The notes beneath the pieces were generated by a model that was not told where the DNA came from, searched no databases, and saw only the letters and a program-made list of their open reading frames with translations. DNA of 64,000 bases, taken from NCBI GenBank assembly GCA_040218145.1, contig JAVJQK010000122.1, forward strand, positions 62,001 to 126,000, written 5' to 3'. How positions within the stretch are numbered: the stretch's first letter is position 1; every line of letters begins with the position of its first letter. Position numbers and translations under genes: made by a program. Of the stretch, positions 1 to 64,000 are shown one piece after another. This stretch comes from Sandaracinaceae bacterium (GTDB lineage: Bacteria; Myxococcota_A; Polyangia; Polyangiales; Sandaracinaceae).

Positions 1-294
1 GTCGCAGAGACGAGCGATCCCCCCGACGTCGACTGGGCACGGCTCATCGAGCTCGCGCGCCGCGTCACCCGACTTCCGAGGGAGGTGAGCGTGCAGGCGA
101 GACGAAAGGCGGCGCCTGTACGGCTCCTCGTGGCCCTCGTAGCCACACGAGACCTGGGTCAGTCGTACGCCGCCGTTGGCGCCGTGTTGGGCATGACCGC
201 GGGGGGCGTGTTCAACCTCATCCAGCGCAAGGCGGCGCAGCCCGGTGTCGCCGCCATGCATACCGAGATCACCAGACTCCTGCAGGCGGCCTGA
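1..294 (+). CDS. Hypothetical protein, 5' end outside window
   Basis: The frame is open from base 1 to the TGA at 292-294 (97 residues), so the start lies upstream of the window. An internal GTG at 85 is preceded by GGGAGGTGA and could also serve as a start. The C-terminal part (SYAAVGAVLGMTAGGVFNLI) reads like a helix-turn-helix with the usual spaced small and hydrophobic residues. No family is recognised. A DNA-binding tail of a larger mobile-element or regulator protein is possible, which would fit the palindromic elements just downstream, but that is inference only. Confidence 0.45.
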   Translation, partial: VAETSDPPDVDWARLIELARRVTRLPREVSVQARRKAAPVRLLVALVATRDLGQSYAAVGAVLGMTAGGVFNLIQRKAAQPGVAAMHTEITRLLQAA

Positions 295-359
295 GTCTCG
301 CCGGCCTGAGCCTCGGGCGCCTCGGGGAGAGCAGTGCTCCAGGGCGGCTGCACCTCGGG

Positions 360-440
360 GACGCTCTTCGTCTTATCGTCATTCGCGAAACCTCAATCAA
401 TCCGGTCGCTTCGAGCTATGACGATATGACGAAGAGCGTC
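360..440. repeat. 81-bp palindromic element, copy 1 (MITE/REP-like)
   Basis: The arms at 360-382 and 418-440 are 23 bp long and are inverted copies of each other with one mismatch. They surround a 35-bp centre containing CCTCAATCAATCC. Each arm can also fold by itself (GACG-CTCTT-CGTC). The same 81 bp recur without change at 570-650. A non-autonomous mobile element, a REP-type palindrome or a large terminator hairpin are all possible; no transposase is visible and there is no U-tract. Confidence 0.75.
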
Positions 441-464
441 CCTGGCTCTCAGCCAAGCGCAGGA

Positions 465-550
465 TCACTTGCGCGGTTTGCGCGTGATCCCCGCCGTCCG
501 GCCCGACTCGACGTAGGACCGTAGGACGCGCCCGCGTGGGCGAGGAAGTC
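465..550 (-). pseudogene. Orphan 3' fragment of a MerR-family gene
   Basis: Read on the minus strand, 465-530 encodes the same last 21 residues as the intact MerR gene at 674 (RVLRSYVESG followed by RTAGITRKPRK and TGA). The codons differ at several third positions and at one TTG/CTA leucine pair; all differences seen are synonymous. Upstream of this the fragment jumps out of frame to a piece resembling the DHFLAHAG region of the intact gene, so about 110 bp are missing at the junction. It is a remnant, not a functional gene. The synonymous-only pattern suggests it came from a diverged functional paralogue. Confidence 0.7.
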
Positions 551-569
551 AGGGCGGCTGCGCCATGGG

Positions 570-650
570 GACGCTCTTCGTCTTATCGTCATTCGCGAAA
601 CCTCAATCAATCCGGTCGCTTCGAGCTATGACGATATGACGAAGAGCGTC
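570..650. repeat. 81-bp palindromic element, copy 2
   Basis: This copy is identical to the element at 360-440. It ends 23 bp beyond the stop codon of the intact merR gene on the minus strand, so in merR mRNA it would form a 23-bp stem with a 35-nt loop. It could protect or terminate that transcript. Confidence 0.75.
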
Positions 651-673
651 CCGGCTCTCAGCCAAGCGCAGGA

Positions 674-1429
674 TCACTTGCGCGGTTTGCGCGTGATCCC
701 CGCCGTGCGGCCGGACTCTACGTAGGACCGCAAGACGCGCTGCATCTCCTGGCCGAAGACGAGGCGCAGCGCCTCCAGGCCGAGGGGGCGGAGCTCCTCG
801 AAGGCGCTCTCGAGGCCCTCGCTCGTCCCGTCGCGGCCGAAGCCGTCGCCGGCGTGGGCGAGGAAGTGGTCGGCCAGCTCGCGGGTCATCTTCGCGACGT
901 GCTTGCGGAGCATGTCGGCCGCCTTCAGGGCGACGTCGAGATCGATGCCCGCGTCGTGGAGCTGGAGCAGCACCCGGAGCAGGCCCGGGCTCTTCACCAG
1001 GTAAGCCTCCCCCTGGGGCACGAGCACGTTCGCGCGGACGAGGTCGCCGAGGAAGCCGGGCGGCTTGCCGTCGAGGCGCTTCTCGATGGACTCGCGCGAG
1101 AGCACCTCCGGGGAGTCGTCGGCCCAGGCGCTCTGGAGCCGCTCCTGCAAGCCGAGCCACGCCTCGAGGGAGAGCTCACCCTCGTCGATGCGCGTCACGA
1201 GATCCCGGATGGCCTTGATGCGCAGGCCGCGATCCTTGAGCTGCCCGATCAGCGCGAGCCGCTCCACGTGCGCCGGCCCGTAGTGGGCCACCCGCCCCCG
1301 GATCTCCGGCGCCTGGAGCGCGCCCTTGGACTGGTAGAAGCGGATCGTCCGGCTGGGCACGCGGGCCAGCGCGGCCAGCTCGTCGATGGTGTAGCTCTCC
1401 TCTTCGGACAACTCGGGTAGCCTCTTCAA
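674..1429 (-). CDS. MerR-family transcriptional regulator
   Basis: A 251-residue regulator with an N-terminal MerR winged helix (about residues 12-80: YTIDELAALARVPSRTIRFY, then the RGRVAHYG wing) followed by a long effector or dimerisation region with no recognised ligand motif. Most of the protein lies beyond the HTH, so it is longer than metal-responsive MerR proteins and closer to the BltR/TipA class. The start is TTG, placed directly after the TGA of the desaturase gene, so translation is probably coupled to it. As part of the desaturase transcript it probably controls that promoter, whose -35/-10 spacing is MerR-like (see 2675-2705). An alternative start cannot be excluded because no strong ribosome site is visible. 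Confidence 0.85.
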   Translation of the reverse strand: MKRLPELSEEESYTIDELAALARVPSRTIRFYQSKGALQAPEIRGRVAHYGPAHVERLALIGQLKDRGLRIKAIRDLVTRIDEGELSLEAWLGLQERLQSAWADDSPEVLSRESIEKRLDGKPPGFLGDLVRANVLVPQGEAYLVKSPGLLRVLLQLHDAGIDLDVALKAADMLRKHVAKMTRELADHFLAHAGDGFGRDGTSEGLESAFEELRPLGLEALRLVFGQEMQRVLRSYVESGRTAGITRKPRK

Positions 1430-2566
1430 TCAGGCGGCCGCGGGCCGGGCCAGCTCGGCGATCCGACCCAGCGCCCGCTTCAGCGTCCGGGGCCAGGAGT
1501 CGGAGCGGTACTGTACACCGTGCGCCTCGCAGATCGCCCGGACCTCGGGCGCGACCTGACGGAGCCGCTGAGTGGGCAGGCGGGGGAACAGGTGGTGCTC
1601 GATCTGTCGGTCGAGCGCGCCGCAGAAGACGCTCACGAGCCAGGGCACCTCGAAGTCGTTGCTCGCCTCGACCTGCATCGCGTACCAGTGGCCGCGGTTC
1701 ATCGGGATGGCGCCCTCCGGGTAACGCGCCGTCTCCGCGCCGACGTGGCCGCAGTAGATGGTGGCGGCGGAGTAGAGGTCGCGCATCGTCTCGGTGAGCC
1801 AGTTGGCGAAGAGCACCTTGGCGAAGAACGGGCCCGCGAGCGCGGGGAACAGGAGGTACTCCTTGCCGTAGTAGGGCAGCGCCTTCCGGAGCGCGCGACG
1901 GTGGACGTCGACCGCGGTCTTCAGGTCGCGCTTCTCGATGAAGTCGAACGGCTGCTCGCGCCCGTTGCCCTGCCAGAAGTCGAGCACGCCCGTGAAGTGC
2001 AGGTTCATCGAGAAGGAGAAGTTGGGCCAGGCGACGAGCAGCGTGAACGGCAGCTGCATGCGGTGGTACCAGCGGTGCGGCGTGTGCTCGGTCAGCCGCA
2101 CGGGGCCGAAGTGGATGTCCGGGTCGCGCCCGGCGACGTTGGTCGCGCCGTGGTGGCGCTTGTTGTGCCCGCGGTCCCAGGAGGCCTCGTCGATGGGGAT
2201 CTTCCAGGTGTAGCCCTGGGACCGATAGGCGTGCTCGCCCTCGATCCGGTTGAAGACGCCGTGCATGACGGTGTGTCCGACCTCGGTGGTCTGGAGCTGC
2301 TTGTGCGCCCAGAGCGCGCCGATCCCGAGCGCGTAGGTCAGCGGGTCGAGGCTGAAGTGGATGAGCGTGCGACCGAGCACCTCCGCGGCGTGCGAGGCGC
2401 GGTCGACGCGCTGGATGTAGCGGAGGTCTTCTTCGCCGACCTCGGCCTGGACGCGTCGGCGGAGGGCGTCGAGCGCTTCGCCGAAGCGGCGGAGGTTCTC
2501 TTCTTCGCTGAGCGCCGCGGCGACGGGGGCGGGCTGGGTCTCGAGCGATTGCATCTGGATGGCCAT
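1430..2566 (-). CDS. Membrane fatty-acid desaturase
   Basis: A 378-residue desaturase-family protein that probably introduces double bonds into acyl chains at the membrane, or hydroxylates a lipid. The three histidine boxes that bind the di-iron centre are present: HTVMH (98-102), HNKRHH (134-139) and QIEHH (321-325). The QIEHH form is typical of front-end and acyl-lipid desaturases. Hydrophobic stretches flank the boxes. I chose the ATG at 2566 rather than the in-frame start at 2677 because AGGAGAGGAG sits just upstream. The downstream merR gene follows without a gap. Confidence 0.9.
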   Translation of the reverse strand: MAIQMQSLETQPAPVAAALSEEENLRRFGEALDALRRRVQAEVGEEDLRYIQRVDRASHAAEVLGRTLIHFSLDPLTYALGIGALWAHKQLQTTEVGHTVMHGVFNRIEGEHAYRSQGYTWKIPIDEASWDRGHNKRHHGATNVAGRDPDIHFGPVRLTEHTPHRWYHRMQLPFTLLVAWPNFSFSMNLHFTGVLDFWQGNGREQPFDFIEKRDLKTAVDVHRRALRKALPYYGKEYLLFPALAGPFFAKVLFANWLTETMRDLYSAATIYCGHVGAETARYPEGAIPMNRGHWYAMQVEASNDFEVPWLVSVFCGALDRQIEHHLFPRLPTQRLRQVAPEVRAICEAHGVQYRSDSWPRTLKRALGRIAELARPAAA

Positions 2567-2674
2567 GGGGGCTCCTCTCCTTCTGGTGGGCGCACCTCGA
2601 CGCCTCCGTCGGGAGACGGCCGCGGCGACCCGGGCGCGGTTGACGTCTGTTCGGATCGCCACCGCTGACAGTGC

Positions 2675-2705
2675 CATCTATGACCGTTACAGTGTTTGGT
2701 GTCAA
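2675..2705 (-). promoter_or_regulatory. Candidate MerR-type promoter of the desaturase-merR operon
   Basis: On the minus strand TTGACA (2705-2700) and TAGATG (2680-2675) are separated by 19 bp, the over-long spacing that MerR regulators correct by DNA distortion. Inside the spacer, ACTGT-A-ACGGT is an 11-bp near-palindrome with one mismatch. The CACTGT half recurs just downstream. The desaturase start codon is 109 bp further on. No transcription data support it. Confidence 0.55.
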
Positions 2706-2855
2706 GGTTTCGGCTCAGGAATTTGACCCCCTGAAACCCACGGGCTACCGGAAGAAGCCGGCACCCCCCGGACGTTCAGCCGGTTCGGGTGTGCAGGGGT
2801 GGGCTCCGTCAGGGGCTCGGGTGCAGTTCACCCTTCGACAGGGGCGGAGCGCGAG

Positions 2856-5800
2856 ATGGGCGAGAACGACGCGACGTTGCAGGACTACGGGCCCCCGGCC
2901 TCCATGGAAGGCGAGGCCGTCGTCGACCCGACGCTGGACGGGACGCACCCGCCGAAGAAGGGCTGGACCGCCAAGCGCGCGCTCCTCCTCGCGGCGAAGG
3001 TCGGCATCTCCGTCTACGGCCTCTACGCGGTCTGGACCGAGGTCCTCGCGCGCGACGGCGCCGAGCACGTCTCGAGCGCCATCGGCGGCCTGCACTGGGG
3101 CTGGTTCGCGGGCGCGATCGCGATGCAGCTCTGCGCCATCGGGTTTGCGATCCTGCGCTGGCGCACCGTGCTCGGCGGCCAGGGCATCGAGGCGACGTGG
3201 CGCTTCATGTTCCCGAGCTTCATGATCGGCCGCTTCTGGGGCGCGTTCACGCTCGGCGGCCTCGGGCTCGACGGCTGGAAGCTCTTCGACGTCGGCTACC
3301 ACACCAAGAAGTGGGCCCGGCCCATCGCCGTGGCCGGCGTCGAGAAGGTGCTCGGCCAGCTCGCCTTCGGGCTCGTCGTCATGGGCGCGAGCGTCTGGGG
3401 TCTCGAGTTCATCGGGCAAGACGGCGTCCTGTTGATCAACCTCTTGTTCCTGGTGGTCGTCGCCACCGGGCTGACCTTCCTCGCGAAGCCGACGCTGTTC
3501 CGGTACGCGTTCCGGCTCCTGCCCCGGCAGGTGCAGCCCAAGCTCCAGACGCTCATCGACGCGGTCTGCGCATATCACGGCAAGTGGGCGCTCCTCGCGC
3601 AAGCCACCGGCTACGGCGTGGCGGTCCACGCGTTCAACAACCTCATCTATGTCTGCGCCGCGCGCGCGCTCGGCGTGGAGCTGAGCGCCGGCATGATCTT
3701 CTTCGGCAGCTCGCTGCAGATCATGGTCACCCTCGCGCCCATCTCCATCAACGGCGTGGGCCTGCGCGAGGCCGCGGCGGTCGCCCTCTACACCGCCGTC
3801 GGGCTGAGCGAGACGCAGGCGGTGCTCATCCCCACCGTCGGCTTCGCGGCCGAGATGATGGTCAGTATCACCGGCGTGCTCTTCCTCTTCGCCCGGCGCT
3901 TCGGCAAGGTGAGCGGGCTGACGGTGCACGACCCCGATCGGGAAGAGAAGTACTACGACGGGCTCGAAGAGGTCCCCGAGGAGCGCTGGCCGAAGCCGCT
4001 CCGCGGGCTGACCCTCGGGCTCGGCGCGGGCCTGCTCGGCGGCATGCTCGTCGGCCTCGCCGAGGGCGCGGTCATCATGGTCGACGGCGGCGGCCGCGTC
4101 GGCTGGGGCGTGATGGCGTACGGCGCCGTCGCCTACGGCGTGTTCTGCATGGTCGGCGGCGCGAGCTTCGGCTTCCTGAGCGCGCTGACCGGCCGGTGGA
4201 TGAAGCGGGAGGCGGTCCCGGAGCCGCAAGCCTACGCGCGCCTCACCGCGCTGATCGTCGCGGCCCTCGTGTTCGCGCTCGGCGCCTTCCGGATCCGTCG
4301 CGACGTGTTCCACGAAGAGTTCGGGATGAAGAGCAAGGAGATGGCGCTGGTCGCCATCTGCTGCCTCGTCGCCTCCGCCCTCCTCTATTTCCTGCTCTCG
4401 ACCGCGATCCGCTTCTGGACCAGCCGCAAGGTCGGCGGGTTCATGCTGAAGACCTGGGGCTCGCCCGCCTTCGTCGCCCTCGTGGTCGCGGGCGTGGGCG
4501 GCTCGGCGCTCCTCGCCGGCACGCACGCGGAGGCCGAGAGCGGCGTCACGCGCCCGGCCTCGCCCGAGAACGCGCCGAACGTGCTGCTCATCGTGGTCGA
4601 CACCCTGCGCGCCGATCACCTGCCGGCGTACGGCTACGCGAGCGGGAGCACGCCGCACCTCGACCGGTTCGCGGAGGACGCGGTGCGCTTCGACCAGGCG
4701 TTCGCCAACGCGAGCTGGACGCGGCCGAGCTTCGCCTCGATCCTCACCGGCCGCTACGCGTCGAGCCACGGCGTGATGGGCAAGCCCGACGCGCTCCCGA
4801 GCCAGCTGACCACCCTCCCCGAGGCGCTCTCGGCCGGGGGCTACGCGACGGCGGGCTACGTGACGAACTTCAACGTCGGCCCGTACTTCAACTTCCAGCA
4901 GGGCTTCGAGCAGTACACCTTCCTCGAGCCGGAGTTCGTGCTCGGCGCCGATGACGCGGCGGCGAAGCTCCTGCTCGTGCAGTTCCTGCGGCAGAAGATC
5001 GAGACCTTCCGCGCGGCCGGCGGGCAGGTCGAGCCGGGCACCGCCTACCAGGACGCGGAGACCGTCAACCGTCACCTCGTGCGCTGGCTCGACGAGGACG
5101 CGCCGAGCGACGACCCGTGGTTCATGTTCGTCGGCTACATGGACCCGCACGACCCGTACTTCCCGCACCCGTACGACGGCTCGGGCTACGCGCGCGCCGC
5201 GAACCAGCACCCGGACCTCGCGGAGGCGGACACGCTGCGCGCCCTCTACGACGGCGAGATCACCTACTGGGATCAGCAGTTCGGCGCGCTCATGGACGAT
5301 CTCCGCCGCCGCGGCGTCTACGACGACACGATGATCATCATCACCTCGGACCACGGCGAGGAGTTCGGCGACCACGGCGGCTTCTGGCACGGCACCACGC
5401 TCTACGACGAGCAGGTTCACGTGCCGCTCTTCGTGAAGCTCCCCGGCAACGACCGCGCGGGCACGCACGTCGGCCACTGGGTCCAGAGCATCGATCTGAT
5501 GCCGAGCATCCTCCGCCGCGTCGGCCTCGACGTCCCGGAGGGCGTGCAGGGCGGCTCGCTCGACCAGGGCACCGCGCGCGTCTTCGCCGAGGAGAGCCAC
5601 GAGGGCAACGTGCTCGAGAGCGTGCGCGAGCGCCGCGGCTTCGAGGAGCTCAAGCTCATCACCGCCAACGCGGGCAACCCGCGCGGCCTCGAGGAGGTCG
5701 AGCTCTACCGCGTCGCCGACGACCCGGGGGAGCAGGACAACGTCGCCGAGACCGCCTCCGAGGATCTGACCGCGCTGCGGCAGTCACTCGCGAACGCGAG

Positions 5801-5981
5801 CGAGGCCGCGGCGCTGGGCGCCGTGCAGGGCGAAGCGGTCGAGATGGACGACGAGACCATGCGCCGCCTCTGCAGGCTCGGCTACATCGACGCCGCGATC
5901 TGCTGCCGGCGTGGCTTCCTCCCCGTGCGTCAGTGCTGCGAGCAGGGTCACCTCAGCGGCGAAGCCTGCGAAGGCCTCTGA
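2856..5981 (+). CDS. Flippase-like membrane domain fused to alkaline-phosphatase-superfamily (sulfatase-like) domain
   Basis: A 1041-residue fusion protein. Roughly residues 25-365 form a polytopic membrane region resembling the LPG-synthase/UPF0104 flippase-type domain. Further membrane segments follow to about 560. From about 576 comes a sulfatase-fold domain with the metal motif VVDTLRADHL and TSDHGEEFGDHGGFWHG (about 828-845). The nucleophile position is threonine (T622 in WTRPSFASILTGRY), not the Cys/Ser of formylglycine sulfatases, so phosphodiesterase or phospho-transfer chemistry on a lipid headgroup or glycan is likelier than sulfate ester hydrolysis. The C-terminus (about 1005-1041) has several CC pairs. 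The ATG at 2856 is chosen for its upstream GGAG. The gene is monocistronic and converges on the kinase gene. Confidence 0.8.
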   Translation: MGENDATLQDYGPPASMEGEAVVDPTLDGTHPPKKGWTAKRALLLAAKVGISVYGLYAVWTEVLARDGAEHVSSAIGGLHWGWFAGAIAMQLCAIGFAILRWRTVLGGQGIEATWRFMFPSFMIGRFWGAFTLGGLGLDGWKLFDVGYHTKKWARPIAVAGVEKVLGQLAFGLVVMGASVWGLEFIGQDGVLLINLLFLVVVATGLTFLAKPTLFRYAFRLLPRQVQPKLQTLIDAVCAYHGKWALLAQATGYGVAVHAFNNLIYVCAARALGVELSAGMIFFGSSLQIMVTLAPISINGVGLREAAAVALYTAVGLSETQAVLIPTVGFAAEMMVSITGVLFLFARRFGKVSGLTVHDPDREEKYYDGLEEVPEERWPKPLRGLTLGLGAGLLGGMLVGLAEGAVIMVDGGGRVGWGVMAYGAVAYGVFCMVGGASFGFLSALTGRWMKREAVPEPQAYARLTALIVAALVFALGAFRIRRDVFHEEFGMKSKEMALVAICCLVASALLYFLLSTAIRFWTSRKVGGFMLKTWGSPAFVALVVAGVGGSALLAGTHAEAESGVTRPASPENAPNVLLIVVDTLRADHLPAYGYASGSTPHLDRFAEDAVRFDQAFANASWTRPSFASILTGRYASSHGVMGKPDALPSQLTTLPEALSAGGYATAGYVTNFNVGPYFNFQQGFEQYTFLEPEFVLGADDAAAKLLLVQFLRQKIETFRAAGGQVEPGTAYQDAETVNRHLVRWLDEDAPSDDPWFMFVGYMDPHDPYFPHPYDGSGYARAANQHPDLAEADTLRALYDGEITYWDQQFGALMDDLRRRGVYDDTMIIITSDHGEEFGDHGGFWHGTTLYDEQVHVPLFVKLPGNDRAGTHVGHWVQSIDLMPSILRRVGLDVPEGVQGGSLDQGTARVFAEESHEGNVLESVRERRGFEELKLITANAGNPRGLEEVELYRVADDPGEQDNVAETASEDLTALRQSLANASEAAALGAVQGEAVEMDDETMRRLCRLGYIDAAICCRRGFLPVRQCCEQGHLSGEACEGL

Positions 5982-5993
5982 CGCCTGTCGCGG

Positions 5994-7064
5994 TCAGCCC
6001 TCGCCCGAGGCGCGCCGCGGGCGGGGCACGCGAAGCCGCGGGCCGTCCGGCGGGTTGATGACGGGCCGCTCGGTCGTGCGGGCCGGGATGCGCGCCGCGG
6101 GCGGAATGGGCGGCGGCCCCGATCGGACGGCGGGCGGCGTCGCGGCGTGTGCGGCGGGCGGCAGGGTCACGCCCTGCGTCTCCCACTCGCCGATGACCTT
6201 GGCGAGGCGCTCGCGCATCGCGCGCATGGTCGGGTAGCGGCTGTCCCGGTCCACCGCGAGCCCGCGCATGAGCGCCATGGTCAACGGGCCGGCGTAGTCC
6301 GGTCGGTGCGCGTCGAGCGGCGTCGGCCCATCCGTCGCCGTCGCGATGAGCACGTCGGTGAGGGACTCGCCCTCCACCGGGCACGCCGCGGCGAGCATCT
6401 CGTAGAAGGTGGCCGCGAGGGCGTAGACGTCGACACGCTCGTCGAGGTCGGCGAGGCCCCGCACCTGCTCGGAGGGCATGTATCCCGGCGTGCCGACGGC
6501 GCGACCGGCGCGCGTGATCTTCGAGCTGAGCCCGCCGCCGCCGAGCTCGGTGCCGCGCGCGAGCCCGAAGTCGAGCAGCTTCGGGATCGGAGGCCCGTCG
6601 TCTTCCTGGGCCACGAGGAAGATGTTGTCGGGTTTGACGTCGCGATGAACGATGCCCGCCGCGTGCACCGCCTCGAGGCCGCGGGCGATCCCCGAGAAGA
6701 GCGCGAAGGCCTCCGCGAGCGGCAGCGTGCGGCGGGCGGCGAGCAGGGCGCCCAGGGTCTGCCCCTTCAGCTTCTCCATGATCAGGTAGGGCTCACCCGT
6801 GTCGGCGGTGCCGACCTCGAACAGCTCCACCACGTTGCGATGGCGTACGGAGGCCAGCGTCCGGGCTTCACGTAGAAAGCGCGCCGCCGACTCCTCTCCG
6901 TCCGCACCGATCAGCAGCTCCTCGCGGAACTTCACGACGACCTGCGTGCGCAGCGCGAGCTGCTCGGCGACCCAGACGCTCCCCATCGACCCTGTGCCGA
7001 GCAGCTCGGTGATGCGGTATCGACCCGCGAGGATCATCCCGGTCCGGTCGTAGAGCTCCTCCAT
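5994..7064 (-). CDS. Soluble Ser/Thr protein kinase (Hanks type)
   Basis: A 356-residue kinase. Visible elements are the glycine-rich loop GTGSMGSVWVAE (24-35), VVVK with the ATP-binding Lys45, the catalytic HRDVKPDN (140-147), DFG (165-167) and the GTPGYMPSEQ activation segment. The kinase domain ends near 285 and is followed by a Pro/Arg-rich tail of about 70 residues with no membrane segment, so it is probably cytoplasmic or recruited through that tail. All catalytic residues are present, so it should be active. Substrates are unknown. Confidence 0.92.
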   Translation of the reverse strand: MEELYDRTGMILAGRYRITELLGTGSMGSVWVAEQLALRTQVVVKFREELLIGADGEESAARFLREARTLASVRHRNVVELFEVGTADTGEPYLIMEKLKGQTLGALLAARRTLPLAEAFALFSGIARGLEAVHAAGIVHRDVKPDNIFLVAQEDDGPPIPKLLDFGLARGTELGGGGLSSKITRAGRAVGTPGYMPSEQVRGLADLDERVDVYALAATFYEMLAAACPVEGESLTDVLIATATDGPTPLDAHRPDYAGPLTMALMRGLAVDRDSRYPTMRAMRERLAKVIGEWETQGVTLPPAAHAATPPAVRSGPPPIPPAARIPARTTERPVINPPDGPRLRVPRPRRASGEG

Positions 7065-7167
7065 CTGTCCCCCTTTACTGGATCATTACACCCCATGTCT
7101 CTGGTGGAAACACCCGAACCGGCAAAGCTGTGACCTCGCGGGCAGCGAGCTCCGCGCAGAGGGATCT

Positions 7168-7704
7168 TCAGGGGTCACCGAGGGCTCGCGTGCTCTCGCG
7201 CAGGCGCGCCCGGAGCGACCGGACCTCGCGGAGCAGGCCGTCGCGGTCCCAGCCCACGGCGGCGTCGGCGCCCATCCAGTCCAGCGCGCCGGGCACATCG
7301 GCGGTGATCCGCGCCGGGACCGGGAGCACGCGGGTCAGGGCGCTGAAGCTCATGCGCACGAGGCTCGCGCCGAAGCCGCTCCCTTCGTACACGTAGGCGA
7401 CCCCACGCAGATCTCCGCGAAAGCGCTCGAGGAGACGGCGCGCCGCGCTCCGTGCGTCGCCCGGCAGCGGCTCGCCGCCCCGGAGATCGTCGATGTGCTC
7501 GCGCACGATGAGCAGGTACACGCCGTCGGGGTGGGACTCGCGCATCTTCGAGCCGACCTCGGCCAGGCGCTGGAAGTTGGTCGCGCTGGGCCGCTCGGCC
7601 GTGACCGAGATCAGGACCGGGCCGTACCCACCCACCAGGCTGCGACCGAGGGTCGAGACGCGCGGCGCCACCGCCTCCCACTGCCACGCCTCGCGTCTCG
7701 CCAC
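7168..7704 (-). CDS. Conserved hypothetical protein, 178 aa
   Basis: The GTG at 7704 is preceded by GAGGAGGG and is preferred over longer versions of the frame. The sequence is soluble and mixed alpha/beta (GPVLISVTAE, YLLIVREHID, GVAYVYEGSG, FSALTRVLPVP), ending in an Arg/Leu-rich helix. The pattern is reminiscent of STAS or other small regulatory folds, but no defining motif is present and I do not recognise the family. It lies between two kinase genes on the same strand and may belong to the same signalling group; this is inference. Confidence 0.6.
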   Translation of the reverse strand: MARREAWQWEAVAPRVSTLGRSLVGGYGPVLISVTAERPSATNFQRLAEVGSKMRESHPDGVYLLIVREHIDDLRGGEPLPGDARSAARRLLERFRGDLRGVAYVYEGSGFGASLVRMSFSALTRVLPVPARITADVPGALDWMGADAAVGWDRDGLLREVRSLRARLRESTRALGDP

Positions 7705-7835
7705 GTCGCCCTCCTCGCCCCTCGAGGCGCGAAGATAGGGCCAACGACGGGCGAGAGTCACCTCAGTGGAACAGAGCGCCGATCTGACCCGGGACCTCGC
7801 CGAGGTCCTGGTCTGGAAGCGCGCTAGCTGGCACG

Positions 7836-9404
7836 TCATCTCCCGAGGAGCGGGAGGTCGCCCACCACGGGCAGCCCGGAGGGTGCGGCCGGTTCCTCCC
7901 GAGGAGCGGGTGCGGCGGAGGGCGCGGTTCCGGAGGGCGCCGTGTTCGACGGCGCCGTGTTCGAAGGCGCGCTGTTCGAGGGCGCTGTGTTCGAGGGCGC
8001 TGTGTCCGAGGGCGCTGTGTCGGTGTTCGAAGAAGCAGTGTCGGGCGGCGCGGGATCGGCTCGGCGGGTGGATGTCCCGCGCCGCGTCGGGCGCGCGCGG
8101 GGCGGCGACGGCGCAGGGACCTCGACCTCGACCGGCGGCTCGGCGGGCGGCTCGGCGGGGCCCCGAGGCTCGAGCGTGATGACGCGCGGCGGCGGCTCAT
8201 CGGTGAACGTGGTCTCGAAGGGCGCGTGGTCCTCCGCGGTCACGACCAGGGTGTGGGACGCGCCGTCGCGCGGGAGCTCCGTGTCCAGCGCGCCGACCCC
8301 GACCCCTTCCCCGTCGAGCACGATCTCCGCGTCGACCGGCGAGGTCGTGACCGACACCGCGTAGACGTCGTCTCCGTCGAAGAGCGACGCGATCGCCACC
8401 AGCGCGACCACGAGCGGCAGGCCGATGGCCACCCACATCACCGTGCCCGAGCCGCCGCGCGCGACGGTGGGCGCGTCGTCGTGGGGCTCCAGCGCCGCGC
8501 GGGTGGCGGGACCGGGTCCGCGCGGGTCGAGATCAGCGAACCGTGTCCGACCGGCGTCGGAGGCGTGCGGGAGGAGCGCGTCCGCGAGCTCGAGCGCGGT
8601 GGAGAAGCGCGCGTCCGGCTCGCGCGAGAGGCAACGCAGGATGATCTTCTCCAGCCCCTTCGAGAGCTGGGGCGCGAGCTCTCGCGGGGGCGTGAACTTG
8701 CCCTCCGAGACCGCGTGCAGCAGCGCGAGCGGGCGCTGCGCGCCTTCGAACGGGCGCCGCCCGGTCACGCACTCGTAGAGGATCACCCCCAGCGCGTAGA
8801 GGTCGGCGCGGTGGTCGACCTCGCGGGCCGCGTCGATCTGCTCGGGCGCCATGTAGGCCGGCGTGCCGAGCACCTCGGCCGTGGCCGTCAGCCCCATCGT
8901 CGCGTCCTGCAGCTTGCTGATGCCGAAGTCGACGACCTTGGGAGAGAAGGCCCCGGAGGGGAGCCGCGTGAGGAAGAGGTTCGACGGCTTGAGGTCGCGG
9001 TGCACGATGCCCGAACGGTGCGCGGCCTCGAGCGCCGCGGTGACGGGCAGGAGCAGGTCGACCGCGTCGCTCGGCTCGAACGCGCCGTGGCGGCGGAGGT
9101 GCTGGGCGAGGTCCTCTCCCTCGAGCAGCTCCATCACGAGGTACGCGTATCCGCGCTCGAAGCCCGCGTCGTGCACGCCGACGATGTGCGGGTGGCTCAC
9201 CTTCGCCACCGCGCGCCCCTCGCGGATCATGCGCTCGCGCGCCACCTCGCTGCGGCTCAGCCGGGGCTCGAGGACCTTGAGCGCCACCCGCCGCCGGAGC
9301 CGCTCGTGACGCGCCTCGTAGACCACGCCCATGCCGCCCTCGCCGAGCGTGCCCACGATCTCGTAGCTGCCGAGCCGCGCGCCGGCCGAGAGCGCCACCT
9401 CCAT
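7836..9404 (-). CDS. Membrane Ser/Thr kinase with PEGA-type extracytoplasmic domain
   Basis: A 522-residue kinase. The N-terminal domain has GEGGMGVVYE (21-30), ALK (Lys43), HRDLKPSN (135-142), DFG (159-161) and GTPAYMAPEQ (180-189). A membrane segment follows (about 321-342, VMWVAIGLPLVVALVAIASL). Then comes a PEGA-like repeat (VSVTTSPVDAEIVLDGEGVG) and a Pro/Ser/Thr-rich tail with repeated APSNT units (about 455-500). The kinase is therefore cytoplasmic and the PEGA part lies outside. The ATG at 9404 follows the non-coding stretch; longer versions begin with implausible Arg-rich sequence. Confidence 0.92.
   Translation of the reverse strand: MEVALSAGARLGSYEIVGTLGEGGMGVVYEARHERLRRRVALKVLEPRLSRSEVARERMIREGRAVAKVSHPHIVGVHDAGFERGYAYLVMELLEGEDLAQHLRRHGAFEPSDAVDLLLPVTAALEAAHRSGIVHRDLKPSNLFLTRLPSGAFSPKVVDFGISKLQDATMGLTATAEVLGTPAYMAPEQIDAAREVDHRADLYALGVILYECVTGRRPFEGAQRPLALLHAVSEGKFTPPRELAPQLSKGLEKIILRCLSREPDARFSTALELADALLPHASDAGRTRFADLDPRGPGPATRAALEPHDDAPTVARGGSGTVMWVAIGLPLVVALVAIASLFDGDDVYAVSVTTSPVDAEIVLDGEGVGVGALDTELPRDGASHTLVVTAEDHAPFETTFTDEPPPRVITLEPRGPAEPPAEPPVEVEVPAPSPPRARPTRRGTSTRRADPAPPDTASSNTDTAPSDTAPSNTAPSNSAPSNTAPSNTAPSGTAPSAAPAPREEPAAPSGLPVVGDLPLLGR
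7936..8025 (-). repeat. 15-bp in-frame tandem repeat in kinase tail
   Basis: Six units of the type GGCGCTGTGTTCGAG start at 7936, 7951, 7966, 7981, 7996 and 8011. They encode five-residue APSNT/APSDT repeats in the tail of the kinase. The unit length is a multiple of three, so copy-number change would alter tail length without frameshift. Confidence 0.8.
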
Positions 9405-9460
9405 CGCTCGACGATACACGAACCGGGGTCGACGGTGCGCCCCCGGGGCTCGCCGGACCG

Positions 9461-9712
9461 TCAGTCCTGATCGTCGCCGGTGACGTCGACCTCGACCACC
9501 GCGTCGTCCGCCTCGACGATGGCGTCGTCGGGCACGCGCTCGAGCCACTGCACCGCGAGCGGGTAGGTTCGGTCTCCGAAGTCCACCTCGACCAATCCGT
9601 CGGGGGTCGCGCCGAGCACGGTGCCCACGAGCACGCGCGCGTAGTGCGGCAAGGTCAGGGGGCAGTTGGGGGAGACCCGCACGCGGGCGCCGATCTCGTA
9701 TTCGGTGGACAC
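9461..9712 (-). CDS. Small acidic hypothetical protein
   Basis: An 83-residue protein starting with GTG. The middle reads as a small beta-barrel (ARVRVSPNCPL, ARVLVGTVLGAT, GLVEVDFGDRTYPL), similar in style to KOW/SH3-like nucleic-acid or ribosome-associated modules, followed by an acidic tail (DDAVVEVDVTGDDQD). It is divergent from asnS with only 65 bp between. No family is assigned. Codon use matches the neighbours, supporting a real gene. Confidence 0.5.
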   Translation of the reverse strand: MSTEYEIGARVRVSPNCPLTLPHYARVLVGTVLGATPDGLVEVDFGDRTYPLAVQWLERVPDDAIVEADDAVVEVDVTGDDQD

Positions 9713-9777
9713 GCCCCGATCCTGACAGCGCGCAGGGGGGGCGTCACGTTTTCGAGCGGACGTGCTAAGGAGCGCCC

Positions 9778-11172
<1,395 letters not shown>

Positions 11173-11191
11173 GCTCGCCGTCCCCCCCGGC

Positions 11192-12097
11192 TCATCGGCG
11201 GAGCATGCGCCGCTCGGCCTCGCAGCCGGACGCGCGATCGAGGTCGGCGAGCACGGCGTGGAGCGCGAGCAGCGCGAGGTCTTCGTCGGAGGCGTCGCTC
11301 CACGGATAGCGGAAGGGCGGCGTGCCCCAGTACATCGTGCGGTCGCCGAGGGTGGTCGGCGGCGCCTGACCGGAGAGGACGGCCCACTCGCCGAGCGTGC
11401 CGGACGCGGCGAGCTCTCTCTGCACCGCCTCGCGACCCAGCGTGTACCAGAGGGCGTCCAGGCCGTAGCGCTCGGGCGTGCTCTCGAGGGGGACCCGGCC
11501 CTCACAGCGCCGCTCCTGGTGCTCGGCGTCGTAGGCGCGCACGACGTAGCGACCGTCCGGCTCCAGCCGCAGCTCGCCACCGCCGTGGAGCACGACGGGG
11601 GCCGGAGGCATCGGCGTCGCGACCGGCTCGATGGGCGCGCACGAGGCGTCGTCGAGGCGCAACTCGAGCTGCGCGAGCTGCGCGGCCAGCGGATCCTCGT
11701 CCGGGCACGCGCAGACGTCGCGGCCGGCGTCGCTCCCGTCCTGGCCGGTCCAGCGGACGATCCACGTCCCGCTCTCGTCGCCGTCTCCGCCGCCAGGCCC
11801 GTCGAGCAGCGGCCCCACCCTCTTGGCCTCGACGAGCCCGAGCTCGACGGTGCAGCGCTCGAACCGCGGCTGGGCCCCCGAGGCGAGGCGGTGCAGCTCG
11901 AGCACGCGACCCTGCAGCCGGTAGGAGGGCTGCTCGTGATCGGCGGCGCTCGAGCCGGGGAAGCTCGCGCGCTCCCACCGGACCTCGGCCACCGCGGCGA
12001 CCTCGTCTTTGGGGAGATCGGCCCGCGGAGGCGGCGCGGGCGGAGGCGTGACCGAGCAGCCGACGAGCAAGAGCAATAGGCTGCCGCGGGGGAGCAC
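11192..12097 (-). CDS. Lipoprotein of unknown function
   Basis: A 301-residue protein with a short signal peptide and lipobox (LLLLLVGC), so it is likely lipid-anchored at Cys14. Several Cys residues (CTV, CAC, SCAP, RRCEG, GCEA) could form disulfides. The body lacks repeats or catalytic motifs I recognise. The final part (WSDASDEDLALLALHAVLADLDR) is helical. It converges on asnS with a gap of 19 bp. Confidence 0.6.
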   Translation of the reverse strand: MLPRGSLLLLLVGCSVTPPPAPPPRADLPKDEVAAVAEVRWERASFPGSSAADHEQPSYRLQGRVLELHRLASGAQPRFERCTVELGLVEAKRVGPLLDGPGGGDGDESGTWIVRWTGQDGSDAGRDVCACPDEDPLAAQLAQLELRLDDASCAPIEPVATPMPPAPVVLHGGGELRLEPDGRYVVRAYDAEHQERRCEGRVPLESTPERYGLDALWYTLGREAVQRELAASGTLGEWAVLSGQAPPTTLGDRTMYWGTPPFRYPWSDASDEDLALLALHAVLADLDRASGCEAERRMLRR

Positions 12098-12176
12098 CCA
12101 CGCACGCTACCAGACGCGGCGGGCGAGTCGGCGGCGAGGCGACGCGACCTCGGCCTCGTGAGAGGAACCTGGCGGC

Positions 12177-12725
12177 TCACGGCTCCGCGCCGGCGGGGCC
12201 TTGCGGATCTCCCAGGTCTTCAGCCGCGGCCGGCGGCTCCTCCGGCGTGGCTGGCGAAGCGGCCTCCTGCTCACCGTCCACCACCGCCGGCTCCACCGGG
12301 GCGGGTGGCGCCTGCGACGCGCGCTCGTGGCCAGCCGTCTCGTCGTCGATCGGCTCGTCCGCCGGGCGCACGGGCGGCAGCGGCGCGTCCACCGCGCCGA
12401 TGACGGTGAGGAACGCCAGCACCGACTCCATGTCTTCGTCCGAGAGGTACTCGTCTCGGATGGCGGGCATCGCGCGGTTGCCCTCGCGGATCTGCCGCCG
12501 CATCTGCGCCGGAGACCAGCGGTAGCCCTCCGGGCTCACCCGGCCCGCGTGACAGGGGACGCAGAACGTTCGAAAGACCTGCCCTCCACGCTCGATGTCC
12601 CTGGAGCGCAGGGGCCCGGCGTAGCTCGCGACGGCGGCAGCCTGGTTGCCGCCACAAGACGTAGTCAGCCCGATCGCCATCACGAGGCTCGCGCCCAAGA
12701 GACCCCTCGACCCCTGAATCCTCAT
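12177..12725 (-). CDS. Lipid-anchored mono-haem cytochrome c
   Basis: A 182-residue protein with signal peptide and lipobox (GLTTSC, Cys24), one haem c attachment site CVPCH (55-59), and a plausible axial methionine in GNRAMPAI (Met86), followed by the DEYLSDEDMESVLAFL helix typical of class I cytochromes c. The C-terminal 70 residues are a Pro/Glu/Ala-rich low-complexity tail. It probably carries electrons at the periplasmic face. The ATG at 12725 is preferred over an in-frame TTG at 12743 because it leaves a normal signal peptide. Confidence 0.85.
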   Translation of the reverse strand: MRIQGSRGLLGASLVMAIGLTTSCGGNQAAAVASYAGPLRSRDIERGGQVFRTFCVPCHAGRVSPEGYRWSPAQMRRQIREGNRAMPAIRDEYLSDEDMESVLAFLTVIGAVDAPLPPVRPADEPIDDETAGHERASQAPPAPVEPAVVDGEQEAASPATPEEPPAAAEDLGDPQGPAGAEP

Positions 12726-12915
12726 CGCCCCCCCGGTACGCAAGGTACCTCAGCGCGCCGCCCGGAGACGAGCCCGCGCGTCGATTCTCGGGCGCGCCCC
12801 GCGCTACCACGATCGACAGCCTCACTGCGGCTGGGGAGAACGACGAACGACGAGGATCGTCCCCGAAGGCGCCCGCCCCTTGACCCGGCGCGGGGCGCGG
12901 TGCGACCACGAGAGC

Positions 12916-13887
12916 ATGCGCGCGATCCAGATCCAGCGGACCGGTGGACCCGAGGTGCTCGAGCTCGTCGACGTCGAGCTGCCGCCGCCCGGGCCGGGCG
13001 AGGCCACGGTCCGACACACGGCGATCGGGGTGAACCTGATCGACACCTACCATCGGAGCGGGCTCTACTCGCTGCCGGGCCTCCCGCACGGGCTCGGCAC
13101 CGAGGCCGCGGGGATCGTCGAGGCGGTGGGCGAGGGGGTCGAGATCCCGCTCGGGAGGCGCGTGGTGTACTTCCAGGGACCGCCGAGCTCCTACGCGGAG
13201 GCGCGGAACGTCCCCGCCGACCGGCTGGTGCGCATCCCCGACGCGGTGGGAGACGTGGTCGCGGCGGCCGCGCTCCTCAAGGGCATGACGGTCGAGTACC
13301 TGATCCGACGCACCTTCGCGGTCCAGCCCGGGATGACCGTGCTGTTCCACGCCGCGGCGGGTGGGGTCGGCACGATCGCCTGCCAGTGGCTCTCGCACCT
13401 CGGCGCGACCGTGATCGGCACCGTCTCGACCGAGGCGAAGGCGGAGCACGCGAGGAAGAACGGCTGCGCGCACCCGATCCTCTACACGCAAGAGGACTTC
13501 GTGGAGCGCGTCCGCGCGATCACCGACGGTGCGGGCGTGCCCGTGGTCTACGACAGCGTCGGCAAGGACACCTTCGACGGGTCGCTCGATTGCCTCGCCC
13601 CACGCGGCATGCTCGTGGCGTTCGGCAACGCGTCGGGCAAGCCCGGGCCGTTCGATCCGATGCGGCTCGTGGAGAAGGGCTCGCTCTTCCTCACGCGGGC
13701 CTCCCTCTTCCACTACGTCGCGGCCCAGGAGGAGCTCGCGGCGAGCGCGAAGGCCCTCTTCGACGTCATCGCGAGCGGCGCGGTCAAGATCCACATCGGC
13801 CAGCAGTTCACGCTCGAGGACGCCCGCGCCTGCCATGAGGCGCTCGAGTCACGCCAGACCGTCGGCTCGACGCTGCTCGTGCCTTGA
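12916..13887 (+). CDS. NADPH:quinone oxidoreductase (zeta-crystallin type)
   Basis: A 323-residue member of the medium-chain dehydrogenase family without zinc ligands. It has the GroES-like N-terminal domain (RTGGPEVLELVDVELPPPGPGE), the quinone reductase segment GLGTEAAGIVEAVGEGV, and the NADPH-binding AAAGGVGTIACQW motif. It probably reduces quinones or enones with NADPH in the cytoplasm. The ATG at 12916 (MRAIQIQRTGG) fits the family start; an upstream start at 12880 would add only Arg-rich sequence. Confidence 0.9.
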   Translation: MRAIQIQRTGGPEVLELVDVELPPPGPGEATVRHTAIGVNLIDTYHRSGLYSLPGLPHGLGTEAAGIVEAVGEGVEIPLGRRVVYFQGPPSSYAEARNVPADRLVRIPDAVGDVVAAAALLKGMTVEYLIRRTFAVQPGMTVLFHAAAGGVGTIACQWLSHLGATVIGTVSTEAKAEHARKNGCAHPILYTQEDFVERVRAITDGAGVPVVYDSVGKDTFDGSLDCLAPRGMLVAFGNASGKPGPFDPMRLVEKGSLFLTRASLFHYVAAQEELAASAKALFDVIASGAVKIHIGQQFTLEDARACHEALESRQTVGSTLLVP

Positions 13888-13921
13888 GCCGGTCCCGATC
13901 CGCCGCCGGGGAGGGGAGATC

Positions 13922-14212
13922 GTGTCCCGTTCGGCGTACTCTCGCGTCGTGCTGGCCTTCGTCGTCGAGATCGCGGCCTTGCTCGCTGCGACCGTCGGCG
14001 GCTCGATCTGGTGGCGCGCCCGGCGCGGGGTGAGCCGGTGGCTCGGCGTGGTACCCCTCGCCGCCTATGTGCTCACGCAAGCTTCACTGCACCTGCTCAC
14101 CGACGTCGACACCTTCGCTCCCGCCTACCCGTGGGCGCTCGGCGCCATGGGCCTGGCCGGCGTGGCCGGGGTCGCGCTGGGCGTTCGCGGGGCCCGACCC
14201 GACGTCTCGTGA
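13922..14212 (+). CDS. Small integral membrane protein, 96 aa
   Basis: A GTG start at 13922 with GGGGAGGGGAG just upstream. The protein has three hydrophobic segments (about 8-27, 39-58 and 70-88). The first carries a buried Glu (FVVEIAALLAATVGG). Size and layout recall small multidrug-resistance or UPF0060-type proteins, but it has one segment fewer than YnfA and the similarity is weak. It follows the oxidoreductase by 34 bp and may be co-transcribed. Confidence 0.6.
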   Translation: MSRSAYSRVVLAFVVEIAALLAATVGGSIWWRARRGVSRWLGVVPLAAYVLTQASLHLLTDVDTFAPAYPWALGAMGLAGVAGVALGVRGARPDVS

Positions 14213-14249
14213 CGCTTCGAGGCGACGCCCGGGGCCCGCGCGCAGGCGA

Positions 14250-14666
14250 TCAGGAGGCGCCGCGGGCGTTGCCGACCGCGTTGGACAGCGCGCCCTGGAA
14301 GACCGCGGGGTCAGAGTAGATCCGCATCTTGTCGCCGAGCTCCGCGAACTCCCGGACGAAGTCGGCGGTGAGCTGCACGAAGCGGCTCGCGGTCAACATG
14401 CTCGCGTGACGCAGGCGGTCGCGATGCCGACCGAGCCACCGCGCCCACTCGCTGCTGACGTCGACCGAGGGACCTCGCGCGCCGCTCGCGTCGATGAAGA
14501 GCTCGACCAGGCCCGCGCCGTCGAGCAGAGGCGCGAGCGCCTCGAACGGAGCCTGCCCGAGCTCGCCCACGTCGGTCCCGGTGATGGTGACGAGCACGAC
14601 CCCGGGCGCGAGCCCGTCGATCACCATCGTGCAGTGCAGCCCCTCGAGGCGAGTCTCCGTCATCAT
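14250..14666 (-). CDS. Hypothetical protein with STAS/SpoIIAA-like pattern
   Basis: About 138 residues from the ATG pair at 14661-14666. The sequence LHCTMVIDGLAPGVVLVTITGTDVGE, then VELFIDASGA with a following amphipathic helix, resembles the alternating strands and helices of STAS or SpoIIAA-like proteins. Such proteins often act in phospho-dependent partner switching. No phosphorylated Ser motif is certain. The 41-bp repeat array begins just upstream of the gene, so the array lies in its 5' region. Confidence 0.55.
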   Translation of the reverse strand: MMTETRLEGLHCTMVIDGLAPGVVLVTITGTDVGELGQAPFEALAPLLDGAGLVELFIDASGARGPSVDVSSEWARWLGRHRDRLRHASMLTASRFVQLTADFVREFAELGDKMRIYSDPAVFQGALSNAVGNARGAS

Positions 14667-14709
14667 CGAAAGCGGTGCCACGAGTGGAGCCGACTGTCCA
14701 CACGGGGTG

Positions 14710-14996
14710 AGTGGCCGCAGCGCCGAGACCGAGATCGGTTGCGGATCCACGGAGTTTTCAGCGCCGAAAGTGAGATTGATACCGAGTTGGCGGAGTTTTC
14801 AGCGCGGAAGGGTCATGCGGTTGCGATCTCGCGGAGTTTCCAGCGCCGACGGTCCGATCCCTGGTGTTCGAGCGGAGTTTCCAGCGTCCAGTTGATATGA
14901 TCTATCAACTGGGCGGAGTTCCCAGCGCCAAGACGCAAGCAGTTTCCGTTTCGCCGCAGTTTCCAGCGTTGAAGCGCAATCGAGCACAGATCGTTC
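14710..14996. repeat. Interspaced array: 13-bp motif at exact 41-bp period
   Basis: Six copies of GGAGTTTYCAGCG start at 14751, 14792, 14833, 14874, 14915 and 14956, always 41 bp apart. A weak seventh match (CAGCGCCGA in register) starts at 14710. Most copies are preceded by GC. The 28 bp between motifs differ in every unit. The spacer of unit 4 holds a perfect palindrome (CCAGTTGATA, 5-nt loop, TATCAACTGG). The period is not a multiple of three and no frame stays open, so it is not a coding repeat. It resembles a miniature CRISPR or guide array, or phased binding sites (41 bp is close to four helical turns). No cas gene is in the window. Confidence 0.9.
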
Positions 14997-15187
14997 TCGG
15001 TGCACGTCCTCGATCCGATGGGCCTGTGACGCCCAATGGCCTTCCATGCGTCGTGCAGCTCCCCTCGAGAGCTCCTCTGCCGATCGGGATGTGACCCCTC
15101 GAGGATGACGGAAGCGCACGACGGTCCCCGGCGAGATGACGCCGCTGCACGAGTAGCGGAGCTCGGCGCCCGTGTCATTCTCACGCC
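14997..15187. other. Intergenic region after the 41-bp array
   Basis: Between the last array unit and the sugar-transferase start I see no gene, no further repeat copy at the expected 41-bp positions and no clear terminator. Together with the array, the gene-free stretch 14667-15187 is 521 bp, long for this window. Confidence 0.5.
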
Positions 15188-15808
15188 GTGAACCGTCGCA
15201 CCCTGGACCTCGTGCTCGCGGGCGGCGCGGCCGGCTTCTTTCTGCCGGTTCAGCTGGCCGCGGCGGCGCTCATCCGCCTCGAGGACGGCGACCCCGCGAT
15301 CTTCCGCCAGGAGCGGCTCGGCAGAGGCCGGGTGCCCTTCGTCGTGCCCAAGCTCCGCACCATGCGGGACGGCGAGGTGACCCGGGTCGGGCGGTGGCTC
15401 CGGGCGACGGGGCTCGACGAGACGCCGCAGTTCCTCTGCGTGCTGCGCGGCGACATGGCGATCGTGGGGCCGCGCCCGCTGACCGCCGCGGACGTCGCCC
15501 GCCTCGGCTGGACGGATCCGGCGCACGACGCGCGCTTCGACGTCGCGCCGGGAATCACCGGCCTCGCGCAGGTCCTCGGTGGGGTGAGCGCGCGGCACTC
15601 GCGGGCGCTGGACGCGCTCTACGCGCGACGCGCCTCGGTGCGGCTCGATCTGTGGTTGATCGGCGTGTCGTTCGCCATGAACGTCGCCGGGAAGGAGCGC
15701 GTCCGGAGCTGGTTGAGGCGCGGCCCGCGACCGCTGGGCCGCCCCGCGCGACCGCTCGAGAGGTGGGCGGCAACGATCGCGCGCGCCGGGGTGTCCCAAC
15801 CCCGATGA
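15188..15808 (+). CDS. Undecaprenyl-phosphate sugar (phospho)transferase
   Basis: A 206-residue bacterial sugar transferase of the PglC/WcaJ catalytic-core type. It transfers a sugar-1-phosphate to a polyprenyl phosphate to start glycan synthesis at the inner membrane. Visible features are one N-terminal hydrophobic re-entrant segment (10-30), the KLRTM motif, and LRGDMAIVGPRPL with the preceding DETPQFL. It lacks the extra N-terminal transmembrane bundle of WbaP/WcaJ. The start is GTG. Its stop overlaps the start of the radical SAM gene by four bases (ATGA), so the two are translationally coupled. Confidence 0.9.
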   Translation: MNRRTLDLVLAGGAAGFFLPVQLAAAALIRLEDGDPAIFRQERLGRGRVPFVVPKLRTMRDGEVTRVGRWLRATGLDETPQFLCVLRGDMAIVGPRPLTAADVARLGWTDPAHDARFDVAPGITGLAQVLGGVSARHSRALDALYARRASVRLDLWLIGVSFAMNVAGKERVRSWLRRGPRPLGRPARPLERWAATIARAGVSQPR

Positions 15809-17355
15809 CGATCTCGCCCGAAGCCCCGTTCCGCGAGCACGTGCGCCCGCGCCCCCTCCCTCGCCCCTTCCGGGAGCCGCCCCCGCTGCCGCGCGGGACC
15901 GGACGGCCCGGACGCAAGACCGCGCTCCTCATCAACCCGTTCTACCCGAAGGATCCGCACGCCAGCTTCGGCAAGCACGTGCTGACCCCGACCCTCGCGC
16001 TCACCAGCGTGGCCGGGGCGACGCCGGCCGACTGGGAGGTGGCCTACTGGGACGAGAACCTGCTGAGCGGCCCCGCGCCGGCCGCCCCGCCCCCCGCGGT
16101 GGTGGGCATCACGGTGCACCTCACCTTCGCCGAGCGCGCCTTCGCGCTCGCGCGCGCCTACCGGGCGATGGGCTCGAAGGTCGTGCTCGGCGGGCTGCAC
16201 GTGATCTCGTGCCCCGAGGAGTGCGCGCCGCACGCGGACGCGCTGGCCATCGGCGACGGCGTGCAGCTCTGGGGACGCATCCTCGACGACGCCGCGCACG
16301 ACCGGCTCGCGCCGCGCTACGAGGTGGACTTCCGGAGCGACTACGCGGCGGATCCCGCGCCGCGGCGAGACCTCTTGCCGCGCCGCGCCTTTCTCACCAC
16401 CACCAGCCTCAACGCGACCCGCGGATGTCACAACCGCTGCGGCTTCTGCTACCTCGCCACCGACGGGCTGCGCATGCCCTACCGGATGCGGGACCCGGCG
16501 CAGATCGCGCGCGAGATCGAGCAGGACGGCCAGCCTTACGTCGTCTTCACCGACAACAACCTGGGCTCCTCCAAGCGCTACTTGCACCGCCTGTGCGAAG
16601 CGCTGCGCCCTCTCGAGATCATCTGGAGCGCGGCGGTCACCATCGACGTGACCGATGACCCCTCGCTCGTCCGCGCGATGGCGCTGAGCGGCTGCACGGG
16701 CGTCTTCATCGGCTTCGAGAGCCTCTCGGGCGACAACCTCGACGACGCACGCAAGAAGACGCCGCGGCCCGAGGACTACGCGCGACGGGTGCGGCTGCTC
16801 CACGACCACGGCGTCCAGGTCAACGGCAGCTTCGTGGTCGGCTTCGATCACGACCGGCCGGGCTGCTTCGCCGAGCTGGCCGACTGGGTCGAGGACAACC
16901 GCCTCGAGAACGCCACCTATCACATCCTCACGCCCTACCCGCGCACGCCGCTCTTCCGGCAGCTCGAGGCCGAGGGGCGCATCCTGCACCGCGACTGGCG
17001 GCGCTACGACACCGCGCACGTCGTCTTCCAGCCCAAGCACCTGCGGCCCGACGAGCTGCAGCGCGGCTACGAGTGGCTCTACCAGCGGACCTTCAGCCCG
17101 TCGTCCATCTGGCGCCGGCGACCGGACGACCCGCGCGCGGTGCCGCCCTACCTGGCGATGGCCTACCTCTACAAGCGCTCGAACCCCCTCTGGCGCCTGC
17201 TGATCGAGAAGGACCTGACGCAGTGGGCCTGGAGACCGCTCGTGGAGTGGACGCGGCTGCGGCACGTGAGCCGGAGAGCGGAGCTCGCCGCGCGGCCGCT
17301 CGAGGGCGCGGTGACGAAGGTGCGCCTCCCGACCGTGGTGCACGCCAGCGTGTGA
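15805..17355 (+). CDS. B12-binding-type radical SAM enzyme
   Basis: A 516-residue class B-like radical SAM protein. The N-terminal 150 residues look like a cobalamin-binding Rossmann domain (ALLINPFYPKD, VVGITVHLTFAERA, VVLGGLHVISCPEE). The [4Fe-4S] motif is CHNRCGFC (Cys208, Cys212, Cys215), followed by VVFTDNNLGSSKRYL and GFESLSGDNL, as in HpnJ/BchE-like enzymes. It probably methylates or rearranges a lipid or glycan intermediate. It overlaps the sugar transferase by ATGA, so its substrate may belong to the same pathway. Confidence 0.88.
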   Translation: MTISPEAPFREHVRPRPLPRPFREPPPLPRGTGRPGRKTALLINPFYPKDPHASFGKHVLTPTLALTSVAGATPADWEVAYWDENLLSGPAPAAPPPAVVGITVHLTFAERAFALARAYRAMGSKVVLGGLHVISCPEECAPHADALAIGDGVQLWGRILDDAAHDRLAPRYEVDFRSDYAADPAPRRDLLPRRAFLTTTSLNATRGCHNRCGFCYLATDGLRMPYRMRDPAQIAREIEQDGQPYVVFTDNNLGSSKRYLHRLCEALRPLEIIWSAAVTIDVTDDPSLVRAMALSGCTGVFIGFESLSGDNLDDARKKTPRPEDYARRVRLLHDHGVQVNGSFVVGFDHDRPGCFAELADWVEDNRLENATYHILTPYPRTPLFRQLEAEGRILHRDWRRYDTAHVVFQPKHLRPDELQRGYEWLYQRTFSPSSIWRRRPDDPRAVPPYLAMAYLYKRSNPLWRLLIEKDLTQWAWRPLVEWTRLRHVSRRAELAARPLEGAVTKVRLPTVVHASV

Positions 17356-17575
17356 TCACGCCGCAGCCGCCTCCTCCGTCGTCGTCGGCACCTCGAGAGC
17401 GGTGCCACGCGCTCGACCCTTCCCCGTCCTCGTGGTTCGTGCTTCCGGTTCCCCGTTCCGGCGTCACTCACCACGAAGGGCTGGGGGCGTGCTAGGCTCG
17501 GTTCCGCTTACGCTGGCCGAATCCGCTGGTATCATCCAACCGGACCCCCGCCTCCTCTCACGATTGGAACCAACC

Positions 17576-18661
17576 GTGCGCATCTCTCTCTTGCTGATCA
17601 GCTCACTGCTCGTGACCGCCTACGGGTGCGATTCGGACCCGATGCCCACGGATGGCGGCCGACCGACCGACAGCGGATCCGCGGTGGACGCCTTCGTGCC
17701 GGGCGATGACGCGGGGGGCGAGGTCGACTCGGGGCCCGGGGAGTCGTGTTCGGACGGGCTGCGCAACCAGGACGAGTCGGACATCGACTGCGGCGGGGTC
17801 TGCCCGGGCTGTGACGAAGGCGACGCCTGCGGCGCGCCGTCGGACTGTGCGATGGGGGAGTGCATGGGGGGCGTCTGCGACGCGAGCGTCGACTGGGGGA
17901 TCACGAACATCGAGGTCGTGAGCGAGACACACATGCTCCGGAGCGGCCGGCGTTGCCACGAGATCAGCTGTCCCGCGGGCAAGCAGGTGCTGAGCGGCGG
18001 CTTCCACGAGACCGCGACGGTCAACAACCCACACGACGGGGTCAGCCGGCCGATCACGGACACCACCTGGGAGGTGTGCTCGTCCGTCAGCATCGGGGAG
18101 CGCACGGAGACGATCGTCTATGCGGTGTGCGGGAACGTGGCGTCGCACTCGGTCGAGTTCGTCGACACGGTCTTCCCCGGCTCGACCACCGGCATGCGGC
18201 ACGTGGTCGACGTCCCCTGCACGAGCGGGGCGCCGACCATCGTCGGCTACGGTCGCCAGGGCGGCTCGTCCGGGAGCAACGCGAACGGCGCGCCGTATGC
18301 GGCGCATCTGGTCGGAGGCATGGCGCGCGCGGCCTACCAGCCGCCGCCGGTGGGTCGCGACTACAGCGGCCGCACGTACGCCGTGTGTGCGGCCAACGCG
18401 CTCCCGAACATCGTCAGGGAGATGACGAGCGCGGCCCCGGGCGCGTCGGGGTGCGCGACGGCGCGGTGCCCGGCCGGGCAGGTCATGGTCGGCGGCGGCC
18501 ACGAGTTCTTCTCCGCGACCGACAGCACGGAGTGGAGCGACACGAACCGCCTGGCCGCGAACCGGCCGGACGGCATGGACGGCTGGTACGTCTGCTACAA
18601 CAACAACACGGTCACCGACGCGCAGGTGACGGCGAAGGTGCACTGCATCGACGCGCCGTGA
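17576..18661 (+). CDS. Secreted lipoprotein, Cys-rich N-terminus
   Basis: A 361-residue lipoprotein with GTG start, signal peptide and lipobox (LVTAYGC). An Asp/Gly-rich spacer leads to a Cys cluster (CSDGLRNQDESDIDCGGVCPGC and following) of the kind common in myxobacterial surface lipoproteins. The rest holds three related blocks with paired Cys (RCHEISCPAGKQVLSGGFHE; CATARCPAGQVMVGGGHEFF; WYVCYNN), so an internal duplication is likely. The fold is probably beta-rich and disulfide-stabilised. Function unknown. Confidence 0.75.
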   Translation: MRISLLLISSLLVTAYGCDSDPMPTDGGRPTDSGSAVDAFVPGDDAGGEVDSGPGESCSDGLRNQDESDIDCGGVCPGCDEGDACGAPSDCAMGECMGGVCDASVDWGITNIEVVSETHMLRSGRRCHEISCPAGKQVLSGGFHETATVNNPHDGVSRPITDTTWEVCSSVSIGERTETIVYAVCGNVASHSVEFVDTVFPGSTTGMRHVVDVPCTSGAPTIVGYGRQGGSSGSNANGAPYAAHLVGGMARAAYQPPPVGRDYSGRTYAVCAANALPNIVREMTSAAPGASGCATARCPAGQVMVGGGHEFFSATDSTEWSDTNRLAANRPDGMDGWYVCYNNNTVTDAQVTAKVHCIDAP

Positions 18662-18749
18662 GCGCCCGCTCGTCGGGATCGTCGCGCCGCCGGCCGCGGC
18701 CCCATCCGGGGTTCGGATCTCCGGCGCGCCCGCCGTTCTGGGCCCCGTC

Positions 18750-19301
18750 GTGTCCGTTCGCGTCCGAAGCACCCTGATCGCGTCGTCCCGAGCCGGGCTC
18801 TTCAAGCTCGGCCATCGCGAGGCGTACGAGGCCGCGCTGGGTCCCGGCGCCGCGGCCCACCTGCGCGACGCGTCGATGATCGCGCAGTGGCTCCCCATGG
18901 ACGACGCGGTGTCCCACTACGGCGCGGCCGACGCGATCGGGCTGAGCGAGGCGCAGATGCTCGAGGTCGGCGACGTGGTCGGGGCTCGCCTCGAGGGGGC
19001 GCTCTGGGGGAGCGTCGCGCGGACCGCGCGCCGGGCGGGCTTCACCCCGTGGACCACGCTACGCCGGCTCGACCGCATCTGGGGCCGCATGTACGACGGG
19101 GACCGCGTCGAGGTGACCCAGGCGGGCCCCAAGGACGCGGTGATCCACATCCGCGACAACCCCCTGTGCGACATCCTCTACTGGCGCGTGGCGCTGAGCG
19201 GGTTGATGAAGGGGACGACCGAGATCTTCGCGCGGTCCGCGTTCGTCAACGTGCGCGCCGAGGGCCCGGGGCACGCGCGCTTCGACGTCGCGTGGGCCTG
19301 A
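18750..19301 (+). CDS. Conserved hypothetical, myxobacterial DUF2378-like
   Basis: A 183-residue soluble protein from a GTG at 18750. Size and layout (an N-terminal helical region LGPGAAAHLRDASMIAQWLPMDDAV and a C-terminal beta-rich half ending AFVNVRAEGPGHARFDVAW) resemble the DUF2378/TIGR02265 paralogue family of myxobacteria. That assignment is by general pattern only. No catalytic motif is seen. It stands alone between two lipoprotein or envelope genes. Confidence 0.55.
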   Translation: MSVRVRSTLIASSRAGLFKLGHREAYEAALGPGAAAHLRDASMIAQWLPMDDAVSHYGAADAIGLSEAQMLEVGDVVGARLEGALWGSVARTARRAGFTPWTTLRRLDRIWGRMYDGDRVEVTQAGPKDAVIHIRDNPLCDILYWRVALSGLMKGTTEIFARSAFVNVRAEGPGHARFDVAWA

Positions 19302-19669
19302 GCGCGGCCGCTCTCGAGCGCTCTCGCACGCGCAGGTTCAGCCTCGACTTCGGGGGGTCGACCCGACGAGAACGAGGCTGACCCCCGCCCCGGGGGCGGG
19401 GCGACGCGAAGATCACGAGGTTCGACCCCGTCCGCGGCGGGTCGACCCGCAAGAAACGAGGCTCGACCGCGAGGTTCGAGCCGCTCTGCGCCGATGGTGT
19501 CCTCGCGCCTCATTGCCGAGCGCGAGGGAGAGTTCCAGCCGAGCATCCGCTCGGACGAGACGCATGGCTACCCGCTCGTGCCCGACGAGAGAACGTCGTA
19601 GGGTACCGGGTCGAGACGGGAGGCCGCGCTCTCGTCGACGGCCACCACCGACCAGCCAGCCTGTCACCG
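19302..19669. other. Non-coding region with repeat array
   Basis: These 368 bp upstream of the GT-C gene contain the degenerate 42-bp array (19331-19484). The remaining 185 bp, up to the ATG at 19670, hold no recognisable gene or terminator and presumably carry the promoter. Confidence 0.5.
19331..19484. repeat. Degenerate tandem repeat, 41-43 bp units
   Basis: Units start at 19331, 19373, 19416 and 19457. Each begins CGAGGYTCGACCCCG (first unit CGCAGGTTCAGCC). Units 1 and 3 end with GGGTCGACCCG followed by AAGAAA or ACGAGAA and share the perfect palindrome GGGTCGACCC (19355-19364 and 19439-19448). The middles are GC-rich and variable, and can fold (CCGCCCCGGGGGCGGGG in unit 2). The last unit is partial. 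Unit length varies by one to two bases, so the array is not coding. Confidence 0.75.
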
Positions 19670-21409
19670 ATGCCCTCACCGACCTCGGCGAAGACGAACA
19701 CGGCGCGGCAGATGGGCGCGCTCGTCGCGACGCACGCGACGCCGTGGGGCCTCGCCGTCTTCGTTTTCATGAGCGGCTACGCGAACCGGTTCGCCTGCGA
19801 CGATGCCATCATCAACGCGCGCGTGGTGGCGAACGTCCTGGCCGGGGACGGCCCGGTGCTCAACGCCGGCGAGCGCATCGAGGCGGTGACCAGCCCACTG
19901 TGGCTGCTCGTCCTGTCCATCGCCGCCTGGCTCGGGGTGTCGGTCGAGGTCGCTGCCGTCTGGCTCGGGTTGCTCGCGTCGTCCGTGGCGGTGGGTTGGA
20001 CCGCCCACACCGCGGCGCGGCTCTGGCCCGGCGAGGGCCCGGTGCTGCCGCTCGGTGGGGTCGTCTTCGTCTGCCTCCCGGCGTCTTGGCAGTTCTTCAC
20101 GAGCGGCCTGGAGAACGGGCTGATCTATCTGTGGTTGGCCGCGAGCTTTCATCTGCTCGTCGACCTGGCCCGGGTGGACGGGGCCTCCCGCCTACGGACC
20201 ACGCTCACCGGCGCCGTCGTGGGGCTCGGGCTGTTGGTGCGGCCCGACCTCGGGTTCACCGTGGCCGGGTTGCTGGCGTCGGGGCTCTTGGTGACGCGGT
20301 CTCGGGGAGACGGCGCCCGTGCCGCGGCGGCGCTGATCCTCGGCGCGCTCGCGCTGCCGTTGACCGTTCAGCTCCTGCGCATGGGCTACTACGGCGCCGT
20401 CGTACCCAACAGCGCCATCGCGAAGCTCCCGGACGGTCACCGGATCGAGCAGGGTCTGACCTACCTGCGTGACTTCTACGGCCGCTATTGGTTGTGGGTG
20501 CCGCTCGGGATCGTGGCGTGGATCGGCCTGCGTGCGCTGCAGATCGGGGACCCGAAGCGACGACCGCTGATTCTCGGCGCCCTGGCCGCCGCGGCCCTCG
20601 CCCGTCACGCTTATGTCGTCTGGGTTGGCGGCGACTTCATGCACGGGAGGTGGTGGCTCCCGCCGCTCTTCCTCGTGCTGATGCCGGTGATGGCGTTCCG
20701 ACTCCCCGCCGCGTCAGGCAGGCGACGCCTCGAGCTCGCCGGCTTGGTCGCGATCGCCGTCTGGAGCGTGATCGTGGCCTCGAGCGTGCGCCCGAGCGCC
20801 GACCGAGACGACCACATCTCCGACGAGCGGAGAACCTGGGTCGAGTGGTCCGGCCGCGAGCACCCGATCCTCGCCAGCGACTACTCCGCTCTCGGTTGGT
20901 ACGACGTCGGCGCGGAGTACCGAGCCCTCGCCGCGTCACCAGGCCCGCGACGCCTCGTGCTGAGCGGCCGGTTCTGGGGAGAGCCGGCCACGTACGACGC
21001 AGCGGATTGGTACCCGCCGAGCATTCGTCTCGTCGGCGACGCGTGCCCGCTCGGAGTCCTCTCCGTGGTGGCCGGCCGCGACGTGTTCATCGTCGACCGT
21101 TGGGGCCTCGGAGATCCGTACGCCGCGCGGATCGAGCGGCTGCTCGAGGGCCAGATCGGACACGAGCGCATGCTCGAGAACCCCTGGCTGTTGGCCCGGC
21201 ACGCCAGCGTCGACACGCCGCTGGACGAGCGCGGTCGGAGCGCACGGCGAGCGCTGCGATGCGGGTTGCTCCGAGAGCTACACCTCGCGACGACGGCGCC
21301 GATGACACCCGCCCGGTTCGCGCGGAATCTCTGGCACGCCTGGGATCTGACGTGGCTGCGCATCCCCCGCGACGTGGGCACCGCCGAGCGTCTCTTCTGC
21401 GGCGACTGA
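19670..21409 (+). CDS. GT-C glycosyltransferase, AftB/ZomB-like
   Basis: A 579-residue polytopic membrane protein. The first periplasmic loop has the acidic pair of GT-C enzymes (FACDDAIINARVV, Asp44/Asp45), followed by LNAGERIEAVTSPLW. The block VGGDFMHGRWWLPP after several membrane segments is the hallmark of the terminal arabinosyltransferase AftB family and of the related ZomB proteins. About ten hydrophobic segments precede a soluble C-terminal domain of about 190 residues. It should transfer a sugar from a polyprenyl-phosphate donor to an envelope acceptor on the outer face of the inner membrane. The sugar cannot be inferred. Confidence 0.8.
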   Translation: MPSPTSAKTNTARQMGALVATHATPWGLAVFVFMSGYANRFACDDAIINARVVANVLAGDGPVLNAGERIEAVTSPLWLLVLSIAAWLGVSVEVAAVWLGLLASSVAVGWTAHTAARLWPGEGPVLPLGGVVFVCLPASWQFFTSGLENGLIYLWLAASFHLLVDLARVDGASRLRTTLTGAVVGLGLLVRPDLGFTVAGLLASGLLVTRSRGDGARAAAALILGALALPLTVQLLRMGYYGAVVPNSAIAKLPDGHRIEQGLTYLRDFYGRYWLWVPLGIVAWIGLRALQIGDPKRRPLILGALAAAALARHAYVVWVGGDFMHGRWWLPPLFLVLMPVMAFRLPAASGRRRLELAGLVAIAVWSVIVASSVRPSADRDDHISDERRTWVEWSGREHPILASDYSALGWYDVGAEYRALAASPGPRRLVLSGRFWGEPATYDAADWYPPSIRLVGDACPLGVLSVVAGRDVFIVDRWGLGDPYAARIERLLEGQIGHERMLENPWLLARHASVDTPLDERGRSARRALRCGLLRELHLATTAPMTPARFARNLWHAWDLTWLRIPRDVGTAERLFCGD

Positions 21410-21427
21410 CGCAACCCCCGAGATGGC

Positions 21428-23032
21428 TCAGCGAGCCAGACGAACGAGCGCCGCGTCGAAGTCCGCGTTGGCGCTGAAGGAGCCCGAGAAGTCGACGTCC
21501 CCCTGGAATTCTCCCGCCATCCAGACGTCGCCGGTGGCGGAGCGCACCACCGCGCGCGGTCGCTCGTCACCGGTTCCGCCCCAGGAGCGCGCCCACGCCA
21601 GTGTCCCATCCGCACGCCAGGTGGTCGCCGCCCAATCGGAGCCAGCGACGTGCGCGAGCGGTACTCCACCCACCGTGCCGGCTCCGTTCAGAATCGTGGC
21701 GACCGAGATCTCGTCCGCATCGTCCACATCGACCTTGGTCGGGAAGTCGAACATGCCCACCGAAGAGATGGAGCGAGCCCAGCGCGGAGTCCCCATGAGG
21801 CTGGTCGTCGCGACGTAGATGTCCCAATGGCCGCCCGACATGAGGTCAGACGGACCGAATGAGAGGCTGTCCTCGAACGTCCCCGTGATCGCGAGGAAGT
21901 CGGTCCCGAAGGCGATGTCGCTCACGAGGTCGTCGCCAGCGTTCGCGAAGGTGACGTGCCAGTCCCGAACGCCGTCGGTGGTCACGCACGCGACGAGGCC
22001 GTCGAGCCCGCCTGCGCTGGTCAGGGACGCTCCCTCGAAGTCCGCCGTGCCTGTGAAGTGCCCGGCAGCACATACGCGGCCGGGCGTCGCGGCGACGCCG
22101 TCGAACACGTTGCCCCCAGCGCCCTCGACCGCGACCGCCCACAGCGGGGTCGACGTGGATGCGTCGGCTGAGAGCGCGAACAGGACCCCATCGGTCATGC
22201 CCGCGCCCGCCAACACGCTGCTCGCGAAGGAGAATCCATCCTGGATGTTGCCAGCCACGTAGACGCGGCCTGGAGCGACCGTGAGCCGCCGGGCCTCGTC
22301 GTCACCCACACCGCCGATGGAGCGGCGCCAGCGGAGCGCGCCGCTGGCCGGGTCGAGGGCGAGGACGAACATGTCGGCTCCCCCGGCCGAGCTGAGCGGT
22401 AGCGAGTCGACCGTGGCCGCGTCTACGAAGGTGCCCGTCACGACCACGCCGACGGTCGGATCGAAGTCGAGGCTCTTCGCGACATCGTCTCCCGCGCCAC
22501 CCAGCGTCTCGACCCAGCGGAAAGTCCCGTCAGCGGCGAAGCTCGCGACGAACGCATCCAATCCGACGGCGGTGCGCGCGGTGCCCGTCCCGAAATCGAC
22601 CGATCCCGTGAAGGAGCCCGCCACGTACACGGCGCCCGCGGCGTCGGTGACGAGGGAGTTGATGCCGTTGAAGCCAGCCGTCCCGATCTGGATGAACCGC
22701 TCCACGCTCGGACGGCAGGCGCTGTCGGAGCAGTAGGTGCCGGGGTCACACGCGTTGTCGCACGCGCCGCAGTGAGCATCGGCGCTCGTCGTGTCCACGC
22801 AGCTCGTGCCGCACATCATGCGCGGCGCGACACATCCGGCGTCGCCTCCGTCGCCTCCGTCGTCGAGCGCGGCGTCGACACCAGCGTCGTGTCCGCCGTC
22901 GAGCGTCGCATCTGGAGCCACGGTGGCGTCAGCGCGTCCCGAGTCCGTGTCGCCGCCCTGCAGCGAGCCGGGGTCGAGCACGAGCGAGCACCCGGAGAGA
23001 ATCACGAGCGAGAGAAGAAGACCGCTGCGCAT
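21428..23032 (-). CDS. SBBP beta-propeller lipoprotein
   Basis: A 534-residue lipoprotein with lipobox (LVILSGC), an Asp/Gly/Ala-rich linker and a Cys-rich knot (CVAPRMMCGTSC, CGACDNACDPGTYC). The rest is a series of SBBP/beta-propeller-type repeats with the recurring pattern G(D)DxAxxL...VYVAGxFTGxxDFG...LDAFVASFAADGT. It is probably exposed at the cell surface. The ATG at 23032 overlaps the TGA of the upstream TPR gene (TGATG), so translation is coupled to that gene. Confidence 0.85.
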   Translation of the reverse strand: MRSGLLLSLVILSGCSLVLDPGSLQGGDTDSGRADATVAPDATLDGGHDAGVDAALDDGGDGGDAGCVAPRMMCGTSCVDTTSADAHCGACDNACDPGTYCSDSACRPSVERFIQIGTAGFNGINSLVTDAAGAVYVAGSFTGSVDFGTGTARTAVGLDAFVASFAADGTFRWVETLGGAGDDVAKSLDFDPTVGVVVTGTFVDAATVDSLPLSSAGGADMFVLALDPASGALRWRRSIGGVGDDEARRLTVAPGRVYVAGNIQDGFSFASSVLAGAGMTDGVLFALSADASTSTPLWAVAVEGAGGNVFDGVAATPGRVCAAGHFTGTADFEGASLTSAGGLDGLVACVTTDGVRDWHVTFANAGDDLVSDIAFGTDFLAITGTFEDSLSFGPSDLMSGGHWDIYVATTSLMGTPRWARSISSVGMFDFPTKVDVDDADEISVATILNGAGTVGGVPLAHVAGSDWAATTWRADGTLAWARSWGGTGDERPRAVVRSATGDVWMAGEFQGDVDFSGSFSANADFDAALVRLAR

Positions 23033-23865
23033 CAGAACGTGCCCCCTACCGCCGCGCCGGCGGCCGTGGGGCTCACCCACGGCACCAAGCGGGCGGTCTG
23101 CGTGTCAGCGCCGTCATCGCCCGCGCCGAGGATGATCAGCACGGTGCCCGCGACGACACCGGCGAGCCCGATCGCGAGGGAGACGTCGGCGACGACGTTG
23201 TAGGTCGAGAGGGTCGAGACCTCCGCGTCTGTGCAGCTGCCACCGCACTGCGACTCGAGGGTTCCGTACTCGCCGAGCGCCAACCCGCCGAAGATACCGA
23301 AGCTGGCGAGGCCAGCCCCGCCAATGGCGGTGACCACGATGCCCGCGGTCATCAACCCCCCGCCGCCGGACTCCGCCGCGGACGGCCCTGACTCGGCGGA
23401 AGCCTCGGTCGACTCCGAATCCGAGGCATCCGAAGAGTCCCGGTGCTCGATCGCGCCTTCGTCCATCTCGACGCGCGTCTCGAGCTCTCGAAGGCGTTCC
23501 TCGACCTGTTGGCGATTCTCGGCGTCATCCGCGGCCTCGCGTAAATAGCGACGGTACGCGTCGCGCGCGTCGCGGATGCGACCGAGCTCCTCGTAGCAGC
23601 GACCGACGTTGAAGAGGATCAGCGCCTGACGAGGGTGACCGTCGAGGAGGTCGTAGGACTCCCGGAACGCCTGGAGCGCGAGCGCGTAGTTCTGGTTCTC
23701 GTAGTACGCCGTTCCCCGCTCGAACACCTCGCGGGCGTGCTCGAGGTCGGACTGCGCCGATGCGCTCGAAGCGAATGAGGCTGAGACGAGAGCGACCGTG
23801 GCGAGAGAGGCTGAGGCGACCAGCAGCATGGAGAGCAGCCGCGCCTCGGACCGACGACGAATCAT
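23032..23865 (-). CDS. TPR-repeat periplasmic/membrane protein
   Basis: A 277-residue protein with an N-terminal signal or anchor (LLSMLLVASASLATVALVSASFASSASA, cleavage after ASA). Two to three TPR motifs follow (AREVFERGTAYYENQNYALALQAFRES, ALILFNVGRCYEELGRIRDARDAYRRYL), then an acidic Ser-rich linker and two C-terminal hydrophobic segments (GLMTAGIVVTAIGGAGLASFGIFGG; VVADVSLAIGLAGVVAGTVLIILG). This layout is frequent in myxobacteria. It is co-translated with the SBBP lipoprotein downstream, so the two probably work together in the envelope. Confidence 0.8.
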   Translation of the reverse strand: MIRRRSEARLLSMLLVASASLATVALVSASFASSASAQSDLEHAREVFERGTAYYENQNYALALQAFRESYDLLDGHPRQALILFNVGRCYEELGRIRDARDAYRRYLREAADDAENRQQVEERLRELETRVEMDEGAIEHRDSSDASDSESTEASAESGPSAAESGGGGLMTAGIVVTAIGGAGLASFGIFGGLALGEYGTLESQCGGSCTDAEVSTLSTYNVVADVSLAIGLAGVVAGTVLIILGAGDDGADTQTARLVPWVSPTAAGAAVGGTF

Positions 23866-24015
23866 GAGCACCAGACCCCCTTCTGCGAACAGGCCCGATA
23901 CTGCAAGATGCGCGATCGCGCGGCAAGTCGCGCTCGCCGATCGTCGAGCTCGGTGCGCCCGCTGATGGGACCGGCTCATCCGCCGCCGACGGGCGACGCG
24001 CGATCTGCGCTGGCG

Positions 24016-24171
24016 TCAGTAGAGCAGCTCGAAGAGCGTGTAGAAGAAGGCGGCGAAGACGAAGGCGGGGAGGGCGAGCTGCACGTAGCCGGCGTCGGCG
24101 AGGCTGTTCATCACGCTGTTGTCGGGCACGGCGACGGTCTTGGTCTTCGAGCTGGAGCTCTTCGGGTTCAT
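24016..24171 (-). CDS. Small single-pass membrane protein (51 aa)
   Basis: From the ATG at 24171 the product has a Ser/Lys-rich start (MNPKSSSSKTKTVAVPDNS) and one C-terminal membrane segment (VQLALPAFVFAAFFYTLFELL). No strong ribosome site precedes it and no family is recognised. The clear amphiphilic design supports a real gene, but it could be spurious. Confidence 0.4.
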   Translation of the reverse strand: MNPKSSSSKTKTVAVPDNSVMNSLADAGYVQLALPAFVFAAFFYTLFELLY

Positions 24172-24296
24172 GCCCGGAGCTACAGCGAAAGGCGGGCCAA
24201 CCGTCCTCGCCCGGGGGATCGAGCGGGAAGGTGTGGCGATCATGCGCAGTGAGGCGTCGGATCGCCGACATCGGCGTCAGACCTGCGCCGCCCGCC

Positions 24297-26552
24297 TCAG
24301 AAGATGATGTCGCAGTCGAGGTCGCCGATGCCCGAGGCGTTGTCGTCTTCGTCGCACTCGGTGACCGCGCCCACGTCGCTGCCGTCGTCGTCCACGACGG
24401 CCGTGAAGGCGTAGGGGGGCGCGCCCGCGAGCGCGACGTCGGCGAGCTCCACCACCGTGGTCGCGCCGGGCAGGAGCGGCACCGTGGTCGGCACCGTCCC
24501 GAGGAGCGCGCCGCGCATGTCCGGGCTGCCCTCGTAGAAGCTGACCTGGACGCCGGCCGGGGCGCCGAGGCTCCCCTCGTTGGTGATCCGCGCGCGCAGG
24601 GTCGCCGACTCGGGGCAGCCGTCGAGCAGCACCTCGAGCGCGAGCACCTTCAGGTCGGGCGCGTTGAAGACGCCCTCGCCCTGCGTGTTCTGGCGGTAGT
24701 TGTTGAGGCCGGGCGTGGACCAGTTGTCCATCTCCGTGCGCGGCACGCCGCCCGTCGCGGTCACGTTGGTGACGTGGTAGGCGTGCTGGTTCCAGATGCG
24801 CCGGGTGCGCACCCAGAGGTCGCGCATGTCGCCGTAGACGAAGAGGCCCTCTCGCTGCCCGTCCCACGCGGGGTCGATGCCCCGGCACTGGGCCGGGAGC
24901 GACGTGTGCCGGTCGTTGGCCACGATGACGATCTCGGAGTTGCCGTCCGCGTCGACGTCGGCCACGAGCGGGTACTCGTGAATGGTCGCGCTCGAGTTCG
25001 GGATCTCGACGAGCACCATTCCGTCCGCGCCGCGGTAGACGCGCACGAAGCACTCGTCGGCGTAGACGACCTCGGCCGCGCCGTCGCCCTCGAAGTCGAA
25101 CACGCTCGAGCCCGTCGCGTTGCTGCTGACGTCCTGGGTGGTGCGCGACCAGAGCACGCCGCTCGGCTCGGTCGGGTCGTAGACGCTGTAGCTCGCCGCG
25201 CCCGCGACGCCGATCTCGGGCAGGCCGTCTCCGTCGAAGTCGGCGATGGTCGGCGGCCCACCGCGGCCTCCGCCGGGCTGCGCGATCGGGCCCCACTCCA
25301 CGGCGCCGGTCAGCCCGTCGAGGAGGTAGAGGTTGCCGGACGCGACGAGCACGACCTCGGGCTGCGGGTCGGCGTCGAACTGCGCGATGGCCGGGTAGCC
25401 GTCCGGGATGCTGGTGGTGGCCCACAGCGGGGTGCCGTCGGCCTCGTAGGCGCGCCGGCCGCTGACCACCTCGGGTGCGCCGTCGAGGTCGATGTCGGCC
25501 ACGGCGCTGATGCCGCCGGTGTAGCCGCTGTTCGTGCCCTCCTGCACGCCGGTGTCGCGCTCCCAGAGGAGTTGTCCCGTGGCGTCGAGCACGGCGGCGC
25601 CGAAGATGATCTCGGGCGAGCCGTCCTGGTCGAGGTCCGCGAGGCTCGGGGCGCCGTTGACCACGCTGCCCACGTAGGGGCTTCCGTCCGCGCGGTGGCT
25701 CTGCCAGAGCAGGCTGCCGTCGTCATCGAAGGCGACCATGCGGTTGACGCCGGTCTGGAGCACGGCCACGACCTCGGGGCGCCCGTCGCCGTCGAGATCG
25801 CCGCCCGCGATGCCCGCGCGGCCGTTGGTCCGGAGCGCCGGGTCGGACACCGTCCAGACGGGGCTTCCGTCCACGCCGCTGAAGGCGCGGAGGACGCCGA
25901 TCTGCCAGTCCTCGTCGCACGCGAAGTTGGCGACGATCTCCGGAACTCCGTCGCCGGTCAGGTCGACCACGATCGGCGCGCTGACGCCGTGCATGCACGT
26001 CGGCACGTCCGTCGCGGTCTGCGCGCTCCACTCGACCACCGGGGCGAAGTCGCCGAAGACGGGCGTGGTCTCGCACGTGACGGGATCGAACTGCGGCAGG
26101 CAGCGGCCGAGCGTGGGCTCGCAGAAGGAGCCCATCGGGCACTCGAAGCTGTCGGTGCACGCGTCGCCCGGGTCGACGCACGCGTCGGACACGCAGACCT
26201 GCGCGTCGCCGCAACACACCGTGCGATCGGCGCCGCACCGGACGCCGGACGCGCACGCGGGCAGGCAGCTCCCCTCGATGCACTCGTCGCCGACCGCGCA
26301 GCAGGCGGGGGGCGTGCCGCACAGGACCATGCTCTCGCAGCGGTTGCCCGAGTCGGTGCCCGTGTCCGGCAGGGGGGCCGGCGCGTCGGGCTGCGGCCCG
26401 GCGTCGGGCTCGGGCCGACACAACGCGTCGACGCAGACCTCGCCCGCGAGGCAGTCCGCGGTCGTGTCGCAGGGCCGGTCGGTCGAGCCGGAGCAGTCGC
26501 AGCCGGCGAGCCAGAGGAAGCAAGAGGCGAAGCAGAGGAGGCGGTACGGCAT
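24297..26552 (-). CDS. FG-GAP/VCBS repeat lipoprotein, 751 aa
   Basis: A large lipoprotein with lipobox (FLWLAGC). A Cys-rich region of about 130 residues with several CxxxxCxxG-type knots (CDTTADCLAGEVC, CGTPPACCAVGDEC, CTDSFECPMGSFC) precedes seven FG-GAP-type calcium loops (DLTGDGVPEIV, DLDGDGRPEVV, DLDQDGSPEII, DIDLDGAPEVV, DFDGDGLPEIG, DFEGDGAAEVV, DVDADGNSEIV). These form a beta-propeller. The C-terminal 130 residues contain a CARDB-like beta-sandwich (LRARITNEGSLGAPAGVQVSFYEG). It is probably a surface adhesin-like or ligand-binding protein. Confidence 0.88.
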   Translation of the reverse strand: MPYRLLCFASCFLWLAGCDCSGSTDRPCDTTADCLAGEVCVDALCRPEPDAGPQPDAPAPLPDTGTDSGNRCESMVLCGTPPACCAVGDECIEGSCLPACASGVRCGADRTVCCGDAQVCVSDACVDPGDACTDSFECPMGSFCEPTLGRCLPQFDPVTCETTPVFGDFAPVVEWSAQTATDVPTCMHGVSAPIVVDLTGDGVPEIVANFACDEDWQIGVLRAFSGVDGSPVWTVSDPALRTNGRAGIAGGDLDGDGRPEVVAVLQTGVNRMVAFDDDGSLLWQSHRADGSPYVGSVVNGAPSLADLDQDGSPEIIFGAAVLDATGQLLWERDTGVQEGTNSGYTGGISAVADIDLDGAPEVVSGRRAYEADGTPLWATTSIPDGYPAIAQFDADPQPEVVLVASGNLYLLDGLTGAVEWGPIAQPGGGRGGPPTIADFDGDGLPEIGVAGAASYSVYDPTEPSGVLWSRTTQDVSSNATGSSVFDFEGDGAAEVVYADECFVRVYRGADGMVLVEIPNSSATIHEYPLVADVDADGNSEIVIVANDRHTSLPAQCRGIDPAWDGQREGLFVYGDMRDLWVRTRRIWNQHAYHVTNVTATGGVPRTEMDNWSTPGLNNYRQNTQGEGVFNAPDLKVLALEVLLDGCPESATLRARITNEGSLGAPAGVQVSFYEGSPDMRGALLGTVPTTVPLLPGATTVVELADVALAGAPPYAFTAVVDDDGSDVGAVTECDEDDNASGIGDLDCDIIF

Positions 26553-26602
26553 GGCTCGGGATGCTAGCAGCGCCCGGCGCGAAGGCCCTCCCGACGCACG
26601 GC

Positions 26603-26631
26603 TTGACTAACATACCGACGGTACGTATATG
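26603..26631 (+). promoter_or_regulatory. Promoter with TetR-type operator for the VOC-tetR operon
   Basis: TTGACT (26603-26608) and TATATG (26626-26631) are 17 bp apart. The spacer contains CATACCGACGGTACG (26611-26625), whose core TACCG-A-CGGTA is a perfect palindrome of the TetR-operator type. A repressor bound there would block RNA polymerase directly. The operon starts 18 bp downstream and encodes a TetR protein, so autoregulation is the simplest reading. Confidence 0.7.
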
Positions 26632-26648
26632 AGTGGTCGGAGGTCGAC

Positions 26649-27071
26649 ATGAGGAACATCACGAGCTTCTATCCCGTACTCGCCACGTCGGACGTCGAGG
26701 CGTCGAGCCGCTACTTCGAGTCGCTGTTCGGCTTCGAGCCGGGCTACGTCTCCGACTGGTACGTGCACTTGAACCACCCCGCGAGCGACGCGGTCGCGCT
26801 CGCGCTGGTGTCCAAGGACCACGAGACGGTGCCGGAGGTCGGTCGCGTGCCGGCGGCGGGCCTGCTCATCAACTTCGAGGTCGAGAGCGCGGACGCCGAA
26901 TACGAGACCTTGCGCGAGCGCGGCGCGGAGGTCGTGCTCCCGCTGCGCGACGAGGCGTTCGGGCAGCGCCACTTCATCGTTCGCGGGCCCGAGGGCGTGC
27001 TCATCGACGTCATCCAGCCCATCCCCCCGACGGCCGAGTACGCGAGCGCGTACGTCGGGCAGAGCGCGTGA
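26649..27071 (+). CDS. VOC/glyoxalase-family protein
   Basis: A 140-residue vicinal-oxygen-chelate protein with the two-module beta-alpha-beta-beta-beta layout (ITSFYPVLATSDVEASSRYFESLFGFE; FIVRGPEGVLIDVIQ). It ends with the usual EGVLIDVIQP strand holding a Glu/Asp ligand. It may bind or detoxify a small molecule, or confer resistance. The first gene of an operon with tetR: its TGA overlaps the GTG of tetR by four bases. The shared operator suggests its substrate is the TetR inducer. Confidence 0.85.
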   Translation: MRNITSFYPVLATSDVEASSRYFESLFGFEPGYVSDWYVHLNHPASDAVALALVSKDHETVPEVGRVPAAGLLINFEVESADAEYETLRERGAEVVLPLRDEAFGQRHFIVRGPEGVLIDVIQPIPPTAEYASAYVGQSA

Positions 27072-27655
27072 AGCGGGCGCGTCGGACCAACGCCGAGTGG
27101 AGCGAGGCGACCACGGCCGCGCTGGTCCGGCGCGCCCGCGAGGCGTTCGGCGAGGCGGGCTACGCGGCGGTCTCGGTCGAGCAGATCGCCGAGGAGGCGG
27201 GGCTGACCAAGGGCGCGGTCTACTACCACTATCGGAGCAAGAGGGGGCTGTTCGAGGCGGTCTTCCGCGACGTGTCGCGCGAGATCGTGGCGCGCATCGA
27301 GGAGCGCGCGGACGCCGCGCCCGATCCGTGGGAGGCCGTCGCGGCAGGCTGCGAGGCGTTCCTGGACGTCGCGCTGGACGACGAGCTTCGTCAGATCGCG
27401 CTCGTCGACGCGCCCAACGTGCTCGGCTGGGCCACGTGGCGCGCGATCGACGGCGAGCACGGGCTCGGCGCGCTGAAGGCGGGCCTGCGCGCGTGCGGCG
27501 GCGCCTGCGAGGAGCTGGACACGGACACGCTCGCGCTTCTCCTCTCGGGCGCGATGAACGAGGGCGTGTTCTGCATCGCGGAGGCTCGGGATCGGGCGGC
27601 GACCCACGAGCGGGTGCGGCTGAGTCTGCGAGCGCTGCTCGCGGTGGCGCGCTGA
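27068..27655 (+). CDS. TetR-family transcriptional regulator
   Basis: A 195-residue repressor-type protein. The N-terminal HTH (about 14-60) reads REAFGEAGYAAVSVEQIAEEAGL followed by TKGAVYYHYRSKRGLFEAVF, the classic TetR signature. The C-terminal ligand domain is alpha-helical. The GTG start at 27068 lies inside the stop of the VOC gene (GTGA). Its likely operator is the TACCGACGGTA palindrome in the operon promoter at 26611. Confidence 0.92.
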   Translation: MKRARRTNAEWSEATTAALVRRAREAFGEAGYAAVSVEQIAEEAGLTKGAVYYHYRSKRGLFEAVFRDVSREIVARIEERADAAPDPWEAVAAGCEAFLDVALDDELRQIALVDAPNVLGWATWRAIDGEHGLGALKAGLRACGGACEELDTDTLALLLSGAMNEGVFCIAEARDRAATHERVRLSLRALLAVAR

Positions 27656-27691
27656 GCTTGCGTCGACGCGTCGGTGCATAGCTAACCCCGC

Positions 27692-27898
27692 ATGCGCTGC
27701 GAGCACGACAGCTGTCACTGCGAGGCCTCGGGCGGGCGCTACTGCAGCGCCTACTGCGCGAACTCCGCCCAGGACGAAGACGAGGGCCTCTGCGCGTGTG
27801 GGCACGAGGGCTGTCACCCGAAGCCGCATACGGATCCGACGTCGGAGGCGAAGCTCTCGATCGGTCGCGGGCCGGGGGCCGGCTTGCTGGACGACTGA
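27692..27898 (+). CDS. Bacterial metallothionein
   Basis: A 68-residue Cys/His-rich protein. Eight Cys (3, 8, 10, 18, 22, 34, 36, 41) and His residues follow the SmtA/BmtA pattern: CxxxxCHC at the start, YCSxYCA in the middle and CACGHEGCH at the end of the zinc-finger-like fold. It should bind Zn or Cd in the cytoplasm. A 26-residue tail (about 43-68) follows the metal domain. It follows tetR by 36 bp on the same strand but no regulator of the SmtB type is adjacent. Confidence 0.85.
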   Translation: MRCEHDSCHCEASGGRYCSAYCANSAQDEDEGLCACGHEGCHPKPHTDPTSEAKLSIGRGPGAGLLDD

Positions 27899-27911
27899 CG
27901 CTGACTCGTTT

Positions 27912-27940
27912 CGAGACGGCCGGACGATCAGGCTGTCTCG
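27912..27940. terminator. Hairpin between convergent genes
   Basis: CGAGACGGCC (27912-27921) and GGCTGTCTCG (27931-27940) pair over 10 bp with one G-T mismatch and a 9-nt loop. It lies at the convergent ends of the metallothionein and PP2C genes, overlapping the PP2C stop. No T-tract follows on either strand, so intrinsic termination is uncertain. Confidence 0.35.
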
Positions 27941-28644
27941 ACGCGGATCACCACCGCGGTCGCGTTGTCGCGCCCGCCGACGACGATCGACTCCTCGACC
28001 AGCGCCGGCGCGGCCTCTCGCGGGGCGAGGCGGAGCCGCTCCTCGATCTCGTGGGGCTCGAGCGGGCCGCTCACGCCGTCGGTGCAGAGCATCAGGACGT
28101 CGCCCGGCTCGAGCGAGATGGAGCGCAGGTCGGGGCGCGCGTCGCAGCGCGGGGTGAGCGCCCGGGTCAACGCGCCGCCGAGGCTCGGGGAGAGCAGCTT
28201 CACGCCCTCCACCCGCGCGAGGCGCTCATAGACGTTGTGGTCCACGGTCAGCTGCTCGAGCGCGCCGCCGCCGTAGCGGTAGATGCGGCTGTCGCCGGTG
28301 TGCGCGATCACCGCCTGGCCTTCGCTCACGAGCACCGCGGCGAGGGTGGTCCCCATGCTCTGGTAGCGCCCCGCGGCGGCCTCCGCGACGATGTCCCGGT
28401 GGGCCATGCGGAAGGCGAGGTCGAGGCGCGCCGAGTCCACCATGCGGTCCCGCGCGTCGAGCTCACCGCTGGAGAAGAAGCGGGTCAGCGCGTCGATCGC
28501 GAGCGCGCTGGCGACCTCGCCGCCCGGCTCCCCGCCGACCCCATCGGCGACGGCGAAGAGCCCCGCGTCTGGAATGGCCACGAAGGCGTCCTGGTTCATG
28601 CGCCGTCGACCGAGGGCGCTCGCGGTTCCGATCGAGAGCTTCAC
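27928..28644 (-). CDS. PP2C-family Ser/Thr protein phosphatase
   Basis: A 238-residue PPM phosphatase that probably reverses the action of Hanks-type kinases. Metal-binding motifs are present: RRRMNQDAF, VADGVGGEPGGEVA, IAHTGDSRIYRY, LCTDGVSGPLE and the final GGRDNATAVVIRV. It has no membrane segment. The GTG at 28644 gives the usual length and places the first strand (KLSIGTASALGRRRMNQD) correctly; a longer frame upstream would run across the intergenic palindrome. It is divergent from the 2TM gene. Confidence 0.92.
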   Translation of the reverse strand: MKLSIGTASALGRRRMNQDAFVAIPDAGLFAVADGVGGEPGGEVASALAIDALTRFFSSGELDARDRMVDSARLDLAFRMAHRDIVAEAAAGRYQSMGTTLAAVLVSEGQAVIAHTGDSRIYRYGGGALEQLTVDHNVYERLARVEGVKLLSPSLGGALTRALTPRCDARPDLRSISLEPGDVLMLCTDGVSGPLEPHEIEERLRLAPREAAPALVEESIVVGGRDNATAVVIRVETA

Positions 28645-28706
28645 GCCCCAGAACGATTGCGATGTCCGTGCCAGAACGAAACGTGTCCGAGGTCGAGGAC
28701 CCAATC

Positions 28707-28722
28707 GGCCAACATGTTGGCC
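28707..28722. promoter_or_regulatory. 16-bp perfect palindrome in divergent intergenic region
   Basis: GGCCAACATGTTGGCC is a perfect palindrome lying between the PP2C gene (start 28644, minus) and the 2TM-protein gene (start 28770, plus). Flanks CCAATC and CAATCC extend it partly. A dimeric regulator could control both genes from it. Confidence 0.5.
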
Positions 28723-28769
28723 AATCCCCCACGCCTGGTGGCCTTCGCCCCGCGTGGTACATCCGTCCG

Positions 28770-29579
28770 GTGTCGGAGGGCCGCCGCAACTACAGCGACG
28801 ACGAGGTCGAGGAGATCTTCCGTCGCGCGCTCGAGCGGCAGGCCGCGGCGGGGGACGGGTTCGCCCACGACGAGCTGATCGCGGCCGCGCACGAGGTGGG
28901 GCTCGACGACGACGCGATCGAGCGCGCGGTGCGGGAGCTCGAGCACGACCGGACCGAGGAGTCCATCCGCGCCGCGGTCACGCGCAAGAAGCGAGAGCGC
29001 TGGCTCCGGCACCTCGTGACGTACCTGGTGATCGCGGGCGGCTTCCTCGGCATGCACGCGCTCGGCTACGTGGGCGTCTGGGCCATCTGGATGGCCTTCG
29101 GCTGGGGCATGGGCGTGGCGCTCCAGACCTTCGGCGCGCTGCGCGGCGCGACCGAGGAGGAGGTCGACAAGGAGCGCAAGAAGCTCAACCGGAAGGCGCG
29201 CCGCGCGGCCCAGGCGAAGGCGCGCGCGGAGGCGAAGCGGCGCAAGGCGGAGGAGAAGGCCCGGCGCGCCAAGCGCTCGCACCACCGCAGCCAGATCGAG
29301 GACGACCTCGAGCGTGTGATCGAGGACGGCGTGAGCCTGCTGCTCTCGGCCGCGGCGAAGAAGCTGCGCGAGGCCACCGAGCGCGCCGAGCCTGCGCCGC
29401 CCCGCACCGACTTCGAGCGCTACGTGCGCGCGAAGCGGGAGGGACGCGCGGCCGACGTGCACGCGAAGGAGCGCCCGAGGGTGCGGGTGGAAGACGCGGC
29501 CAAGGAAGAGGCGCGGGCGCCCGAGGGCGAGCCGGAAGAGACCGAGGCGCGGTCGCGGCGTCGACGACGGCGTCGCTGA
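28770..29579 (+). CDS. 2TM-domain protein with basic coiled-coil tail
   Basis: A 269-residue protein. The N-terminus holds a helical SHOCT-like motif (NYSDDEVEEIFRRALERQ) and an amphipathic region, then two membrane segments (HLVTYLVIAGGFLGMHALGY; VWAIWMAFGWGMGVALQTFGA) of the 2TM family. The remainder is a long charged coiled-coil-like region rich in Arg, Lys, Glu and Ala, ending in nine Arg. The GTG at 28770 is preferred to an ATG at 28662, which would make the intergenic palindrome coding. Function unknown. Confidence 0.7.
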   Translation: MSEGRRNYSDDEVEEIFRRALERQAAAGDGFAHDELIAAAHEVGLDDDAIERAVRELEHDRTEESIRAAVTRKKRERWLRHLVTYLVIAGGFLGMHALGYVGVWAIWMAFGWGMGVALQTFGALRGATEEEVDKERKKLNRKARRAAQAKARAEAKRRKAEEKARRAKRSHHRSQIEDDLERVIEDGVSLLLSAAAKKLREATERAEPAPPRTDFERYVRAKREGRAADVHAKERPRVRVEDAAKEEARAPEGEPEETEARSRRRRRRR

Positions 29580-29585
29580 TCCGGC

Positions 29586-31481
29586 TCAGAGGCGGCGCAG
29601 GCCGATCCGGGAGACGCCGCCGCCCACGTCGGCGCGCACGGCCACGCCGACGCGTCCCCCGACCGAGGCCGCGCACGTGCGGCGCGTGTCTCCGCCGAGC
29701 ACCAGGGCCTCCCCTTCGAGCCGGACGACCGCCGTGTCGCCGGCCTGCCTCGGGCTGACGCACTCGCCGAAGCGGAGCGCCTCGTCGCTGATGCGGATGG
29801 CGAACGGAGGCGCGTCGTCCCGCGTCAGCAGGACGGTCACCGTGCCGACGAGCTCGAGCTCCACGTCGACCCCGCGGAAGCGCGCGCGGGGCACGTCGAA
29901 GCGGGCCCCGTCGACGCGCGCCACGAGCGCGCCCTCGCGGGCCTCCCAGCGGCCGGGGCCGTCGAGCGCGAGCTGATCGAGCTCGCCCAGCGTGACGGGG
30001 GAGAGGTTGGCCGGCGGATCGTCGAGCGGGGTCGCGACGTCCAGGCGCAAGAAGTCGGTCGCGCCCGCGCCGACCAGCGCGACGCTTCCGTCGGGCAGGG
30101 AGACCAGGTGCTCGGGGACGACGTTGAGCGCGATGGAGTCGGAGGCGGGGCGCACGCCGGCCGGATCGATCACGCGGGCGACGGGGCGCAGCTCGTCGCG
30201 CCGATCGGGGACGAGGCCGGTCACGAGCACGCGGCCGTCGGGCAGCGCGAGCGCGCGCGGCTCGCGGATGGCGTGGAGCGCGTCGGTGTCGCGCCGCGCC
30301 CGCAGCGCGCCCTCGACCGTCACGACCTCGTCGCCGAGCAGGAGCGCGATGGCGTCGCTCCATTCGTCCGCCCCCTCCCGGCCGCCCAGCATCGCGACGC
30401 CGCCCGGCAGCGCGACGTAGGCCGCGTCGAGGCGCGCGGGCAGCTCGATCGGGAGCGGCTCGAGCCGGAGCGGGTCGCCTCGCCCACCTGCCTCTCCGAT
30501 CCCGCCGCCGCGCAGGACCTCCACGAGGGACACGGGCGAGCCGGCCTGCTCTCCGCCGACGACGAAGACGGCGCCGCCCGAGGTGCGCACCACGGTCGGG
30601 TGCGCGCGCAGGACGCTGCTCGGGATCGACTCGGTCTCGATCGCGAGTGCGTTGCCGTCCACGCTCGGCCGGAGCAGCTCCGCCGTGTCGACGTAGCTGC
30701 GGCGGCCGTCCACCTCGGCGTCGTAGCCGCCGACGACGAAGACCCGCCCGTCGGGGAGCAGGGTCGCGCCGTGCGCGCGCCGCGCGGTGACGAAGGCGAG
30801 CGCGGGCGTGTCGGGCGCGTCGGCCGAGACGCGCAGCACCTCGGCCGTGTCCTGGGCGTCCCCCGCGCCGGGCGGGCCGCCGCCGAGCACGAGCACCATC
30901 GGCTCGTCGCCGTCGAGCAGGGTCGCGCTGGCCCCCGCGCGCGCCACCGCGAGCCTCAGCGCGCTCGCGTCGGCGCGGTCCGCGGTCGCGGCGAAGAGCG
31001 CCACCTCTTGACGCGCGCGGCCCTCGAGCCGCCCTCCCCCCACGAGCACGCGCGCGTCGGGCAGCCCTACCGCGAACGCGTCTCGATCCGCGCTCGCGGG
31101 GATGTCGTTGAAGAGGCAGGGCTCGCCCAGCTCGAGCAAGCTCAGCGCGAAGTCCCCTTCGCCGGTCGGCCCGATCACGGCCACCGCGCCGCCCGTCCAC
31201 GGCGCCCCGCCGGCCTGCTCGCCGAAGGCGGAGATCGCCACCAGCTCCGTCGCGGGAGGGAACGGCTCGAGCGCCACCTGGGGCGCGTCGGACAGCTCGA
31301 CGCTCCGGGTCAGCAGCGTGCCGCTGGGCGCGTCTCCGCGCGGGCGGATCTCGAGCGTGCGGATCACGTCGGGGCGACAGCTCAGCGACTCGAACGGCCG
31401 GACGTCGAGGCGCACCGGGCGGGGCGACGCCTCACAGCCGACGAGGAGCGACAGCGACAGAGCTGCGCGAAGGAAAGACAT
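29586..31481 (-). CDS. Kelch-repeat lipoprotein
   Basis: A 631-residue lipoprotein with lipobox (LSLSLLVGC). The middle consists of kelch-like blades with the pattern DARVLVGGGR, MVLVLGGGPPGAG, ARRAHGATLLPDGRVFVVGGYDA, TSGGAVFVVGGEQAG, GGVAMLGGREG, LPDGRVLVTGLVP. A C-terminal beta-sandwich of about 130 residues (GRWEAREGALVARVDGARFDVP) contains two Cys. It is probably an envelope- or surface-bound beta-propeller. It is divergent from the kinase gene with about 60 bp between. Confidence 0.82.
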   Translation of the reverse strand: MSFLRAALSLSLLVGCEASPRPVRLDVRPFESLSCRPDVIRTLEIRPRGDAPSGTLLTRSVELSDAPQVALEPFPPATELVAISAFGEQAGGAPWTGGAVAVIGPTGEGDFALSLLELGEPCLFNDIPASADRDAFAVGLPDARVLVGGGRLEGRARQEVALFAATADRADASALRLAVARAGASATLLDGDEPMVLVLGGGPPGAGDAQDTAEVLRVSADAPDTPALAFVTARRAHGATLLPDGRVFVVGGYDAEVDGRRSYVDTAELLRPSVDGNALAIETESIPSSVLRAHPTVVRTSGGAVFVVGGEQAGSPVSLVEVLRGGGIGEAGGRGDPLRLEPLPIELPARLDAAYVALPGGVAMLGGREGADEWSDAIALLLGDEVVTVEGALRARRDTDALHAIREPRALALPDGRVLVTGLVPDRRDELRPVARVIDPAGVRPASDSIALNVVPEHLVSLPDGSVALVGAGATDFLRLDVATPLDDPPANLSPVTLGELDQLALDGPGRWEAREGALVARVDGARFDVPRARFRGVDVELELVGTVTVLLTRDDAPPFAIRISDEALRFGECVSPRQAGDTAVVRLEGEALVLGGDTRRTCAASVGGRVGVAVRADVGGGVSRIGLRRL

Positions 31482-31499
31482 CCGGGCTATGATCCTACC

Positions 31500-31523
31500 A
31501 AGGCGCCACGCTCTGGGCGCCTT
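31500..31523 (+). promoter_or_regulatory. Perfect hairpin just upstream of the kinase reading frame
   Basis: AAGGCGCC (31500-31507) and GGCGCCTT (31516-31523) are perfect 8-bp arms around an 8-nt loop, followed by TCC. In the kinase mRNA the hairpin would end about 21 nt before the first family-like codon (31545). It could be a regulatory leader or an attenuator. Confidence 0.45.
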
Positions 31524-31544
31524 TCCTCACGCACGCGGCGCGCC

Positions 31545-33803
31545 ATCAAGACCTTCGGGAAATACCTCCTCGACGAGGAGATCGCGCGGGGCGGGATGTC
31601 GCGGGTCTTCCTCGCGCGCCTGCGCGGGCTCGGCGGCTTCGAGAAGCGGCTCGTGGTCAAGCAGGTCTTGCCCGAGCTGGCGAGCGACCCGCGCTTCGTC
31701 TCGATGTTCGTGACCGAAGCCAAGACGCTCGTGCAGATGAGCCACCCGCACATCGCGCCGGTCTACGAGCTGGGCGTGGTGGAGGGCGTCTACTTCCTCG
31801 CGATGGAGTACGTCGAGGGCGCGACGCTCTCCGAGATCCTCGAGCACGGCTCGCTCGCCCCCGGCCAGGTCGCCCACCTCGGCGTCGAGATCGCCGACGC
31901 GCTCCACTACGCGCACACCCGCTTCGACATCGTGCACCGCGACGTCACGCCGCGGAACGTGATCGTCGACTCCGCGGGCCACTCGCGCCTCCTGGACTTC
32001 GGCATCGCGGCGCCGGTCGAGGACGCAGAGGGGGAGCTGTTCGGCACGCCCGGCTATCTCTCGCCCGAGCAGCTCGCGGCGGGCGCGCTCGACGCTCGCG
32101 CGGACGTGTTCTCGCTCGGCGCGGTGCTCTACGAGGCGATCAGCGGCCGCCGCGCGTTCCCGGCCATGACGGTCGAGCAGGCGCGGGTCGCGCTCGAGAA
32201 GGACGCGATCTTCCAGGACGCCGACGACGCCCCGCCCGAGCTGCGCGCGATCGTGAGCAAGGCCGTCGAGCGCGATCCCGAGGCGCGCTACACGACCGCG
32301 CGCGAGCTCGGCCGAGCCCTGCGTGGCTGGCTCGCCTCCCATGCCCCCGAAGGCGTCGCGCCCGAGCTGGGCCTGCGCGCCGAGCGCGCCGAGGCGATGC
32401 GCGAGGCCCGCCTCTCGAACGGCGACTCGCTCCCGTCGATGCCCAGCGCGGCCCAGGTGAAGACCCTGGCCACGAGCCGCCTCCTCGACGACCTGCTCGA
32501 GACGCCGGCGGAGGACGCGGAGGAGATGGTGTCCGGCACGGTCCGGATCGCGGGGCGCGGCGAGGCGCCGTCGACCGCGAAGCTGGACCGGCGTGCGGAG
32601 AGCGCGGAGTCCTCGCGGCTGGGAGCGGGAACGGGAACGGCAGCGGGAGCGGGAGCGGCAGCGGAGGCGGCAGCGGGAACGGGAACGGGAACGGGAACGG
32701 GAACGGGAACGGGAACGGGAACGGGAACGGGAACGGGAGCGGGAGCGGGAGCGGGAACGGGAACGGGAACGGGAACGGGAACGGGAACGGCAGCGGGAAC
32801 GGAAGCGGGAGCGGGGGCGGGAGCGGGAGCGGGAGCGGGAGCGGGAGCGGGAGCGGGAGCGGGAACGGAAGCGGGAGCGGGGGCGGGAGCGGGAGCGGGA
32901 ACGGAAGCGGACGCGGCGGCGGACTCGGACGCGGCGGCGGACTCGGACGCGGCGGCGGAAGCGGACGCGGTGGCGGGCGCGGACTCGGACGCGGCAGCGG
33001 ACTCGGACGCGGCAGCGGACTCGGACGCGGACGCGGCGGCGGACTCGGACGCGGACGCGGCGGCGGAAGCGGACGCGGCGGCGGACTCGGATGCGGACGC
33101 GGCGGCGGACTCGGACGCGGCGGCGGACGCGGACGCGGCGGCGGACTCGGACGCGGCGGCGGAGGCGGACCCGGAAGCGCAAGGCGCGGCGGAGGCCGCA
33201 GCGACACGCAGCGACTCCGGCTCCGTCCCCCGGGTCACCCCTCCCAGCCGTCGCCCCCTGCCGGCTTGGCTCTTCGCTCTTGGCGGCCTGGCGTTCGGGA
33301 GCTTCGTCGCCTGGCTGGCGTGGCCGGACGTGCCGTCGCCTGGCCCTCCTCCCTTCGAGACCAACGCGGCCCCTCCAGCGCCGAGCGAGCCGGCCCCGAC
33401 GGACACCGCGCCGTCCGAGCCCACCGAGACCCAGCCCACCCAGCCCCAGCCCACCGAGCCCCAGCCCACCGAGACCCAGCCCACCGAGCCTCCCACGGAG
33501 CCCGAGGCGCCCATCCCCGCCGAGAACCAGCCCACTCAGGACCCGCCCGCCGAGCGCGCGCCGGCGCGGGCCACCCTCACCGTGAACGCCGCGCCGTGGG
33601 CGGAGGTGGTGCTCGACGGCCGGCCGCTGGGCAACACCCCGCAACGGAACGTGTCGATCCGCGCCGGCCGTCACACCATCGTGTTGCGGAACCCCGCGCT
33701 CGCGAACGGCGAGGTCCGGTCCACCTTCGAGGCCGAGAGCGGCGCCTCGCTCATGGTGATCGCGGACCTCAACGCGAGCCCGCCCACCGTGCGCGTGCGG
33801 TAG
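31545..33803 (+). CDS. Membrane Ser/Thr kinase with repeat-rich linker, start codon unclear
   Basis: About 752 codons. The kinase domain begins IKTFGKYLLDEEIARGGMSRVFLAR, with VVK (Lys39), HRDVTPRN (131-138) and DFG (151-153). After it (about 355-545) comes a linker built of G/T/A/E and then A/D/S repeats, a membrane segment (about 573-595, LFALGGLAFGSFVAWLAW), a Pro/Thr/Glu-rich stretch (TQPTEPQ repeats), and a PEGA-like domain (ATLTVNAAPWAEVVLDGRPLGNT). No ATG, GTG or TTG lies in frame near the start; the first family-like codons are GCC-ATC-AAG. The ATC at 31545 may be a rare start, or the start was lost by mutation or sequence error. Confidence 0.8.
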   Translation: MKTFGKYLLDEEIARGGMSRVFLARLRGLGGFEKRLVVKQVLPELASDPRFVSMFVTEAKTLVQMSHPHIAPVYELGVVEGVYFLAMEYVEGATLSEILEHGSLAPGQVAHLGVEIADALHYAHTRFDIVHRDVTPRNVIVDSAGHSRLLDFGIAAPVEDAEGELFGTPGYLSPEQLAAGALDARADVFSLGAVLYEAISGRRAFPAMTVEQARVALEKDAIFQDADDAPPELRAIVSKAVERDPEARYTTARELGRALRGWLASHAPEGVAPELGLRAERAEAMREARLSNGDSLPSMPSAAQVKTLATSRLLDDLLETPAEDAEEMVSGTVRIAGRGEAPSTAKLDRRAESAESSRLGAGTGTAAGAGAAAEAAAGTGTGTGTGTGTGTGTGTGTGAGAGAGTGTGTGTGTGTAAGTEAGAGAGAGAGAGAGAGAGAGTEAGAGAGAGAGTEADAAADSDAAADSDAAAEADAVAGADSDAAADSDAAADSDADAAADSDADAAAEADAAADSDADAAADSDAAADADAAADSDAAAEADPEAQGAAEAAATRSDSGSVPRVTPPSRRPLPAWLFALGGLAFGSFVAWLAWPDVPSPGPPPFETNAAPPAPSEPAPTDTAPSEPTETQPTQPQPTEPQPTETQPTEPPTEPEAPIPAENQPTQDPPAERAPARATLTVNAAPWAEVVLDGRPLGNTPQRNVSIRAGRHTIVLRNPALANGEVRSTFEAESGASLMVIADLNASPPTVRVR
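32621..33180 (+). repeat. Hexanucleotide repeat tract inside kinase linker
   Basis: From 32621 to about 32910 the DNA is almost entirely GGAACG and GGAGCG hexamers (Gly-Thr and Gly-Ala). It continues to about 33180 with GCGGACTCGGAC-type units (Ala-Asp-Ser-Asp). Both unit lengths are multiples of three, so slippage changes linker length without breaking the frame. Confidence 0.85.
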
Positions 33804-33835
33804 CAACCGATACGAGCGCCGTGGCGAGGTACTGG

Positions 33836-34639
33836 CTACCAGCCGGGCTGCGCGGGCGGGTTGCCCACCTGGGGCGGGTCGCCGCCTTCGACCTCGAGCG
33901 GGCCGAGCGGCAACGGCTGACCGCCCTTCTCGAGGTACACGCGGTAGAGCTCCGCGTGGAAGTAGGCGTGGATGATGGTCATCACGACCATCGCCGGGGG
34001 CAGCAGCAGGTAGAGCGTGAAGACGGACGCGATGCCCGCCGCCAGGCCGACGAGGCCGAGCACGAAGCTACCGACGAGGAGCTCCTTGAAGAGCATCTTC
34101 GTGGTGTCGAGCACCTCTTTGAACTTCATCGCCGCGTTGACGTCGTCGGTCAGCTCCGCCCGGAGCACCGCGATCTGCATCGGCATCCCGATGAGGATCA
34201 TCACCACGGGCATGATGATCATCACGGCGCCGAAGAAGCAGAGGCCCGCGAGGCCGCCGAGCGCGCCGCCGGCTTCACCCCCCGCCGCGGCGCCACCGGC
34301 TGCCGCGACCATGCTCCCGGCCATCGCCGCGTACATGCAGCAGCCCATCGTCACGCCGATCATGATCATCGGGATCGACCACACGAGGCGCGCGAGGAAG
34401 CCTTTGAAGCCGACGTTGAGCAGCTTCATGAAGTAGTCGAAGTCGAAGTCCATGCGCGGCAGGGGCGAGTCCTGCCCGCTGACGGCGCGGCGCAGCATCA
34501 GCGCCGCCCAGCCGGTCAGCACGAGCTGGCCGAAGACGGGGATGCACATGGCGCTCAGCGCGAGCACCGACGCGATCAGGACCTTGTTGGTCCACTGAGG
34601 GTCCTGACGCATCGCGCGCCAGCCGCGTAGGTACTCCAT
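33836..34639 (-). CDS. DUF4013-like multi-pass membrane protein
   Basis: A 267-residue protein starting MEYLRGWRAMRQDPQW, the typical DUF4013 opening, followed by several hydrophobic segments (VLIASVLALSAMCIPVFGQLVLTG; WSIPMIMIGVTMGCCMYAAMAGSM; LCFFGAVMIIMPVVMILIGMP; LVGSFVLGLVGLAAGIASVFTLYLLL). The ATG at 34639 has AAGAGGAG at proper distance; an in-frame GTG two codons earlier does not. It converges on the kinase gene. Function unknown; DUF4013 proteins are envelope proteins. Confidence 0.8.
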   Translation of the reverse strand: MEYLRGWRAMRQDPQWTNKVLIASVLALSAMCIPVFGQLVLTGWAALMLRRAVSGQDSPLPRMDFDFDYFMKLLNVGFKGFLARLVWSIPMIMIGVTMGCCMYAAMAGSMVAAAGGAAAGGEAGGALGGLAGLCFFGAVMIIMPVVMILIGMPMQIAVLRAELTDDVNAAMKFKEVLDTTKMLFKELLVGSFVLGLVGLAAGIASVFTLYLLLPPAMVVMTIIHAYFHAELYRVYLEKGGQPLPLGPLEVEGGDPPQVGNPPAQPGW

Positions 34640-34678
34640 GCTCACTCCTCTTCTTCGCTCGGGTCGGCGCGTCGGGAC

Positions 34679-36732
<2,054 letters not shown>

Positions 36733-36856
36733 GCAGGGCGAGGCAGCGACGCGCGTGCCGTGACCCGCTGGGCGCGGTGGGGCGAAAATGATGCGCCCCC
36801 GCGAGGGATCCAGACCACGAGGGTGAGCTGGCCCCCGCCGTGCACTGGGTCGCGGC

Positions 36857-37522
36857 ATGCCGAAGCTCCCCGCGCTCGCCGCCCTCGCCCTCCTCACTCT
36901 GGTGGGCTGTCAGCCCGAGACGCCCAGCCCGCCCGAGGCCAGCTCCACCGACGTCGAGCTGCTCGCGGCGGGCTTCTTCGTGCACCCGCGGGGCATCGTC
37001 CGCCCCTACTGCCACGGTGTCCTGACCGACGAGCGCTTCGTGCTCACCGCCGAGCGCTGCGTGTCGCGGGTCGACCCGCGGGAGCTCTCGTTCGCGGTGG
37101 GCGGGGACGGCGGATACGAGATGCCCGTGACCGAGCGCGTCGACTCCGGCGACGGCCTGGTGCGGCTCCGCCTCGCGGCCCCGCTCGAGCGAGGCGTGCC
37201 CGCCTTCGAGCCCGGACCTACCCCTCGGACCGGCGACCGCCTCTCGGTGATCGCCTTCACGCACACGGCCGCGCAGGAAGAGACGCCCGACGCGCGTCGC
37301 TACCTCGTCGAGGTGGTGGAGGTGCGAAACGACGTGCTGGTCGCCGACCTGCGGCGCGGAGAGCCCGGCTGCCACGGCGACTTCGGCGCGGCGGCCTACG
37401 ACGGCGGCGCGCTCGTCGCGATCGTCAGCGGCACCGAGGCCGGCGGACCGACGCACCCCACGAGCGAGGTCTGTCGCACTCGCCTTCTCCTGACCCCACT
37501 GGCCACCGCGAACGTGCGTTAG
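36857..37522 (+). CDS. Trypsin-fold lipoprotein, catalytically dead pseudo-protease
   Basis: A 221-residue lipoprotein (lipobox LTLVGC). The chymotrypsin-fold landmarks are visible but altered: the TAAHC motif of the catalytic His is TAERC, so His is missing. The GDSGGP motif is GDFGAAAYDGG, so the catalytic Ser is Phe. The fold-supporting Cys residues (CHG, ERC, GCHGDFG, EVC) are kept. It probably serves as a non-catalytic binding protein in the periplasm or on the surface. It converges on the next gene with a 7-bp gap. Confidence 0.75.
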   Translation: MPKLPALAALALLTLVGCQPETPSPPEASSTDVELLAAGFFVHPRGIVRPYCHGVLTDERFVLTAERCVSRVDPRELSFAVGGDGGYEMPVTERVDSGDGLVRLRLAAPLERGVPAFEPGPTPRTGDRLSVIAFTHTAAQEETPDARRYLVEVVEVRNDVLVADLRRGEPGCHGDFGAAAYDGGALVAIVSGTEAGGPTHPTSEVCRTRLLLTPLATANVR

Positions 37523-37529
37523 TGGCGCT

Positions 37530-38222
37530 CTAGATCAACGAGCCCACGGCGCGCACGGTCACGTTCACGCTGGTGCGGATCTCACCCTCGGGGAAGGGGT
37601 CGCCCGGGTCGAGGTCGACGACGGTCTGGGCGAAGAAGCGCACGCGGCTGCCGCGGCCGACGAGGTAGTCACTCAGCTCCTGCGCGCCGGCCGGGTCGAG
37701 GATCACGTCGCCGCTGGGGGTCGCGCCGGCCGCGACCGCGGGCACGGTGCCGAGGCGCCGCACGCCGAGCGCGGGGTCGATCGCGGTGGCCGCCTCGGGG
37801 CCCCAGAAGATCTCGACGTCGTTCACCGGGAAGGTCAGCGTGTTGAGGCTGACCTCGTAGCGGATCTGCTCGAAGGTGTAGCTGTCGACGCTGGAGATGA
37901 CCTCGCGCGTCTCGGACAGGAGCATGTCGACGTCGATGACCGTGCCGACCGGGGCGGAGACCGTCTTGGGCGCGGGGTCGCAGACGTCGCGCTCGCAGGT
38001 GAGGGTCACGGTCTCCGATGGAGGGCACATGCCCATCGGGCCGCAGGGCACGCTCCGGATGTTCCCGTCGTCGTCGCGGAACGCGGTCGGGAGATCGAGC
38101 TCGGACGTGTCGACCTGGAAGTCCTGCGGGCCGGTGGAGAAGACGACGCTGATGGTGCCGTCACAGCTCGTCCCCAGCGCGAGCAACGCGGCGGTGAGGA
38201 CGAAAGAAGAAAGCGATCGCAT
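37530..38222 (-). CDS. Lipoprotein of unknown function
   Basis: A 230-residue lipoprotein (lipobox LLALGTSC). The sequence is beta-rich (GTISVVFSTGPQDFQVDTSEL, VDSYTFEQIRYEVSLNTLTFPV, RVRFFAQTVVDLDPGD) with four Cys in two pairs (CGPMGMC, CERDVC). I recognise no family. It is divergent from the esterase-like lipoprotein, sharing an intergenic region of 57 bp. Confidence 0.65.
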   Translation of the reverse strand: MRSLSSFVLTAALLALGTSCDGTISVVFSTGPQDFQVDTSELDLPTAFRDDDGNIRSVPCGPMGMCPPSETVTLTCERDVCDPAPKTVSAPVGTVIDVDMLLSETREVISSVDSYTFEQIRYEVSLNTLTFPVNDVEIFWGPEAATAIDPALGVRRLGTVPAVAAGATPSGDVILDPAGAQELSDYLVGRGSRVRFFAQTVVDLDPGDPFPEGEIRTSVNVTVRAVGSLI

Positions 38223-38279
38223 GCGGGCAGTCTATCAGGCCGCTGCACGCGCGGCTCCGTGCCGGTAGGCTTCCGCGCC

Positions 38280-39200
38280 ATGAAGCGCCTCCTCTTCCTC
38301 TCGTGTGCGATCTCCCTCTGCGCGTGCGGCGGCGACCCCGGACCGCGCGACGCCACCGCCGACACCGGCGCGAGCGACGCCGCTTCGCCGGTCGAAGACG
38401 CCGGCCTCCCGCCGCGCGCGACGGAGCCGACGCTGCCCTCGGTCACCGGCACCTGCCCCGAGTTCGCGGACGGCCGCATCACGGTCTCTCCCGAGGGCTT
38501 GCCGCCCCGCGAGGTGCGGCTCTGGATCGGCGACGCGGCGCAGACGATGGACGGCCCGCTGGTCTTCTACTGGCACGGCGCCGGGAGCCGCGTGGAGGAG
38601 GCGGAGTACGGGCTCGGCCCGGACACGATGGAGGCGATCCTCGGCGCGGGCGGCATGGTGGTCGCGCCGACCCGGGCGCCGGACTCGGGCGACTTCCCGT
38701 GGCACCTCACGACGGGCAACCGCGACGACGATCTGCGAGTGGCCGACGAGATCCTCGCCTGCGCGATCGCGTCGGTCGGGGTCGACACCACGCACATCCA
38801 CAGCATCGGCATGAGCGCGGGCGGCTTGCACACCACGCAGATGAGCTACCGCCGCTCGAGCTACCTCGCGAGCGTCGTGACCTACTCGGGCGGGCTCTAC
38901 CTCGGCCGCGCCCCCCGCATGGACGAGCCGACCAACCGCTTCCCCTCGCTCATCTTCCACGGCGGCCCGAGCGACATCGTGATCATCGAGTTCGAGGAGG
39001 CGTCGCTGCGCTATCACGCGGACCTGACCAACCGCGCGCACACCGCCTTCATCTGCGATCACGGCGCCGGCCACTCCATCCCCACCGCCGCCCGCGACTC
39101 GGTCTGGGAGTTCTTCCAGGCGCACCCCTACGGCGCCGAGTCCCCCTGGGCGGAGGGCCTGCCCGACGGCTTCTACGCCCCTTGCGGCCTCGAGCCCTGA
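38280..39200 (+). CDS. Alpha/beta-hydrolase lipoprotein (esterase/PHB-depolymerase-like)
   Basis: A 306-residue lipoprotein (SLCACG lipobox, Cys15 or Cys17). It has the alpha/beta-hydrolase pattern: YWHGAG oxyanion region, nucleophile elbow GMSAGG (GxSxG) and a late HGAGHSIP with a candidate catalytic His. HGGPSDIVI is the likely acid-residue strand. It resembles poly(3-hydroxybutyrate) depolymerase or LpqC-like esterases, so it probably cleaves esters outside the inner membrane. The substrate cannot be predicted. Confidence 0.8.
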   Translation: MKRLLFLSCAISLCACGGDPGPRDATADTGASDAASPVEDAGLPPRATEPTLPSVTGTCPEFADGRITVSPEGLPPREVRLWIGDAAQTMDGPLVFYWHGAGSRVEEAEYGLGPDTMEAILGAGGMVVAPTRAPDSGDFPWHLTTGNRDDDLRVADEILACAIASVGVDTTHIHSIGMSAGGLHTTQMSYRRSSYLASVVTYSGGLYLGRAPRMDEPTNRFPSLIFHGGPSDIVIIEFEEASLRYHADLTNRAHTAFICDHGAGHSIPTAARDSVWEFFQAHPYGAESPWAEGLPDGFYAPCGLEP

Positions 39201-39212
39201 CAGTCCGTCCCC

Positions 39213-40433
39213 TCACATGGCGCCGGGCAGATACGGCTCGGGCACGACGATGATCGGATCGAGCGGGCCGGGGCCCTGCGGCTGGGCCGCGACGATGATC
39301 GCGGTCAGGGCGCCGGCGATCACCACGCCCAGGCCCGCCCAGAGGTACCAGCGCTCGAACCACTCGAGCTCGGGCGGCGGGGGCGCCTCGAAGGGGATCT
39401 CGGCCAGCCACGCGAGGGAGCGGTCGTGGGGCGCCGCGGAGGGAGCGACGCGCAGATCGACGGGCGCGTCCCCGGTGAAGCGGCGGGCCGACGCGCAACC
39501 CTCCGCCGTGCAGCGCATGGCCAGCGCGCGGTCGAGCGGGCCGCGCCCCGCCCACAGGAGCCAGACCTCGGGCGGCTCGGGCAGCGCGGCGAGGGCGGCG
39601 ACGAGCTCGTCCGAGGCACCGGCGCGCGCCGCGTCCGCCGCCCGACGCGCGGCGGCGAGCGTGTCGGTGGGAGACAGCTGGACCGTGACCGAAGGGCGCT
39701 CTCCCTCGAGCACCTGGACCACGCGCGCCCACGGTCGATGCCCCGGCGCCTCGACCCGCAGCACGTGCAGCCCGACGGGCACGTTGAGCGTGCGCGGCAG
39801 GCCCCCGAGCGAGCGATCGTCGATGGAGACCACCGCGCCGTCGGTGTCCGAGCGGACCTCGAAGCGCCCCCGCGGCCCGGTCACCGCCTCGCGACGGATC
39901 TGACGCGCGCGCTCGACGACCTCGGGGCGCGCCTCAGCGACCTGCACGTCACGTTGCGGATCGACGGACGCCGCGCGCCGCAGCGCTGCGCCGCTGAGGC
40001 CCTCCATGCCCGCCTGCGAGGCCGTGATGGCGATGGCGAGCTGGACCTCCGCGTACCAGTCGCTCATGCCCGGCACGTCGAGGTGCTGCTCGGCGAGGCG
40101 CTCGGCGCGGGTGAGGATGCCGAGGGCGTCGCGCTCGCGCAGGCTGGCCGTCGCGTGACGCGCGCGGACGAGCAGCGTCTCGATGAGCGAGATCGTCTCG
40201 AGCCTCTCGGGTGAGACCCGACCGACCGGCTCCCGCGCCCGCGCCCACTGCTCCAGCGTGGTCGCGCGCTCGAGCTCCCCCTCGACGCGGCGCTGCCAGC
40301 GACGCCAGGTCAGCTCCGGCGCGCCGTCGTCCACCACCACGACGGCGCTCTCTTGCGCCGACGCGGGACCCGGCCCCGCCACGAGCGAGAGGGTCACGAG
40401 CGAGAGGGTCACGAGCGGGAGGAGCGCACGCAT
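39213..40433 (-). CDS. PEGA-domain protein with C-terminal membrane anchor
   Basis: A 406-residue protein with a cleavable-looking signal peptide (LVTLSLVTLSLVAGPGPASAQ). An N-terminal helical region (about 40-170) resembling TPR-like repeats precedes a PEGA domain (GRFEVRSDTDGAVVSIDDRSLGG, then VGLHVLRVEAPGHRPW). A C-terminal membrane segment (WYLWAGLGVVIAGALTAIIVAA) and a short Pro tail end it. The signal peptide contains two identical 15-bp units (40381-40395 and 40396-40410). Such proteins are common near myxobacterial kinases. Function is probably envelope-related. Confidence 0.75.
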   Translation of the reverse strand: MRALLPLVTLSLVTLSLVAGPGPASAQESAVVVVDDGAPELTWRRWQRRVEGELERATTLEQWARAREPVGRVSPERLETISLIETLLVRARHATASLRERDALGILTRAERLAEQHLDVPGMSDWYAEVQLAIAITASQAGMEGLSGAALRRAASVDPQRDVQVAEARPEVVERARQIRREAVTGPRGRFEVRSDTDGAVVSIDDRSLGGLPRTLNVPVGLHVLRVEAPGHRPWARVVQVLEGERPSVTVQLSPTDTLAAARRAADAARAGASDELVAALAALPEPPEVWLLWAGRGPLDRALAMRCTAEGCASARRFTGDAPVDLRVAPSAAPHDRSLAWLAEIPFEAPPPPELEWFERWYLWAGLGVVIAGALTAIIVAAQPQGPGPLDPIIVVPEPYLPGAM

Positions 40434-40456
40434 CCGCGGCGCACGATAGCAGCCCG

Positions 40457-41623
40457 TCAGGCGGCGCGCGCCGCCTTCGCCGCCCGCTCCAGGAGCGCCC
40501 GCGCGCGGTGGTGCCAGGTGTGCGTGGCCGCGACCCGCTCCCGGGCCGCCTGCGCCATCTCCTCGCGCGCCGGCTCATCCGAGAGCAGCGCCTCGAGCCG
40601 CGCCCTCGCGCCGCTCACATCGGTCAGCGAGAACGGCGCGTGGAGCTCTCCGAACGCCTCGGCCAGCCAGCGGTTGTCGTTGACGACGAGCGCGCTGCCG
40701 TTGGCGAGGGAGGCGAAGTAGCGCTCGCTCGCCACGTGACCGTGCACGGGCTGCACGCAGAGCGTCACCTTCGCGCGGGACACCATCTCCTCGTAGACGT
40801 AGTAGGGCACCGCCGGGCGCGTCACCCAGGCCGAGCCCGGGACGAGACGGTCCCAGCCGTCGCCCACCACCGTGAGCGGCAGGTCGGCCAGGTCACGCAT
40901 GACGGCGAGGCGGACCTTCGCCCGGACGAACCGGTTGATCTCGCCGAGCACCATCGGCTCGAGCCGTCGGATGCCCTCGTGGCCACCCACGCCCGCGGCC
41001 TCGCAGGTCTCGCGGAACACCTCGCGCAGCGGTCGGGTCAGATCCGCGACCCACGCCTCGCTGGCCGCGCCCATGAGCTTCGCCACCGCGGGACCGATGG
41101 ACGTCGGCCATCCGCGCGAGATGCCCTCCGGGTCGACGACGCTCCCCGCGAAGAAGACGTCGATGTCGCGATCCTCGCCGCGCACCCGAGGGAGCACGCG
41201 GCCCGCGAGCAGCATCGTCTCCGCCTCGGGGAGCTCCATCGCGCGCGCCTCTGCAGAGGAGCGCTCGTTCGTCCACAGCGTGCGCACGTGGGGCGCGCGG
41301 AGCTCCGCCGCCCAGCTGCGCTGGTAGTACGGCTCGTCGACCATCCACGTCGTCAGCGGGACGCGGCCGCCCCCGAGCGGTCTCCCGTCGGGTCCAGCCA
41401 GGCGCACTCCGTCGAGGTTGAAGGAGAGGACCAGGTCGGGCTCGAAGCGGGTGAGCGCGGCCGCGAACGTGGCGTCCGGTGGCCCCATCGCGAGGTCCAC
41501 GCAGACGGCGACCGCGCCCTCGTCCTCGAAGCCGAGCTTCATCGCGTCCGCGAAGCAACGCAGGTGATCGTAGTTGCAGGCGCCCTTGATCAGGATGACG
41601 CGCGGCGCTCTTCGTTCGGCCAT
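40457..41623 (-). CDS. CgeB-like glycosyltransferase (GT-B)
   Basis: A 388-residue protein resembling the CgeB/YkvP spore-coat glycosyltransferases. The N-terminal Rossmann half starts RVILIKGACNYDH and the C-terminal half has YYVYEEMVSRAKVTLCVQPVHGHVASERYFASLANGSALVVND, which is the nucleotide-sugar binding region, followed by helices with TWHHRARALLE. It probably adds a sugar to a surface glycan or protein. It overlaps the GT61 gene upstream by 34 bp, the last gene of the five-gene cluster. Confidence 0.82.
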   Translation of the reverse strand: MAERRAPRVILIKGACNYDHLRCFADAMKLGFEDEGAVAVCVDLAMGPPDATFAAALTRFEPDLVLSFNLDGVRLAGPDGRPLGGGRVPLTTWMVDEPYYQRSWAAELRAPHVRTLWTNERSSAEARAMELPEAETMLLAGRVLPRVRGEDRDIDVFFAGSVVDPEGISRGWPTSIGPAVAKLMGAASEAWVADLTRPLREVFRETCEAAGVGGHEGIRRLEPMVLGEINRFVRAKVRLAVMRDLADLPLTVVGDGWDRLVPGSAWVTRPAVPYYVYEEMVSRAKVTLCVQPVHGHVASERYFASLANGSALVVNDNRWLAEAFGELHAPFSLTDVSGARARLEALLSDEPAREEMAQAARERVAATHTWHHRARALLERAAKAARAA

Positions 41624-43395
41624 GAGGGCTCCTCGGATTCGATGAGATCGAGCAGGTGCGCTTCGGGGACCACGAAGTCGCGGTGGAGGGGGTCGGGGTG
41701 ACTCCCGGGGATGGGGGTCCCGCGAGCGAAGATCATCTCGGCGCCCACGATCGGGGCGAGGCCCGCGAAGTAGTGGGGAGGCACGCTCTCCCCCCAGAGG
41801 CCGATCATGCGCGCACCCTCGCGCATGAAGACGGCGTTGGTCATGCCCGCGCCGACCGTGACCACGATCGTCTCGGCGTTGTGAACGAGCGCGACCTGCT
41901 CGGAGAAGCTCAGCGCGACCGGATCGATCAGCGCGAAGCCGCGCGCCTCGAGGAGCGCCGCCAGCGCCGCCTCGTTGACGCAGCCGCGCCGGACGCTGTT
42001 CGGGCGGGTCAGCATCACGCGCTTCGGGCTCGGAGCGCTCGTGTCGACGCGCTCGAGCACCGCCTCACGGAGCCGGCGCACGGTCTCGGGCGCGATCATG
42101 CGCTTCGAGAGCGGCACGCGCGCGTCGTCATGCATGATCCCGCCGAGGGAGGGGAGGACCAGCCTCCCCACCGCGACGCGCGACTCCTTCGTCAGGGCCA
42201 CGACCTCGCGCCCGGGCGCGAGCAGCTCGAAGGCCTCACGGCACTGGCGCGGCATGCGTTCGTTGACCAGATGCGGGAGCGCCGCGTCGCCGCCCTCCGG
42301 GTCGAGGAAGAGCACCTTGGGGAGGTGCTCGAGCATCCAGTGAAAGTAGTTGGACGCCGCGCGGCCCCCGATCAGCACCGCCGCGTCGAGGCGCGCCGTG
42401 ATCGCGGAGGGCGCGAAGGTGAGCGCGCGCCCCTCGGGGTCGACCCAGCCGCTGTACTCGGGGATGTTGTCCTGGCGCAGCGAAGGAGACGCGGCCTCGT
42501 CGTAGACCACCAGGTCATCGCCTCGCGCGACCACCCCGCTCTCGCCGAGCACCTGCGCGTCGCGCACGTGGGCGACGAAGAGGGGCGGGGCCCGCTCGTC
42601 GGTCGGACCGTCGATTCGGAACGGCGGGTGGTAGTTGGGCGACTCCACCACCACGGGCACGGACGGCGCGATGGAGACCACCCGCTCGGCGACCTCCTCC
42701 ACGCGCCTGACGTGCAGCATCACCGGCTGGCGGCCATGCAGCCGACTCGCGGCCGCCCCGTAGGCGTGCACCATGGAGCTGTGCCACTCGCTGAGCGCCT
42801 CTCCGGCCTCGGCCAGCCGTCCCATCGCCATCAGCGTCCGTCCCATGCGCTCCACGGCGTCTACGGCCATGGGAGCCTGCGGGAACCGCGCCCGCATCGC
42901 CGCGATGGCGTCGAGCGCCTCCCGGTGCCGCCCCGCCTCTCGGAGGTTGTCGGCGAGGTCCATCCACGCGCGCCCATCGAACGGAGCCGCCGCGAGCGCC
43001 GCCTGCAGGGCCGCCACCGCGTCGTCGTAGCGGCTGGCTTCATAGGCCGCCTTCGCCTCGACGAGCGCGGGCGCGGCGAGGCGGGCACCCTCGGCCCTGG
43101 CGCGCGATGCGGTGGCCTCGTCGTCGTGGCCGAGCGCCGCGGCCAGGCGCGCGCGAGAGAGCGCCACCTCCGGGTCGCGCGGGTCGAAGTCGCACGCCGC
43201 CCGCCACATCGCGAGCGCGAGGTCCGCGCAGCCCGCCGCCTCGAGTCGGTCCGCGAGCTCCATGCAGATCAGCTTGCGGTTGTCGTTGTTCGCCACGAGC
43301 TGGCGAAGCAAGGCGGTGCCGCGCGCCTCCCCCGCGGCGATCGCAGCGACCGTCTCGACGACGCGGCGTTGCAGGATCGGGGTCAGTCTTCCCAT
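41590..43395 (-). CDS. TPR-GT61 (DUF563) glycosyltransferase fusion
   Basis: A 601-residue fusion. The first 210 residues carry TPR-like helical pairs (LAMWRAACDFDPRDPEVALSRARLAAALG; YEASRYDDAVAALQAALAAAPFDGRAWMDLADNLREAGR). The C-terminal part has DUF563/GT61 features: GGRAASNYFHWMLEHLPKVLFL, KRVMLTRPN, and VALVHNAETIVVTVGAGMTNAVFM. It is probably an O-linked or capsule-type glycosyltransferase with the TPR part as an acceptor-binding module. It lies 3 bp downstream of the GNAT gene. Confidence 0.85.
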   Translation of the reverse strand: MGRLTPILQRRVVETVAAIAAGEARGTALLRQLVANNDNRKLICMELADRLEAAGCADLALAMWRAACDFDPRDPEVALSRARLAAALGHDDEATASRARAEGARLAAPALVEAKAAYEASRYDDAVAALQAALAAAPFDGRAWMDLADNLREAGRHREALDAIAAMRARFPQAPMAVDAVERMGRTLMAMGRLAEAGEALSEWHSSMVHAYGAAASRLHGRQPVMLHVRRVEEVAERVVSIAPSVPVVVESPNYHPPFRIDGPTDERAPPLFVAHVRDAQVLGESGVVARGDDLVVYDEAASPSLRQDNIPEYSGWVDPEGRALTFAPSAITARLDAAVLIGGRAASNYFHWMLEHLPKVLFLDPEGGDAALPHLVNERMPRQCREAFELLAPGREVVALTKESRVAVGRLVLPSLGGIMHDDARVPLSKRMIAPETVRRLREAVLERVDTSAPSPKRVMLTRPNSVRRGCVNEAALAALLEARGFALIDPVALSFSEQVALVHNAETIVVTVGAGMTNAVFMREGARMIGLWGESVPPHYFAGLAPIVGAEMIFARGTPIPGSHPDPLHRDFVVPEAHLLDLIESEEPSWPNEERRASS

Positions 43396-43398
43396 GGC

Positions 43399-44373
43399 TC
43401 AGGTCTCCTCGGCCGGAGTCGTCAGGGTCCACGCGCAGTGGTGCTGCACGACCGCTCCGCCGCCCCACTTCGACTTGAAGCCGTGGAGCGGGGCGTTCAG
43501 CGTCCGGCCCCCTTCTTCGGTCGAGGCGCCGAACGAGAACGTGCGCGCGCCCTCCCGCTGGGCGTGCACGATCGCCCTCTCGATCACGAGATCCAGCGCG
43601 CGCAGCTCGCGGCCCTCCTCCGAGGCGGCGAGGTACTGCGTGTGGAAGACGCCTTCGCGGTGCCGGAGCAGCCAGCACGCCGCGGCCGCGACGCCGCTCG
43701 GCGCGCGCGCGACCCAGAGCGACTGCGCGCCGCCGAGCCGGCGCCGCAGATCGAGCAGCGCCTCGAGATCGTGCACCGGCCGCGCGCCGTGTCGGCGGCG
43801 GAGGGTGTCCGAGAGCAGCGCGTGCATCTCGGCGTACGCGTCGGGCGTGTCCTCGACCGCCACCGTCACGCCGAGTCTCTCCGCGCGGTTGGCGCTGGCG
43901 CGGTCCTTCCGCTTCCGATCGCGGTCCAGGCTCACCACCGACCACAGGTCCATGCGCTCGACGGTGCCGCCGAGCCGAAACAGGGCCGACAGCTCGGGCT
44001 CGTCGGGCTGCACCGAGAGATGCGCGGGCGAGAGCTTCAGCTCCAGGCGGCGCGCGCCCGCGCCTCGATAGAGCTCGCCGAGGGCGGACAGCACCTCGAA
44101 GGTCTCCTCCGCGGCGCCGATCTTGGGTATGAGCGGCCCGCCGAAGGTCGAGCCGGGGTGGCTGACGACCCGGTCGTCCAGGCGCGCGGCCGGGAAGATC
44201 GCGACCGGCTTGCCGTCGCGCTCGAGCCAGACCGAGCAGTCCTCGAAGCGAGCCCCGTGGTAGCCGAGGAACCGACGCGTGTGCAGCAACGTCCCCTTGG
44301 GGCAGCGCTCGACGAAGGCGTCCCAGCGATCGTCGTCGTCGGGGTGATGAGGTCGTGGAACGAGCATGGCCAC
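43399..44373 (-). CDS. GNAT/FemAB-like acyltransferase
   Basis: A 324-residue protein of the FemAB-like (peptidoglycan or exopolysaccharide) acyltransferase type. It has the paired-GNAT pattern: GTLLHTRRFLGYHG, then AIFPAARLDDRVVSHPGSTFGG early, and VARAPSGVAAAACWLLRHREGVFHTQYLAASEEGRELRALDLVIERAI late, which matches the acetyl/aminoacyl-CoA pocket. It is likely to transfer an acyl or aminoacyl group to a sugar or peptide. An ATG two codons after the GTG start at 44373 is an alternative start. Confidence 0.75.
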   Translation of the reverse strand: MAMLVPRPHHPDDDDRWDAFVERCPKGTLLHTRRFLGYHGARFEDCSVWLERDGKPVAIFPAARLDDRVVSHPGSTFGGPLIPKIGAAEETFEVLSALGELYRGAGARRLELKLSPAHLSVQPDEPELSALFRLGGTVERMDLWSVVSLDRDRKRKDRASANRAERLGVTVAVEDTPDAYAEMHALLSDTLRRRHGARPVHDLEALLDLRRRLGGAQSLWVARAPSGVAAAACWLLRHREGVFHTQYLAASEEGRELRALDLVIERAIVHAQREGARTFSFGASTEEGGRTLNAPLHGFKSKWGGGAVVQHHCAWTLTTPAEET

Positions 44374-44444
44374 GCGCGTGCTCGATGCACGCTTCGAGCC
44401 ATGGGCGAGACGCTAGATTATGGCCTCTCAGCGAGGGACTGGTG

Positions 44445-45221
44445 TCAGTGCGTCGACACCGGATCGTCGGAGACCCGAGCCTCCACGAAGATCTCCGCCG
44501 CCAGCTCCGGCAGCTCCTCGCCGAGCGAGGCGAGCCCACGCAGCACCGCGTCCCCCAGCAGCTCTTCGACCCCCTCCATCTGTGCGTTGGTGAAAGGCTT
44601 GAGCGTGTGCCCACCGGCGCGGAGCACCTCGAAGCCGGCGCCGCACACCTCCTCGCGAAGGGAGGCGGCGTCGTAGACCCGGGCCTGGGCGAGCGCGACG
44701 TTTCGCTGGCTCATCGCGTGCTCGTCTTCGATGAGCCCCATCGCGCGGGCGAGCCGCCGGTGGAGCGAGTACGCGTTCGGGACGCTCACGTAGAGCCGGC
44801 CCGCGGGCGCGAGGAGGCGCCGCGCGGCACCTAGCATGGACTGGGCGTCCGGGATCTCGTGAAGGAGGCTGTCGATGATCACCACGTCGGCGGGGCCCTC
44901 GAGGGCGGCCGCGATCTCCGCCTCGGCGCGCTCGAAGTAGTCCTGGACGACCCGCAGCTGCGGGGCCTCCGCGGAGCGCGCGCGGGCCACCTCCGCGAAG
45001 CGGGCGGCGGGCTCCGCCACGACCCAGCGCTCCACGAGCTCCGGCGCGACGCGATCGAAGAGCAGGCTCGAGCCACAGCCGACCTCGACCACCCGGGCCG
45101 GGGCGACAGCAGCCAGCCATCGCGCCGTGAAGTCGCCCCGCGCCTCCACGAGGCGCGCCTCGTAGCCGTAGTCGCGCGCGTAGTCTTCCTGGTAGCGCGC
45201 CAGACGCGCGTCGCGGCTCAC
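44445..45221 (-). CDS. SAM-dependent class I methyltransferase
   Basis: A 258-residue methyltransferase with motif I VVEVGCGSSLLF, an acidic residue at the end of the second strand (VVAEPAARF), motif III-like ADVVIIDSLLHEIPD, and post-core YVSVPNAYSLHRRLARAMG. The C-terminal half resembles the UbiE/type-11 or sugar methyltransferases. Its ATG overlaps the FAD-enzyme stop by four bases (ATGA), so both proteins likely act in the same pathway. The target is unknown, probably a surface sugar. Confidence 0.85.
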   Translation of the reverse strand: MSRDARLARYQEDYARDYGYEARLVEARGDFTARWLAAVAPARVVEVGCGSSLLFDRVAPELVERWVVAEPAARFAEVARARSAEAPQLRVVQDYFERAEAEIAAALEGPADVVIIDSLLHEIPDAQSMLGAARRLLAPAGRLYVSVPNAYSLHRRLARAMGLIEDEHAMSQRNVALAQARVYDAASLREEVCGAGFEVLRAGGHTLKPFTNAQMEGVEELLGDAVLRGLASLGEELPELAAEIFVEARVSDDPVSTH

Positions 45222-46597
45222 GCGGCCGTCCGCGCGGAGGCGTCCTCGAGCAGCTCGTTCACCGCCCGGTCACACGCGAGGAGGATCATGTTGAGGAACG
45301 CGGCGTCTTCGGAGCGCCCGACGAGGGCGGCGTTCGTGAGCCCGGCGAGGGCCGCGCGACAGGCCCGGTCACCCGCCGCCACCTCGGGGGTGAGGATGGG
45401 GAAGACGCGCGAGAACCGCTCGACGTGGCTCCACGTCGGGCGCGCCGTCTCGGGCACGAGGCCGGCCGAGCGGAGCTCGCCCCACACGCGCTCGGTGATG
45501 GCGGCCTCGTCGAGCGCCTCGTCGGGGCCGAGCACGACCTCGACGGACATCGCGCGGCGCTCGAGCGGCGCGCAGTCGGGGCGGACCTGGCGTGTGAAGA
45601 ACACACGGTGGATCGCGTCGCCGGGGTCGTAGAAGGTCGCGTAGTGGAGGTCGGTCGAGGGCTCCTCCGAGGCGACGAGGTGCACGACCGCCAGGTCGCG
45701 GAACGCCGGCCGTGCGCTCGGCACCGAGATCCCCGCGGCGCGGCAGAGCAGCGCAGGAGGGCGCGACCAGAACAGGACGTCGCACGGCAGCGCGGTCCCG
45801 TCGTCCAGCTCGACCGCGGTCACGCGGTCGCCGTGGCGCTCCACCGACGCGACGCTGGCGCCGAAGCGGATCTCCCCGCCGCTCGCCTCGAGGTCCCGGC
45901 AGCTCTCCTCGATCCAGCGCCCCATGGCGCCGCGCGCCGGATGCAGGAAACCTCGCCCCGGCACGTCGAGGCTCCGGCTCGATGGGTGCGCCATCCGCCC
46001 ACGAAGCTCGGGGTGGGCGTCGCGAAGGCCGCGCGTCGTCGGCTCGTCGGCCACGATCACGCGCCCCGGGACGAAGAAGCGCTCGGCCTTGGGCGCGAGC
46101 GCGTCGAGCGAGCAGCCGAAGACCTTGCGCAGGAACGGCTCGAAGACCCGCTCGACGACCGTCGCGCCGAAGCGACCCCGGAGCCAGGCGTCGACGTGAT
46201 CGGCCGCGGGCTCCTCTTCGGCCGCCAGCAGCTCGCGGACCACGGCGTCGGCCACCTCGTCGCCCAGAAGGCGGACGTCGGGGCACTGATTTTCACGGTT
46301 GAGCCGCCCGCCGAGCACGTGCCCCTCGTTGGGGAAGCCGTCGATCCGGTTCCACTCGATGTCCAGGCAGCCGTAGATCGCGTGGTCGAGGCGCTCGTCG
46401 CCCGTCGCCATGCCCATCCGGATCCCTCGGTCGAAGTCGACGCGGCGCCCGTCCACGACGGCCTCGTAGGGCATCCACGCCCCGCCCGGTCCGGGGGCGG
46501 GCTCGATGACGGTGACCTCCGCGCCTCGACGCGCGGCGAGTCGCGCCGCGGCCAGCCCGGACGCACCCGCGCCCATCACCACTGCTCTCTGCTTCAT
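45218..46597 (-). CDS. FAD-dependent oxidoreductase (UDP-galactopyranose-mutase-like)
   Basis: A 459-residue flavoprotein. The dinucleotide-binding motif VVMGAGASGLAAARLAARRG starts at residue 5. The second conserved block is GPGGAWMPYEAVVDG, followed by FFVPGRVIVADEPTT and late FAD-contact residues (GLTNAALVGRSEDAAFLN). The pattern is between amine oxidase/protoporphyrinogen-oxidase and UGM-type enzymes. First gene of the envelope-glycan cluster, so a sugar-nucleotide substrate is plausible. The ATG at 46597 is chosen over 46732, whose extra 45 residues do not fit the family. Confidence 0.75.
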   Translation of the reverse strand: MKQRAVVMGAGASGLAAARLAARRGAEVTVIEPAPGPGGAWMPYEAVVDGRRVDFDRGIRMGMATGDERLDHAIYGCLDIEWNRIDGFPNEGHVLGGRLNRENQCPDVRLLGDEVADAVVRELLAAEEEPAADHVDAWLRGRFGATVVERVFEPFLRKVFGCSLDALAPKAERFFVPGRVIVADEPTTRGLRDAHPELRGRMAHPSSRSLDVPGRGFLHPARGAMGRWIEESCRDLEASGGEIRFGASVASVERHGDRVTAVELDDGTALPCDVLFWSRPPALLCRAAGISVPSARPAFRDLAVVHLVASEEPSTDLHYATFYDPGDAIHRVFFTRQVRPDCAPLERRAMSVEVVLGPDEALDEAAITERVWGELRSAGLVPETARPTWSHVERFSRVFPILTPEVAAGDRACRAALAGLTNAALVGRSEDAAFLNMILLACDRAVNELLEDASARTAA

Positions 46598-46656
46598 CGT
46601 CGTCTCCGCGTCTCGTTCTGAGACGCCCTGGGAAACGGCCGACGCGGCGGGGGCTT

Positions 46657-46668
46657 GAGAATTTTCTC
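46657..46668. promoter_or_regulatory. Inverted repeat in divergent promoter region
   Basis: GAGAA-TT-TTCTC lies between the FAD-enzyme start (46597, minus) and the membrane-protein start (46722, plus). It is short and AT-rich for this genome, so it could be an operator or part of a -10 region. Confidence 0.3.
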
Positions 46669-46721
46669 CAGACAGAGGAAGCGAGCGACCAAGTTGTCGT
46701 AGCCTGCGGCAGGAGACGAGC

Positions 46722-47399
46722 GTGAAAGACAAAGAACACTATCTCGGGCCGGTCCTGATCGGTGGCGTCGTCGCGGGTGTGCTCAGCGCCATCCCGATCA
46801 TCAACTACTGCAATCTGATCTTCTGCATGTGGATGCTGCTGGGCGCGGGCCTCGCCGTGAAGCTCATCCAGGACAAGACCAACACGGTCGACGCCAAGGA
46901 GGGCGCCCTCATCGGCGTGCTCACCGGGCTCGTGACCGGCGCGATCTTCGGTGTCCTCTACGTGCTGATGTTCCTGCTCTTCGGGGCGGCGATGATCCCG
47001 GGCGCCGCAGCCGGGGAGCTCGAGGGCGCGGCCGGCGGAACGCTGATGATGTTCATCATCCTCGGCGGCAGCTGCATCTTCTCCTTCGTCGTCTACGGAG
47101 GCTTCGGCGCGCTCGGCGGCCTGCTCGCGTCGATGATCTTCCCGCCGAAGAACGGCGATCAGGGCGGCGGCGGCGGCTTCGCCCCGGCTCCGAGCGCGCC
47201 TGGCTTCGGGCAGCCTCCGGGCGGTCCGGGCGCTCCCCCGAGCGGCGGCGGCTTCGGTCAGCCCCCGAGCGGCGGCGGCGGCTTCGGTCAGCCTCCGAGC
47301 GGTGGCGGCGGTCAGCCTCCGGGCGGCGGCGGCTTCGGCCAGCCCCCGGGCGGTGGCGGCGGTCAGCCCCCGGGCGGCGGCTCGCCCTGGGGTCAGTGA
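46722..47399 (+). CDS. Multi-pass membrane protein with GFGQPP repeat tail
   Basis: A 225-residue protein with GTG start and AGGAG upstream. Four hydrophobic segments (about 9-27, 29-48, 62-92, 107-140) are followed by a Gly/Pro-rich tail of about 80 residues with repeats of GGGFGQPP and GGGQPPGGG. It looks like a small membrane scaffold with an unstructured C-terminal tail. Its TGA overlaps the GTG of the next gene by four bases. Confidence 0.7.
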   Translation: MKDKEHYLGPVLIGGVVAGVLSAIPIINYCNLIFCMWMLLGAGLAVKLIQDKTNTVDAKEGALIGVLTGLVTGAIFGVLYVLMFLLFGAAMIPGAAAGELEGAAGGTLMMFIILGGSCIFSFVVYGGFGALGGLLASMIFPPKNGDQGGGGGFAPAPSAPGFGQPPGGPGAPPSGGGFGQPPSGGGGFGQPPSGGGGQPPGGGGFGQPPGGGGGQPPGGGSPWGQ

Positions 47400-47854
47400 A
47401 GCCGAGCCTTCGCCCGCTCTTCGTCGCCGCCGGCTTCGCGTTCGTCGCGGGCCTGGCGGCGGCGCCGCTGTGGTGGCCTCACGGGCCGCTCGCCGCGATG
47501 GCGCGCGTGGTGTTCGCGGGGCTCTGCCATCAGATCCCCGAGCGCACCTTCGCCCACGACGGGCACGCCATGGCGGTATGCGCGCGCTGCGCGGGGATCT
47601 ACCTCGGGCTGGCCATCGGCCCGCTCGTCGCCCTCGTGTGGCGTGTGGACCCGCGACGGCGCGCGCCGTGGCTCCTCGGAGCGCTGCCCATCACGGCCCA
47701 GGTCGTCGCCGCGTGGGTCTGGCCCTCGCTCGACGTCGCCTGGCTTCGCGCGGCGACCGGCCTCTGGGCCGGCGTCTTCGGCGGGTTCTTGCTGGCCTGC
47801 GCCGTCTCGACCGCGAGCGCGCCCGCGCGGACCCCGCTCGGCTCGGCGAGCTGA
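47396..47854 (+). CDS. DUF2085 membrane protein
   Basis: A 152-residue protein with GTG start overlapping the previous stop (GTGA). Hydrophobic segments at about 8-26, 67-85 and 96-140 surround the DUF2085 hallmark CHQIPERTFAHDGHAMAVCARCAGIYLG (about 44-71), with conserved Cys/His probably binding a metal. It is probably an inner-membrane protein. The role is unknown; it may be a co-factor or anchor for its partner encoded upstream. Confidence 0.82.
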   Translation: MKPSLRPLFVAAGFAFVAGLAAAPLWWPHGPLAAMARVVFAGLCHQIPERTFAHDGHAMAVCARCAGIYLGLAIGPLVALVWRVDPRRRAPWLLGALPITAQVVAAWVWPSLDVAWLRAATGLWAGVFGGFLLACAVSTASAPARTPLGSAS

Positions 47855-47899
47855 TCGCGGCAATCGGGGCTCAAGCCCGAGCCGCGATCGGCCGTTGCC

Positions 47900-48421
47900 A
47901 TGGGCATGAGGCGAGATCTGAGCCCTGCCGAGCTGTTCGACCGCGAGTACCCCGCCGCCCGCAAGGCGCCGCACCTCGCGCCGGTGCCCTCGTACGCTCG
48001 CCCCCTCGACGTCCGTCGCGCGATGGAGGTCGACCTGAGCGTCATCCGCGATCAGCGCGGTGACCTCGTGGTGGCCGAGCTGGGCAAGCACCTCCCGTTC
48101 GTCGCGCGCCGCATGTACTCGCTCGTGCGCGTCCCCGAGGGCGAGGCGCGCGGCGGCCACGCGCACAAGGAGCTCGAGCAGCTCCTCTTCGTGCTCCACG
48201 GCGCGCTCGACCTCGTGCTCGACGACGGCGTGACCAAGCAGCGCGTGCGGCTCGACGACCCCGAGAAGGCCATCTACCTGCGCCCGATGGTGTGGCGCGA
48301 GCTCGAGCACTTCGCCCCCGGCACCGTCTGCGTCGTGCTCGCCTCCGAGGTCTACGACGAGAGCGACTACCTCCGCTCGTACGACGCTTACCGCGACGAG
48401 CTGGCCGCGCTCGGCTGGTGA
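47900..48421 (+). CDS. FdtA/QdtA-type dTDP-sugar 3,4-ketoisomerase
   Basis: A 173-residue cupin (the ATG at 47900 or 47906). The conserved block reads RGGHAHKELEQLLFVLHGALDLVLDDG, then AIYLRPMVWRELEHFAPGTVCVVLASEVYDESDYLRSYDAY. These are signatures of dTDP-4-oxo-6-deoxyglucose 3,4-ketoisomerases, the first step to dTDP-3-amino-3,6-dideoxy-hexoses. The natural partner aminotransferase (FdtB/QdtB type) is encoded 9.7 kb away at 58080. Confidence 0.85.
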   Translation: MGMRRDLSPAELFDREYPAARKAPHLAPVPSYARPLDVRRAMEVDLSVIRDQRGDLVVAELGKHLPFVARRMYSLVRVPEGEARGGHAHKELEQLLFVLHGALDLVLDDGVTKQRVRLDDPEKAIYLRPMVWRELEHFAPGTVCVVLASEVYDESDYLRSYDAYRDELAALGW

Positions 48422-48477
48422 CGGGGGCGCTGAGCGCTGGTGTCGCGCAGACGTGATCGATAGGATGGCCCGAGGGG

Positions 48478-48834
48478 ATGGCCATTCTACTCGTCGTCGA
48501 CGATGAGCCGGACGTTCGCTTCCTGGTTCAGATCATCGCGTCTCAACAAGGTCACGAGGTGATCGAGGCCGCCGACGGAGTGGAGGCGCTCGAGATCCTC
48601 GAGTCCCGCCCCGTCGACGCGGTCGTCACCGACTTCCACATGCCGCGCATGAACGGCGTCGTGCTCCGCGACCGGATCCGGGCGCGGTGGCCGGAGCTGC
48701 CCGTGCTGCTCTGGAGCGCCAGCCGTCACCCCGTCCACGAAGGCGAGCCGGTCCCCGACGCGCTGGAGAAGGACCCCCTCGAGCTCGACATCTCGTCCCT
48801 CCTTCACCCCCGCGCGCAGGTAGGCCCCACATGA
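48478..48834 (+). CDS. Single-domain response regulator
   Basis: A 118-residue CheY-like receiver. The acidic pair DDE at 8-10, the phospho-acceptor Asp in VVTDFHMPRMNG (about 51), the Ser in LLWSAS and the conserved Lys in ALEKDP are present. There is no output domain. The stop overlaps the start of the KaiC-like gene (ATGA), so they are co-translated; the receiver probably controls the ATPase. Confidence 0.92.
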   Translation: MAILLVVDDEPDVRFLVQIIASQQGHEVIEAADGVEALEILESRPVDAVVTDFHMPRMNGVVLRDRIRARWPELPVLLWSASRHPVHEGEPVPDALEKDPLELDISSLLHPRAQVGPT

Positions 48835-50285
48835 GCGCCCCCGAGACTCGGCTCACGACCGGAGACCCCAACCTCGATCGCGTCCTGCACGGCGGCATCG
48901 TCGAGGGCTCCACGGTCGTCATCAGCGGCCCTCCGGGCGCGGGAAAGAGCATCCTCGCGCAGCAGATCGTCTTCGCGAACGCGACGTCCGAGCGACCGGC
49001 CCTCATGGTGGCGACCTTCTCGGAGCCGCAGTCGAAGATCGTCGCGCACCTCTCGGGCTTCGACTTCTACACACCGGACGCGTTCGGAGACAGCGTGCGA
49101 CCGCTGGCGCTGAGCGACGCGCTGCGCAGCCCCGACGGGCTCGCCAGCGTGGTCGGTCGGCTCACCGCGGAGGTCGTCCAGACCCGGCCCGCGGTGGTCG
49201 TCATCGACTCGGCGAAGGCGATGACCGACGCGGCCGCCTCGTCGCCCGACCTGCGCTCGCATGTCTACGAGCTGGTCGCGCGACTCTCTCACACCGGCAC
49301 CACGCTTCTGCTCGTGGGCGAGTACGACGACGACGCCATCGCGACGCGGGCGGAGTTCGCGGTGGCGGACGCGATCCTCCAGCTCTCGAACGACGCCGTC
49401 GGCGCGGCGGATCGGCGCGCGTTCCGGGTGGCGAAGCTGCGGGGCTCGTCTTTCGTCTCCGGGCGCCACTCCCTCTCGCTCACCTCGAAGGGGGTGCAAG
49501 TCTACCCTCGCCTGGAGTCGATCGTTCAGGCCGCGGGCGTCTCACCGCTCCCGGGTCGCGCGTCACTCGGCGTCGAAGGCCTCGACGCGCTGGTCGGCGG
49601 CGGCCTGCCTGCGGGGGACGCCACGCTCCTGATGGGACCGTCGGGCGCGGGCAAGACCGTGCTCAGCCTCCACTTCGTCGCGACCGGCGTCGCGGCGGGA
49701 GAGAAGACGGTCTACGTGTCCATGGAGGAGTCGCCGGACGCGCTGATGGCCAAGTGGCGCTCGTTCGGCATGCCGCTCGACGACGCCCTCGCGGATGGGC
49801 GGCTCGTCCTGCATCACGCGCCGATCACGGAGCTCGACATCGACCGCCTCGGCGACGAGGTCGCCCGGCTGCTGCGCGATCGGAAGCCGAGCCGGGTCGT
49901 CTTCGACAGCCTCGGCGAGCTGGCCGTCGGGGCCGAGCGCGAGCATCGCCACCCGGGCTACATCTGGTCACTCGCCAACCTGGCGCGCCGCGACGGGGCG
50001 TCGGTGATCTTCACGCAGGAGACGATGGCGTTCGGATCCGAGGTGGGGACCCGCGTGGGGTTCAGCCACCTCTTCCACAACGTGCTCTTCCTGCGCTACC
50101 TGGAGCGACCGGACCGGCTGAGCCGCGCGCTGACGGTGGTGAAGATGCGCGACTCCGCGCACGCCAACCAGCTCGTCGAGCTCAGCATCGGCCCGGACGG
50201 CATGCACCTCGACGGCACCGTCGCGGGCGCGACCGGCTTGCTCGGCTGGACGACCCTCTCGGTCACGGACACCGGCGAGCGCTGA
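48831..50285 (+). CDS. KaiC-like tandem RecA ATPase
   Basis: A 484-residue protein with two RecA/KaiC domains. Walker A motifs are GPPGAGKS (about 33-40) and GPSGAGKT (about 266-273). The catalytic Glu pairs are TFSEPQSK in the first half and SMEESPDAL in the second. Walker B-like VVVIDSAKAM and RVVFDSLGEL follow. It is smaller than cyanobacterial KaiC and lacks its hallmark Ser/Thr phospho-sites that I could identify. Such proteins are signalling ATPases in non-cyanobacteria. It pairs with the response regulator by ATGA overlap. Confidence 0.88.
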   Translation: MSAPETRLTTGDPNLDRVLHGGIVEGSTVVISGPPGAGKSILAQQIVFANATSERPALMVATFSEPQSKIVAHLSGFDFYTPDAFGDSVRPLALSDALRSPDGLASVVGRLTAEVVQTRPAVVVIDSAKAMTDAAASSPDLRSHVYELVARLSHTGTTLLLVGEYDDDAIATRAEFAVADAILQLSNDAVGAADRRAFRVAKLRGSSFVSGRHSLSLTSKGVQVYPRLESIVQAAGVSPLPGRASLGVEGLDALVGGGLPAGDATLLMGPSGAGKTVLSLHFVATGVAAGEKTVYVSMEESPDALMAKWRSFGMPLDDALADGRLVLHHAPITELDIDRLGDEVARLLRDRKPSRVVFDSLGELAVGAEREHRHPGYIWSLANLARRDGASVIFTQETMAFGSEVGTRVGFSHLFHNVLFLRYLERPDRLSRALTVVKMRDSAHANQLVELSIGPDGMHLDGTVAGATGLLGWTTLSVTDTGER

Positions 50286-50295
50286 CCCCGCGCGC

Positions 50296-50991
50296 TCAGG
50301 CCGGCTGCGGGAGCTTCGGCAGCTCGCGGCCGATCAAGCGGTACATGAGCTGGGCGTAGAGCGAAGTGCCGCTCGGGCGCACCCGCGCGCGGTCGGCCGG
50401 AGAGATCCCGAGACGAAGGCGCACCTCTTCGAGAGGGAGCTCCATCCACTCCTCGAGCGGAGCGGCCACGATGAGCTCCGCCGCGCGACCCATCTCGATG
50501 CCGAGCACGACGTTGTGCCAGGCCGCCGCCGCCTGCGACGGGGACATGAAGGCGACGAGCCACCTGGCGAAGCGCACGTAGCGCTCGCTCAGATACCCGG
50601 TGTCCTGGGCCGCGGTGAAGGCGGCCACACCGAGCTCGCCCGCGATGCCCGTGTCGAAGCCCGCGAGCAGGTGATGCAGGTCATGGGTGAGCGTGTAGCG
50701 AATGGTGAAGGGGTCATCCCGGAACCGCGAAAGGACCCGATCGCTCAGCTCGAAGTGCTCGAGCCCGTTGTCGTCGAGGAAGCGCGCGTACTCACGCCCC
50801 AAGGTGCCCTCGGGGAGCTGCCGGAGGCTGGAGAGTGAGACGTCCAGGATGGGCGTTGGCAACCGGCGAATGGCGGCCTGCACGCGCTCGGGCGCGTCGG
50901 ACTGCGCGCCCAGCTTCAACGCCGCGACGTCTCCGAGCGAAGCGTCGCCCAGCGCCGCGGTCATGACCTCCTTCAGCTCACTCCAGTTCAT
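50296..50991 (-). CDS. Coq4-like protein
   Basis: A 231-residue helical protein with the Coq4 pattern: PEGTLGREYARFLDDNGLE, then THDLHHLLAGFDTGIAGELGV (a metal-binding HDxHH motif with a distal Glu). Coq4 works in ubiquinone synthesis, decarboxylating and hydroxylating or binding an intermediate. It is divergent from a TetR gene and converges with the KaiC gene. No other ubiquinone gene is seen here. Confidence 0.82.
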   Translation of the reverse strand: MNWSELKEVMTAALGDASLGDVAALKLGAQSDAPERVQAAIRRLPTPILDVSLSSLRQLPEGTLGREYARFLDDNGLEHFELSDRVLSRFRDDPFTIRYTLTHDLHHLLAGFDTGIAGELGVAAFTAAQDTGYLSERYVRFARWLVAFMSPSQAAAAWHNVVLGIEMGRAAELIVAAPLEEWMELPLEEVRLRLGISPADRARVRPSGTSLYAQLMYRLIGRELPKLPQPA

Positions 50992-51070
50992 GGCGTTCCC
51001 TTCTCCGACGACCCTCGTGGCTCGCTGAAGCCAGCCTAACCTTAGTCACGGATAAAGCAAGAATTAGCCA

Positions 51071-51087
51071 CCATTCCGACCGAATGG
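51071..51087. promoter_or_regulatory. Palindrome between coq4-like and tetR genes
   Basis: CCATTC-CGACC-GAATGG is a perfect 6-bp inverted repeat with a 5-nt centre, midway in the 197-bp divergent region. A TetR-family protein encoded on one side suggests it is that regulator's operator. A second related pattern (GATAAAG) occurs twice in the region but not as a clear palindrome. Confidence 0.5.
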
Positions 51088-51188
51088 GTCTTGTTGGAGA
51101 GGGTACACTCACTCCGATGCGGCGAGGATCGATGATCAGGTTGATTCGACGATAAAGTTAGGTAGCTTCCCCACCCTGGAGGAAGACG

Positions 51189-51788
51189 ATGCCGCGCAAG
51201 CGCCCCGAACAGGTGGCGGAGACCCGTCGTGTATTTCTGCGAAGCGCCGCCAAGTGCTTTGCGGCGGCGGGGTTCGAGAAGGCGACGCTGAAGGACATCG
51301 CTTCGGAGGCGGGCATGACCGTCCCGACTCTCTACAGCTACTTCGCGAGCAAACAGGATCTCGTCCAAGCGCTGATCGATCAGCTGATCGCGGAGATGTC
51401 CGACCTGTTCGACGTCCTGCTCCCACGCGGCCTGACGTTCGCGCAGAAGCTCGAGCTGCTCCTCGCCCATCAGCTGCGCTGGTCCGAAGAGCGGCGTGAC
51501 GCGTTCCAGTTCTTGATGCGGCTGGAGAGGCGCGACGTGGAAGAGGAAACGTCCACGCATCGACAGCACCTGGATCGCCTCGAGGCGTGGCTGACCGAGC
51601 ACGCGGACCCCGAGGAGCTCCGCGTCGAGCCGCGCACGACGGCCCTCGTCATCGACGCGCTCGGGAACGCCTGGTTTCGACGCTGGCTCGAGGACGGCGC
51701 GCGCCCCGGCGAGCTCGTGCGCCGGGCCCCCGAGTACGCCGACCTCGTGTTGCACGGCGTCGGCACGGGCTCGCTGGTGGAGGAGTGA
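51189..51788 (+). CDS. TetR-family transcriptional regulator
   Basis: A 199-residue regulator. The HTH region is LRSAAKCFAAAGFEKATLKDIA then SEAGMTVPTLYSYFASKQDLVQALI, the TetR signature. The rest is helical with many charged residues. A strong ribosome site (GGAGGAAG) precedes the ATG. Being divergent from the Coq4-like gene with a palindrome between them, it probably regulates that gene and itself. Confidence 0.92.
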   Translation: MPRKRPEQVAETRRVFLRSAAKCFAAAGFEKATLKDIASEAGMTVPTLYSYFASKQDLVQALIDQLIAEMSDLFDVLLPRGLTFAQKLELLLAHQLRWSEERRDAFQFLMRLERRDVEEETSTHRQHLDRLEAWLTEHADPEELRVEPRTTALVIDALGNAWFRRWLEDGARPGELVRRAPEYADLVLHGVGTGSLVEE

Positions 51789-51809
51789 GCTCGCGCTCGA
51801 CTGGAGAGC

Positions 51810-52739
51810 TCACATCGGGGGATCGGGCGGTCCCGCGTCACCTACGCCCGCGTCCGGCCAGCCCGCGTCGGGTCTCGGGGCGGGGCGCCTCGCGCACACG
51901 CGCGCTTCGCAGGTCAGACCATCTTCACAGATGCCTTCGCCCGCGCCGCAGGCCTCTCCCTCCGCGAGCCGCTGCACCGTGCCAGGCACGATGGAGCGGC
52001 GGACCCGGAGTTCGCTTCCCTGCCGGCTGAGGGAGATGACCGCAGGCTCGTGGGCGAGCTCGTCGCAGGACGCACGCGTGAGCGGATCGAAGCAGCACAC
52101 GTCGAACTGTCCACCCCTCACAGCGAGCGAGAACTCATAGATGGTGTGAGGCTCGGGGTTCCCTGGGCTCCGTCCGAAGCCGTACGCGCCGGACGCGGAC
52201 AGCGGCGCGGGCGCTCCGTCTCGCGTGGCCTCGACCCGACCGTCGCCGTAGACGCGGAGATCGATCCACTCCTCCCCGATGCGCACCTGGAAGTAGTTGA
52301 AGCAGTCGCGCCGGATGCCCTCCGAGTTCGCGCGCCAGTCGTTGAGGAAGTAGAGCCGACCGTCGCGGTAGTCGACGTAGACGTCGGTGAAGAGCCCCTC
52401 CAGCCGAACGGCGCCCGCCCACTCGTCGCCGGTGAACCGCCCGTCGACCGTCACGGGGGCGTCGCTGCGCGGCTGCGCCTCCCAGAGACCCGCGCCGCGC
52501 GTCGGGTCACAGCGCCCGGAGTCATCGGCCTGACAGTCGGGCGCGAGGCCGGGCACACACGGACACGACCTGGTCGTCTCGGTGACGCACTGACGCGTCT
52601 CGTCATCGCACACCAGGCGGGAGCTCTCCCGGGGCGCCGTCCCGTCCGGACAGGTTTCTTCCGTGCATGCCGAGGAGAGCGCCGCGAGCAGCAAAGTGAG
52701 GCATGCGGCGCGCGCCGCGTCGATTCCGAGCTTCGTCAT
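51810..52739 (-). CDS. Lipoprotein with carbohydrate-binding-like module
   Basis: A 309-residue lipoprotein (lipobox LAALSSAC). The N-terminal Cys-rich region (CPDGTAPRESSRLVC, CPCVPGLAPDC) is followed by a beta-sandwich reminiscent of CBM9/DOMON-type modules (VTVDGRFTGDEWAGAVRLEG, VYVDYRDGRLYFLNDW, CFNYFQVRIGEEWIDLRVYG). A C-terminal Cys patch (CGAGEGICEDGLTC) and Asp/Pro tail end it. It is last in the sigma-factor operon. Confidence 0.7.
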   Translation of the reverse strand: MTKLGIDAARAACLTLLLAALSSACTEETCPDGTAPRESSRLVCDDETRQCVTETTRSCPCVPGLAPDCQADDSGRCDPTRGAGLWEAQPRSDAPVTVDGRFTGDEWAGAVRLEGLFTDVYVDYRDGRLYFLNDWRANSEGIRRDCFNYFQVRIGEEWIDLRVYGDGRVEATRDGAPAPLSASGAYGFGRSPGNPEPHTIYEFSLAVRGGQFDVCCFDPLTRASCDELAHEPAVISLSRQGSELRVRRSIVPGTVQRLAEGEACGAGEGICEDGLTCEARVCARRPAPRPDAGWPDAGVGDAGPPDPPM

Positions 52740-52755
52740 GAGTCACTCCAAGGCA

Positions 52756-54024
52756 TCAGGGGAGCGCCGCTCCCGAAACGAGTCGCACGGGTCCGGCCGT
52801 GCCCGCGAACACGGCGTCTACGGCGCCGTCGCCCTCCAGATCCCCGAGCGCGACCACACCACCGAGACGCTCCCCGCGGGAGCTGCCGATCCAGGCGTCA
52901 TGGACCGTGAGATCGGAGGCGGAGAGGAGGTGGACGCGCCCCTGGCAGACCTCGGGATCGACGCATGCGGCGTCGGCGCACCCGAGCAGCACGTCGGCCC
53001 CGCGCGCGCCGGTCACGCACACACGCGACGCGGTGTCGAATCGCGCCGTCTCGCGCGGCGTGGGTTCGAGGGGTCGCAAGCGGTAGGCGCGGAGCTGGTC
53101 CGGGGCGCCGAGCTGCGGCCAGAGCACCGTGAGCGCGCCCCCCAACCCCACCCGGTGCGCGTTGGCGTGACGCGGCGTGAGGCGCGCGAGCGCGTCCGTC
53201 ACCTCGGCCATCGGCGGCCCCTCGAGCGGCAGCACGAGCGGCGCCGCGATGGGTCCCGCGTGGATCGCGAGCCGCCCCGCGTCTGCGACGCCGACGTCGT
53301 CGTGACCGTCGCCGTCGACGTCCCCGAGCCCGAAGAGCGCCGCTCCGGAGAGATCGAACTGCGGGGCGAGGCGCGCGTCGGCGAGCGCGCCGCCGCTCCA
53401 GCGGATCCACGCGACACTCCCCGTGCGATCTTCTATCGACAGCTCCTCGGCGCCGTTTCCGTCCAGGTCGCCGAGGACGCGGACCCTCGCGCCGAACGAG
53501 CCTTCGCCTTCTGCCCGAAGCGCAGGCAGCGCGTCCAGCGCGCTCGGCGCGCCGCGGCCGGGGTCGCCGCGCAGGAGATGGACGACGCCGTCGCCCTCGA
53601 ACGCCAGCGCCACCGCGAGGTCGGACACGCCGTCGGCGTCGAGGTCTCCCGCCGCGAGGCTCCCCTCCACGTAGACCGGAACGCTGACGCCGTCGCGGGA
53701 GGTGCGAGAGTCGAACGGCGTCCCCACGAGCGCGAGGTCGAACCCGTCGTCGAGCTCAGCGGGGAGCCGAGCGCGCCCATAGACCAGACGCAGGCGCGGC
53801 AGCACGCGAGGCTGCGCGCGCTCCGCGACCAGCTCGAGCACCGCGAGGTCGTCCCGTCCGTCTCCGTCGAGGTCGGCCGCGACCACGGCGAGCACGACGG
53901 AGGACGGAGAGGGGTCGACGCCGGCGTCCGCGAGGGGGACCGCCGCGTCGTCGCCGCTCGTGGCGACGTGCGAGTCGTAGATGCAGCCCGACAGGAGCAG
54001 CAGCGCCGCGAGCGAGCGCGTCAT
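52756..54024 (-). CDS. FG-GAP repeat lipoprotein
   Basis: A 422-residue lipoprotein (lipobox LLLSGC). Four or more FG-GAP-type calcium loops are seen: DLDGDGRDDLAV, DLDADGVSDLAV, DLDGNGAEELS, DVDGDGHDDVGV, and DLEGDGAVDAVF near the end. It forms a beta-propeller, probably surface exposed. Its ATG overlaps the stop of the anti-sigma-like gene by four bases, so it is co-translated in the sigma-factor operon. Confidence 0.85.
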   Translation of the reverse strand: MTRSLAALLLLSGCIYDSHVATSGDDAAVPLADAGVDPSPSSVVLAVVAADLDGDGRDDLAVLELVAERAQPRVLPRLRLVYGRARLPAELDDGFDLALVGTPFDSRTSRDGVSVPVYVEGSLAAGDLDADGVSDLAVALAFEGDGVVHLLRGDPGRGAPSALDALPALRAEGEGSFGARVRVLGDLDGNGAEELSIEDRTGSVAWIRWSGGALADARLAPQFDLSGAALFGLGDVDGDGHDDVGVADAGRLAIHAGPIAAPLVLPLEGPPMAEVTDALARLTPRHANAHRVGLGGALTVLWPQLGAPDQLRAYRLRPLEPTPRETARFDTASRVCVTGARGADVLLGCADAACVDPEVCQGRVHLLSASDLTVHDAWIGSSRGERLGGVVALGDLEGDGAVDAVFAGTAGPVRLVSGAALP

Positions 54025-54725
54025 CGCGGCTCCGATCCGAGCGCCGCCCGGGCCCGCTCCGTGAGCCGCTCACGCTCGACCGTGAGCTGCCCCCGCGCGA
54101 AGCGGCGGCGGTGCTCTTCGGCGAGACGCAGCGCCTCCTCCGGATCGACGGCGAGGGCGCTCCGCATGCGCTGCAAGAGCGCGAGCTCCTCGGCGAAGCT
54201 CGGCGCGTCGGACGAGGACGTCGAATCGGCGCGCGCCGGTCGCGCCCCTGGCTCGGGGATCGACGACGCAGGGGTCGACGACGTGGAGCTCGACGGCGCG
54301 TCGCTGGGCGGCTCCTCGAGCGGAGCCTCGGCGGGCGGCCGCGGAGCAGGCGACGCCTCGGGGCGTGGGTGCTCCGCAGGCGCGTCGGAATCGTCCGCTT
54401 CGGTCTCGGCGGGTTGGCGCTCTGCATGATCCGCTTCGGGAGGCGCCGGCCGGGGCGTCGGCGCCGCCGTGGTGGCGGCCCAGATCGCGCCCGCGATCAG
54501 GAGCCCCGCACCGCCGAGGAGGAAGATCTTGCCCGCCGCGCCCGCCAGCCCGGTCGCGCCAGCGCCGGCCACGGGCTCGGTCGGCCACGCGTCGGGGCCG
54601 GCGCCGATCTCGGCCGCGATCGCCTGCGAGACCCGCGCGAGCGAGGCGGGATCGTCGTCGCCCGCGGCGCTGCGAATCACGTCGCGCAGCGCGGGGTCGT
54701 CGGCCAGCCGGCGGGGATCCGTCAT
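54021..54725 (-). CDS. Single-pass membrane protein, anti-sigma-like
   Basis: A 234-residue protein. The N-terminus (about 1-50) is helical and short, one membrane segment follows (KIFLLGGAGLLIAGAIWAATTAA, about 65-87), then a long acidic/Pro/Ser-rich linker and a charged C-terminal helix (SFAEELALLQRMRSALAVDPEEALRLAEEHRRRF). The zinc-binding HxxxCxxC of ZAS anti-sigma factors is absent. Its position directly after the sigma gene (ATGA overlap) suggests it holds the sigma factor at the membrane. Confidence 0.7.
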   Translation of the reverse strand: MTDPRRLADDPALRDVIRSAAGDDDPASLARVSQAIAAEIGAGPDAWPTEPVAGAGATGLAGAAGKIFLLGGAGLLIAGAIWAATTAAPTPRPAPPEADHAERQPAETEADDSDAPAEHPRPEASPAPRPPAEAPLEEPPSDAPSSSTSSTPASSIPEPGARPARADSTSSSDAPSFAEELALLQRMRSALAVDPEEALRLAEEHRRRFARGQLTVERERLTERARAALGSEPR

Positions 54726-55291
54726 GGCGTGCCCCGCGAGGGCGCGCCGACCGCGAGCTGCTGGCGCGAGAGCGCCTTGCGCATGATCTCGCGCGCGGCG
54801 TGGAGGCGCGTGTAGGCGGTCTGCACCGGGACACCGAGCACCCGGGCCACCTCGGGCATGGACAGCTCCTCGAGCTCGTAGAGCACCAGGACCTCTCGCT
54901 TGTCGTCGTCGAGGCGCGCGAGCGCCGCGTCCAGCTGGCGCCTGGCCTCGCTCTGCCGCACCGAGCGCTCCTGGGCGGGCGGGACGGCCACGTGCGCGTC
55001 GACCTCGACCTCGTCGCTGCGGCGTGCGCGCCGCTGCGCCTTTCTATGATCGGCGAGCACCCTTCGGAGGATGCCGAAGAGCACGGCGCGGGTGGCCGGG
55101 CCCCTGGCGGTGCTCTCCAGCAGCTCGGGCCGACGATGCAGCACGACGAACACCTGCTGGGTCAAGTCTTCTGCGTCCGCGGGTGTCGCGCCCAGCCTCC
55201 GGATCGTCCTCAGCACGAACGCACCCTCCTCCCGGAACACCCGGGCGAGCGAGCGCGCCTCATCGGGAGACGTGGGGACGCGTTCGCTCAT
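54722..55291 (-). CDS. ECF-family RNA polymerase sigma factor
   Basis: A 189-residue ECF sigma factor. Region 2 contains DAEDLTQQVFVVLHRR; region 4 has LVLYELEELSMPEVARVLGVPVQTAYTRLHAARE with the recognition helix. It lies first in an operon of four genes (sigma, membrane protein, FG-GAP lipoprotein, lipoprotein), joined by 4-bp overlaps. It probably drives its own operon in response to an envelope signal. Confidence 0.93.
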   Translation of the reverse strand: MSERVPTSPDEARSLARVFREEGAFVLRTIRRLGATPADAEDLTQQVFVVLHRRPELLESTARGPATRAVLFGILRRVLADHRKAQRRARRSDEVEVDAHVAVPPAQERSVRQSEARRQLDAALARLDDDKREVLVLYELEELSMPEVARVLGVPVQTAYTRLHAAREIMRKALSRQQLAVGAPSRGTP

Positions 55292-55322
55292 CGTGAGTAG
55301 CCATGGACGCTCGCGGCCCGGA

Positions 55323-56312
55323 TTATGGAAAAAAGTGAATCCCCACCGAGGCGACGACGCCGCCGAAGACCGGCGCGAAGTCGAGCACGACCGCGCGGGG
55401 GTCGTCCTGGGTGGCGACGACCAGGGACGGCGTCCAGAGGGGGACGCCGAGCAGCGCGTCGAGGCGAAGCGAGAGCGAGCCCACGCTGAGCTCGGCGCGC
55501 GCGCGCAGGTCCGCGGCGAGCCAGCCGTCCAGTCGGGTGAAGCTCTCCACGTGGAAGCCCGCGCTCCGCGTCTCCAGCCCGCCGAGGGCCAGCCCCGCGC
55601 AGCCGCCGAGCCACAGCTCCCGCGCCACGTCGCCCACGGCGCAGCCGCTGAGCCGCGCCCCGAACAAGAACAGCGAGAGTGTGCCCTCGCGGACGGGGAC
55701 GTCTCGCGGCGGCGCGGCGAGGAGCCCGAGCTCGATCGAGACCGGCGCCAGCGCGCGCCACGAGAACGACAGCTCGCCGGCCAATCCGCTCGCGGGGCTC
55801 CGATCGCCCAGATGCACGCCCACGTGGATCGACAGTCGTTGCGGGAGCGAGGGCGGCGGGTCGGGCGCGACCTGAACCTCTTCGCGCGGCGGCGACGGCT
55901 CCGGCGACGCCTCGGGGGTGGGCGCGGGACGAGCGCTGACGGCCTCTCTCCACTCCGCGATCGCGACGCCGACGATGAGCGCGATCGCCTCCGGGAGAGT
56001 GGCGGCCTCCGCGCGCGGCACCTCGATGCGGCGCGTATGGACCGACGCCGCGGAGGCGACGGTGACGTCGATGCTCACCACCGCCTCGCAGCGCACTCTG
56101 AGCCGGACGGCGACCTCGGCCGTCGCCCCCCGGGCCGCCAGCTCCGCGTCCGCGGCCTCCCGCAGCGCGTCGACCTGCGCGCAGTCGCCGTCGACCTCGA
56201 GCGCGACCGGCCCGACCTGCTGTGCGCGTGCGTGGTCCGGCGTCGACAGGCTCACGACGAGGCAAGTCGACACCGCCAGACGCGCGAACACCGTCGGGCT
56301 CACACAACGCAT
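55323..56312 (-). CDS. Outer-membrane-type protein of unknown function
   Basis: A 329-residue protein with signal peptide (LAVSTCLVVSLSTPDHARA). An N-terminal globular region (QVGPVALEVDGDCAQVDALREAADAELAARG) is followed by a Pro-rich linker and a C-terminal beta-rich region ending in VASVGIHFFP, a terminal-aromatic pattern that suggests a small beta-barrel. Lipoprotein features are absent. It lies 31 bp upstream of the sigma gene and may be co-transcribed. Confidence 0.65.
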   Translation of the reverse strand: MRCVSPTVFARLAVSTCLVVSLSTPDHARAQQVGPVALEVDGDCAQVDALREAADAELAARGATAEVAVRLRVRCEAVVSIDVTVASAASVHTRRIEVPRAEAATLPEAIALIVGVAIAEWREAVSARPAPTPEASPEPSPPREEVQVAPDPPPSLPQRLSIHVGVHLGDRSPASGLAGELSFSWRALAPVSIELGLLAAPPRDVPVREGTLSLFLFGARLSGCAVGDVARELWLGGCAGLALGGLETRSAGFHVESFTRLDGWLAADLRARAELSVGSLSLRLDALLGVPLWTPSLVVATQDDPRAVVLDFAPVFGGVVASVGIHFFP

Positions 56313-56374
56313 GCCCGCTGGACATTGACCGATGCCGCGCGCGCACTCAACAGGCGCGCCGATACGTCACGAGC

Positions 56375-57007
56375 TCAGAAGAACAACCAGCCCATCGAGA
56401 GCGTGCCGAACACGGAGACGTACCCCGGCCTGAACCCCATCGAGCCGTCGGGGTTATAGCCGTACACCCCGGCGACCCCCAGCGAGGCGGAGACCTCGAG
56501 GCGTCTGGACGACTCCGGGCGCAGGACCAGCTGGGTGCCGCCACCCATTCGCCAGCTCGTCGACCAGATCTCGCGGCGCTCATCCGGAATGGTGATCGGG
56601 CCCGGCATGTCCGTCTCCAGCGTCCCGGCTGACCGCTCCTGGGATTGGAGCGCCACGTATCGCACGCTCGCGAAGACGCGCCCCTCCACCACGGGATCGA
56701 GCCGGGCCCCGAAGGACGCCCTCACGTCGCCCAGGTAGCGCGTGTGCCACAGCGCGCTCTCGAAGGGCACCGAGCGGATCTGAGGGGCGTAGCCGAACGC
56801 CCCCTCGAGCCGCAGGCTGATCACCTCGTCGAGGCGCCAGTGGAGGAACGGGCCCGTGACCACGGTCAGTGCGGGCTCCTCCATGGCCGCGTCGATGCCC
56901 GTCTGGACGCCCAGCGAGAGCGGCCCGTCGGGGGGCGCCTGCTGCGCAGCCGAGGGGACGGCGACGAGGAGGGTGAGGGCGGGGCAGAGCCATCGAATCG
57001 TACGCAT
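56375..57007 (-). CDS. Outer-membrane beta-barrel-like protein
   Basis: A 210-residue protein with signal peptide (CPALTLLVAVPSAAQQ). The mature part alternates in beta strands (LSLGVQTGIDAAMEEPALTVVTGPFLHWRL, RYLGDVRASFGARLDPVVEGRVFASVRYVAL) and ends in SMGWLFF, whose terminal Phe is typical of Bam-dependent outer-membrane barrels. The ATG at 57007 begins the signal peptide; the longer frame adds a non-signal region. Confidence 0.65.
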   Translation of the reverse strand: MRTIRWLCPALTLLVAVPSAAQQAPPDGPLSLGVQTGIDAAMEEPALTVVTGPFLHWRLDEVISLRLEGAFGYAPQIRSVPFESALWHTRYLGDVRASFGARLDPVVEGRVFASVRYVALQSQERSAGTLETDMPGPITIPDERREIWSTSWRMGGGTQLVLRPESSRRLEVSASLGVAGVYGYNPDGSMGFRPGYVSVFGTLSMGWLFF

Positions 57008-57053
57008 CGCGAGCGCATGGTGGCATGTCCGTGGTCCAGCATTGCACTCGAGC

Positions 57054-58052
57054 TCAGCGCGTGGCGCGCAAGCCGTGCGACGCGCGGCGGGGATCACGCC
57101 GGGTCCGCTCCTGCACGCCGCGCGCGATGGCCTCGAGGTGCTCCGGGTCGGTGCCGCAGCAGCCGCCGACGATGGCGAGATCGTGCTCGACGGCCAGCCG
57201 CGCGACGTGCGCGCCGAGCGCGGCCGGGTCGCCGCGGTCGAGCTCGGTCGACGCGTCGAGCTCCGCGTGGCTCTTGGCCGAGGCGTTGGCCCGCAGGCCG
57301 CGGAAGCGGCGGCGCCAGGGCGCGTCGCGGTCCTTCGCGTCGCGCAGCGCGGGCTCGATGTGATCCGGGTGCACGCAGTTCGCCGTGTAGAGGAGCGGGT
57401 AGCCGCCCGTCGCCTCGTCGACGCGGGTGACGAAGTCGCCGAGGGACGCTCCGTCCACCGCCTTGCCGTCGGTCTCGAGGGTCGGCGAGACGATGAGCGG
57501 CAGGCCCAGGTCCTTCGCGACGCGCGCCACGCCGATGGACTCGGCCACGCTCGTCATCGTCCACGCGGTCACCAGATCGACGCCGCTCTGTGCGATCGCC
57601 TCCAGCTGCGGACGGTGATAGCGCTCCGCGGCCTCCACCGCGACCGGCCCGGTGGCCTCGAGCGCGTAGCCGTCCCCGCGCGGGCCCAGGTCGGCGGCGA
57701 GCACCACGGAGCGCGCCCCCACGTGGCGTTCGGCGAACTGACGGACGCGGGAGGCGCCCAGCTTGGCGTAGCGGGCCACGTCTTCTGGGGCGTGACCGAG
57801 GCGCGCCACGTAGTCGGGCGAGGCGCGCCAGCCGAGGGTGTCGGTGAGCAGACCGAAGCCGTGGATCGCGGCGCTCTCGGCGATCGGGCGGAGGAAGTCG
57901 TCGACGAAGTCCGCCCAGGCCGCCTCGTCGTCGAGGGCCTCGAACGAGCAGAACTCCCGCAGGGCCACGCCCTGCCGATAGATCAGGAAGGTCTCGACCC
58001 CGCCGAACGTCAGGTAGCGGGCGCCGGGCGCGAAGGTGTCGTCGTGGAGCAT
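57054..58052 (-). CDS. Homocysteine S-methyltransferase family protein
   Basis: A 332-residue zinc-dependent methyltransferase (MetH N-terminal/BhmT/MmuM type). Conserved features are GGVETFLIYRQG (near the N-terminus), TANCVHPDHIEPAL (first zinc Cys) and IVGGCCGTDPEHLEAIARG (the two adjacent zinc Cys). The fold is a TIM barrel. It probably methylates homocysteine or a related thiol from S-methylmethionine or betaine. It is monocistronic or the downstream member of the aminotransferase gene. Confidence 0.9.
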   Translation of the reverse strand: MLHDDTFAPGARYLTFGGVETFLIYRQGVALREFCSFEALDDEAAWADFVDDFLRPIAESAAIHGFGLLTDTLGWRASPDYVARLGHAPEDVARYAKLGASRVRQFAERHVGARSVVLAADLGPRGDGYALEATGPVAVEAAERYHRPQLEAIAQSGVDLVTAWTMTSVAESIGVARVAKDLGLPLIVSPTLETDGKAVDGASLGDFVTRVDEATGGYPLLYTANCVHPDHIEPALRDAKDRDAPWRRRFRGLRANASAKSHAELDASTELDRGDPAALGAHVARLAVEHDLAIVGGCCGTDPEHLEAIARGVQERTRRDPRRASHGLRATR

Positions 58053-58079
58053 GCGTCCCCCCTCTCGAGGGCCACGTAC

Positions 58080-59174
58080 TCACAGCGCGGCGCGGAGCGC
58101 GCGCACGACCTCTTCCTGCTGTGCTTCGGTGATCTCCGGGAACATCGGCAAGGACAGCATCGTCTCCGCCGCCTCCTCCGCGACCGGGAAGTCGCCCCGC
58201 GCGTGACCCAGCTTGGCGAAGGCCCCTTGCAGGTGACAGGGCACGGGGTAGTGCACGCCGACGCCGACGCCCGCGGCGCGCATCGCCTCCATCACGCGAT
58301 CGCGCTCGGGGACGCGCACGACGTAGAGGTGCCACACCGGCTCGGTGCCCGCCGGCGTGACGGGCCGCCGCACGCCGTCGACGTCGGCGAGGAGCCGGTC
58401 GTAGCGCTCGGCCGCCGCGCGCCGCGCCCGGGTCCACGCGGAGAGGTGCTGGAGCTTCACGCCGAGGATCGCGGCCTGGATGGGATCGAGGCGGGAATTG
58501 AAGCCCATCTTCGGGTGGTGATACTTCACCTCGCTCCCGTAGTTGCGGAGCGCGCGCACCTCCGCCGCGAGCGCGTCGTCGTCGGTCATCACCGCGCCGC
58601 CGTCCCCGTACGCGCCGAGGTTCTTGCCCGGGTAGAAGCTCGTGGCCGCGATGTCTCCGAAGGTGCCTGCGACCTTGCCCTCGCGGCGCGCGCCGTGCGC
58701 CTGGGCGACGTCCTCCACCAGCGCGAGATCGCGCGCCTGGGCGAGCTCCGCCAGCCTGTTCATGGGCGCGACCTGCCCGAACATGTGCACCGGCACGAGG
58801 GCCGAGGTCTCCGCGCCGATCGCGTCGTCGAGCTTGGCGGGGTCGAGCAGGAGCGTGCCCGGATCGACGTCGACGAACACGGGGCGGAGGCCCGCGCGGA
58901 CGGCGGCGAGCGGCGTCGCGACGAAGGTGTTCGCGGGCATGACGACCTCGCCGCGCAGCCCCAGCGCGCGGAAGGCCAGCTCGAGCGCGTCGGTGCCGTT
59001 GCCCACTCCGACGACGTGCTTCACCTCCGAGAAGCGCGCGAAGTCGCGCTCGAACGCCTCGAGGTGCGGACCCAGCACGAAGGACGTGTCGTCGAGCACG
59101 CGCGCGATCGCGGCGTCTACGTCGGCGCGGATCGAAGCGAGCTGCGCCTTCAGGTCGACGAAGGGGACGGCCAT
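58080..59174 (-). CDS. DegT/DnrJ/EryC1 sugar aminotransferase (FdtB/QdtB type)
   Basis: A 364-residue PLP-dependent aminotransferase. MAVPFVDLKAQLASIRADVDAAI and VGVGNGTDALELAFRALG are family signatures. The PLP-binding Lys lies in ATSFYPGKNLGAYGDGGAV. The pattern is of the FdtB/QdtB/WecE group, which transaminates dTDP-3-oxo-6-deoxy-hexoses. It probably partners the FdtA-type isomerase encoded at 47900. It is followed 27 bp downstream by the homocysteine methyltransferase. Confidence 0.88.
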   Translation of the reverse strand: MAVPFVDLKAQLASIRADVDAAIARVLDDTSFVLGPHLEAFERDFARFSEVKHVVGVGNGTDALELAFRALGLRGEVVMPANTFVATPLAAVRAGLRPVFVDVDPGTLLLDPAKLDDAIGAETSALVPVHMFGQVAPMNRLAELAQARDLALVEDVAQAHGARREGKVAGTFGDIAATSFYPGKNLGAYGDGGAVMTDDDALAAEVRALRNYGSEVKYHHPKMGFNSRLDPIQAAILGVKLQHLSAWTRARRAAAERYDRLLADVDGVRRPVTPAGTEPVWHLYVVRVPERDRVMEAMRAAGVGVGVHYPVPCHLQGAFAKLGHARGDFPVAEEAAETMLSLPMFPEITEAQQEEVVRALRAAL

Positions 59175-59190
59175 CTCAGCGTCCTCTCGC

Positions 59191-59628
59191 TCAGAGGTCT
59201 TCGGCCTTGTCGCGGAAGCGCTCCATCAGCTTCGGGAGGCTCTCCTCCACGAAGAGCGCCTGCACCTCGGGCGGGATGGGCAGGTTGGTCTCCACCTCGG
59301 ACTCGTAGTGCGCCACCGTCTCCTCGTCCTCGGTCTCCTCGAGCACCCACTTGCCGGTGTTCTTGGTGAGGCTGGGCGAGTCGACGAGCTCCCAGCGGAT
59401 CTCGCGGTCCTCGATCTCGTAGCGACAGGTGTACTCGGTCTTGACGTCGAAGCCGGCGAACGAGATGTCGACGTGGAAGGTCACGAGCGCCGCGTCGTCG
59501 GACCGCTCCTTCACGTCGACCTTGGAGACCTCGGGGAGGAGCTCGGCGTACGACTCGAAGTCGAGCAGCACGTCCTTGAGCTCGTCGGGGGACACGAACG
59601 TCTCGAGCTTGGTCTTGGCGAGGGCCAT
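59191..59628 (-). CDS. SRPBCC (START-like) family protein
   Basis: A 145-residue protein of the SRPBCC/polyketide-cyclase type. It begins with a beta strand and helix (AKTKLETFVSPDELKDVLLDFESYAELLPEVSKVDVKER) and ends in a long helix (PPEVQALFVEESLPKLMERFRDKAEDL), with strands in between. Such proteins bind hydrophobic ligands or act in cyclase-like roles. It lies 16 bp upstream of the aminotransferase and may be co-transcribed. Confidence 0.8.
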   Translation of the reverse strand: MALAKTKLETFVSPDELKDVLLDFESYAELLPEVSKVDVKERSDDAALVTFHVDISFAGFDVKTEYTCRYEIEDREIRWELVDSPSLTKNTGKWVLEETEDEETVAHYESEVETNLPIPPEVQALFVEESLPKLMERFRDKAEDL

Positions 59629-59663
59629 GGGGTCATCCTCCTTCTTGGTTCAGTCGGCCTCGT

Positions 59664-60056
59664 TCAAGCAGGACCGTGGCAGACCGCTTCGATGTTGTAG
59701 CCGTCGGGGTCGAGCACGAACGCGCCGTAGTAGGCGGGGTGGTAGTGGGCGCGCACGCCGGGAGGCCCGTTGTCGGTCGCGCCGGCCGCGAGCGCCGCGG
59801 CGTGGAACGCGTCCACCTCGGCGCGGCTCTTGGCCGTGAACGCGATGTGCGTGGGCGTGATGTCGCCTTCGGTGGGCGCGATCCAGAGCTTGGGCGCCGC
59901 GGCGCCGAAGCCGCAGGTGGCGGGCACGCCGAGCGACTGGACCTGCTCGCGCGTCAGCTCCATCACCAACCCGTAGCCGAGCGGCTCGAGCGCGGCCGCG
60001 TAGAAGGTCTTCGACTTCGCGTAGTCGCGGACCAGCAGCGTGTAGTGGTCGATCAT
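59664..60056 (-). CDS. VOC/glyoxalase-family protein
   Basis: A 130-residue VOC protein with the two-module layout (IDHYTLLVRDYAKSKTFYAAALEPLGYG; APKLWIAPTEGDITPTHIAF; AHYHPAYYGAFVLDPDGYNIEAVCHG). The last strand carries the conserved Glu. A metal-binding His is at the first module. It probably binds a small hydrophobic substrate or inhibitor. It lies 12 bp from the RluA gene downstream of its stop. Confidence 0.85.
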   Translation of the reverse strand: MIDHYTLLVRDYAKSKTFYAAALEPLGYGLVMELTREQVQSLGVPATCGFGAAAPKLWIAPTEGDITPTHIAFTAKSRAEVDAFHAAALAAGATDNGPPGVRAHYHPAYYGAFVLDPDGYNIEAVCHGPA

Positions 60057-60068
60057 GACGCCGCGACT

Positions 60069-60704
60069 CTACCCCGGATGGCGTTCGGCGAGCAGCGCGA
60101 GGTGGGCCTCGAGCTCCGGCGGCAGCGGGGCCTCGAACACGCGCCCGTCCGGCAGCTCCACCCGCAGCGCGTGCAGCCAGAGCCGGCCCGGGAACCCGGG
60201 CACGGCGGAGAAGCGCTTGGGCGGGTAGCGCTCGTCCCCCACCACCGCGTGCCCGATGCCCTAGAGGTGGCGACGGATCTGGTGCTGACGTCCGGTCTCG
60301 GGGCGCACGTCGAGCAGGCTGACCCGGCCGTAGATCGCGCGCCGGGTGAAGCGCGTGACGGCGGGGACGGGCTTGCCGCGTCGTCGGTCCTGGAGCGCGC
60401 GGCGCACGATGCCTTTCTTGTTCGTCCGCCCGTGCACGAGCGCGCGGTACTTCTTCTGCACCTCGCCCGCCGCGAGCCACGCGCCGATCTCCGCGCGCAC
60501 CCCCTCGTCGGACGCGCAGAGCATCACCCCGCTCGTCTCGCGGTCGAGGCGGTGAATCGGCGCGAGCTCCACGCCGAGCTCGGCCTTCGCCCACGTGAGC
60601 AGATCGGGGATCGCCTCGTCTCCCTGCGGGTGCGCGGCGAAGCCGGACGGCTTGTGAAAGGCGTAGAGCGCGCCGTCCTGCGCGATGAGCTCGGGGCTGG
60701 CCAC
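60069..60704 (-). pseudogene. RluA-type pseudouridine synthase interrupted by an amber codon
   Basis: The minus-strand frame from the ATG at 60704 encodes an RluA-family pseudouridine synthase: HKPSGFAAHPQG, PIHRLDRETSGVML (catalytic HRLD) and PETGRQHQIRRHL. There a TAG (60261-60263) interrupts the frame exactly inside the conserved RHLxxIGHxxxGD motif. After the TAG the frame continues without a break as GIGHAVVGDERYPPK to the next stop at 60069, matching the family C-terminus. A CAG-to-TAG change explains it. It is either a real pseudogene, a sequencing error or a site of amber readthrough. The product before the TAG is 147 residues, with the catalytic Asp. Confidence 0.85.
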
Positions 60705-60734
60705 GGCGGAACTCTACCCGGGAGCGCCGCCCCG

Positions 60735-61322
60735 CTACAGCGCCGCGCTGCGGGTGAGGGCGTAGGAGAGGATCGCGCCGAGCTGCGAGAAGACGACGGC
60801 GCCGCCGAGCGCGCCCGCGCTCAGCCCGACGAGCCAGGTGTTGCCGCCGAACGGCAGCGTGAACAGAGCGCCGAGGAGGGCGCCGACGATCGGCCCCAAC
60901 CAGGTGCCGAGGTTGGCGATCGCCGGGTCTCCCTCGACGCCGCTCTCCTCGCCGTGGTGCCACACGCCATAGCCCGCGCCGAGCACGAACCCGGTCGCGG
61001 TGCCCACCACGCTGCTGATCGCGAAGACGACCGCCGTCAGCAAGGGACCGGTGGCGACGGCGATGGGGACGCCGACGAGGATGCCCGCGAAGACGCCGAT
61101 CAGCCCGCCGAACGCGGACGCGGACCACGCGCGGCCGTACAGGTTGCCGAGGTGCATCGGCTCGACATGCTGTGAGGGCGCGCGGAGCGCGGGGAGGACG
61201 ATCTCGGGCGCGGGCTGCGGGACATCGAGCGCCACCCCCATCCCCTGCGCGTGCGCGCTCGACGCGAAGGTCGCGAGCGCCGCGAGGAGCACCAGACAAA
61301 CAGACGAGATCGCCAGCCTCAC
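60735..61322 (-). CDS. Hydrophobic membrane protein with signal-like start
   Basis: A 195-residue protein. An N-terminal hydrophobic segment (LAISSVCLVLLAALATFASSAHAQ) could be a signal peptide. Glycine-rich membrane segments follow (FGGLIGVFAGILVGVPIAVATG, LLTAVVFAISSVVGTATGFVLG, LGPIVGALLGALFTLPFGG, VGLSAGALGGAVVFSQLGAILSY). The pattern resembles DUF456/glycine-zipper proteins but no family is certain. It lies 16 bp downstream of the beta-helix lipoprotein gene. Confidence 0.65.
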   Translation of the reverse strand: MRLAISSVCLVLLAALATFASSAHAQGMGVALDVPQPAPEIVLPALRAPSQHVEPMHLGNLYGRAWSASAFGGLIGVFAGILVGVPIAVATGPLLTAVVFAISSVVGTATGFVLGAGYGVWHHGEESGVEGDPAIANLGTWLGPIVGALLGALFTLPFGGNTWLVGLSAGALGGAVVFSQLGAILSYALTRSAAL

Positions 61323-61338
61323 GACGGCCCAGGCCCTC

Positions 61339-62487
<1,149 letters not shown>

Positions 62488-62587
62488 GATCCCTCCGCGG
62501 AGGGAGCTTACGACACCCTGCGTCCGGACTCATACGCCGTGCGATTCGCGACCCTCGGAGCGCGACCGCCGCCCGGTAGCGTGGTTC

Positions 62588-62725
62588 ATGCGTTCCTGGC
62601 TGCTCCTCGCGCTCCTCTCCCTCACCAGCTGCGACGGCGAGCCGTCCGCTCTCGACGGCTCGGTGGCCAGAGACGCCACGCTCAACCAGCCCCACGACGC
62701 GCACCTCGCGGCGCCGCTTCCCTGA
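62588..62725 (+). CDS. Very small lipoprotein (45 aa)
   Basis: The frame begins ATG at 62588 and has a signal peptide with lipobox (LLALLSLTSC, Cys15) and a short Asp/Ala/His tail. It is too short for the ORF thresholds usually used. It is divergent from the beta-helix lipoprotein. It could be a real small lipoprotein or the truncated start of a lost gene. Confidence 0.45.
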   Translation: MRSWLLLALLSLTSCDGEPSALDGSVARDATLNQPHDAHLAAPLP

Positions 62726-62743
62726 GCTGAGGGGCGGCGTGAG

Positions 62744-63649
62744 TCAGCGGGCGCTGCAGCCCTGGATCTCGCCGTCGCTGCGCTCGCCGCGGAGGAGGCA
62801 GTCTTCGGCCACGCGCTCGACCATCTCGCGGGTCGGGAGCCAGCAGGTGCCGTCGCGGTTGGTCTGACTGATCCACTTCACCAGGCCGGTGCGCCAGGCC
62901 CAGAGGCGCGCGCCGCGGCCGTCGCTCCACTCGGAGAGGGTGAAGTCGTCGTTCCAGTTGAAGAACCGCCCCGACCAGTTGCTCTCCTCGCGCAGCCGCA
63001 CCATCGACTCGGGCGGGTCGGCCATGATCGTCTCGAAGCGGATGGCGCTCGCCTGCATGCAGCGGCGGCCGTGGTCCGTCCCCTCCGAGAAGCTGAAGGT
63101 GGGGCTGTGGCCGTCGGGCCACTGCTGCCAGAACTCGGTGCCGCCGAGCCCGAAGCCGTCGACGCGCGGGTACTGGTAGCTCTCGGGCGCGGCCATGTCC
63201 TCGGGGAACGAGACGAGCGCGAGCTCGGGGTCGCGCGCCTCGGCCCACGGGTCGACCTCGACCGGCGGGGCCTCGCAGCGCTCGGTGACGATCGCGACGA
63301 GCTGCTGGAGCGCCACCGGGCCGACCCAGGAGACCTCGTCCACCTCGGCGATGTCGGCGAAGAGATCGTCGTCTTCGGTGCCGAAGAGCCCGTCTTCGCC
63401 GTCGCGATGCGCGGCCAGGTTCTCGGCCGCCCGCACATGCACGCCCGCCTCGAGCAGCTCCTCGGCGCTCGCCCCCTCGTTCAGGTGCGAGACGACCTCG
63501 CGCAGCTCGCATTCGCTGTAGTCGCCGCCGTCGGCCTTGCCGCCCAGCACGACCCCGACCGCGTCTTCGGCGTCGGGCGAGGCGCCGGCGTCCATGGCGC
63601 ACCCGGCGAGGGAGAGGAGGCAGGCGACGGTGAGGGCGAGGCGGTTCAT
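62744..63649 (-). CDS. Lipoprotein with helix-hairpin-helix-like region
   Basis: A 301-residue lipoprotein (lipobox LLSLAGC). The N-terminal half holds a helix-hairpin-helix-type segment with the repeated pattern NLAAHRDGEDGLFGTEDDDLFADIAEVDEVSWVGPVALQQL, which is common in myxobacterial lipoproteins. The C-terminal half (about 150-301) is Trp/Ser-rich and contains FPEDMAAPESYQYPRVDGFGLGGTEFWQQW and three Cys. The ATG at 63649 begins the signal. Function unknown. Confidence 0.7.
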   Translation of the reverse strand: MNRLALTVACLLSLAGCAMDAGASPDAEDAVGVVLGGKADGGDYSECELREVVSHLNEGASAEELLEAGVHVRAAENLAAHRDGEDGLFGTEDDDLFADIAEVDEVSWVGPVALQQLVAIVTERCEAPPVEVDPWAEARDPELALVSFPEDMAAPESYQYPRVDGFGLGGTEFWQQWPDGHSPTFSFSEGTDHGRRCMQASAIRFETIMADPPESMVRLREESNWSGRFFNWNDDFTLSEWSDGRGARLWAWRTGLVKWISQTNRDGTCWLPTREMVERVAEDCLLRGERSDGEIQGCSAR

Positions 63650-63910
63650 GCGAGGCGGTTCAGCAAGCGCCACGCCAGCCGCGACGGAGGTGAAGACCGC
63701 CCCGAGATGCGCCACAACCCCCACCTCGGGTGGCGGCTCGATCCCCCGGTGCGGCCTCGGGACCGGCTACTCTTGCCGCCACCCCTGGCGCACGATCCGC
63801 GGATCGAGGCGCCGACCGGGGCGGCATGCCCCTTGCCCCGGGGTCCCGGCGACGACGCGCCGCGGTATCGCCGCCTCCGCGTCTCGGTTCCCGAAAAAAA
63901 GCAGGCCGCC

Positions 63911-64000
63911 ATGCTCCGCTCCCTCCGACTCCCGCTCCTCCTCTCCGCCGTCAGCGCCATCGGCTGCGCGCCCGACACCTCTCCCACCGAGGTCGACGTC
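63911..64000 (+). CDS. Lipoprotein, 3' end outside window
   Basis: The frame starts with ATG at 63911 and runs out at the window edge. The first 30 residues form a signal peptide with lipobox (LSAVSAIGC, Cys19), followed by a short Asp/Thr/Pro-rich stretch. The downstream part is unknown. Upstream (63650-63910) I see no other gene; GC-rich inverted segments there may be promoter or terminator. Confidence 0.65.
   Translation, partial: MLRSLRLPLLLSAVSAIGCAPDTSPTEVDV

Follow-up and report, generated by a model that had tools for sequence, protein, structure and literature searches.

Five genes for the putative assembly of a modified glycan are co-clustered in two genera of the Sandaracinaceae, and within one species the block they form has been replaced and rearranged between conserved flanks. 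The block lies in the window, by which we mean the whole stretch of 64,000 nucleotides that was analysed (GC about 72%), taken from a genome of 11.06 Mb. The cassette and the neighbouring genes that bear on it are the following.

45218..46597, minus strand: FAD-dependent oxidoreductase (FAD), 459 aa, first gene of the cassette (Pfam NAD_binding_8, 9.3e-11)
44445..45221, minus strand: SAM-dependent methyltransferase (MT), 258 aa (Pfam Methyltransf_23, 2.6e-13)
43399..44373, minus strand: FemAB/GNAT-like acyltransferase (FemAB), 324 aa (Pfam Acetyltransf_6, 8.8e-12)
41590..43395, minus strand: TPR-GT61 fusion glycosyltransferase, 601 aa (Pfam GT61, 3.7e-21; TPR_16, 4.8e-10)
40457..41623, minus strand: CgeB-like glycosyltransferase (CgeB), 388 aa (Pfam Glyco_trans_1_2, 4.7e-18)
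39213..40433, minus strand: PEGA-domain protein (Pfam), conserved flank on the CgeB side, 98% in the second genome of the species
46722-47399, plus strand: small gene without a Pfam match over the cut-off, in the FAD-side flank, which is conserved but shows elevated divergence here
47396-47854, plus strand: DUF2085 gene (Pfam), in the same conserved flank, likewise with elevated divergence
47900..48421, plus strand: FdtA isomerase gene (144.6 bits), 98% in the second genome of the species
58080..59174, minus strand: DegT-family sugar aminotransferase, QdtB/FdtB-like, a possible pathway partner

Open reading frames and Pfam matches confirmed the five genes in the order given by the original prediction, all on the minus strand, together with its overlaps (4 bp between FAD and MT, 34 bp between TPR-GT61 and CgeB) and its small gaps (71 bp between MT and FemAB, 3 bp between FemAB and TPR-GT61). 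The FAD start was placed at 46597, where the homologues begin, the longest open reading frame opening at 46732; at the other end, the PEGA gene starts 23 bp beyond CgeB. Two of the names are loose, as "CgeB-like" denotes a match to the broad Glyco_trans_1_2 family, and "FemAB-like" combines Acetyltransf_6 with a match to the XrtA/PEP-CTERM FemAB model (TIGR03019) that falls far below its cut-off (49.2 versus 260.35 bits). A 92-nt tRNA-Pro reported by ARAGORN at 41678-41769 (plus strand), antisense within the GT61 gene, is probably a false positive.

The species-level comparison comprised two genomes, the window's own (G000) and G394, a draft of 720 contigs that is 84% complete and is the sole other genome of the genus available. 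At control loci, identity between the two was 99.3% (16.0 kb) and 99.7% (2.2 kb); in the outer flanks of the block it was 98.2% (3.0 kb) and 99.3% (2.4 kb). Between these flanks, G394 has all five genes, rearranged and across two contigs. In the orientation of the window, the first part reads PEGA (minus), CgeB (minus), FAD (plus) and MT (plus), with the contig break inside MT, which is therefore split over both contigs; the second part reads FemAB (plus), gene 46722 (plus), DUF2085 (plus), GT61 (minus), FdtA (plus), RR (plus) and KaiC (plus). Since each contig has both conserved flank and divergent cassette genes, a binning error was ruled out as the explanation.

Protein identity between the window and G394 was 52% for FAD, 58% for MT (N-terminal 177 aa), 54% for FemAB, 59% for GT61 and 69% for CgeB. 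At four-fold degenerate sites, the five cassette genes were 46-57% identical, compared with 84-100% for 14 flanking genes, and the corresponding range between the window and G002, which represents another genus of the same family, was 47-58%. With 43.5% expected from base composition alone, the four-fold sites of the cassette are near saturation, and the two versions within the species are as divergent as between genera. Identity drops within about 100 bp at either edge of the cassette, and the nearest flank genes are more divergent than most of the outer ones (four-fold sites: DUF2085, 84%; gene 46722, 90%; PEGA, 92%), as would follow from recombination of imported DNA within the flanks. Synonymous saturation beside flanks of 98-99% identity would not be produced by selection on the proteins, so we infer that, in one lineage or the other, recombination exchanged the cassette for a different version. 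Given the same chromosomal site, conserved flanks and highly divergent content in the two genomes, the block appears to be an exchanged cassette that varies between strains, the pattern that a surface-glycan locus would be expected to show. No long or near-perfect repeats were found at the cassette edges, and a low-complexity run lies inside gene 46722-47399.

Other observations on the two strains concern positions elsewhere in the window. Positions 51812-56358 correspond to an insertion or deletion of about 4.5 kb, the flanking matches being nearly adjacent on L055, on which positions 50312-51452 likewise have no match. The low-complexity repeats at positions 32800-33110 can be aligned in many registers with one end of a G394 contig, where an Asp/Ala-rich reading frame lies.

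The cluster is conserved outside the window's strain, as all five genes occur in both G002 and G394. A search for the five-gene order in other genomes, as the original prediction had proposed, thus recovered the gene set in these two; the order itself was not found elsewhere. In G002, the genes share one locus as two divergent units, GT61-CgeB and FAD-MT-FemAB, the latter with 4-bp overlaps. Clustering of relatives of all five in G002, and on two contigs in G394, argues against a chance arrangement. Another genome of the order, G050, carries relatives of FemAB, MT, CgeB and FdtA. The searches scored only part of the first-look candidates of most genomes, which weakens their absences: TPR-GT61 gave a strong match only in its own genome and G002 among 56 genomes (own included), plus a weak GT61-only match in G014; FAD homologues were found in 3 of 377 phylum-sample genomes (own, G002 with two copies, and G336); and of the 115 genomes of the order, four (own, G394, G002 and G050) had a match to CgeB and the same four to FemAB. 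Among mobile elements, no homologue was found by searching phages with GT61 or plasmids with FAD and CgeB. A plasmid search with the GT61 part returned 12 records, with query coverage of at most about half among the records listed, and the one plasmid GT61 protein scanned, from three plasmid regions viewed, had no TPR match. In one scan of genome contigs, the same part of the protein found a single, weakly matching locus (23% identity).

Two further loci were encountered in these searches. The window's genome contains a second, partial MT-FemAB copy on another contig (L052:9108-10453, C39), in which only the 3' part of MT remains, in two frames, while its FemAB is open and 92.5% identical to that of the window; the FemAB search of the 84%-complete G394 found one copy. 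The G336 homologue of FAD (L013:9104-10540) is 29% identical and lies amid genes resembling by eye a nonulosonic-acid locus, of which Pfam confirmed Epimerase_2 and ATP-grasp only.

Identities suggest that single modules of the cassette were exchanged between genera. FAD, MT and FemAB of the window resemble their G002 counterparts (64%; MT over its N-terminal 177 aa) more than those of G394 (52-58%), although G394 is of the same species. GT61 and CgeB show the reverse, with 59 and 69% identity to G394 against 44 and 54% to G002; CgeB is 34% identical to that of G050. Tree tests backed this for CgeB, for which the window grouped with G394 and the other two trees had p-AU values of 0.014 each, and were borderline for FAD, for which window plus G002 was preferred and window plus G394 was just not rejected (p-AU 0.054). 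They did not back it for MT, which leaned to window plus G002 without significance, or for FemAB, which slightly preferred window plus G394.

The TPR-GT61 protein belongs to Glycosyltransferase family 61 by its domain, which matches over the full length of the profile (1-137 of 137; 76.3 bits versus a cut-off of 27), and glycosyl transfer is predicted accordingly by family. TPR matches fall within residues 59-176 and GT61 within 350-531 of the 601 residues, and the layout of an N-terminal TPR part followed by a C-terminal transferase is found in the window, G002 and G394 copies. The fusion had been called unusual, which held within the surveyed phylum sample: GT61 was found in 13 of 377 genomes with 17 matches (all candidates scored in the 33 genomes listed), and TPR was present in 2 of the 11 matches scanned, both from this cluster, most of the scans outside it covering the open frames of loci that extend about 1.5 kb from the match. 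In the open-access literature, work linking GT61/DUF563 with tetratricopeptides concerned, by title, plant root hairs, an alga and a diatom, with none on bacteria, and nothing was found on GT61 in myxobacteria. Structure models of two window proteins, each predicted in isolation, were poor (mean pLDDT 39.7 and 41.5).

TPR-GT61, whose TPR part is a module that commonly binds proteins, is probably protein-directed. Flagellin was initially favoured as the target, with a FlmG-like TPR-GT61 recognising it via the TPR part and adding the cassette sugar: flagellin genes are present in G000, G394 and G002, FlmG binds flagellin through its TPR-containing part in the portion of that study available (PMC7591256), and an acylated Fuc3N glycan is described on Clostridioides difficile flagellin in the corresponding excerpts (PMC5207245, PMC5207246). 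Between the window and G394, however, the TPR parts of the two GT61 proteins share only 49% identity (GT parts, 68.5%; the TPR part diverges more in the other two pairs as well), whereas the two tandem flagellins are protein-identical in G000 and G394. In addition, the flagellins are preceded, at a distance of about 5.5 kb upstream, by a gene of PF01973, the Maf transferase family, and may thus have their own transferase. Flagellin was found as well in three genomes (G003, G007 and G008) in which the searches with GT61, CgeB and FemAB gave no match. The identical flagellins and the nearby PF01973 gene weakened this candidate, and both flagellin as the acceptor and the flagellin-glycosylation reading as a whole are unlikely on these comparisons.

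For the sugar itself, the genes around the cassette make a 3-amino-3,6-dideoxyhexose the candidate. The window FdtA matches the solved FdtA 2pa7 (7.7e-30), lies 1.3 kb from FAD in the window and adjoins GT61 in G394; within the family, FdtA was found in two of nine genomes, G000 and G002, the same two with a TPR-GT61 search match. A second FAD homologue of G002 (about 45% identical; L012:9172-11369) adjoins FdtA, which suggests a functional link between the flavoenzyme and the isomerase. The DegT aminotransferase, 9.7 kb from the window FdtA, is 52% identical to the FdtB-like protein of G050, its best solved relatives being 2oga and 7b0d, followed by QdtB 3frk (1e-87) and also WbpE. The genome has one RmlB over the cut-off (480.9 versus 365.1 bits). 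In G050, a same-strand run comprises CgeB-like, RmlB-like (Epimerase), RmlA-like (NTP_transferase), FdtA and FdtB-like genes, then the acyltransferase genes (hexapeptide acyltransferase and FemAB), MT and one further gene, with no FAD or GT61 homologue in the run. All three FemAB-like plasmid matches have an FdtB-like aminotransferase within about 3 kb, and two of the three also FdtA (Ruegeria and Prevotella with both, Devosia with FdtB-like).

These neighbourhoods bear on two further readings. Tailoring enzymes commonly include flavoenzymes, methyltransferases, acyltransferases and glycosyltransferases, so the block might be a small biosynthetic cluster whose product is a small molecule bearing glycosyl, acyl and methyl groups; the FAD protein matches carotenoid desaturase models, although far under their cut-off (51.7 versus 580 bits), and a solved-structure search with it gave three short matches only. 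We consider this very improbable, as the genes scanned, those of the block and its near flanks, include no core scaffold enzyme, and the FemAB relatives sit in dTDP-amino-sugar loci. Decoration of a lipopolysaccharide or capsule side branch, in which the acceptor of both transferases would be lipid-linked or a polysaccharide, with the TPR part serving complex assembly, is a possibility we entertain tentatively: the Devosia FemAB homologue adjoins an O-antigen translocase, and O-antigen loci often carry FdtA/FdtB and differ between strains, but scanning genes of the block and its near flanks revealed no flippase, polymerase or membrane transferase.

A modified surface sugar or glycoprotein, as originally predicted, is still the best reading of the sequence, to which we add three points that the prediction had missed: the strain-level replacement, the nearby FdtA and FdtB-like genes, and the TPR part as the most divergent portion. 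In its specific form, a strain-variable surface-glycan cassette making an N-acylated, methylated amino-deoxy sugar that is placed by the CgeB-like and TPR-GT61 enzymes, we give it an even chance. The genome, through RmlB, would supply dTDP-4-keto-6-deoxyglucose, which FdtA and the FdtB-like aminotransferase would convert to a dTDP-3-amino-3,6-dideoxyhexose. The FemAB-like enzyme would N-acylate the amino group, the methyltransferase would methylate the sugar and the flavoenzyme may oxidise or isomerise it, the last being tentative chemistry. The CgeB-like and TPR-GT61 transferases would then assemble the glycan, with the TPR part probably binding a protein acceptor in the cytoplasm, and the variation would likely serve as a defence of the cell surface against phage or as a marker of kin. 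Against this count the lack of an aminotransferase or RmlA/RmlB in the cassette itself and the position of FdtA in the conserved flank rather than the variable part, which may accordingly comprise the decorations and transfer and not the core sugar. The distant DegT gene could serve another pathway, and none of the genes seen in the block encodes an export protein, a flippase or an anchor.

More speculatively, and in our view rather unlikely, TPR-GT61 could be the founding member of a new class of cytoplasmic protein O-glycosyltransferases, with the TPR part picking the protein and the neighbouring cassette setting the sugar, for kin recognition or phage escape. A fast-changing TPR part and a swappable cassette would then, with the same low likelihood, allow near-identical strains to put different glycans on their proteins, whether these are the same proteins in each strain or different ones.

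The O-antigen, capsule and flagellin islands of pathogens are familiar examples of glycan cassettes that are swapped while their flanks stay conserved. Here it occurs in a large genome of environmental type, in a same-species pair that is about 99% identical at control loci and has cassette versions as distant as between genera. Strain-variable glycan loci are thus known already, and what is new is the gene combination. If TPR-GT61 modifies proteins, GT61 would join the TPR-guided transferases (GT41-type OGT, FlmG), and the natural variants would offer a ready test of how TPR sets the target.

Among known systems, Neisseria pgl is a membrane, lipid-carrier pathway, and no membrane or lipid-carrier genes were seen here. 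It resembles the present case in the between-strain glycan diversity of protein glycosylation, as far as the excerpt describes it (PMC6959607). The Geobacillus flagellin glycosylation islands, in the sections at hand, vary between strains, show evidence of horizontal acquisition and share with this cassette the strain variability, the methyltransferases and, in one strain, FdtA plus FdtB; they differ in lying at the flagellin locus with GT2/GT4 transferases, whereas our block and flagellin are on different contigs (PMC5109656). Closer in chemistry is C. difficile type B, whose flagellin carries Fuc3N with an N-linked sulfopeptide and whose locus, in the part described, has FdtB-like and FemAB-like genes and no FdtA homologue (PMC5207245, PMC5207246). 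The likeness extends to an FdtB-like enzyme, a FemAB-like acyltransferase candidate, a methyltransferase domain, glycosyltransferases and an N-acylated 3-amino-3,6-dideoxy sugar as the product, which is proposed here; the differences are the flagellin target, the lack of FdtA and, within the described part, of GT61 or a flavoenzyme (PMC5207245, PMC5207246). By analogy, that glycan may serve as a chemical precedent for the proposed FemAB-like role. In architecture, the soluble, cytoplasmic FlmG of Caulobacter crescentus likewise joins a TPR-containing N-terminal part to a C-terminal glycosyltransferase, according to the excerpted account (PMC7591256); it is likened by layout and not by family, the domain here being GT61, with flagellin an unlikely acceptor and pseudaminic acid not established as the sugar. 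Finally, a locus on the Ruegeria sp. TM1040 megaplasmid (NC_008043.1; L058:3432-10424) encodes a TPR-GT41 OGT-like protein, a hexapeptide acyltransferase, a FemAB-like protein, GT2, FdtB-like and FdtA. It thus unites FemAB-like, FdtA and FdtB-like genes with a TPR-bearing glycosyltransferase, although of family GT41 instead of GT61 and with no flavoenzyme or CgeB-like match in the stretch examined, and the comparison is suggestive of Fdt sugar chemistry having been paired twice with a TPR-bearing transferase, each time of a different family.
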